Position numbers and translations under genes: made by a program
NCBI GenBank assembly: GCA_031257555.1
Contig: JAIROK010000115.1
Span: forward strand, 1-32,722
From: Campylobacteraceae bacterium
Lineage (GTDB): Bacteria; Campylobacterota; Campylobacteria; Campylobacterales; Campylobacteraceae
Direction: 5' to 3'
DNA length: 32,722 nucleotides
Notes under the pieces: model-generated
What the model was told of the DNA's origin: nothing
Databases searched by the model: none
What the model saw: the letters and a program-made list of their open reading frames with translations, nothing else
Part shown: positions 1 through 32,722 of the stretch, one piece after another
Layout: every line of letters begins with the position of its first letter
Position numbering within the stretch: the first letter of the stretch is position 1

Positions 1-96
1 CCCTGCCTTACCTTATTTATTTATTGTCATTCCTGTGTGAGCTGGTATCCAACTTAATGGATTGCCGCGCTTCGCTCGCAATGACAGAGGGGAGTC

Positions 97-116
97 ATTC
101 CCGCACAGGCGGAAAT
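97..116. repeat. dRS3-like 20-bp inverted repeat, one mismatch
   Basis: ATTCCC, eight bases, then GGAAAT, one base off the symmetric GGGAAT. It is preceded by GTC and followed by CCATG, as in the other copies. Confidence 0.6.
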
Positions 117-636
117 CCATGAAAATAAGCACAAAATGCGGGAATATCGTTTTTGTAAAAGCAAGAGGAAATTTATATATTTTTTATTTCTCTTTTTCTA
201 TTTCAATATTTTTTTAAATACTTGTAGATTCTCGCATTCCTCGCAATGAGCTTTCTACGAAAGCTATTGCTCGCGCGGGAATGACAAAGAGAGGAATGCT
301 TGAATAACGGAAAGCGAACATAGAAATAACATAGGAAGAGAGAGGCGATATACGCTTACTTCGTAAGCTTGTCGTTTGGTCGCGGGAATGACAGAATTGG
401 AATGTTGGAATGATGGAGAGCGGGCGGAGATTCCCGTTTTCAAGGAAACATTTTGCTTTCGCAAAAACGCTTCGCTTGTTTTCACGGGAATGACATAAGA
501 GAGTGCAAGAGAACAACATAAGACAGTGAAGTTTCATCCGATGGATTGCCACGCCGCAAGCGGCTCCCAATGACAGGGCAGAAGATTTGAAGATTTTACT
601 TTGTAATTGTGTTTATGAAATTCTTCGCGTTAGTGG

Positions 637-656
637 ATTCCCGCTTACGCAGGAAT
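637..656. repeat. dRS3-like 20-bp inverted repeat, one mismatch
   Basis: ATTCCC, eight bases, then AGGAAT, flanked by TGG on the left and GACG on the right, like the perfect copy at 887-906. Confidence 0.65.
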
Positions 657-886
657 GACGTAGGGAAGGTGGTGCTGAAATGATGAAAAAGAGGGGACAG
701 GAATAACACCCACCTTTTTTTCTGTCATTGCAAGCAAAGTATGGCAATTCACTTTCCTTTTTCAAAAAAATATTTAAATTTACAAGATAAACTAAAATAA
801 AGTAATTTGGTTACTTCGCATTACTTCTTTTGCAATTCCTCTGGATTGCTTCGTTGTTGCACTCCTCGTAATGACGGAAGAAATGG

Positions 887-906
887 ATTCCCGCCTACGC
901 GGGAAT
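887..906. repeat. dRS3-like 20-bp perfect inverted repeat
   Basis: ATTCCCGC, a four-base loop CTAC, then GCGGGAAT: eight perfect pairs, matching ATTCCC-N8-GGGAAT exactly. This is the best preserved copy in the window. Confidence 0.8.
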
Positions 907-1196
907 GACGGAAAGAGAGAGAAATTTTATTTGATGGATTGCCACAGTGTTGTAGGCTACTCGCAATGGCAGAAAAGAAAGTGGATCGCCACATCATGTT
1001 TCGCACCCCAAGCTCATGACAAAAAGAGGTGCTGGAACGATGTAGCAGTAGGGATTTCTGCATTTTTACCTAAAACCGCAAGTAGTTTTAAATACTATAA
1101 ATCTTACAATATATGACTTATCAAATGATGAAAAGAGGACGACACGATGCTTGCAATAACGCATAATAATTTCCGACATATCGCCGCTCCTAAATC

Positions 1197-2747
1197 TTAT
1201 CTAATCTCAAAAACTGCAATTGTACCCGAAACCTCATTTGCCGTAAGCAAAACAGTCTTGTTTACAGGACTATCTTCCGCGCTGATGACGTAAAGCCCCT
1301 CCACGCCCAAATCGCCCATTTTTGCAAGCTCCTCACTCTCAAAATTGCGCGTATTGATATAGTCGTGAAACTTGGCATTTAAAGGGTCTGTCACATCATA
1401 CATCATCACGCCGCCAAAACGCTCAAGTCCTATAAACGCATAGACTTTTTTATCTATATTTGCAACTGTAACATATTCCGGTTCGGGTCCTTTTTTACCG
1501 CTTCGGCTGTCTAATTCATTGTTTGTGTGAGAAGCGTTAAAAAATGTCGGATAATTTAGAGCGATAAACTCTTCAAAATCGCTTCCGCTGTCATATACCT
1601 GCGTCATATCATCGGTATTATAGATAGAAAATGAGCGTGCGCCCAAAAGATAATTTTTACCTGTCTCAAGCCCATCTTTTTGGCTCACATCAAGCGTTTC
1701 TATCTTTTTACCGTCAATCTTCAAGTTGTCCGTTATATCCGTATCGTCTTTCCACTCTCTTGCATCTCCTTCGTTGGCTGTCAGCAGGTATCTTGTGCCG
1801 TTTGTCTCAAAAACAGCGATTCCATCGGGCATATACGCGCCGTATATATTTTGCGTTGTGATATTTATATTGCCGTCTTTTACTGCGTCAAGAGCGATAT
1901 TGTTATAATTTTTAAAGCCAAGCGGTTTTATAGCGCTGAACTCGCCGCTTGCTATATCAAGTACGGCGATAGCGTTTGCCTCTTGCAGTGATACGTATGC
2001 CATGCCTCCGCTTACCGCTATATATTCGGGCTCAAGGTCGTTTGAGGGCAGCGCTTCTTTTCTTAGGATTACACCGCTGTCTGCCAAACTCTCTCTTTTG
2101 GTATCAAATGCTGTAAAATCAACCGTTTTTACCGTATTTGCAAAAGTATCTACAATGGTAACAGAACCTTTCGGGTCTATCGCGCCATATCCCTCTCGCG
2201 GCTCGCCCTCGTCTGCGCTCAAGATATATCTGCCATCATCTGAAAAGCAAACCATATCAGGCTGTACACCCGCTTCATACCGCTTAATAAATCCGCCTTC
2301 ATAATTCAAAATCACGATAGAACCGTTATCGGTATACTTTGTATCTTGCACCGCTAACGCGATAATGTCGTTTTTCGTATCTATATCAATGCTTGTTACA
2401 TCGCCGTAAGAGAACCCCTCTTCGTCTGCCATCGCCGCTATGTCAATCCGCTTGTACAGCTGCATTTGCGTAAAATTGTCCAAAGAGAGCATGTCGGCAT
2501 TTACTATATCAATACTTCCAAGCGCGCCGTTTACAAGATAAATCTTTTGATTGTCCTTGTTGTAGACAACGATTTCGGCTATGCCGCCGTCTTTATTGAC
2601 ACTGCCTGTAGTATAAGAGCCGATATGCGTCAAATGATTATTTATGCCGCTTTGCAAAGATGGCTTAGAATTGCCATTGGTATCAGATGAACAGCCTGCC
2701 GCCACAATCGCTATCAGTAAAACCGCTTTTTGTTTTAAAGAAAACAT
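1197..2747 (-). CDS. choice-of-anchor I family lipoprotein
   Basis: A 516-residue secreted protein. The N-terminus is a lipoprotein signal (basic residues, hydrophobic run, then AAGC with Cys19 followed by SSD), so the mature protein is probably lipid-anchored. The rest is one long beta-propeller-like domain of the choice-of-anchor I type. Recognisable family signatures are PEYIAVSGG followed by AYVSLQEANAIAVLD near residues 240-265, LTANEGDAREW near 325, and a closing LLTANEVSGTIAVFEI. Relatives are often labelled alkaline-phosphatase-like or esterase-like, but no catalytic residues can be assigned and the function is unknown. The gene stands alone between the repeat mosaic and the HAD gene, with an AAGGAGAAGC ribosome site before ATG 2747. 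Family assignment is good; role is open. Confidence 0.8.
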   Translation of the reverse strand: MFSLKQKAVLLIAIVAAGCSSDTNGNSKPSLQSGINNHLTHIGSYTTGSVNKDGGIAEIVVYNKDNQKIYLVNGALGSIDIVNADMLSLDNFTQMQLYKRIDIAAMADEEGFSYGDVTSIDIDTKNDIIALAVQDTKYTDNGSIVILNYEGGFIKRYEAGVQPDMVCFSDDGRYILSADEGEPREGYGAIDPKGSVTIVDTFANTVKTVDFTAFDTKRESLADSGVILRKEALPSNDLEPEYIAVSGGMAYVSLQEANAIAVLDIASGEFSAIKPLGFKNYNNIALDAVKDGNINITTQNIYGAYMPDGIAVFETNGTRYLLTANEGDAREWKDDTDITDNLKIDGKKIETLDVSQKDGLETGKNYLLGARSFSIYNTDDMTQVYDSGSDFEEFIALNYPTFFNASHTNNELDSRSGKKGPEPEYVTVANIDKKVYAFIGLERFGGVMMYDVTDPLNAKFHDYINTRNFESEELAKMGDLGVEGLYVISAEDSPVNKTVLLTANEVSGTIAVFEIR

Positions 2748-2844
2748 TTGCTTCTCCTTTTTTTTGGTGCGGATATTTTACGGCTCTTTGGCAACAAAGC
2801 GATTACGCGGTTTTGATAGACTAATGACGATAAAGGAGAAACGG

Positions 2845-2870
2845 GTCACTGCGAGCAAAACGTGGCAATA
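2845..2870. repeat. single diverged copy of the class B dispersed repeat
   Basis: GTCACTGCGAGC followed by CGTGGCAATA is the reverse-oriented TGCC...GCAATGAC motif of the 1-1190 mosaic. It stands alone in the gap between the lipoprotein and HAD genes. Confidence 0.5.
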
Positions 2871-2966
2871 TATCAAATACAAAATAGCTTTATTATCAAA
2901 ACTCAAATATTTTTATTATTTTTTGCAATAGTAAAAGGTTGTTAATGCTACTCGCAAATTATGGCG

Positions 2967-3614
2967 TTACTCTTTGTCTTTGCTGACATTTTTGATATAC
3001 CGCACAGCTTCAAGAGTGTCTCTTAAAATGACGTTTGTATACTGTGCCAAATCCTCTTTTTTGCCATATCCGCACAGCACGCCTGCACATTTTATATCAG
3101 CCGCTTTAGCCGCGCCCATATCTAAAATCGTATCGCCTATCATCCACGCATTTTGCATGTCACTATTCATCGCTTCCAAAGCTTTCAAAATGGGTTCTGG
3201 ATGCGGTTTGGTGCGAGTTACGTCTTCTCTGCCAACGATAACTTCAAACTGCTTTAACATGCCAAAATATTCCAATATCTCTTTCGTGTAGAGCGATGTT
3301 TTTGTCGTAACGATACCAAGCCGCGCAAATTCATATGCCTCCGTTACTGCCTCTTTTGCTCCTTTGATAAGTTTTGTCTTATCTTTAACTATAGTACGGT
3401 AATGCGCTTTGTAAGCATTTACGAATTTATCCGTATCCTCTTTTTTGATACCAAGCTCGACAAACATCTCATCAAGAGGATAACCAATGAGCGACAAAAT
3501 TTTCGAGACTTCACCAACCTCTTTGCCAAGCGTCTTAAACGCCGCAGTAAAACTTTCCGTGATTGCTTCGGTGGAGTCTATAATCGTTCCGTCCATATCA
3601 AAAAGTATAGTCAA
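2967..3614 (-). CDS. HAD-superfamily phosphatase (phosphoglycolate phosphatase-like)
   Basis: A haloacid-dehalogenase hydrolase of about 215 residues. Motif I is FDMDGTIIDST at the very N-terminus (nucleophile Asp and general acid Asp), motif II is the Thr in VTTKTS, and motif III/IV is KPHPEP followed by MIGDTILDMGAAKAA. This is the PGP/PpaX type of subfamily IA with a helical cap. The start was chosen at TTG 3614, preceded by AAGGGAG with five bases of spacing; the frame stays open to an ATG-less start at 3740, but those 42 extra residues are cysteine-rich, unlike the family, and lack a ribosome site. It is the positional equivalent of the hydrolase next to cadF in Campylobacter (recalled map). 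The physiological substrate cannot be read from the sequence. Confidence 0.85.
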   Translation of the reverse strand: MTILFDMDGTIIDSTEAITESFTAAFKTLGKEVGEVSKILSLIGYPLDEMFVELGIKKEDTDKFVNAYKAHYRTIVKDKTKLIKGAKEAVTEAYEFARLGIVTTKTSLYTKEILEYFGMLKQFEVIVGREDVTRTKPHPEPILKALEAMNSDMQNAWMIGDTILDMGAAKAADIKCAGVLCGYGKKEDLAQYTNVILRDTLEAVRYIKNVSKDKE

Positions 3615-3917
3615 ACTTTCTCCCTTAATTTGATATCCAAGCATTGGTTGACAATTCGTGCAATAAGAGTATTTTAAAAACGATAGTTTAGCACAACATT
3701 TTTGACTTTTAAGATACAAATACCAACTATTGCATATCATTGAGATTATTTAAATTGCATATAATATCTTGTTTTTCAACACAAATTGGTTACCCCAAAT
3801 CCATTGGAACTATTTTTGCAAAAACTTTATTTGTGTCATTATTTGAACTGAAATTTTGCTGACAATGCAAACAATATAGTATTTTTCCAAAAATAGAGCA
3901 AATTTGACTTGGTTATA

Positions 3918-4727
3918 TCACTTTTTTTGTGAAACTTCTACTTGCGGATATGGTATAGTTATGCCCTCTTCGTCAAATTTGAGTTTTACGACTTCATTTA
4001 GATAAAAATATACGTCCCAATAGTCATCATTTTTCACCCAAACCCTAACAGCAAAATTTACACTGCTTGAGCCAAGCTCCAAAACAGCAATTAGAGGCGG
4101 TGGGCTTTCAAGTATTCTCTGTTCTGCCGCTGCAATATCTTGTAAAATATTTTTTGCTTTTTTTAGGTTATCTTCATAACTTATACCAAATACCAAATCA
4201 ACTCTGCGTATTTTTTTACTCGAATAATTAATAATATTATTTGTAACTATCTTTGAATTAGGAATGATAATCTGTTTGTTGTCGTTTGTTTTTAAAACTG
4301 TGCTAAAGATATTTATAGATTCGACTACACCAATAATTCCTGCAATCTCTATCATATCTTTTACTTTGAAAGGTTTAAAAAAAACTATCAAAAGTCCAGC
4401 GCCTATGCTTGAGAATGAATCTCTCAAAGCCATACCTATAGCAAGACCCATTGCGCCTATAAGTGCAACGAAAGAAGTTGTTTCGACACCTAAATTTGCA
4501 AGCGCTGCAAGTACAACTACAAAAAGCAACGCCATGTAAATCGCACTGCTTAAAAACGATGCTGTTGTTTCGTCTAAAGATGTTTTGTTAATAACTTTAA
4601 CAAAAACCTTTGAAAGCCACAAGGCAACTCTTTTACCTATAAAAAATATAAGTAAAGCTCCTATGACACGAAGTCCATAGGAGCTTATGAATTCAATTAT
4701 CTGTTCTTGCTTTAAAAATTCCGTCAT
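3918..4727 (-). CDS. MscS-family mechanosensitive ion channel
   Basis: A 269-residue small-conductance mechanosensitive channel, close to the length of E. coli MscS. It has three predicted membrane helices (about residues 15-35, 58-80 and 85-110). The third is the glycine/alanine-rich pore helix with GAMGLAIGMALRDS, followed by FFKPFKVKDMIEI, which marks the start of the cytoplasmic beta domain, and a C-terminal alpha/beta cage ending in ITIPYPQ, the typical MscS ending. It should release solutes under hypo-osmotic shock from the inner membrane. The gene follows the OmpA-like gene by six bases, so the two are probably co-transcribed; no clear ribosome site precedes the ATG, suggesting translational coupling. 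Not present at this position in the Campylobacter jejuni map as I recall it. Confidence 0.9.
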   Translation of the reverse strand: MTEFLKQEQIIEFISSYGLRVIGALLIFFIGKRVALWLSKVFVKVINKTSLDETTASFLSSAIYMALLFVVVLAALANLGVETTSFVALIGAMGLAIGMALRDSFSSIGAGLLIVFFKPFKVKDMIEIAGIIGVVESINIFSTVLKTNDNKQIIIPNSKIVTNNIINYSSKKIRRVDLVFGISYEDNLKKAKNILQDIAAAEQRILESPPPLIAVLELGSSSVNFAVRVWVKNDDYWDVYFYLNEVVKLKFDEEGITIPYPQVEVSQKK

Positions 4728-4733
4728 GACAAA

Positions 4734-5795
4734 TTATTTGACGAATATAGCTTCAATCCTTCTGTTTTCAGCTCGTCCTTCAGGAGTTTTGTTGCTTGCT
4801 ACTGGTTTTTCTTCACCAAACCATTCCGTAGTTATGCGACTTCCATCAACACCTAAACGAATAAGTTCTTGCGCTACACTCTTAGCCCTTTCTTCTGAAA
4901 GTTTTATATTAAACTCTTTAGATCCAGTTGAATCTGTATGTCCTTCAATTATAACTTCATAATCTGTCTCGCTGTTTAATATTTTAGCTACAGTTTCTAT
5001 ATTGGATTTAAACTCATCAGGAATATCAGCTTCATTTGTAGCAAAATTGACTTTCAATGCAACAGATGTTATGCATCCTACATCATCTACTTTAAATTCA
5101 GCAGGAGTATTAGGGCATAAGTCATTATCGTCTGAAACTCCATCGTTATCGCTATCTACTACTGTTTCTGTTACTGCTTCCTCTTCAGTAGCAACTGTTT
5201 GTACTTCATCTTCTGTTACATTGTCTTCAGCAGGCTCTACAACTACTTCTGGATGTTTTGGCTCTTCTCCAAAAACATAAGAGACACCCAAGGTTGCAAA
5301 TATGTTATTATCACCCTCATGGCTAGTAAATTTTATAGCATGACGTAATTCTGTTCTCAAATACAAATTATCAGTAACTGTATATCTTAAACCAATACCG
5401 TAATTAACATACGGACTATCATCATTACCAAACCTTATGTCTCCTGCTTTTTTTCTGATATTCTCATATCCTGCACCGACAAGTCCGTAAAAATATGTAT
5501 TTTCACTTATTTCAAATTCTTTAATAGCATGCAAAAAATAACGGGTAAGTAATGCTTGCCATTTTTTTTGTGGAACATCGTAGTGTGTAGCTGCAAATTC
5601 TACACCGCCTTCAATTTTAGTAATAAAATTATTATCAAAATATTGACCTACCCTTAACCCTGCACTCAATTGATCTTTTAATTTAGTACTTTCCTCTGGA
5701 AAAACCCCACCAATAGTCGGAGTGATGTCATATCTGCTCTCTGCAGCAATCAAAGCACACCCTAAAGCTATAGTTATAAAAACCACCTTTCTCAT
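4734..5795 (-). CDS. OmpA-family outer membrane protein, CadF-like
   Basis: About 353 residues. There is a signal peptide, then an eight-strand-type beta barrel (roughly residues 20-175) containing EFEISENTYFYGLVGAGYE and LYLRTELRHAIKF. An acidic linker follows, then one thrombospondin type-3 calcium-binding motif (DSDNDGVSDDNDLCPNTP), and a C-terminal OmpA peptidoglycan-binding domain with EGHTDSTGSKEFN and the NRRIEA ending. The architecture and position next to the HAD gene match cadF, the fibronectin-binding adhesin of Campylobacter jejuni; in an environmental relative the role is more likely envelope anchoring. The start was set at ATG 5795 (AAGGAA, about seven bases upstream) rather than the in-frame TTG two codons earlier. 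Ortholog status is inferred from architecture plus gene order. Confidence 0.85.
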   Translation of the reverse strand: MRKVVFITIALGCALIAAESRYDITPTIGGVFPEESTKLKDQLSAGLRVGQYFDNNFITKIEGGVEFAATHYDVPQKKWQALLTRYFLHAIKEFEISENTYFYGLVGAGYENIRKKAGDIRFGNDDSPYVNYGIGLRYTVTDNLYLRTELRHAIKFTSHEGDNNIFATLGVSYVFGEEPKHPEVVVEPAEDNVTEDEVQTVATEEEAVTETVVDSDNDGVSDDNDLCPNTPAEFKVDDVGCITSVALKVNFATNEADIPDEFKSNIETVAKILNSETDYEVIIEGHTDSTGSKEFNIKLSEERAKSVAQELIRLGVDGSRITTEWFGEEKPVASNKTPEGRAENRRIEAIFVK

Positions 5796-5856
5796 ATGCA
5801 ATTCCTTAAAATAATATTTAGGAAATTATTTTATCAAATATATTTTTAAAATAAAA

Positions 5857-7350
5857 TTATTTTTTGTCCCATTCCAAAATATTATGTGTAATTCCTATGA
5901 TTGAAGGATAAACGGGGTATATATTTTTCTTAATAACACTAAGTGTTTTTGGTATATACAAAAAAAGATATGGGTTGTCTTTTGTGATAAGCTCAAAAAT
6001 CTCTCTATAAATTTCGCCAAACTCCTCCTCATTAATTATTTTTTCAGCTTTTTTTATAAGATAATCAACTTTTTCGTTTTTGTATCCAACCAGATTAAAG
6101 CCTCCTATTTTATCAGATTCGCTATGCCAAATAGAATAAGCATCAGGTTTGATAGAAAGAGACCATCCCATCAAAAAAGCATCAAATCTTCTTGGGGCAA
6201 TAACTGTATTTAAAAATGCCTGCCATTCCATGACTCTTATTTTCATGTTTACTCCGGCACTTTTTAACTGATGCTGCAATATCTGTGCTATATAGACTCT
6301 ATGACCGGAATTTGTTACAAGTTCAAATTCAAATGGATTTTTTTCATCATATCCGGCATTTTTTAAAAGTTCACGTGCTTTTTTTATATCTTGCTTCGGA
6401 GCTTTTATTCGTGCATTAAAAGCATTGGTGCCCGGCAAAAAAGGTCCTGTGCACACATACCCTTCACCAAATAGCAAAATATCTATCAAAGCTTGTCTGT
6501 CGATGGCAAGACTTAAAGCCTCTCTTACATTTGGATCTTGAAATTTAGGAAGTTTCAGGTTAAATCCTACATACGAATAAGAGTATGATATGCTTTCATA
6601 CACACTAAATTTATTCAAAAATTCACCATCTATCTGCTTTTTGAGTTGTAACGGGGAAATATCTGCCATATCAAGTTCGCCTGACTTTAACATCAAAAAC
6701 GCAGTAGAAGCGTCAGGTACAAAGTGATAAACTATATTCTCAAACTTTGGGGAACCTAAAAAATAGTTTTTATTAGCTTCCAATATAAAATTGCTTGAGA
6801 TTGAGAAATCTTTGAGAGCAAACATTCCAGTACCTATCGGTTTTTGATTAAAAGAGCTTGTCATCAAAGAAGATTCATTTTTCAAAATATGCTCAGGCAA
6901 CAGTCCCATCATCCAAATCTCAAGAGCTCTAAAATATGGGTATTTATAGATAACTTTAATCGTGAAATCATCTATCTTCTCTATCTTCTCTACATGCTTA
7001 AAACTTTCCGAATATGGAGTAGATACTTTTGAAGATAAAATACTCTCATACGTAAAAATAACATCTTTCGCGCTAAAACGCTCTCCGTCAGACCAAAGAA
7101 CATCATCTCTTAGATAAAAAATCAGTGTTTTGTTGTCTAAAAATTTGTATGATTTGGCAAGTTCGCACTTTACAGATGCATTCTCATCATAAGTAAGTAA
7201 ACTATTAAATATAAAATACGATATTTCACCGCTTACGGTATCCGTAGCTAAAATAGGGTTTATCCTGCTTGGATTTGCACTCATCGCTATATGTAAGGAG
7301 GAGCAAAAAAGAAATTGAGTAATAAAAATCAAAAAAAATAACTTTTTCAT
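5857..7350 (-). CDS. ABC-type peptide/solute-binding protein (SBP family 5)
   Basis: A 497-residue periplasmic binding protein of the DppA/OppA family. It has a signal peptide (KKLFFLIFITQFLF), then the typical opening in which the protein lists NPILATDTVSGEISYFIFNSLL, the VLWSDGERFSAKDVIFTYE motif near residues 85-105, and the conserved PNVREALSLAIDR motif near residue 290. These are strong family markers. It would deliver a peptide, metal-chelate or similar ligand to a permease. No permease or ATPase gene is adjacent, so its partner lies elsewhere. There is no Shine-Dalgarno sequence before ATG 7350. An unusually structured leader (hairpin 7382-7445) and a palindrome over a likely -10 (7474-7499) lie upstream, suggesting regulated expression. 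The ligand cannot be predicted. Confidence 0.87.
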   Translation of the reverse strand: MKKLFFLIFITQFLFCSSLHIAMSANPSRINPILATDTVSGEISYFIFNSLLTYDENASVKCELAKSYKFLDNKTLIFYLRDDVLWSDGERFSAKDVIFTYESILSSKVSTPYSESFKHVEKIEKIDDFTIKVIYKYPYFRALEIWMMGLLPEHILKNESSLMTSSFNQKPIGTGMFALKDFSISSNFILEANKNYFLGSPKFENIVYHFVPDASTAFLMLKSGELDMADISPLQLKKQIDGEFLNKFSVYESISYSYSYVGFNLKLPKFQDPNVREALSLAIDRQALIDILLFGEGYVCTGPFLPGTNAFNARIKAPKQDIKKARELLKNAGYDEKNPFEFELVTNSGHRVYIAQILQHQLKSAGVNMKIRVMEWQAFLNTVIAPRRFDAFLMGWSLSIKPDAYSIWHSESDKIGGFNLVGYKNEKVDYLIKKAEKIINEEEFGEIYREIFELITKDNPYLFLYIPKTLSVIKKNIYPVYPSIIGITHNILEWDKK

Positions 7351-7381
7351 TGCGATATTATAACAAAAAAAGCAGGATTTA

Positions 7382-7445
7382 CATTATAGATAAAGTCGTG
7401 GTGTATTTTAAAGGATGTGAGGAAACACCACGACTCTCTATAATG
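7382..7445 (-). promoter_or_regulatory. long hairpin in the leader of the solute-binding protein gene
   Basis: An 11-base arm AGTCGTGGTGT (7394-7404) pairs perfectly with ACACCACGACT (7425-7435) around a 20-base loop. Outside it CATTATAGA (7382-7390) pairs perfectly with TCTATAATG (7437-7445), with a three-versus-one-base internal bulge. Twenty base pairs in all. It lies between the presumed promoter near 7480 and the start codon at 7350, so it would fold in the leader RNA. Seven U residues follow about 10 bases after the stem on the minus strand, so an attenuator or a protein/ligand-responsive leader is possible. No known riboswitch is recognised. Confidence 0.55.
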
Positions 7446-7473
7446 CTACAAAAAGGAGGTTTGTCATTTAGAC

Positions 7474-7499
7474 AAGTGAAATTATACACATTTTCACTT
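7474..7499 (-). promoter_or_regulatory. palindromic operator over a TATAAT -10 element
   Basis: AAGTGAAA and TTTCACTT form a perfect 8-10-8 inverted repeat. Read on the minus strand its centre contains TATAAT (7481-7486), which points toward the solute-binding protein gene. The -35 region is weak, as is common in this phylum. The layout suggests a repressor site overlapping the promoter; the regulator is not identifiable. Confidence 0.45.
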
Positions 7500-7518
7500 A
7501 ATAAATAATAAATATGGA

Positions 7519-7546
7519 GAAAAGAGCCAATAAAATTGACTCTTTG
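7519..7546 (-). terminator. rho-independent terminator of rplM-rpsI
   Basis: Immediately after the rpsI stop, the minus strand reads AAAGAGTCAAT, a three-base loop and ATTGGCTCTTT: an 11-bp stem with one G-U wobble, running into UUUU. The U-tail is short. Confidence 0.65.
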
Positions 7547-7550
7547 TATC

Positions 7551-7949
7551 TTAACGTTTTGAGAATTGAGGACTGCGGCGCGCTTTGTGTCTGCCGAATT
7601 TCTTTCTTTCAACCACACGAGAATCTCTTGTAAGAAGCCCTTTTGGTTTTAAAATTGCACGGAAGTCATCATCTAAAGCAGCCAATGCTTTTGCTATACC
7701 ATGTCTTAGCGCTTCAGCTTGCGCAGAATAACCACCGCCTCTAATATCAGCAGTAATCTCCAATAATGACTCTTGCTTTGTTAAAAGAAGAGGTTGAATC
7801 ACTTTTAGCTTTATAGCCTCATGTCCACCAAGCCAACTGTTCAAATCTACACCATTAATATTTATGGCACCTTTACCTGACTTTATCCACACTTTAGCAA
7901 CAGCTGATTTTCTTTTGCCTGTCGCATATACTTTTACTGCTTTTGCCAT
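7551..7949 (-). CDS. rpsI: 30S ribosomal protein S9
   Basis: 132 residues, the normal S9 length. The family marks are clear: [14 protein letters not shown] at the start, then [23 protein letters not shown] in the middle, [15 protein letters not shown], and a basic tail ending SPQFSKR, which in the ribosome reaches the P-site tRNA. It is a component of the small subunit head. It sits three bases behind rplM, the universal bacterial L13-S9 pair, and is followed at once by a hairpin terminator. No unusual features. Confidence 0.98.
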
Positions 7950-7952
7950 AAT

Positions 7953-8384
7953 TTATTTTCCTTCTGTTTTGCTAAATTGTGCTGTATGCGGATGTTCGCT
8001 GCCAGCATAAACTTTTAGTTTTTTAATCATAGCTTTTCCCAAAATAGTTTTCGGAAGCATGCCACGTACAGCCAGTTTATATAGTTTTACCGGATTTTTA
8101 GCCAAAAGATCCCCGAGCTTTTCACTCTTTGTACTTCCGAAATATCCGCTGTGTCTATGATAAAATTTATCTTCGATTTTCTTACCGCTAAAATCGGTTT
8201 TATCAGCATTGATGATAACAACAAAATCACCACAATCAACATTCGGCGTAAAAGACGGTTTATGTTTTCCGCGCAAAATTGTTGCTGTTTCGGTTAACAC
8301 TCGCCCAAATCGCTTTCCTTTAGCATCTATCAAAACCCAGTCTCTAACAACTTCGCTTGATTTTAAAATTTTAGTAGCGCCCAT
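7953..8384 (-). CDS. rplM: 50S ribosomal protein L13
   Basis: 143 residues, normal for L13. Recognisable marks are RDWVLIDAKGKRFGRVLTE near the N-terminus, ATILRGKHKPSFTPNVDCGD, FYHRHSGYFGSTKSE, and the VRGMLPKTILGKAMIKKLKVYAG block with the EHPHTAQ ending. It is an early-assembly large-subunit protein. First gene of the rplM-rpsI operon, with a near-consensus sigma70 promoter about 60-85 bases upstream and a leader of about 50 bases. Confidence 0.98.
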   Translation of the reverse strand: MGATKILKSSEVVRDWVLIDAKGKRFGRVLTETATILRGKHKPSFTPNVDCGDFVVIINADKTDFSGKKIEDKFYHRHSGYFGSTKSEKLGDLLAKNPVKLYKLAVRGMLPKTILGKAMIKKLKVYAGSEHPHTAQFSKTEGK

Positions 8385-8441
8385 AGTATTATGACCTTTA
8401 TCCTTGAGTTTTTAAAAAAATGATTGTATTGAAATAATTCT

Positions 8442-8470
8442 TATATAACACTTAATTTAAGCTTGTTCAA
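8442..8470 (-). promoter_or_regulatory. sigma70-type promoter of rplM-rpsI
   Basis: On the minus strand TTGAAC (8470-8465), a 17-base spacer and TATATA (8447-8442) fit the housekeeping consensus with ideal spacing. Transcription would start near 8435. Confidence 0.6.
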
Positions 8471-8496
8471 AGTAAAAATAGAGATTTTGATAGAAT

Positions 8497-11277
8497 TTAT
8501 CTTAAATCACGCAAATTAACTATAAAAGCTTCATTTTCATGCAAATAGCAAAGATACGCCTCAACTCTTTTTTTACAAATATCTTCAAGAGCATTTTTAT
8601 ACTCATTAACTTGATTTATATGAGTATCTTTCGTAAAAAATGAACTTTTATAATCAATAATTATATATTCTTCATCTTTTTCTATCAATATATCTATCTG
8701 CTTTCTTTTGCCATCATAGATGTAAGGCTGCTCTTTATAAAGAGTGCCGCCTTGAATGATATCTTGAAATTTCTCGCTTTTTATCAAATTTAAAATCCTG
8801 TTTTCTATAGATAAAAATGCCTTATCATCTAAAAGCTTCCCGTATCTATTTTTGGCACAAACAAGACTGTTTTCAAGTTCTCTTTCATTAAAATCATTCA
8901 TCATCTCCAATGTAAAATGCAATGCAAGTCCAAAATGTATATTTTCAAGAGTACCATGTATGCTCTCTTTTTCAACATTTACATTTTGTCTGCCAAATGC
9001 CAAAGCTTCATATTTTAACGTCTTTTGGACACTCTTTTGATATTTTTTTGAAGGAGTTATCTCGCCTATTTGAACCTGCTGTAGATTTAGTATTTCAAAA
9101 AATGATTTTTTTTCATTTTGTACTATGATAAGTCCATTTTTAGCACGTGTAAAAGCAACATAAAATTGGTTTAACGCATCCTCTTGATTTAGTTTTTGCT
9201 CTTTCTCTTTTACATTTTTATAATTTTTATCTACATGTTCTCTTTTGCTCATACAAACCATGATATCTTTTAGTGCAATATCCTCATAATCAAACAGCAA
9301 CAAGTCACCACCAAATCTTTCGCGCTGAATCCTGTCTGCTGCTATAACATATGCAAACTCAAGCCCTTTTGATTTATGCACAGTCAAAACTTTAACACCA
9401 TCATCATGTTCTATTGAAGATCTTTCGCTTATCATTTCACAAGAAAAAATCAAGCTTTCAATATCCTCGTACCTGCTCGCAATTTCCAAAAAATGTATAA
9501 CATCTGCATCTCTTCCGTCAAGTTTAAATTTTTCTATACATGAAACTGCAATGTGAAGCGGCTTATCATTTTTATCAAAACCCATATGACTTGGCAAAGT
9601 CTCATAATCTTCTCCTATCATTGCCACAAAATTACGTCCAAACATATCATTTTGCGTATTAAAATTTAATCTTTTTTGCTTCATTATGACTGAAAATTCA
9701 TTCCAAAACACTTTATCTTCAAAATAAATATACTTTAAAAATTCTATGACAGCTGCAACATTCGGCGAATCTTTTAAAAGTATCGTACTCTCTGTTTTTG
9801 TAGGAATATTTTGTTTTTTAAGAGCTTCTTCAACAGCCAAAACATCACTGTTAACGGCACATAAAATTGCTATTTCCTCTGCTTGAACACCCGTATCAAG
9901 CAACATTTGCACATTTTCGCATACACCAATAATAGCATTATCATATGTTGCAACTTTAGCAAAACCTCCCTCTTTTGTGACCTCTTGTATCTCATAATTT
10001 GTAATTTTATCTTTAAAAACTTCATTTACAAATTCCACAATAACTCTTTGGCTTCTATAGTTTTTTTTCAAAGAGTCAATTTGTATATCTAATTTTTTGA
10101 CTATATAATTAAAAAGCTCTTTAGCTCCGCCTCTAAAACGATAGATAGATTGCTTCGTATCACCCACATAAAAAAAACTTCTAAATTCTTTTGTCCCTAC
10201 CCCAGAGACTATTTCATGTATAATCGGCTCTAAAATCTTATATTGTACGATATTTGTATCTTGAAATTCATCTATAAGCAAATGTTCTATCGCCCCATCA
10301 AGTCTAAAATACAAAAAATCACTATCTATATGACGATACAAAAGTTCATAAACGGCATTTGTAACGTCATCAAACAAAAGCTCATTTGTCATTTTTGCAT
10401 TTTGAAATCTGGTATTTTTATAAATAGTAAAAAGAAAAAACAACTCTCCTTTTAAATAACGCTCCTTTTGTATATAAAACTCTTTTAATGCCTTTTTTAG
10501 CTTATCAAACATCTCATCAAGTTCAACTGTATAAATTTTTTTATATTCCCAGTAATTAAGACTGTCTTTTAGCCAAAAATTTTTCGCAATAAGTTTAGAT
10601 AAATTATCAGCATCAAAAGTTTTTATTGCATTTTCACTTGCATTTAAACTCTTTAATTTTAGCTTTATCTCATCTGCAATTTGAAGGATACTCTCTTCGC
10701 TTGGTATACTGATTCTATCAAATTTCCATTTGTCTATTTCACTATTTTTCTCATACATTAAAGATAAGAATTTAAAAAAATCTCTCAAGCTGTTTTGTCC
10801 TGATATCACAAAATGCAAAAGAGATTTATAGACATTAAATCTTTTTACGTTTTGCAAAAAAAGCTCTTGAAAACGTTCCGCATCATAAATAGAACCGCTG
10901 TTAAAATCCGGCATAAGTCCAAGATGCAAAGCAAATTTCCGTAAAACTTGCCCAAAAAATGAATCTATTGTAGAAATTTTAATATTTGCTTCGAGAAAAT
11001 GTGGCAATATTTTATTTTTTTTCTCTAAAATATCTTCTTTACTAAGCCCTAAAATAGCACTAAGCTCATCTAATTCAGCCTTGTGGTTTTCCAAATTTTG
11101 CAAAGTGTGGTAAACTCTGTGCTGCATCTCATTTGCCGCTTTTTTTGTAAACGTGAGAGCTAATATATTGGAAGCCTTAGCACTTTTTAGTAAAAGTGCG
11201 ATGTATCTTATGCTAAGCGCAAATGTTTTGCCGCTCCCAGCACTTGCATTTAGAGCTAAACAATTGATAAATTTCAT
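8497..11277 (-). CDS. addA: AddA/RecB-like helicase-nuclease
   Basis: About 926 residues. A UvrD/RecB superfamily 1A helicase fused to a C-terminal PD-(D/E)XK nuclease. Seen in order: Walker A NASAGSGKT (residues 10-18), motif Ia LTFTKKAANEM, motif II LLIDEFQDTN, motif III VGDTKQSIYRFRGG, motif IV KKNYRSQ, motif V LTVHKSKGLEFAYV, motif VI YVAFTRAKNG, and the nuclease motif QIDILI...YIIIDYKSS near the C-terminus. With AddB it processes double-strand ends for RecA loading. Length fits the short AddA of Campylobacterota. The start was set at ATG 11277, whose ATGA overlaps the addB stop and which has GGGAG eight bases upstream; an in-frame TTG at 11292 is less likely. Confidence 0.92.
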   Translation of the reverse strand: MKFINCLALNASAGSGKTFALSIRYIALLLKSAKASNILALTFTKKAANEMQHRVYHTLQNLENHKAELDELSAILGLSKEDILEKKNKILPHFLEANIKISTIDSFFGQVLRKFALHLGLMPDFNSGSIYDAERFQELFLQNVKRFNVYKSLLHFVISGQNSLRDFFKFLSLMYEKNSEIDKWKFDRISIPSEESILQIADEIKLKLKSLNASENAIKTFDADNLSKLIAKNFWLKDSLNYWEYKKIYTVELDEMFDKLKKALKEFYIQKERYLKGELFFLFTIYKNTRFQNAKMTNELLFDDVTNAVYELLYRHIDSDFLYFRLDGAIEHLLIDEFQDTNIVQYKILEPIIHEIVSGVGTKEFRSFFYVGDTKQSIYRFRGGAKELFNYIVKKLDIQIDSLKKNYRSQRVIVEFVNEVFKDKITNYEIQEVTKEGGFAKVATYDNAIIGVCENVQMLLDTGVQAEEIAILCAVNSDVLAVEEALKKQNIPTKTESTILLKDSPNVAAVIEFLKYIYFEDKVFWNEFSVIMKQKRLNFNTQNDMFGRNFVAMIGEDYETLPSHMGFDKNDKPLHIAVSCIEKFKLDGRDADVIHFLEIASRYEDIESLIFSCEMISERSSIEHDDGVKVLTVHKSKGLEFAYVIAADRIQRERFGGDLLLFDYEDIALKDIMVCMSKREHVDKNYKNVKEKEQKLNQEDALNQFYVAFTRAKNGLIIVQNEKKSFFEILNLQQVQIGEITPSKKYQKSVQKTLKYEALAFGRQNVNVEKESIHGTLENIHFGLALHFTLEMMNDFNERELENSLVCAKNRYGKLLDDKAFLSIENRILNLIKSEKFQDIIQGGTLYKEQPYIYDGKRKQIDILIEKDEEYIIIDYKSSFFTKDTHINQVNEYKNALEDICKKRVEAYLCYLHENEAFIVNLRDLR

Positions 11278-13601
11278 GCATAACTCCCGCAAAATTTATT
11301 AAATTGACATTTACGGCATATCTTTTTATCTTCAGTTTCATCAAATACAAATGTGCTGTTTTGCTTTAAAAAATGTAAATGTTTTAAAAGTATCTCTTTT
11401 CTTTCGTTAAAGTATCCACTTTCTACTATTTGAGCTTCATTCAAATCATAAAAAGCAGCTCTTGTGTTGCCTAAATCCTCGCATAAAAGCGAATAAAATT
11501 CTAATTGAAAATCATTTGACTCCAAAGCTTTTTTCTCACTTGCATCTATGGAAATTCTACCCGTTTTATAATCCAAAAGCAGATATTCATCGCCTTTTTT
11601 ATCTACTCTATCTACGATACCTGTTAAATTAAAACCTTCAATTTGACGATTTTCATTTTTTTCCAGTGCAAAAATCTCCCAACCTTCTTCAAACCTTTGT
11701 GTCTCAAGAATAAAAAATTTCTCCAATCTCAAAAGCCAAATATCGCTCTCAATCTCCCAAAGTGCACTTTTTACTCTTTTCGCATCAATTAATTCTTTAG
11801 CTCTTTTTTTAAACTCTGCAAGCAAAAAGGGCGGTTTTTGAAAAAGCTCTTTTAATACTTCATGCACAAGCATTCCCATAACTCTTGCATCACACGCAGT
11901 AGTCGGCATAAAAGCCTCTTTGTAGCCTTTTATATATTTCAAATAATATTTTTTAGGACACTCCAAATAAGTTTTAAGTTTGCTTGAAGACAGCGGTTGG
12001 GCAAAAAAATCGTACTCACAAACAAAACTTTTCTTTTCTCTTTTTTTAGTATGATTTTCTCTAAATAAAATTGCTTTGTATGACTCTTCGGATATATCTT
12101 CATCAATAACGTGTAAATTTTTTAAAAAACGTGAGGGGAGTTTTTCTTCGTTTTCCACACAGCTTATAGCAACTATCTTGGCATTATTGATAAGTCTATC
12201 ATAAAAAAACCGCTGCAAATTTTCCCTGTCTTCCGTAGTTGGAAGATTTGACCTTGAACGTACCAACGAAGAGATAAACATATCTTTACTGCTTCTTTTA
12301 GGTACAATATCATCATTAAAATCCACGATAATCACACCGTCATATTTTACTCCGCGACTTTCAAGCACGCCTATAACAGTTATTTTGCCGCCCCTATTAT
12401 CATCTATACTTTTTTTCTCGACTCTTTTTAAAAATAGTGTTGCGGCTTGCTCAAAGTTTAACTCAATACTGTCTTGCAAAAATTTTTCAAACAAAAAAAG
12501 TTCATTTTCTATAATCTCTCTCTCTTCTGTAAAATCATCTTCACGAATAAAACTTTTTAAGATTGAGATGATATCATTGATATCTGTTTTTTTATGCAAA
12601 TCAAAATAACTCTTTTCATCAAGTCCAAATCTAAAAAGCCTAAAAGAGTGCTCTAACTTATCCTCTTTCATGTATTTTAAAACAGCCTGTAATCTTTGAC
12701 AAAATCCAAGATATTTCATCTCAAAACCCATTGCAAAATTAAGATTATTGAGCTTATCAACTTCTTTTAAAATATGAGCGAAACTTTCATCAGGCAAAAC
12801 AACAGCTATATTTTCAGGTAAAATACCGCTTTTTACAAACTCTTCTATTTTTCCAAATACAAAAGGTGCTTGTAAAACACGTAAAGAAAAAGATTTATAA
12901 AAAACTGTTACATTGGATAAATAAAGATTATCACTTTTTATCACTTTTTTTTCATTCAAATCACACTCTATTAAAGTACCAAGAGTTGTATCTATCCCCT
13001 CTTCTTTCAACCATTGTGCCGTTTTTTTATTGTATAAAGATACAGGTGTTACAATCTCTAATTTGCAATACTTTTTTATATTTTTTAAAAGCCTTATTTC
13101 AAAACGGCTTAAATAACCCTCAAGATGAATTCTTATCCTTTTCAAAGAGGAAATATAAGGGATATTTAATTTGGCAATTTTAGGTAGGGTTATCTTGTCA
13201 AACATACCTTTTTGTTCAAGCAATATACTGTATCTCTCCAAAAGTTCTTTTAATATTGTTATATGTTCGCTAAATTCAGCATAAGTATCGCTCAAATCAA
13301 GTTCATCTATCTTAACCTCTTCGTTTGCAAGTTCTTCAAAAAAGCGGAAAATATAGTTTGAATTTTGCAAAAAAGCCATAAACTCTTTTGGGATATGAAG
13401 TTTTTCAAAATTTGAAAACACTGAAGCTTCACGCATCAAAAGCGCTCTTGTATCATCGTCTGCTTGTATGGCATTTGGCACAATCCATGCCTTTGATTCA
13501 AGTTCTGCTATAGTGATAGCTTTTGTTAAAAGTTGATTGTTGTTAGAAAATGATTCGTAAAAATCTCTAACTTGTCTTGCAGTATAAAAAACCTCTATCA
13601 T
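11274..13601 (-). CDS. addB: AddB-like PD-(D/E)XK nuclease with iron-sulfur cluster
   Basis: 775 residues. The N-terminal two thirds resemble an inactivated UvrD-type helicase without a Walker A lysine motif, as in AddB. The C-terminal third is a RecB-type nuclease: SSSKLKTYLECPKKYYLKYIKG opens it, and GIVDRVDK...YLLLDYKTGRI supplies the catalytic Asp and Asp-x-Lys. The final CRKCQFNKFC is Cys-X2-Cys-X5-Cys. Together with the Cys of LECPKK it gives the four ligands of the structural [4Fe-4S] cluster known in AddB nucleases. Partner of AddA, which it overlaps by four bases. Divergent from Firmicutes AddB in length, as expected for this phylum. The upstream 530 bases hold no gene, so the pair may have its own promoter there. 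Confidence 0.88.
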   Translation of the reverse strand: MIEVFYTARQVRDFYESFSNNNQLLTKAITIAELESKAWIVPNAIQADDDTRALLMREASVFSNFEKLHIPKEFMAFLQNSNYIFRFFEELANEEVKIDELDLSDTYAEFSEHITILKELLERYSILLEQKGMFDKITLPKIAKLNIPYISSLKRIRIHLEGYLSRFEIRLLKNIKKYCKLEIVTPVSLYNKKTAQWLKEEGIDTTLGTLIECDLNEKKVIKSDNLYLSNVTVFYKSFSLRVLQAPFVFGKIEEFVKSGILPENIAVVLPDESFAHILKEVDKLNNLNFAMGFEMKYLGFCQRLQAVLKYMKEDKLEHSFRLFRFGLDEKSYFDLHKKTDINDIISILKSFIREDDFTEEREIIENELFLFEKFLQDSIELNFEQAATLFLKRVEKKSIDDNRGGKITVIGVLESRGVKYDGVIIVDFNDDIVPKRSSKDMFISSLVRSRSNLPTTEDRENLQRFFYDRLINNAKIVAISCVENEEKLPSRFLKNLHVIDEDISEESYKAILFRENHTKKREKKSFVCEYDFFAQPLSSSKLKTYLECPKKYYLKYIKGYKEAFMPTTACDARVMGMLVHEVLKELFQKPPFLLAEFKKRAKELIDAKRVKSALWEIESDIWLLRLEKFFILETQRFEEGWEIFALEKNENRQIEGFNLTGIVDRVDKKGDEYLLLDYKTGRISIDASEKKALESNDFQLEFYSLLCEDLGNTRAAFYDLNEAQIVESGYFNERKEILLKHLHFLKQNSTFVFDETEDKKICRKCQFNKFCGSYA

Positions 13602-14133
13602 AAACTCTGCTTTTAATTTATTAGAAGATATTTTAACTGCTTATATTTGTTTTAGGCTTAAAATAGTTTCTCGTAAAAAACAAATTTCATTTGTAATTTT
13701 TAAACTGCATCAATATTATATTTTAACCTGTTGCTTATTTAAAATTATCATCACAAATCTAAAATATCATCAGTTATTTTAAAATTAACCTTAAATATTA
13801 ATTTATTAATATTTTATATTAATAAATTAATATTTTTATTTTCCGCATTTATACCAAAAAATTGAGAAGTTTAATGCATAATGTAACTAATAAAATAAAT
13901 CCGATTAATTGAGTAATTAAAATTAAAATAGATACCAACACCAAATTAAAAATATAATGATTTTTTCATCGTTATAATTACTAATTGCACTAATAACTAC
14001 AATGGTTGATACGCCAATAATGCACTTATGGTCAATACAGTAATCAAAATAGGCGTATCTATTTTAAAATTTTAAACTAATAAATTCATAGCTTATTGCC
14101 ATCTTTGAGATTCTCAAATCGCTCACTTAGATA
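13602..14133. other. 532-base AT-rich gap without an intact gene
   Basis: No convincing coding frame. It holds the 43-base AT-only palindrome at 13793-13835 and a separated inverted repeat GATACGCC (14008-14015) / GGCGTATC (14052-14059). It must also contain the promoter for addB-addA and the end of the cco transcript, neither of which I can place with confidence. Confidence 0.6.
13793..13835. repeat. perfect 20-bp AT-only inverted repeat
   Basis: Two 20-base arms (13793-13812 and 13816-13835) are exact reverse complements around TTT. All bases are A or T. It could extrude as a cruciform, act as a weak bidirectional terminator between fixH and addB, or be a protein-bound site. Confidence 0.7.
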
Positions 14134-14637
14134 TTACTCGTGCGTAGTATTTGCCTCATATGTAAAAAATCCGACATCTTCGCCAATTGTTATTTTAGCT
14201 TGAAACTGCCATCGTCCGACTTTTTCTATGGCAATAGGAGTAAAAAACCATCTGCATTTTTCAACATTGGATATTGTGAGATTCTGATTGTATTTATTCG
14301 TTTCAGGTCTTGTTAAAAGCATCTTAATATCAGCATTAAAATCGCATTTACCCTGCTCTTTATCATTTATGACAACTCTTACTTTGTTGTCTCCTAAATG
14401 CAAGATATTGTTGTCAATTTCGAAAAAAGTTGTATATTTTCTTTCAAAATTTTCTTGTGCGGCTTTTATCTTATCATAATTTTTATCTACCTCTTGATAG
14501 CTTTGCAAATAAAAAGTATCCATTTCAACAGGATTTTTTAAAGCCTCTACGATAGTATAAACACATGCTAAAACTATTAATCCCAAACTAATAAGAATTG
14601 CATGCGGCCAGTAATTTTTATTTTTTCTTTTTGACAT
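14134..14637 (-). CDS. FixH/CcoH-family cbb3 oxidase assembly protein
   Basis: 167 residues. A basic N-terminus (SKRKNKNYWPHAI) is followed by one membrane helix (about residues 12-32), then the conserved PVEMDTFYLQSYQEVDKNYD segment and a periplasmic immunoglobulin-like domain. This is the FixH pattern, with the typical substrate-side motif of an aromatic plus DxNY. FixH/CcoH stabilises CcoN-containing subcomplexes and is linked to copper delivery for cbb3 oxidase. It is the last gene of the cco block and overlaps the preceding gene by 20 bases, so translation is coupled. Assignment rests on pattern plus neighbourhood; I rate it likely. Confidence 0.75.
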   Translation of the reverse strand: MSKRKNKNYWPHAILISLGLIVLACVYTIVEALKNPVEMDTFYLQSYQEVDKNYDKIKAAQENFERKYTTFFEIDNNILHLGDNKVRVVINDKEQGKCDFNADIKMLLTRPETNKYNQNLTISNVEKCRWFFTPIAIEKVGRWQFQAKITIGEDVGFFTYEANTTHE

Positions 14638-15247
14638 AGTAATATTTTATCCTTGTGTATATATAAACAAAAAGAGCTACTGCAAACATAGTATAAACTA
14701 TCGCTCTTACATAATACAGTGTATCTTTATTGCCATTACCCAAAGCACTTTCAAGCTTTAGATTATCACTTTCTGCGATTTGCTCAACAATATCAGCATA
14801 ACCATTTAATGTAGCAGCCGAAAAACTATCCAAATCTTTTTTGATAGTTAAAATCGGTTTTATAGTCCCGTAGTATGGGATAGGACTTAATATTTGCTCT
14901 TTGTTGAATTTTTTCCCTATGGCTTCATCTGAACTAATGATATCTATAATTTTGTCTTCTGAAACCATTATCAAAAGCACATATGGAGTTTTTATCTCTT
15001 TTGCAAGTATATCGATATAATCTTTGATGGAAGTATCACCTATACTCTCACTTAGCGATACATATACACTTATACCGTCTTTTTCAAAGAGCTCTTTGCC
15101 CATTTCATTTATTTTTTTAACAACCCTTTGCCCTATGATGTCATTTTCATTATTGAGAACATAATTCTCGGCTTGCAATAAAAACGGAATAAAAAAAAGA
15201 AAAGCAGCCGTTAAAAAACGACTGCTTTTAAAAAAACCACCTATCAT
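14618..15247 (-). CDS. membrane-anchored TPM-like protein of the cco operon
   Basis: 209 residues. It has a signal peptide or N-terminal helix (residues 10-26), a periplasmic alpha/beta domain of about 130 residues, and one C-terminal membrane helix (about 180-200) with a basic tail. The domain, with VKKINEMGKELFEKDGISVYV, PYVLLIMVSEDKIIDIISSD and a putative acidic cluster, is reminiscent of the TPM/Psb32 fold (SIGDTSIKDYIDIL resembles the helix after the second strand), but this is pattern recognition only. Its ATG overlaps the stop of the 33-codon gene upstream (ATGA) and its end overlaps the fixH-like start. A role in oxidase assembly or membrane quality control is inferred purely from the operon. 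Confidence 0.6.
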   Translation of the reverse strand: MIGGFFKSSRFLTAAFLFFIPFLLQAENYVLNNENDIIGQRVVKKINEMGKELFEKDGISVYVSLSESIGDTSIKDYIDILAKEIKTPYVLLIMVSEDKIIDIISSDEAIGKKFNKEQILSPIPYYGTIKPILTIKKDLDSFSAATLNGYADIVEQIAESDNLKLESALGNGNKDTLYYVRAIVYTMFAVALFVYIYTRIKYYYVKKKK

Positions 15248-15345
15248 ACAATGACTAAATGATTTGGAGTTAAGACAGAGTAAGCCATCAAAACAGCAAT
15301 TGCTATAAGCACCAATACTATTAAAGCACTAACTAATTTTTCCAT
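15244..15345 (-). CDS. 33-residue single-helix membrane protein in the cco operon
   Basis: A small gene that length cutoffs easily miss. GGAG sits nine bases before ATG 15345, inside the end of the DUF4006 gene, and the TGA stop overlaps the next ATG (ATGA at 15247-15244). The product begins MEKLVSALIVLVLIAIAVLM and ends in a short polar then hydrophobic tail (SVLTPNHLVIV), so it is almost entirely one membrane helix. Tight packing on both sides, two bases from the previous stop, argues that it is real. Small single-helix subunits or assembly factors (CcoM, CcoS, CcoQ) accompany cbb3 oxidases elsewhere; this one has no recognisable sequence match to them, so its role is inferred from position. 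Confidence 0.7.
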   Translation of the reverse strand: MEKLVSALIVLVLIAIAVLMAYSVLTPNHLVIV

Positions 15346-15347
15346 GC

Positions 15348-15563
15348 TTATTCTCCTTTAACAACTCTTAGATTTGCATTGTTAACATCAATAGCTTTGA
15401 TGCTTTGCGAATCCGTAATTACATAAGGTTTATCCGCAACACTTTGTTGTGCCAATATACCAAAATATGTCAATACTGCCAAGATTGAAAGCAACAGAAC
15501 AGTAGCTATTAACATACCTGTAATTCCATGAATGTGAAAAATATGTCTGCTTGTATTTTCCAT
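15348..15563 (-). CDS. DUF4006 family protein
   Basis: 71 residues. A short His-containing N-terminus (HIFHIHGITGM) leads into one membrane helix (about residues 17-38) and a periplasmic tail rich in N and V ending NANLRVVKGE. This is the DUF4006 family, found in Campylobacterota just behind ccoP. It lies 11 bases after ccoP with AAGGAGAGAG as ribosome site. Function undetermined; co-occurrence suggests a small accessory or assembly protein of the oxidase. Confidence 0.85.
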   Translation of the reverse strand: MENTSRHIFHIHGITGMLIATVLLLSILAVLTYFGILAQQSVADKPYVITDSQSIKAIDVNNANLRVVKGE

Positions 15564-15574
15564 TGTCTCTCTCC

Positions 15575-16444
15575 TTAACGACGTAGTGAAAGCACATAAG
15601 TGCCCACTGCTGTTTTTTGAATTTCTGTTAAACGACCGTCATCAAATGAAGGCATACTTCCTATAAAGCCATTCTTGCCTCTATTTAATACATCTACTAC
15701 AAATTCAGGTTTGCCATATTTGGTCAAATCAGGAGCGCCACTTCCGGTTCCATCTTCGCCATGGCAAGCAGAACATACTATCCATGCTTCTGCTTCATAT
15801 TCTTTTGTAGCTTCATCTGCTGCAACTACCTCTTTGGTTTTTGCCAGATATTTAACAAGATACTCTTTTGCCAACTCTATATCGCTCTCATTTTCAATCA
15901 AACCATCAAGTTTAGGCAACATTTCAATAAGATCATAGCCCAAACCTTTAGAGCCATGCAATACGGAACTAACTATAGAAGCTTCTGTTCCCCATTTAGT
16001 TAAATCAGCTGCTATTTTGCCGTCCAATCCATCGCCTGTCAATCCATGACACGGAGCACATTGTACTAAAAAGATGCTCTCACCCATATTTTTCAAAGTA
16101 GCTTCATCTGCATTTTGCCACTTTTGTTCAAACTTGGCATTGTGTTCTGCTACCTCTTCATTGTATTCTCCGATTTGCGAATATGCATTTAACGGATAAC
16201 CTGCAAACATGTACCAGATAGCCCAAATACCAAGACCTAAGAAAGAGATAGCCCACCCTAGAGGAAGCGGGTTTTTATACTCTTTAATGCCATCCCAAGC
16301 TCCATCAGATAACTCGCTGCTGCTCTTACTGCCTGCAATATTTTTAAAATATATTGCAATCGCAATAAAAGTTATAATCAGTGTCGCTGCAGCGCCTGCA
16401 AGCGCAAGTTCATTGATATTGCTAAAACCAAAAAGATCGCTCAT
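15575..16444 (-). CDS. ccoP: cbb3-type cytochrome c oxidase subunit III (diheme)
   Basis: 289 residues. It has an N-terminal helix (about 12-32), a second one (about 62-82, PLGWAISFLGLGIWAIWYM), then two cytochrome c domains. Heme-binding motifs are CAPCH and CSACH, each followed by a glycine-rich turn; the axial Met ligands are probably in IEMLPKL and GSMPSFDDGRL. It passes electrons from soluble cytochrome c toward CcoO and CcoN at the outer face of the inner membrane. It starts inside the end of ccoQ (four-base ATGA overlap) and precedes the DUF4006 gene. Typical length and domain order. Confidence 0.97.
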   Translation of the reverse strand: MSDLFGFSNINELALAGAAATLIITFIAIAIYFKNIAGSKSSSELSDGAWDGIKEYKNPLPLGWAISFLGLGIWAIWYMFAGYPLNAYSQIGEYNEEVAEHNAKFEQKWQNADEATLKNMGESIFLVQCAPCHGLTGDGLDGKIAADLTKWGTEASIVSSVLHGSKGLGYDLIEMLPKLDGLIENESDIELAKEYLVKYLAKTKEVVAADEATKEYEAEAWIVCSACHGEDGTGSGAPDLTKYGKPEFVVDVLNRGKNGFIGSMPSFDDGRLTEIQKTAVGTYVLSLRR

Positions 16445-16683
16445 TTTGCTCCCCTTTGTTGTTCAATTTTGCTTTTTTTGATAGGCATAGGTTCAATAGG
16501 CTTGTTATAGACTTCATCTTCCAAAGCTATCTTGCCATATTTTTCATAATTTCTTCTTCCTGTTTTTTCAGACCTGTATAGGTGAAAATAGTACCAATAA
16601 AGCACTGTTACTAAAAAAACTATCAAGAAATAATAGCCATACGCTTGATACTTAATTAACATACCCATTATGTCCATGCTCAT
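16441..16683 (-). CDS. ccoQ: cbb3-type cytochrome c oxidase small subunit CcoQ
   Basis: 80 residues with one membrane helix (about 15-35), ending in the aromatic cluster LYWYYFHLYRSEKTGRRNYEK, followed by a hydrophilic tail. This is the small, non-redox subunit that stabilises the complex. Position between ccoO and ccoP is diagnostic, giving the order N-O-Q-P. ATG 16683 has AAGG seven bases upstream; a second ATG two codons later is possible. Sequence conservation in this subunit is low, so the call rests on size, helix and context. Confidence 0.92.
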   Translation of the reverse strand: MSMDIMGMLIKYQAYGYYFLIVFLVTVLYWYYFHLYRSEKTGRRNYEKYGKIALEDEVYNKPIEPMPIKKSKIEQQRGAK

Positions 16684-16692
16684 ATCACACCT

Positions 16693-17358
16693 TTACTTTA
16701 GACTGTTTAAATAAGCAATTAGAGCAACAATTTCCAAAATTTCACCTTTAGCAAAGGCATCTTTGACATCTTGTCCTCTTATGCTATCAACAATTACTTT
16801 AGCTTCTTGTTCTGCTTGTGCTTTTGCATCTTCCCAAGTACCTAACTCCGGAAAGCCCTCTTTGTCATAAGGGGTATTGAATACTGTTTTGACAGTATAA
16901 GCTTCTGCATAAGCAGTCTCTAAATCAGCAACTTTATTGTATAAGTGTTTATAAGCAGGCATTATCGAACCTTGTACATATGCGGACGGATCCCTCATAT
17001 GATCATCATGCCAATCCGAAGATCTTGAATTGCCGACTCTCATCAAATCAGGACCGGTTCTTTTTGAACCCCATAAGAAAGGTCTGTCATAAGCATACTC
17101 ACCACTCAATGAATACTTACCGTATCTGTCTGTTTCAGATTTAAACGGTCGTATCATTTGCGAATGACATCCGTTGCAGTTTTCTTTGATGTAAATATTT
17201 TTACCTGCAAGTTCAAGTACCGTATAAGGTTTTGTACCTTCTACCGGACGGGCATTTTCAACAAAACTTGGGAGTATCTCCACAATACCCGCATACGCGA
17301 TAACAACAAATACAACTACTGCAAAAAAGAAAGGATTTTTTTCTAACCAACTAAACAT
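16693..17358 (-). CDS. ccoO: cbb3-type cytochrome c oxidase subunit II (monoheme)
   Basis: 221 residues. One N-terminal membrane anchor (about 9-29), then a periplasmic cytochrome c domain. The heme motif is NCNGCHSQMIRPF near residue 60, followed by the family signature KRTGPDLMRVG and the axial Met in GSIMPAYKHL. It receives electrons from CcoP and gives them to the low-spin heme of CcoN. Strong ribosome site (AAAGGAGG). It lies 12 bases after ccoN and 9 before ccoQ. No anomalies. Confidence 0.97.
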   Translation of the reverse strand: MFSWLEKNPFFFAVVVFVVIAYAGIVEILPSFVENARPVEGTKPYTVLELAGKNIYIKENCNGCHSQMIRPFKSETDRYGKYSLSGEYAYDRPFLWGSKRTGPDLMRVGNSRSSDWHDDHMRDPSAYVQGSIMPAYKHLYNKVADLETAYAEAYTVKTVFNTPYDKEGFPELGTWEDAKAQAEQEAKVIVDSIRGQDVKDAFAKGEILEIVALIAYLNSLK

Positions 17359-17370
17359 TACCGCCTCCTT

Positions 17371-18840
17371 TTACGCTGCTACAGGCGTAGCGGTTTGAGG
17401 TTCTTTCTCAAGTACTTTGCCTGAATAGATAGTTTTAACGATATTGTAGACGAATAGGAAAAATCCGAGTACATACAATGCCCCTCCTATTGAACGTATT
17501 ACAAAATAAGGGAATAGTTTTGTAACAGTATCAATAAATGAATGCTGAAGACTGCCGAACTCGTCCGTTGCTCTCCACATCATACCCTGTGAAATACCTG
17601 CAATCCACATGCTGGCAAAGAAAAGAACTATACCGGTTGTTTGAATCCAAAATTGTGCTTCCATCAATTTCTTGCTGTAAAGCTCTCTTTTAACAAATCT
17701 TGGAACCATATGATAGATTGATGCCATTGTCATGAAGCCTACCCAACCAAGCGTACCGTCATGAACGTGTCCTGGAACCCAATCTGTAAAGTGTGCTAAG
17801 GCATTTACCGACTTGATAGACAAAATCGGACCTTCAAGTGTTGAGAACATGTAAAATGTTGAAGCCACGATCATAAATTTAATCAATGGACTTGATTTTA
17901 ATTGATCCCATTCACCTTTCATGGTCAAAAGAATATTGACCGCACTACCCCAAGAAGGCAAAATCAAAACAACGGAAAAGATTGAACCCATAGTCTGCAT
18001 CCAGTCAGGAACAGTTTGATAAAGCAAGTGATGTCCGCCTGCCCACAAATAAACAAACATTAATCCCCAAAATGCAAATAATGAAAGTTTATAAGAATAA
18101 ACCGGCTGTCCAGACTCTTTAGGCAAGAAGTAGTAAAGCTGAGCAATGATACCTACAGTAAAAACAAACGCAACAGCGTTATGTCCATACCACCATTGTA
18201 CCATAGCATCATTTGTTCCTGCGTACATAGAAACAGAGTGAAGTACGCTTCCCAAACCACCAGACACAAAATATGTAGGAATAGCCATATTATTAAATAA
18301 ATACAGCATAGCTATGCCTAAGAATGTAGCTATATAATACCATATGGAGATATAGAGCGCTTTTTCACGTCTGATACCTATAAGTCCAAATATACTAATT
18401 CCCCACAGCACCCAAAAGACAACCACCACCAAATCCAAAGGCCATTCTAATTCAGCATACTCTTTTCCTGTGGATATGCCTAAAAATAGGTTTACAACTG
18501 CAACCAATATGAGTAAAAAATATACCCAAAAGTGCAGCTTGCCAATGAATAAAAGAAACGGCGACTCAGCCAAAGAGACTTTGAGTACGCGTTGTCCAAC
18601 ATAGTACCACGTTGCGAAAATTCCGCTTAACATAAACCCGAAAATGACTCCGGAAGTATGCAAAACTCTCAACCTGCCGAATAAAGTATATTCACCAAGT
18701 AGATAATTTAGGCTTGGAAAAGCCATCTGCAAGGCAATCACAACACCCAAAACCATACCTATAACGCCAAATAATATGGCGGAAAAAGTAAATAGTTTGG
18801 CAACCGAATAGTCGTAGTTCAATGCATTCGTAGCCTGCAT
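17371..18840 (-). CDS. ccoN: cbb3-type cytochrome c oxidase catalytic subunit I
   Basis: 489 residues with about 12 membrane helices. Heme and copper ligands are visible: RVLHTSGVIFGF (low-spin heme b), WWYGHNAVAFVF (CuB site), GGHHLLYQTVPDW (two CuB His and the Tyr region) and PGHVHDGTLGWVGFM (heme b3 and heme b). It reduces O2 to water with high affinity and pumps protons, allowing growth in microoxic conditions. The start was set at ATG 18840 with AGGAGG six bases upstream; the preceding in-frame TTG would add one residue. First gene of the oxidase unit, 156 bases behind a two-component response regulator gene; a tandem TCACA repeat at 18869-18884 lies in that gap. Confidence 0.98.
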   Translation of the reverse strand: MQATNALNYDYSVAKLFTFSAILFGVIGMVLGVVIALQMAFPSLNYLLGEYTLFGRLRVLHTSGVIFGFMLSGIFATWYYVGQRVLKVSLAESPFLLFIGKLHFWVYFLLILVAVVNLFLGISTGKEYAELEWPLDLVVVVFWVLWGISIFGLIGIRREKALYISIWYYIATFLGIAMLYLFNNMAIPTYFVSGGLGSVLHSVSMYAGTNDAMVQWWYGHNAVAFVFTVGIIAQLYYFLPKESGQPVYSYKLSLFAFWGLMFVYLWAGGHHLLYQTVPDWMQTMGSIFSVVLILPSWGSAVNILLTMKGEWDQLKSSPLIKFMIVASTFYMFSTLEGPILSIKSVNALAHFTDWVPGHVHDGTLGWVGFMTMASIYHMVPRFVKRELYSKKLMEAQFWIQTTGIVLFFASMWIAGISQGMMWRATDEFGSLQHSFIDTVTKLFPYFVIRSIGGALYVLGFFLFVYNIVKTIYSGKVLEKEPQTATPVAA

Positions 18841-18868
18841 CAAATTCCTCCTAAGTAAAGTTTTTATG

Positions 18869-18884
18869 TCACAAGAATATCACA
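18869..18884. promoter_or_regulatory. 11-base-phased TCACA direct repeat upstream of ccoN
   Basis: TCACA at 18869-18873 and again at 18880-18884, 11 bases apart, 29-44 bases before the ccoN start. OmpR-type regulators bind direct repeats with about one helical turn of spacing, and such a regulator gene ends just upstream. Possible site only. Confidence 0.25.
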
Positions 18885-18996
18885 TAATGTTGAGATTATA
18901 TTACATTCAATATACAACAAAGCTTAATAAGATTAGCTATCTCTTAAATTAAAAATCAACTTTTTTATCTTAAAATGACAAAAGCTAAATGCTGTT

Positions 18997-19677
18997 TTAT
19001 ATAGATATTTTATACCCAAGGGCAGGCACATTTTTAATAAAATCTTTATCTGTTTTTTCTCTTATTCTTTTGACAAATGTCCTTATTGCCGCATCATTTA
19101 CATTTTTATTTGCCCAGACAGAACGTTTGATATCTTCATGCAACGCAAATGTTCCAAGATGCCCAACCAAAAAAGAGACGAAAAAAATCTCCTTTTTTGT
19201 CAAAGCTATGGTTTTACCATTTTTTATCAAAACTTTTTTATTTTTGTCAAATTCATATCCTTTTCCAAGTTCAACAACGTTACTTATGGAAAATTTTTGT
19301 ACTGCTATATTTGTAAGCAAGGACAATAAATCATCAGGGTGAACAGGTTTTATAAGATATTTATCTATTCCTATATCGATAGCTTTAAACAATCTCTCTT
19401 TTTCACTAAATGCACTTAAAATGACTATAACCGTATCTTTTGATATGGCTTTTATCTCTCTTGCCATTTCTAAACCATCTTTTACAGGCATTAAAATATC
19501 AGTAATAACGATATCAGGCTCAAATTTTTTAAATTTTTTCAAACCTTCACTGCCATCTCCAGCTGTTATAAATTTTGCAAATTCGTCTTCTATGGCATTT
19601 GTGAGAGATTTTCTAATGTCAACCTCGTCTTCAACATACAAAATTGAAAGTTTTTTGAGTGGATTTTGTATTCCCAT
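18997..19677 (-). CDS. OmpR-family response regulator
   Basis: 226 residues. The receiver domain (about 1-125) has the acidic pocket EDE (16-18), phospho-acceptor Asp60 in VITDILMP, the Ser/Thr switch near SAFSEK and Lys in LIKPVHPDD. The C-terminal winged helix (about 135-226) contains LTKKEIFFVSFLV, DIKRSVWANKNVNDAAIRTFVKRIREK and LGYKISI. It is paired with the kinase gene 12 bases upstream. In Campylobacter jejuni the equivalent pair sits directly before ccoN too (recalled map), so regulation of the oxidase is plausible though not shown. Confidence 0.93.
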   Translation of the reverse strand: MGIQNPLKKLSILYVEDEVDIRKSLTNAIEDEFAKFITAGDGSEGLKKFKKFEPDIVITDILMPVKDGLEMAREIKAISKDTVIVILSAFSEKERLFKAIDIGIDKYLIKPVHPDDLLSLLTNIAVQKFSISNVVELGKGYEFDKNKKVLIKNGKTIALTKKEIFFVSFLVGHLGTFALHEDIKRSVWANKNVNDAAIRTFVKRIREKTDKDFIKNVPALGYKISI

Positions 19678-19689
19678 GTTGCTTCCTTT

Positions 19690-20895
19690 TTATTTAATTG
19701 GTATTTTTATTGCAAAAAGTGCACCACCGTCCCTGTTTTCAGCAGTAACTTCTCCTTGCATACTGTTTTCTATTATAGTTTTTACGATATAAAGCCCAAG
19801 TCCTGTACCTGAACTTGCATGTTTGGTTGTAAAATATGGTTCGAAAATTTTGTCAATTACATTTTTGTCTATTCCGCCTGCATTATCTTGTATGTATATA
19901 CATACAAATCCATTCATTGTTTCTGCAGATACGACTATGCGTTTTTTAATATTTTTGCCTTTAAAGGCATCTTTGGCGTTATTTATTATATTTAAAATTG
20001 CTTGAGAAAGTTCATTTTTATAGCCAAAAACTTTTATTGTCTTTCTTGCTTTTATGCTTATTTGTATCTCTGCTTTAGTTAAAGAACCAGCCAAAATAGA
20101 AACTACCTCGCTTATCATATCTTTTATGTAAAATGTATTTTTATGCTTTTCTGGATTAAAAAAGTTTCTAAAATCCTCTATAGTTTGCGACATTCTGTCT
20201 ATCACTTTTTTACCATGTATATAATGCTTTTCTAATTCGCTTAAATCATTATGTATAAAAGATTTTTTCATGCCAAATAAAATTATTCCAAGTTCAGATA
20301 AGGGCTGCCTCCATTGATGGGCAATATTTCCTATCATTTCGCCCATCGCCGCAAGACGTGCTTGTTGAAATACCATTTTATCTTTTTCGCGATTTTTTTC
20401 AACTTCTTCTTTGACTTTTATTTCCAAATTTCTATTTAAATCAAGAAGCTGTTTCGTCTGCTTCTCGACCCTGTTTTCAAGTGTTGCATTCAAGTGTTTT
20501 AATTCTTCTTCTTTTCTTTTTAGCTCTTCTGTTAAAAGAACATTTTCCGTAACGTCATATCTTATGGCGATAAATTCTAAAATTTTTCCGCTCTTATCCA
20601 AAATTGGAAAAATCGTTGTATTCACATAAAAAGTAGAACCATTTTTCGCTTTATTTTTAGCAGTAGTTTTGAATGTCTCTTTTCTTAAGATAGTATCCCA
20701 GAGCAGTTCAAAATTTGCTTTTGGCACATCAGGATGGCGCACTACATTGTGATTTTTACCGATAAGCTCCTTTTGTGTATAGCCGCTTATTTTACAAAAT
20801 TCATCATTTACAAAAGTAATAATGCCGTTTATATCAGTCTTTGAAACTATATTGCTTTTCTCTACGGCTGTTTTGTATTGTTTAAGCTCTTCCAT
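19690..20895 (-). CDS. cytoplasmic PAS-domain sensor histidine kinase
   Basis: 401 residues without a membrane helix, hence soluble. The PAS domain (about 5-115) has GIITFVNDEFCKISGYTQKEL and VVRHPDVPKA, the PAS type seen in Aer-like redox sensors, and ends with the PAC-like FIAIRYDVTE. A long coiled coil (about 118-178) connects it to the DHp domain with IAHQWRQPL (phospho-acceptor His193). The HATPase domain shows NIINNAKDAF (N box), DNAGGID (G1) and GTGLGLYIVK (G2). The A of its TAA stop codon is shared with no other gene downstream in the kinase direction; at its start, ATG overlaps the stop of the SafE-like gene (TAATG). A sensed signal of redox or oxygen state is inferred from PAS type and location. 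Confidence 0.92.
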   Translation of the reverse strand: MEELKQYKTAVEKSNIVSKTDINGIITFVNDEFCKISGYTQKELIGKNHNVVRHPDVPKANFELLWDTILRKETFKTTAKNKAKNGSTFYVNTTIFPILDKSGKILEFIAIRYDVTENVLLTEELKRKEEELKHLNATLENRVEKQTKQLLDLNRNLEIKVKEEVEKNREKDKMVFQQARLAAMGEMIGNIAHQWRQPLSELGIILFGMKKSFIHNDLSELEKHYIHGKKVIDRMSQTIEDFRNFFNPEKHKNTFYIKDMISEVVSILAGSLTKAEIQISIKARKTIKVFGYKNELSQAILNIINNAKDAFKGKNIKKRIVVSAETMNGFVCIYIQDNAGGIDKNVIDKIFEPYFTTKHASSGTGLGLYIVKTIIENSMQGEVTAENRDGGALFAIKIPIK

Positions 20896-21569
20896 TAACT
20901 TGCTCCAAGCATCATTGTATAACCACCATAAGAGAGATATATGCCATACATAATGACTATTGTAGCAGCTACCTTTATCATCACATATCTTATTTTAAAA
21001 AATTCCAAAATAAAACTAAAACCAATCATAGCAGGAAGCGTGCAAAGTCCAAAAATTATCATGACAACAGCACCCCAAAATGCAGACCCGCTTACAGCTG
21101 CAAAAGCTGCAAAAAAATAAACAAGTCCGCATGGAAGAAAGCCATTAAAAACTCCTAACAGATAAAAGCTTGATAAATTTTTTGATGTTCTAACAAAATT
21201 ATAAATTTTTTTTACTGCAGGTTTTAACATAAAAGAGCCTTCAAGATATGTCAAAAACCTTGATTTGCCCATCAATGAAACACCAAGCACCATCATAAAA
21301 CACCCCACTATAAACCACAAAAATCCTTGCATATTGTCAGATAAAGAGACGACTCGTCCCAAAAATCCAAAAAATGCACCCAAAAGCGCATATGAACTAA
21401 TACGCCCTAAATGGTATATAAAATGAAAAAAAATCTGTTTATTTAAAGAGGTATTTTTATTTATCTTATATCCGCTCAAAGCAGCAACAAAACCTCCGCA
21501 CATACCTATACAATGCACACTTCCCGTAAATGCCACTAACAAAATTGTTGTAAAATTTATGGCATTCAT
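20895..21569 (-). CDS. SafE/TauE-type (DsbD-like) six-helix membrane protein
   Basis: About 224 residues with some six membrane helices. The signature GSVHCIGMCGGF in the first helix carries the conserved Cys-X3-Cys of the COG2836 SafE/UreH-like family; a second conserved block is NGFLPCGLVYFFAAFAA, with a proline-cysteine pair in a helix. Members near cbb3 operons are thought to act in copper or thiol-redox handling for oxidase assembly; the sulfite exporter label is historical. The start was chosen at ATG 21569 (MNAINFTTILL), matching where the first helix should begin; the frame is open 12 codons further into the end of carA. Ten bases after carA. Confidence 0.82.
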   Translation of the reverse strand: MNAINFTTILLVAFTGSVHCIGMCGGFVAALSGYKINKNTSLNKQIFFHFIYHLGRISSYALLGAFFGFLGRVVSLSDNMQGFLWFIVGCFMMVLGVSLMGKSRFLTYLEGSFMLKPAVKKIYNFVRTSKNLSSFYLLGVFNGFLPCGLVYFFAAFAAVSGSAFWGAVVMIIFGLCTLPAMIGFSFILEFFKIRYVMIKVAATIVIMYGIYLSYGGYTMMLGAS

Positions 21570-21579
21570 TTCATGCAGT

Positions 21580-22710
21580 TTAAAGTCTCTTTGCAAATTC
21601 TGCAAATATATATTTGCTATCGTGAGGACCAGGACTTGCTTCCGGATGATGTTGAATTGAAAATATCGGCTCGTTTATATACTCAAGCCCTTCTATCGTA
21701 TTATCAAAAAGGTTTATATGTGTGATTTTGGCGATTTTACATATCTCATTTGGCACACTGTAATTATGATTTTGTGCGGTTATCTCTACATATTTGTTTG
21801 CCTCATTGCGTACAGGATGGTTCCCGCCATGTTGTCCGAATTTTAATTTATAAGTATTGTATCCGTGCGCAATCGAAAGCAACTGATGCCCTAAGCAAAT
21901 AGCAAACATTGGAATTTTTGCTTCTATAATCTTTTTTAACTCTTCAGCCTCTTTTTTTAGTATCAGCGGATCTCCAGGACCATTTGACAAAAACACTCCG
22001 TGAATCTCTCCATTTTTATATCTTTTGACAATCACATCTCCTTTTGTATCGTAAGGCACAACCTCAACGCTGATCCCAACTTCGGAGAGTTCATTTAAAA
22101 TATTTCGCTTGACACCAAAATCAAATGCAACAACTTTTTTATTTAAAGCATGTGAAGCTTTCTTGTATTCCAACCTTTTATCATCCCATACACCACTTTC
22201 GTGTACATAGCTTTTTTTTGTACTCACTTGTGGGATATAATCGAACTCCTCAATGCGCGGAGAGTTGGCAAGCAGATTTTTTAAAACTTCTTTATTGCTC
22301 TCTTTAGTAGATGCTATCATCATTTGAGGTCCGCTTTCGCGTATCATTTTTGTTAAAAATCTTGTATCTACATCACAAATACCAAATCCGTGATGCTTTT
22401 TTAAAAATTCAGGAAAATCACTTGTGCTTCTAAAATTTGAAGCTTTTTCATTTAAACTTCTTATAAATATACCGGAAGCATGCACTTGCAAACTCTCCAT
22501 ATCATCGGCATTACAGCCGACTATGCCGATTTCAGGCATTGTAAATACTATAAACTGTCCAGCATAACTTGGATCTGTGATAATCTCTTGATAACCTGTT
22601 ATAGAGGTATTAAAAACTATCTCTCCTACTCTTGTTCCTTCTGCCCCAAACGATTTGCCTTCCAAAAAAACACCATTTTCTATATATATCCAAACAGGTT
22701 TTAGACTCAT
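21580..22710 (-). CDS. carA: carbamoyl-phosphate synthase small subunit
   Basis: 376 residues. The N-terminal CPSase small-chain domain begins with the typical VWIYIENGVFLEGKSFG and FNTSITGYQEIITDPSYAGQ. The C-terminal class I glutamine amidotransferase contains the nucleophile elbow FAICLGHQLLS, GQHGGNHPV, and the His/Glu pair in IQHHPEASPGPHD. It releases ammonia from glutamine for carbamoyl phosphate (arginine and pyrimidine synthesis); the large subunit CarB is not in this window. The four-base ATGA overlap with DUF507 upstream marks a conserved Campylobacterota pair. Confidence 0.98.
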   Translation of the reverse strand: MSLKPVWIYIENGVFLEGKSFGAEGTRVGEIVFNTSITGYQEIITDPSYAGQFIVFTMPEIGIVGCNADDMESLQVHASGIFIRSLNEKASNFRSTSDFPEFLKKHHGFGICDVDTRFLTKMIRESGPQMMIASTKESNKEVLKNLLANSPRIEEFDYIPQVSTKKSYVHESGVWDDKRLEYKKASHALNKKVVAFDFGVKRNILNELSEVGISVEVVPYDTKGDVIVKRYKNGEIHGVFLSNGPGDPLILKKEAEELKKIIEAKIPMFAICLGHQLLSIAHGYNTYKLKFGQHGGNHPVRNEANKYVEITAQNHNYSVPNEICKIAKITHINLFDNTIEGLEYINEPIFSIQHHPEASPGPHDSKYIFAEFAKRL

Positions 22711-23261
22711 TTTATCATGCCTTTTTTTCTAAGCTCTTCTTCATAGAGTCTTTCAAATACAAGATCATACTCTTCTGTTCCGGGAATCAATTTTCGTTTG
22801 TAATTGTCTATCTTCTCAAGCACGATATCTTGCGTTCTTTCATAAGTTTTAAGATATTCTTCTATTGCATTATAGATAACATTTTTTACACGATTTTCAG
22901 AAACTTGATACTTTACAAGTCCATCTTTTTGCAGTTTATTTAAAATGCGGTGGGAAAGGTCGGAGTACCTCTCTTCAAATGACAATATAACCTTATAATC
23001 TTTTGCAAGCCTCTTTTTGACAAGCCAAAACATATTTCGACGGTCAATCTGTCTAAATTCCATCTCTTCGCTGTTCTCATCAAGCATCTCGGAAACTCTC
23101 TGTTCCAATGCAGCCTCTTTGTTTATCTCCTCAACGATAAGAATTTTAGCATCTTCTACAATAGGCTCAAACCCTTTTTGAAGCGTAACAAACCCCGAAT
23201 TCAATAAATCCACTGCTATTTTACTTGCAATATAAGGAGCGTGTGGTAGCCTTATCTTCAT
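22707..23261 (-). CDS. DUF507 family protein
   Basis: 184 residues, mainly helical and charged, with no signal or membrane helix. MKIRLPHAPYIASKIAVDLLNSGFV at the start and the paired repeats around IDNYKRKLIPGTEEYDLVFERLYEEELRKKG at the end are family marks of DUF507, which occurs in Campylobacterota and Aquificota. Function unknown. It opens a long minus-strand block with carA; AAGGTAA precedes ATG 23261 by about six bases. The 184-base gap upstream should hold the promoter, but I see no clear consensus. Confidence 0.85.
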   Translation of the reverse strand: MKIRLPHAPYIASKIAVDLLNSGFVTLQKGFEPIVEDAKILIVEEINKEAALEQRVSEMLDENSEEMEFRQIDRRNMFWLVKKRLAKDYKVILSFEERYSDLSHRILNKLQKDGLVKYQVSENRVKNVIYNAIEEYLKTYERTQDIVLEKIDNYKRKLIPGTEEYDLVFERLYEEELRKKGMIK

Positions 23262-23445
23262 TAAATTACCTTATTTTTATTTGTGTGATTGTAACTTATA
23301 AAAGGTAAATTTATGTTGAGCTGTACAAAATCTGTTTTTAGCCAATCGCCTTGTCTTATTGTAAAAATCAAAAAAGAGTTACAAAAAAATAGACAAAATC
23401 AACAAAAAGAAAAATTCAAATTATTTTATTCTTTATATTTAAGGT

Positions 23446-24549
23446 TTAAACTTTAACAGTCTTGATTTTTCTCTTTCTCCTATAAAACATCATCGCTCCG
23501 CTTATGCCAAACAGAGCCATTGATAATGATGATATACACATGAGAGCTTTTCCAAATTCTCCGAAAAACTGCCCGCTGTGAAGTGCGTACATATTTTGTA
23601 TAAATTTTTGCCCTGTTGATTTATCTTTATAGAGTTCTTGCGAAACTATTTTTTCGTTTTGAAGGTCTATTTTCAAAAGATTGTAAGCGCCGTATCTATC
23701 GTTACCGTAAGACAATTCGTATGGTGCGCCGTTAAACGGAACGCGGATAAAATATGAGCCGCTTATCGTCTCGCCTGCTATATCTACTATCTTTTGCAGC
23801 TCTTTTGGACTGCCGCTTGCCATCTTCTCGCCTGTTGCAAAACTAATTTTTTCAGCTCCCGCCATTTTGGTCAAAAAATTTCTATACCACTCATATGACC
23901 ACCACAAACCCGTAAAACACATAATAAGCACAAAAATAAGCGTAAAAACCCCAAAAACCGAATGGAGCTGATATAAAAACTTGTATCCTTTGGCTTTGAG
24001 CTCAATTTTCAAGCTTTTGAAAAAATTCCTTTTGAGTCTTGGCAGATACAGCAAAAATCCGCCGATTGATAAAACTATAATAGTTATTGTCGTTACGGCT
24101 ACTATATTTTTGCCGACACTGTTTACTCCATCAAAACTTAGAAATCTGTGCAAAGTCATCACGGCAGTAAAAAACTTATCGCTTTTCAGACTATCCGTTA
24201 TTATTCCACCCGTGTATTGATTTATCTCGCAATAGCCATATTTATCATTTTCAACCGCCGATATGCCGATATATCTTAAATCTTCTTTTGCATTTCGAAC
24301 GCTTAAAAATCTTATTGACGCGTTTGGTTTTTGCTCTAAAAACTTTGCGCTTATCTCCTCTATGCTTAAAGCCTTAGAGTTTGGCGTTTTGTAAGAGCTT
24401 ATATACTTAGCTCTTTCATAATCTCTTATATCGTCGGCATAAGAATATAAAGCTCCGCTGACGCCCACTATGACTATTATCGCACAAAAGACAAGCCCCA
24501 ATACCAAATGGATGTGGTACAGGAGCTTTCTAAAACGAAATCCTCTCAA
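23446..24549 (-). CDS. PepSY-domain inner membrane protein (ferric-siderophore reductase-like)
   Basis: 367 residues. The PepSY-TM family layout is seen: helix 1 (about 15-36) after FRKLLYHIHLVLG, a periplasmic domain (about 40-135), helices 2 and 3 (about 143-163 and 195-216), a second PepSY-like domain (220-320) and helix 4 (about 335-355) before a basic tail RRKRK. Histidines near helix ends (YHIHL, TLHRFL, YQLHSVFG, ALHSGQFFG) fit heme ligation as in FoxB-type siderophore reductases. It lies 11 bases after the TonB receptor gene and uses TTG 24549 with no obvious ribosome site, so translation is probably coupled. Role inferred: reduction or handling of iron-siderophore in the periplasm. 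Confidence 0.82.
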   Translation of the reverse strand: MRGFRFRKLLYHIHLVLGLVFCAIIVIVGVSGALYSYADDIRDYERAKYISSYKTPNSKALSIEEISAKFLEQKPNASIRFLSVRNAKEDLRYIGISAVENDKYGYCEINQYTGGIITDSLKSDKFFTAVMTLHRFLSFDGVNSVGKNIVAVTTITIIVLSIGGFLLYLPRLKRNFFKSLKIELKAKGYKFLYQLHSVFGVFTLIFVLIMCFTGLWWSYEWYRNFLTKMAGAEKISFATGEKMASGSPKELQKIVDIAGETISGSYFIRVPFNGAPYELSYGNDRYGAYNLLKIDLQNEKIVSQELYKDKSTGQKFIQNMYALHSGQFFGEFGKALMCISSLSMALFGISGAMMFYRRKRKIKTVKV

Positions 24550-24560
24550 ATGAGCGCGCT

Positions 24561-27059
24561 TTAATACTCATATCTGAAGCTGGCATAAAACTGTCTGCCC
24601 ATTGAGTATTCTTCGGTAAACGGCGTGCCAAAAGAGCCTGAGTTACCCGTCATGCTTGCGTCATTTTTACGATTTAGCAAATTTAGTATCTCAACGCCAA
24701 ACGTCATTGTGTTTTCGCCAAATTTAAGATCATAATGCGCCGTCAAATCAATGCTAAAAACGTCTTTATATTTTTTAGATTCGAAAACTCTTGTCGTCAA
24801 ACCGACAGGATCCGTTTCTCCTCCCCTGCCGCTAAGCAGTCTTAATCCATCTCCGCCTTTTTGATACCATGCGACGCCTTTTAAACGCAGATTATCAAAT
24901 ATTTGCGCCGAATGAGTATATGTCGCAACCCAAGGCGAGTTAAACTGCGCGGCAGGCAAATCTTCAAGCGATATTAGTTTGCCATTATAAGTTACATGGG
25001 TGGCGGACACGGGATCGTTTCCATGTTCATACACATGCGAATCAAACCCTCGAAATCCTATAATGTTGCTTTTTGTGTTAGAGCGCGTAGCAGACAATTC
25101 GGATACATGTTTGGAAGCGCCTATATTGTAACTTTTCGACACGCTTAACGTAACTCCCCAATAATCCGTTTTGCCGTCATTTGTATTAAAATAATTAAAT
25201 GTCGTAGATCCGCCGCCGCCATAGACATATCTTGATTTGATCTGGTCTCTATATTTTCTATTCACATAATCTAATTTGAGCAGCGTATCATCAAAATTTA
25301 AGGAGCTTCCTATGCTAAACTCATCCGAATAAGGCGTTTTCAAATGTTTATACTCATAAATCGAAGGATAAGCCGTCCCAAGTACCCATGGCTGGTCCCA
25401 ATTCGCACGGCTGTAACTGTCCGCTTGATAAGCATAAACCGCATAGGCTAATATCTGAGTGCCGTAATAGCGGTTGTATCCGCCGTAAAGATTTAAAAAT
25501 TCATTAATGTCAGCGTTAGCAAAAAGTCTTGGCGCAACGTCTATATTATTTGTCAAACTGTCGGTAGAAATTCTAACTCCCGGACGCAGAGTGTATCTGT
25601 CAAACTTTATCATATCCTCCAAATACAAAGCCGCCGTGTAATAATTTTTTGCGCGCTCTACCGGCAGGTATTCATATTTACTTTTCGCATATTGTTCACC
25701 CGCGATTATGCCATCTTCCATGGAACCTGCTGCGCTGGCATTTAATTCTGGACTGCTAAAAGTGATACCGCCGTCAAATTTAAGTTTGGCTTTAGTGTAT
25801 TCGGCTTCGCCGCCAAGTTTTATAGTATGCACCGTTTCGCCGACATCTATCTCATCTAAATATAAAGAGCTTTTTAGACCAATATCGGATTTTGTTATAT
25901 CAGAAGTACCTCTTGATCCCCACTGAGCATTATTGCCGCTGCTATTCCAATTTATAGCGCCGTTTGGAGTTGTGCGCCATGTGTATGCGTAATACTCGGC
26001 ATCGTTTATACCCGAATGCGAATGCTTATAGCTAAGCGCACTTTCAAGAACGCCGAAATTTAGCGCATTTTGCATATTATAAATGATATCGTATCCGCCA
26101 TTTTCGACTTTATAATCGGAATTTTTCACATTAGCGCGAAAAAGCTCCTGCGTATATGGCGCGTAAATAGCGGTCAAATCAGCCTTAAAATCTTCAAAAT
26201 CAAACGTGTTTAACCTAATCAAATAATTTTCGTTTTCTCTGTATTGAGTGCGCTGCTCTTTATATGTGCTGTTATCGGCTCTTACTAAATTGTATCCCGA
26301 ATACAAAGGAATTTTAGAGCGCTGCAATCCGTAATTTACTAAAAGTCCAAAATGCTCATTGATTGGACCATCCAAAGCCAAAGCGTATTCGTATTTATTA
26401 AATTTGGGCTGATAACTCTCGCTTGTGGGGTATTCCATATCTTTTTGCGCGTCTGTCAAATGAAACTGCGCCCAACTATCCTTGGTATATCTAAAGTTTG
26501 TCATCACATGCCATCTATCAGAACGTGCGTTTTTAAGTTTCGCGTCCACCACGCCGCCCGTGAAACCGCCGTATTCTGCCGAGATAGCTTCAGTATATGC
26601 ATCGACACGCTCAATAAGGCTTGTATCTATAAACAGTGACTGTGCCTCACCTGAAGCAAAACCGAGTGGATCGTTGCTTTCCATACCGCCCGGCGCGATG
26701 TTGTTATTGTTGCCAACACCGTTAATAAGAAAGTTGTTTTCATAATGCTGAGAACCCCTGATGGAGATTTTCGGAGGCGCTATCTCGCCGCCTTTGGCAG
26801 AACTTCTTGCATTTTGCGTGTATTGTACTTTTGAATTTGACCTAAGAGCGTCGGTTATAGACCTTGTTGGAGTAGTAATTCCGCCGCCACCGCCTGTAAT
26901 GTCTTGCGAAGTTTTAACCATAATCTCTTGCAAAGTTGTCATCGTCTCATTACCTGATAAAGTTGAATTGTTTTCAAAGTCATTCGTTTGCGCAAAAAGC
27001 ATTGCGTTTGAACAAACAATAAAAGAGAAAACAAAAACCCTTTTTATTGATAAAATCAT
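24561..27059 (-). CDS. TonB-dependent outer membrane receptor
   Basis: 832 residues. Signal peptide (about 1-23), a TonB-box-like stretch LQEIMVKT near residue 45, the plug domain with IRGSQHYENNFLINGVGNNN and LIERVDAYTEAISAEYGG (about 60-175), then a large barrel ending in GRQFYASFRYEY with terminal aromatic, and the late-barrel motif VEILNLLNRKND. It should import an iron-siderophore or other metal complex across the outer membrane. A perfect 7-1-7 Fur-type palindrome (27181-27195) lies 122 bases upstream, and a PepSY reductase-like gene follows, so iron-starvation control is likely. Strong ribosome site AAGGAGGG. Substrate not predictable. Confidence 0.93.
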   Translation of the reverse strand: MILSIKRVFVFSFIVCSNAMLFAQTNDFENNSTLSGNETMTTLQEIMVKTSQDITGGGGGITTPTRSITDALRSNSKVQYTQNARSSAKGGEIAPPKISIRGSQHYENNFLINGVGNNNNIAPGGMESNDPLGFASGEAQSLFIDTSLIERVDAYTEAISAEYGGFTGGVVDAKLKNARSDRWHVMTNFRYTKDSWAQFHLTDAQKDMEYPTSESYQPKFNKYEYALALDGPINEHFGLLVNYGLQRSKIPLYSGYNLVRADNSTYKEQRTQYRENENYLIRLNTFDFEDFKADLTAIYAPYTQELFRANVKNSDYKVENGGYDIIYNMQNALNFGVLESALSYKHSHSGINDAEYYAYTWRTTPNGAINWNSSGNNAQWGSRGTSDITKSDIGLKSSLYLDEIDVGETVHTIKLGGEAEYTKAKLKFDGGITFSSPELNASAAGSMEDGIIAGEQYAKSKYEYLPVERAKNYYTAALYLEDMIKFDRYTLRPGVRISTDSLTNNIDVAPRLFANADINEFLNLYGGYNRYYGTQILAYAVYAYQADSYSRANWDQPWVLGTAYPSIYEYKHLKTPYSDEFSIGSSLNFDDTLLKLDYVNRKYRDQIKSRYVYGGGGSTTFNYFNTNDGKTDYWGVTLSVSKSYNIGASKHVSELSATRSNTKSNIIGFRGFDSHVYEHGNDPVSATHVTYNGKLISLEDLPAAQFNSPWVATYTHSAQIFDNLRLKGVAWYQKGGDGLRLLSGRGGETDPVGLTTRVFESKKYKDVFSIDLTAHYDLKFGENTMTFGVEILNLLNRKNDASMTGNSGSFGTPFTEEYSMGRQFYASFRYEY

Positions 27060-27180
27060 CGTTTTACCCTCCTTATATTTTCTGGTTTTGATAATATGTT
27101 TTTTAGGCGTTATCGACTCTTTTCTTGATATTTTAAGTTTTTATCTATATTTATTATTTCAAGCATTCTAATAATATGAC

Positions 27181-27195
27181 TGATAATTATTATCA
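27181..27195. promoter_or_regulatory. Fur box (perfect 7-1-7 palindrome)
   Basis: TGATAAT-T-ATTATCA equals the 7-1-7 Fur consensus TGATAAT-N-ATTATCA exactly. It stands upstream of the TonB receptor gene. The next gene on the other strand is a phage remnant, so control of the receptor-PepSY pair is the obvious reading. Confidence 0.75.
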
Positions 27196-27298
27196 TATTT
27201 AATCCGTGAATGATATAAAAATTATTCTTAAAGTTAGTATAAATTTCTGTGAATTTTTGAATATATTTTAAATAAAATTAATTTTTTTTAAATAATTA

Positions 27299-27457
27299 GA
27301 AATTTTTGCTGTCTTTTTGAAATCCGAGTTGCTTTTTAAACTTAATGCTTGTCTTCTACTCTATCTTGAGCATCTAACATCAAAAGAAGCCAGAAATGCC
27401 ATAACTGCTCCATTGAAAATGCAAGAGAAATGGAGCAAAAAATATGCAAATAAGTAA
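27299..27457 (+). pseudogene. C-terminal remnant of a Mu-type gemA gene
   Basis: An open frame with no proper start codon. After a stop near 27293-27295 it encodes about 52 residues ending in the block YLEHLTSKEARNAITAPLKM, then QEKWSKKYANK. This resembles the C-terminus of GemA/Gp16 (DUF1018) proteins, where a Leu-Thr-x-x-Glu-Ala segment leads into a helix with Lys-Met. Its stop lies 14 bases inside the mor-like gene, reproducing the gemA-mor order of phage Mu. The N-terminal two thirds are missing, so it is a broken gene. Recognition is by pattern and context, not by alignment. Confidence 0.45.
27406..27437 (+). promoter_or_regulatory. hairpin sequestering the mor-like ribosome site
   Basis: TGCTCCAT (27406-27413) and ATGGAGCA (27430-27437) are exact reverse complements around 16 bases. 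The right arm contains GGAG, the ribosome site eight bases before the mor-like ATG 27444. Ribosomes reading the gemA remnant frame would open it, so it may couple translation of the two frames. Confidence 0.45.
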
Positions 27458-27653
27458 CGAAGACCTTTTTATACAGTTTTACGAGTGTATGAGAAAAGAC
27501 GCAACTATAAATGAAGTCTACAAAAACTTCGGCGGCGGCAATATTTATATACCTTCTTTTAAAAGTCTTGGGCGAAATGCTGAAATAGTTGCCGAATATG
27601 ACAAACGTATACAAGATGGACAGGACAAAACAGAGCAACAAGAGAGCTTGTAG
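27444..27653 (+). CDS. short Mor-like transcription activator of a Mu-type prophage
   Basis: 69 residues. The segment INEVYKNFGGGNIYIPSF, then RNAEIVAEYDK, matches the pattern of the Mor/C family of Mu-like phages, in which a Gly-Gly-x-x-Tyr-Ile-Pro strand precedes a helix beginning Arg-Asn. Normal Mor proteins run beyond 100 residues and end in a helix-turn-helix; here the frame stops soon after the Arg-Asn helix, so the DNA-binding part is missing. It overlaps the gemA-like remnant by 14 bases. GGAG precedes the ATG. Probably a truncated relic; it could still be expressed but should not activate transcription alone. Confidence 0.55.
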   Translation: MQISNEDLFIQFYECMRKDATINEVYKNFGGGNIYIPSFKSLGRNAEIVAEYDKRIQDGQDKTEQQESL

Positions 27654-27669
27654 TAGAGTACCTTACTTA

Positions 27670-27687
27670 CTTTATAACATTATAAAG
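27670..27687. promoter_or_regulatory. perfect 8-2-8 palindrome before the Sel1 gene
   Basis: CTTTATAA-CA-TTATAAAG, 89 bases upstream of the Sel1-lipoprotein start. No T-run follows, so it is more likely an operator than a terminator. Confidence 0.35.
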
Positions 27688-27775
27688 ACAAATAAAGAGC
27701 AACCAACGCTTTTTTAATGCCTTTTTAAAACCCTTTAAAATATAATTTAAAATTAAAATTTCAAATGAATTAAAA

Positions 27776-28819
27776 ATGATAAAATACATTTTAATACTTT
27801 TAGCATTAGCGGGATTATTTGGCGGCTGTAATGCCAAAAAAGAAAATATAAATACACATCAAGCCGCTTGTGATGCAGGCAATATAAGCAGTTGTAACTA
27901 TTTGGCAGAATCCTATAAGCGGGGAGATAATGGACTAAAAGTCAACTATGAAATAGCAGCGCAATACTTTATGAAAGCTTGTGATATGCAAGATGCATTT
28001 GGATGCATTAGAGTAGCAGATATTTATTATTTTGATAATCTTGGCGAGGATAAGCTTGCAGCAAAACCATACTATGAAAAAGCACTTAAATATTATTACA
28101 ACGCTTGTATAAAAAAAGATATGAAAAGCTGCGGAATGGTTGGGAATATACATGCAGATGGCATAGGTATTCCAAAAGATGCTTTTTCTGATTTTGTTGC
28201 ATTATCATTTTATGAAGCTGCTTGTGATGGTGGAGAGTTTGAATATTGCTACACAACTGGTTCTTATTACTTAAAAGGCAAGGGAGTACCTCAAAATATT
28301 ACAAGAGGATTGGAGTATTGGGATAAAGCTTGCAATGAAGATGAAACTGGTTATTCTTGTTATGAAATAGGGAAAACCTATTATGTAGGTAAAATTGTTT
28401 ACAAAAATATGGTTAAAGCTAAAGAGTTTTTTAAAAAAGGATGTAAACGGCATAAATTTAATGGATGTAAAGAACTTAAAAGTTTGGAAGCTTTTGGCGA
28501 ATATCTTCAAGAAGTAACAGATGCAGAGTCTGATATTTATAGTTTTTATGATTTATACCATCAAGAATACGGGGATAGAGAATATACATGCGAAAGTAAA
28601 GTGCATAACAAATTATTTTTAGTAAGATGCTATCCTAAGAACTCTAATTATATAGGAAATGTTTTTGTTGTAGAGATTGCAAAACCCGATAGTAATAATG
28701 TTAATAAGTATAGAATAAAAGCTGCAAATGAGATATCATTTAATTCGGTAGAAGGGGTATTTAAACGATACAAAAATGATATACCTATAAGCGAGTTGGT
28801 TAAAATTTTTAATGATTAA
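27776..28819 (+). CDS. Sel1-repeat cysteine-rich lipoprotein
   Basis: 347 residues. The lipoprotein signal ends in FGGC (Cys18). Residues about 30-235 form roughly five Sel1-like repeats, each with a Cys pair seven residues apart (ACDAGNISSC, ACDMQDAFGC, ACIKKDMKSC, ACDGGEFEYC, GCKRHKFNGC), the pattern of Helicobacter cysteine-rich proteins. About 110 residues follow with no recognised domain, with two more cysteines in YTCESKV and VRCYP. It should be periplasmic or membrane-anchored and disulfide-bonded. First gene of a tight four-gene plus-strand cassette inside a prophage remnant, overlapping the nuclease gene by eight bases. No clear ribosome site. Sel1 proteins usually mediate protein contacts; the target is unknown. 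Confidence 0.82.
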   Translation: MIKYILILLALAGLFGGCNAKKENINTHQAACDAGNISSCNYLAESYKRGDNGLKVNYEIAAQYFMKACDMQDAFGCIRVADIYYFDNLGEDKLAAKPYYEKALKYYYNACIKKDMKSCGMVGNIHADGIGIPKDAFSDFVALSFYEAACDGGEFEYCYTTGSYYLKGKGVPQNITRGLEYWDKACNEDETGYSCYEIGKTYYVGKIVYKNMVKAKEFFKKGCKRHKFNGCKELKSLEAFGEYLQEVTDAESDIYSFYDLYHQEYGDREYTCESKVHNKLFLVRCYPKNSNYIGNVFVVEIAKPDSNNVNKYRIKAANEISFNSVEGVFKRYKNDIPISELVKIFND

Positions 28820-29177
28820 GATATTTTTTGCTCTATTTATTCCTATTTTTTTATTTGCCGATATAACAGGCAAAGTGCTAAAGGCAACCGACGGAGACAC
28901 TATAACAATCCTAACAGACAAAAAAGGACAAATAAAAGTACGCTTTGACAGCATAGACGCACCCGAATCCAAACAAGCATACAAAGAGGCAAGCAGAAAA
29001 AATTTTACCGCCTTTTGCATAGGAGAAAGCGCAACGATAGAATATAAAGGACAAGATAGACATGAGCTAAAATACGGTGAACAATATGTAAAGCTGAAAA
29101 AAAAGGCTAAAAAAAGTCTTTGGCAGGACAATAATCAACCCCCCCATGGGAGTGGAGAAAAAAGAAAAAATGATTGA
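28812..29177 (+). CDS. degenerate secreted staphylococcal-nuclease-like protein
   Basis: 121 residues. A signal peptide (about 1-16) is followed by the SNase domain start: GKVLKATDGDTITIL, then VRFDSIDAPESKQ, which holds the equivalents of catalytic Arg35 (R44), Asp40 (D49) and Glu43 (E52). The usual DRYGR block, with the second catalytic Arg, is cut to DRH, and about 25-30 residues of the fold are missing before KYGEQYVKLKKKAKKSLWQDN. After that the frame runs through a tract of seven C (29139-29145) and reads PPHGSGEK instead of the expected PPWEWRKK, which is present in another frame whose TGA overlaps the next gene's ATG. So one internal deletion and one frameshift: probably inactive. It overlaps the Sel1 gene by eight bases. 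Confidence 0.75.
   Translation: MIKIFFALFIPIFLFADITGKVLKATDGDTITILTDKKGQIKVRFDSIDAPESKQAYKEASRKNFTAFCIGESATIEYKGQDRHELKYGEQYVKLKKKAKKSLWQDNNQPPHGSGEKRKND
29139..29145 (+). repeat. C7 homopolymer tract at a frameshift point
   Basis: Seven consecutive C near the 3' end of the nuclease-like gene. Five or eight C would restore the frame that reads PPWEWRKKK and ends in an ATGA overlap with the following gene. Homopolymer C/G tracts are slippage sites in Campylobacterota, though usually longer than seven. Confidence 0.6.
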
Positions 29178-29646
29178 TACAACGATAGACTTAAATACAA
29201 TAATAACAGTAATAGTCTTAATAATAAGTTGGTACTATTTCAGAAAACAGATAAAAAGCTCAAAAGAACAAATCAACTTTTTCAAAGAACGGGATAAAAA
29301 ACAGCAAGAGGAGCAGCTTGAACAAGAACGGATTAGAGAAATTGACTATTTGATTGACCTTCTTACAAGAATAAAAAACTTTTTGGACAATTCTTATTTT
29401 TGTTACAAAAAGGAAAACGAAGATATTGCTAATATGTTAAGAGAGAGCGAACATATTGTAATAACCTATTATAAAGAGCAGTTATTAAGTGATTTCAACG
29501 ATTTTAAAGAACACGCAAAGCAAACAATGGAAAAATTAAAAGACTTGAAAACTTATTCAAGTTCACAAAATGACATAGATAATCTTAAATTGGCGCATAA
29601 AAAAATAATAGAAAAACTTTCAAAGGAGAAAGAAAAATGGCTTTAG
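29169..29646 (+). CDS. membrane-anchored coiled-coil protein of unknown function
   Basis: 158 residues from ATG 29169. One N-terminal membrane helix (about 7-24, IITVIVLIISWYYF) is followed by a highly charged, Lys/Glu/Gln-rich helical region with a coiled coil (about 28-60) and further helices to the end. No enzyme motif is seen. The start was chosen at 29169 because the restored frame of the nuclease gene would end in an ATGA overlap there, and GGAG lies upstream (12 bases); ATG 29146 would prepend eight residues that derive from the nuclease C-terminus. It ends in a ten-base overlap with the zinc-ribbon gene. Orientation probably puts the coiled coil in the cytoplasm. Confidence 0.7.
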
Positions 29647-30176
29647 TTAAATGTCTTGGATGCGGAAGCGACGTAGACTCTGGTGCAAAAGAGTGTCCAA
29701 AATGTGGAAAAAAACACCCTACAATTCCCTTCTCAAAATGTGTTTCATGCGGTAAAGAGGTAGATTATGACGCAAAAGTCTGCCCTCATTGCGGTAAAGA
29801 ATCTCCTACTGTCAGCGGTAAACAGATGCTTATAGCATTTATTGTTTTTGTGGTTATTATAGGGTTGTTTGTAACTATGTGTTCAGATGACGATACGCCT
29901 AAAGTACCACTCACGGAAAAGCAAATAGCAGATAAGCAATTTAGTCAATGGGATGGCTCAAATATTTATGTTACACGGAGAATAAAAGAATCTATGAATG
30001 ACCCCGATAGTTACAGCCATGTAAAAACACTCTACTCTTACAATAATGTAACCAAAACAATTGAGGTAAGAACAAAATTCAGAGGCAAAAATGCATTCGG
30101 CGGCACCATTATGAATACTGCAATAGCAACGGTTGATCTAGACGGCAACATTAAATATTTTGATGTGGTATATTAG
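29637..30176 (+). CDS. double zinc-ribbon membrane protein
   Basis: 179 residues. Two zinc ribbons lie at the N-terminus: CLGCG...CPKCGKK (Cys6, 9, 20, 23) and CVSCG...CPHCGKE (about Cys35, 38, 49, 52), each of the Cys-X2-Cys type. One membrane helix (about 64-82) and a C-terminal domain of about 80 residues follow, with YVTRRIKESMNDPDSYSHVK and FRGKNAFGG. That domain recurs in zinc-ribbon proteins of phages and plasmids but I cannot name a function. Good ribosome site (AAAGGAG). It overlaps the coiled-coil gene by ten bases and meets the phage gene gpG tail to tail with overlapping stop codons. Confidence 0.78.
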   Translation: MALVKCLGCGSDVDSGAKECPKCGKKHPTIPFSKCVSCGKEVDYDAKVCPHCGKESPTVSGKQMLIAFIVFVVIIGLFVTMCSDDDTPKVPLTEKQIADKQFSQWDGSNIYVTRRIKESMNDPDSYSHVKTLYSYNNVTKTIEVRTKFRGKNAFGGTIMNTAIATVDLDGNIKYFDVVY

Positions 30177-30640
30177 TGCAATAAACTCTCAAATTTTTTA
30201 TTCAGCGCATTCTCTATTAAAACAACCAATTTATCGGAGAGTGCGCCCTCATCCGTTATCGGTAAAAATCGTCTTTTTGTTATCTTCTTACTATTGCTTC
30301 CGAATTGATGAACCGCAGGATACGCATAACCTTTTGCGGCTGCATTTGTACCGATAAAGGCAGTATTATCTTTTACGTCCCACGCCGTTCTATCCTGCAA
30401 AGTCCCCTGATGATAGAGTATTATACCCTTACCTTTTTTGGCTTTAAGAGTTACATCTGATAGTTTTTTCCATTTGACGCCCGTTACGAGATCACTTTCT
30501 GCCTCATACGCCTTTACCACTTCATTATAAATCGGTCTTGCGATATGCTCTCCCAATATGTTTTTTGGATTTTTAGCAAAAATCTGAATATTACGAAAAA
30601 TCCTATTGATATTCTCCAAACCTTTTATCGTTATTGCCAT
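30173..30640 (-). CDS. Mu gpG-like phage virion morphogenesis protein
   Basis: 155 residues, the normal length of the family. The N-terminus has the helical ITIKGLENINRIFRNIQIFAK, then LGEHIARPIYNEVVKAYEAES, the WKKLSDVTLKAKKGKG segment, LYHQGTLQDRT, and YPAVHQFGS with a C-terminal KITKRRFLPIT. These are the marks of the phage virion morphogenesis family (PF05069), represented by Mu gpG, involved in tail completion and head-tail joining. AAAAGGAG precedes ATG 30640. No other head or tail gene is near, and it faces opposite to the gemA-mor remnant, so it is a stranded prophage gene after rearrangement. The frame is intact. Confidence 0.85.
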   Translation of the reverse strand: MAITIKGLENINRIFRNIQIFAKNPKNILGEHIARPIYNEVVKAYEAESDLVTGVKWKKLSDVTLKAKKGKGIILYHQGTLQDRTAWDVKDNTAFIGTNAAAKGYAYPAVHQFGSNSKKITKRRFLPITDEGALSDKLVVLIENALNKKFESLLH

Positions 30641-30810
30641 CTTTTATCTCCTTTTGTGGTGTGTATTCCAATTTTACAAAAAGTAATGCGCTGTTGCATA
30701 GAGTGCGTGGCAATGACATGGAGAGTAACGCACTAATTCAATTTTGATTTTTTTTATAAATTAGCTTTATAATACAAAGCTATTTACTTATGTTCTTAAG
30801 ATTATTTTAG
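30641..30810. other. gap with repeat fragment and prophage promoter
   Basis: No gene. Near 30697-30729 AGTGCG...CGCACT brackets a GTGGCAATGACA piece of the class B dispersed repeat seen at 1-1190. A promoter with operator follows (30744-30782). Confidence 0.4.
30744..30782 (+). promoter_or_regulatory. sigma70-like promoter with symmetric operator
   Basis: TTGATT (30744-30749), an 18-base spacer and TATAAT (30768-30773). The -10 lies within a perfect palindrome TAGCTTT-N7-AAAGCTA (30762-30782), the arrangement of a repressed phage promoter. It reads toward the start-less relic at 30847. Confidence 0.5.
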
Positions 30811-30846
30811 TTATTTTTTGTTGTTATAAAAAGAGTTTTAAATGTA

Positions 30847-31017
30847 CTGAGCTATAATGCCTACGACATTGCAAGGAACTTTTATGGGGCTTACAATATC
30901 AAGGAAATAGCTGTAACTTACAAGTTTAACATACCATGTCAAATCAAGGCTGAAGAATTCATAATAAAAAACTTCCAAGCAATTAAGAGCATTGCAAAAA
31001 TTATGCAGGGAAAATAA
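30847..31017 (+). pseudogene. start-less relic, possibly DNA-binding (Mor/HTH-like)
   Basis: An open frame of 56 codons (after stop TAG 30808-30810) with no ATG, GTG or TTG before its 53rd codon; only CTG 30847 is near where a start should be. The peptide begins LSYNAYDIARNFYG, then AYNIKEIAVTYKFNIP, which looks like a helix-turn-helix opening (compare the Arg-Asn-x-x-Gly...Leu-Ala-x-x-Tyr pattern of Mor proteins), then a Lys-rich helix. It sits behind the promoter at 30744-30782, consistent with a former phage regulator. Low certainty; the similarity is by eye. Confidence 0.35.
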
Positions 31018-31019
31018 AA

Positions 31020-31112
31020 ATGATGGAGCAAAAAACACAGAATAAAGAGATATTTGATGTTACGCAAGACAGCATTCTTTTTATCGTGAATGACATGAAT
31101 TATATCGATTAA
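31020..31112 (+). CDS. 30-residue hypothetical peptide
   Basis: Two consecutive ATG codons, then MEQKTQNKEIFDVTQDSI and a stop after 30 residues. AGGGAAAA lies upstream as a weak ribosome site, and the gene begins three bases after the stop of the start-less relic. No family is recognised. It may be a small phage gene or simply chance. Confidence 0.25.
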   Translation: MMEQKTQNKEIFDVTQDSILFIVNDMNYID

Positions 31113-31255
31113 TATCAATAGAATTTTTATAATATCTTATATGCTTTGCTATATATACTCATGATATACAAATAGAGCTTGAAATTACCCATACAATAAT
31201 AAACGTATAAATTTTATCTATTAAAATATTTTAATTTCTAAATTGTAAAATATAC

Positions 31256-32492
31256 TTAATTTTCCTTAAATTCCTCACCAAGCCTATAAGCCAAAAAGAT
31301 TAAAATGCCACACCTAAAACCAAAGCTATCCAAATTGCCCATTTGGGCACAACAAAACCGCTCTTTTTTTCTATTTTTACTTCAAGCGCCTTTTCGCCGC
31401 TAAGCTCTACAGCGTCCCCTGTCTTTACTATTGGTATATAATTGATATCAACATCTTTCAAAAAATCAGATGAGCACAAATCAAGCGCGTTGGCTCCGTA
31501 AGAGCCGTAAGCTAAGATAAACGGCGCGTTATTTGCGCTGTTGAAAACAATATCTACCCTTTTTCTATAAATGCTAAGTTTCGGTATATTGGCAAAACCG
31601 CCGTTAATCTTTAGCATAAACTCTTTGGTAAAAATGCTCTTTTGAAGTTTGATATCTGCTTTTTCGTTTACGATATGCCTCTCAAGCTTTATCCATTTAT
31701 CGCCGTCTTTGTAAAAAATATTCAAAGGAAGTATCAAACTTTTCTGTCCCAAATCAACAAACAGACCTCTACAGGTTGAATAGATGGGAGTTTATATATT
31801 AGAGCGTCATCTATGTTTTCTTGATATTTTGCTTTTAACTCAACAAACGACCTCTCCGTATATTGTTCGCTTGCATATGCCCTAACGGAGGTGATTTTGG
31901 GTATTTTTACATCCGAAGTTATGATAAGCTGCCAGCCTTCGGTATCGCTGTCATAATCATAATCTTCTATCCTTATCTTATCCGCTCTTAAACTGCTCTC
32001 ATTTGACACGTCTTTGAGTTCTGCGAGTAAAACTCCGCGCACAGCCGTATAGTAGCCAAATTCAACATCCGCTTTGGCTTCCCAATTATAATCCGCACTA
32101 TTCCAATCAAGCTCAAGATACGACACATAATCCCCTTCATTTAAGAGCTTTATGCGGTATGTGTAGGTATATACGACTCCGCGTGTGGTATTGTTCATTT
32201 TTTCATTTATAAAATACAAAGTTACGGGAATCTACTGCGTGATATTTTCTATCTTTTCCACATCTACAAACGAAAAAGCCACCGCTTGGTCGTTTGCGTT
32301 AAAAACTGTCGCATCTTTGAGCAACGGCGAGAGAGTATTTAGATAAACCTCATCCGGAATTTCCACTCTGCTGAATATCTGCCCGCTCTGCGCATTTAAT
32401 TCCAATCCGTAAGCGTAATCAAACGAACTTTGCGCGGCAAGAAAAGAGTTCAAAAACAGTGTAAACGCCAAAACAGATATACTTTTTTTCAT
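31256..32492 (-). pseudogene. DUF3999 membrane protein gene, broken in three places
   Basis: Read on the minus strand, ATG 32492 begins a signal peptide and N-terminal domain (MKKSISVLAFTLFLN...). The frame then meets TAG at 32234-32232 and continues in the same frame as IPVTLYFINEKMNN. It shifts near 31765-31770, where the earlier frame ends at 31734 while another frame continues from VDLGQKSLILP. It shifts again near 31300: the running frame stops after VLGVAF, but a neighbouring frame gives GILIFLAYRLGEEFKEN and a stop at 31256, a natural tail after the single C-terminal membrane helix. Together these make a DUF3999 protein of about 410 residues. Overlaps DUF2339 by four bases. Pseudogene unless sequencing errors are involved. 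Confidence 0.75.
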
Positions 32493-32722
32493 ACCTTATC
32501 CTTTGCATCTTCTTTCGGAGGTATCGGAGCTAAAAATCCTATAATAAGCATTAACAGTGCAACGCCTATAAAAACAAAAGCTCTAAATAACCCTTCCAGT
32601 CTCACGCTGTCATGCAGTACAAGTTTTGCCGTAACAATGACCAGCAAAGCCATACCGACAAACCAGATATCTCTTTTTTTGTTTCTGTTTGCAAAAATTA
32701 TCAAAGCCAAAGCCAAAAACGT
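32489..32722 (-). CDS. DUF2339 multi-spanning membrane protein, C-terminal part
   Basis: The last 78 codons of a gene that continues beyond the window. Three hydrophobic segments are visible, with ANRNKKRDIWFVGMALL, VTAKLVLHDSVRLEGLFRAF and the FIGVALLMLIIGFLAPIPPK ending typical of DUF2339 proteins, which are large (often over 800 residues) and many-times membrane-spanning. It lies directly before the DUF3999 gene with an ATGA overlap, the usual DUF2339-DUF3999 pairing. Function unknown; an envelope role is suggested by the pair. Confidence 0.8.
   Translation of the reverse strand, partial: TFLALALIIFANRNKKRDIWFVGMALLVIVTAKLVLHDSVRLEGLFRAFVFIGVALLMLIIGFLAPIPPKEDAKDKV

What the first reader, a model, noticed from the sequence alone, without database searches (positions are those of the whole stretch)
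27776..30176. Compact four-gene envelope cassette between prophage fragments: candidate undescribed system
Sel1 cysteine-rich lipoprotein, secreted SNase-like protein, membrane-anchored coiled coil and zinc-ribbon membrane protein overlap each other (8, about 4 in the ancestral frame, and 10 bases). All are secreted or membrane-linked and none is a phage structural protein, so they look like prophage cargo. A periplasmic nuclease with a sensor lipoprotein and membrane partners could act on incoming DNA (superinfection exclusion or defence). The function is not shown.
Basis: inference. Interest (0 to 1): 0.6.

Follow-up and report, generated by a model that had tools for sequence, protein, structure and literature searches.

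The report
Prophage cargo with Orf97-type exclusion protein
Four small envelope genes sit in the remains of a Mu-like virus in a Campylobacteraceae genome; they are not a conserved four-part system, but the last one carries the same domain as phage 186 Orf97, a protein recorded to block phage infection, so it probably helped the resident virus keep rivals out.

Summary
In detail: four same-strand, overlapping ORFs (27776-30176) lie between a Mor-type activator remnant (27444-27717) and a convergent Phage_tail_S/gpG gene (30173-30640). They are cargo in a decayed Mu-like prophage. One four-gene system is not supported. In relatives the genes occur singly: the Sel1 lipoprotein directly behind an S24 repressor in one species; the TM and C-terminal part of the zinc-ribbon protein beside the same convergent gpG in another; intact SNases behind an S24 repressor in this genome's other Mu-like prophage and behind Mor in a third; gene 3 nowhere in 100 relatives. 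None of 149 loci with the gene-4 domain had the cassette. The SNase here is about 28 residues short, lacks the catalytic Arg87 segment and is frameshifted, so it is very likely dead. The new lead is gene 4: its C-terminal domain (residues 99-172) belongs to the phage 186 Orf97 family (PHROG 3403), and GenBank records that Orf97 'expression from plasmid blocks 186 infection'. The domain is widespread in phages on interchangeable membrane anchors, often behind repressor or Mor genes. Best reading: superinfection-exclusion cargo; the entry step is inferred. Gene 4 shows purifying selection. No function was tested.

The parts
27444..27717 (+). Mor-like late transcription activator, pseudogene (reading continues through two frame changes)
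   Evidence: phrog_6119 E 2.6e-9; 46% to intact G001 Mor-like gene; frames
27776..28819 (+). Gene 1: Sel1-repeat lipoprotein, 347 aa, with its own C-terminal domain (about residues 236-347)
   Evidence: PF08238 E 2.9e-18; 69% ortholog behind an S24 repressor in G006
28812..29177 (+). Gene 2: secreted SNase remnant; Arg35 and Glu43 kept, Arg87 segment deleted, frameshift before PPWEWRK
   Evidence: alignment with intact paralog L003:6291-6743 and staphylococcal nuclease
29170..29646 (+). Gene 3: N-terminal TM plus coiled coil, orphan
   Evidence: coding score; no relatives in 100 genomes, viral contigs or phages
29637..30176 (+). Gene 4: double zinc ribbon (residues 6-53), TM (61-81), Orf97-type C-domain (99-172)
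   Evidence: model pLDDT 90 with C-domain 96-98
30173..30640 (-). gpG / Phage_tail_S virion morphogenesis gene, convergent with gene 4 (4-base overlap)
   Evidence: PF05069 E 1e-6, phrog_26 E 3e-10; same pair in G007

Best explanation
The cluster is accessory (moron) cargo in the slot between the Mor activator and the convergent head/tail genes of a Mu-like prophage that has since decayed. It was assembled from separately mobile envelope genes and is not a conserved machine. Gene 4 is the core still under selection: zinc ribbons inside the cell, one inner-membrane helix, and an Orf97-type domain facing the periplasm. Most likely that domain stops related phages from entering the lysogen by interfering with genome passage at the inner membrane (superinfection exclusion). 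Gene 1, a periplasm-facing Sel1 lipoprotein, probably has a similar exclusion or envelope role. Gene 2 was a secreted nuclease and is now dead. Shown: gene anatomy, prophage setting, loss of the nuclease's catalytic segment, homology to Orf97, separate mobility. Inferred: topology, expression in the lysogen, exclusion in this host, the entry step, gene 1's role.
For: Gene 4 residues 89-168 match 186 Orf97 (43%, E 1e-7) and 99-172 match homologues in LPM4 and VHML; GenBank note on Orf97: 'expression from plasmid blocks 186 infection'. All 74 aligned viral members match phrog_3403. The domain sits directly behind S24 repressors divergent from MuA in Mu-like prophages (L056; L057 similar with another repressor), behind repressors in BK070146 and L043 and behind Mor in L176 and L222. 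Of 53 same-strand upstream neighbours 11 match a phage repressor family and 5 Mor. The domain is also fused to a Sel1 lipoprotein (L055), which supports a periplasmic domain. dN/dS about 0.06 for gene 4 and 0.23 for gene 1 against nearest relatives. Intact SNase and the gene 1 ortholog lie directly behind S24 repressors.
Against: The Orf97 phenotype rests on a GenBank note from plasmid expression; in 186 the gene is in the LexA-controlled SOS operon, not a lysogeny operon. The N-terminal parts of gene 4 and Orf97 are unrelated. The prophage is decaying, so this copy may no longer be expressed. No background rate was computed for the neighbour counts. Synonymous sites are near saturation, so the gene 4 dN/dS is rough.
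Confidence: 0.55

Rival explanations
1. The nuclease part of these cargoes serves to block natural transformation (and so prophage loss by recombination), as the DNases of Campylobacter prophages CJIE1, CJIE2 and CJIE4 do, not phage exclusion.
For: Prophage DNases that inhibit transformation are known in this family (PMC7291426, PMC8955182); intact secreted SNases lie in Mu-like prophages of this genus.
Against: The copy in the window is dead; SNase is a different search result from dns/nucA, whose sequences were not compared here; says nothing about gene 4.
Confidence: 0.2
2. The cluster is simply dead prophage debris with no present function.
For: Mor out of frame twice, SNase deleted and frameshifted, no MuA/MuB in the window.
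Against: Genes 1, 3, 4 and gpG are open and codon-like; genes 1, 4 and gpG show purifying selection against relatives, though this may predate the decay.
Confidence: 0.18
3. One reading: the four products work together as one exclusion system, with the lipoprotein as sensor and the nuclease as effector on incoming DNA.
For: Tight overlaps and shared envelope location.
Against: Genes occur separately in relatives; no cassette among 149 loci with the gene-4 domain; nuclease inactive.
Confidence: 0.04
4. Gene 4 and the retained gpG form a pair that interferes with virion assembly of incoming phages.
For: The same convergent pair with the same 4-base overlap stands at another locus in G007, and gpG is constrained.
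Against: The G007 contig ends about 0.6 kb past gpG, so the rest of a prophage may follow; there is no direct evidence for interference.
Confidence: 0.03

Closest known systems
Orf97 of coliphage 186 (PHROG 3403; also VHML ORF47 and an Aeromonas phage LPM4 protein)
   Same: Homologous C-terminal domain behind a membrane anchor; carried by temperate phages; the LPM4 protein also has an N-terminal zinc ribbon plus TM
   Different: 186 Orf97 has another N-terminal region and lies in an SOS operon with tum; gene 4 lies behind Mor in a Mu-like remnant
HK97 gp15 and P22 SieA superinfection-exclusion proteins
   Same: Phage-encoded inner-membrane proteins that block entry of related phages (from literature titles and general knowledge)
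   Different: No sequence match of gene 4 to an exclusion-labelled PHROG among those listed; only the anchor region of one relative, L220, matches such families
Campylobacter prophage DNases dns (CJIE1) and nucA (CJIE2/CJIE4)
   Same: Nucleases encoded by integrated elements of this family, acting on DNA outside the cytoplasm (PMC7291426, PMC8955182)
   Different: Family relation to SNase not tested; the window copy is inactive
SNIPE (PMC13190303)
   Different: SNIPE is one inner-membrane protein with a cytoplasmic GIY-YIG nuclease; here a separate secreted SNase, now broken

Membership tests
Orf97 family (PHROG 3403) | Conserved C-terminal domain (FSxWDGSH, MNDPDSYEHV, FRGKNAFGG) | tested here: met
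   phrog_3403 E 8.2e-16; alignments A1 and A3
Orf97 family (PHROG 3403) | Membrane anchor in front of the domain | tested here: met
   one TM helix, residues 61-81
Orf97 family (PHROG 3403) | Homology over the N-terminal part of 186 Orf97 | tested here: not met
   match covers profile positions 162-233 of 243 only; N-termini vary widely in the family
Orf97 family (PHROG 3403) | Blocks phage infection when expressed | not testable with these tools
   recorded for 186 Orf97 only
Staphylococcal nuclease (SNase) enzymes | Catalytic Arg35, Glu43 and Arg87 in a full-length frame | tested here: not met
   Arg35 and Glu43 present, Arg87 segment deleted, frameshift
Sel1-repeat lipoprotein | Sel1 repeats behind a lipoprotein signal | tested here: met
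   PF08238, three stretches; lipobox-like N-terminus by eye
Mu-like prophage | Mor-type activator and gpG-type morphogenesis gene | tested here: met
Mu-like prophage | MuA/MuB transposition genes present in the element | tested here: not met
   absent from the window; present in the other prophage of this genome
Known or candidate defence systems (PADLOC-DB 2.0.0) | Significant model match | tested here: not met
   no convincing match for the four proteins; single scattered matches among 74 gene-4 relatives
Conserved four-gene system | Co-occurrence of the four genes in other genomes or phages | tested here: not met
HK97 gp15 / SieA-type exclusion proteins | Sequence membership | tested here: not met
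   gene 4 hits no exclusion-labelled PHROG among the 25 listed; similarity of mode is inference

The most novel reading that the evidence does not exclude
The Orf97 C-terminal domain is an overlooked, very widespread phage exclusion module that faces the periplasm and is swapped onto many membrane anchors (zinc ribbon-TM, SHOCT-TM, two-TM, Sel1 lipoprotein). It is carried in repressor- or Mor-linked slots, sometimes with secreted nucleases, to guard the entry route of the lysogen.
Probability: 0.35. Interest if true: 0.7.

Novelty: new member of a known kind. Interest (0 to 1): 0.45.

Why it matters
It ties an unnamed prophage gene to a little-noticed but recorded phenotype (186 Orf97 blocks infection) and shows that the same domain is present at 233 or more viral-contig loci with varied anchors. 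That makes a directly testable family of likely superinfection-exclusion proteins, and it corrects the idea of a four-gene nuclease system.

Tried and rejected
A conserved four-gene operon: rejected. Active nuclease: rejected for this copy. Relatives of gene 3: none found. Viral relatives of gene 1 and of the intact SNase by back-translated patterns: none. PDB by sequence and by fold for gene 4: nothing reliable; BFVD gives E <= 1e-3 matches only to phage lipoproteins, a zinc-ribbon protein and uncharacterised proteins. Single-sequence model of gene 1: too poor to use (mean pLDDT 52). Literature on Orf97, on thermonuclease-based exclusion and on Sel1-based exclusion: no mechanism found. Promoter scan of the region: not above a clear chance level. 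Empty-site test with the host flanks: not run.

Full report
What is there. The window is contig C57 of a 63% complete genome; its near relatives are Campylobacteraceae MAGs (record titles). Four plus-strand ORFs run from 27776 to 30176 with overlaps of 8, 4 (ancestral frame) and 10 bases. All score as coding in frame by host codon usage, and ORFs of 158 aa or more arose in 6 of 1000 shuffles. Gene 1 is a Sel1-repeat lipoprotein, gene 3 a TM + coiled-coil orphan, gene 4 a double zinc ribbon + TM + C-domain protein.

Setting. Just upstream is a Mor-like gene, 46% to an intact 95-aa homologue in G001. Its similarity continues through two frame changes to about 27717, so it is read as a pseudogene. 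Just downstream, convergent, is a gpG/Phage_tail_S gene. In G001 an intact Mor-like gene is followed by an intact SNase and then by a minus-strand gene that I take to be a tail gene. So the slot behind Mor is a cargo site of these Mu-like phages, and the window holds a decayed remnant.

The nuclease is very likely dead here. The same genome holds an intact SNase in another Mu-like prophage, directly behind an S24 repressor with a 4-base overlap and divergent from MuA and MuB. Against it, gene 2 keeps Arg35 and Glu43 but is about 28 residues short between shared landmarks, which removes the Arg87 segment, and it is frameshifted before PPWEWRK. The frameshift lies at a C-run and could be a sequencing error; the internal deletion is harder to explain that way. 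An SNase also lies directly behind an S24-type repressor in Moraxella phage Mcat8, and near one in Curvibacter phage TJ1, which has a transposase.

The genes travel separately. Gene 1 has a 69% ortholog in G006, directly behind an S24 repressor and without genes 2-4. Its C-domain is clear only there among 153 family genomes. Gene 4 has an ortholog in G007 at another locus, beside the same convergent gpG with the same 4-base overlap and without genes 1-3; the zinc ribbons are missing there. Gene 3 has no relatives found. Among 149 loci with the gene-4 domain none has the set; an SNase-like gene is nearby in three, two of them from the same contig.

Gene 4 and Orf97. Residues 89-168 match the C-terminus of phage 186 Orf97, and similar stretches match proteins of VHML, LPM4 and others. 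Orf97 carries the GenBank note 'expression from plasmid blocks 186 infection'; in 186 it lies with tum in the LexA-controlled SOS operon. A profile search found 233 viral loci, of which 80 were kept; all 74 members aligned match phrog_3403. Anchors vary: zinc ribbons in at least 14, SHOCT in 4, others two-TM or lipoprotein-like. In G004 the domain is fused to a Sel1 lipoprotein behind a repressor remnant, which links genes 1 and 4 in theme and supports an extracytoplasmic domain. Of 53 same-strand upstream neighbours, 11 match a phage repressor family and 5 Mor; no background rate was computed for these counts. The predicted C-domain is one helix and four strands at pLDDT 96-98, without a reliable PDB match. 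Relatives also occur in cellular genome contigs of many phyla, whose prophage status was not tested. dN/dS against the nearest relative is about 0.06 for gene 4, 0.13 for gpG and 0.23 for gene 1; synonymous sites are near saturation for gene 4 and gpG, so these are rough.

Mechanism. Most likely gene 4 protects the lysogen from related phages at DNA entry. The steps that rest on inference are topology, expression in the lysogen, the entry step, and any help from gene 1. The main caveat is that the Orf97 phenotype comes from plasmid expression, and I found no readable study of its mechanism. A 2024 review of superinfection exclusion held in the library does not mention phage 186 in its text.

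Comparison. By mode it resembles HK97 gp15 and SieA; by sequence it is not shown to be one of them. The nuclease idea resembles Campylobacter prophage DNases that block transformation (PMC7291426, PMC8955182) and SNIPE (PMC13190303), but the nuclease is of another or untested family and inactive here.

Noticed in passing
L003 (G000:C47) 1-5713 and 6291-11195: The other Mu-like prophage of this genome lies next to genes that look like a type I cas operon (read from sequence, not searched).
   Followed up: no
window 31300-32492: The host gene right of the remnant (resembles DUF3999) is split over three ORFs, so frameshifts, real or from assembly, cluster at this end of the contig.
   Followed up: no
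L055 (G004:C24) 6351-7133: A Sel1 lipoprotein whose C-terminus is the Orf97 domain, behind a PH/SHOCT-like protein and an S24 repressor remnant.
   Followed up: partly
L081 14183-19267 and L087 7382-9636: Behind S24-type repressors of other prophages lie further accessory genes (membrane protein, restriction-like protein, others): the repressor-linked slot seems a general cargo site.
   Followed up: partly
window 30173-30640; L054 10092-10559: A gpG gene is kept open and constrained beside gene 4 although the window shows no other virion gene.
   Followed up: partly
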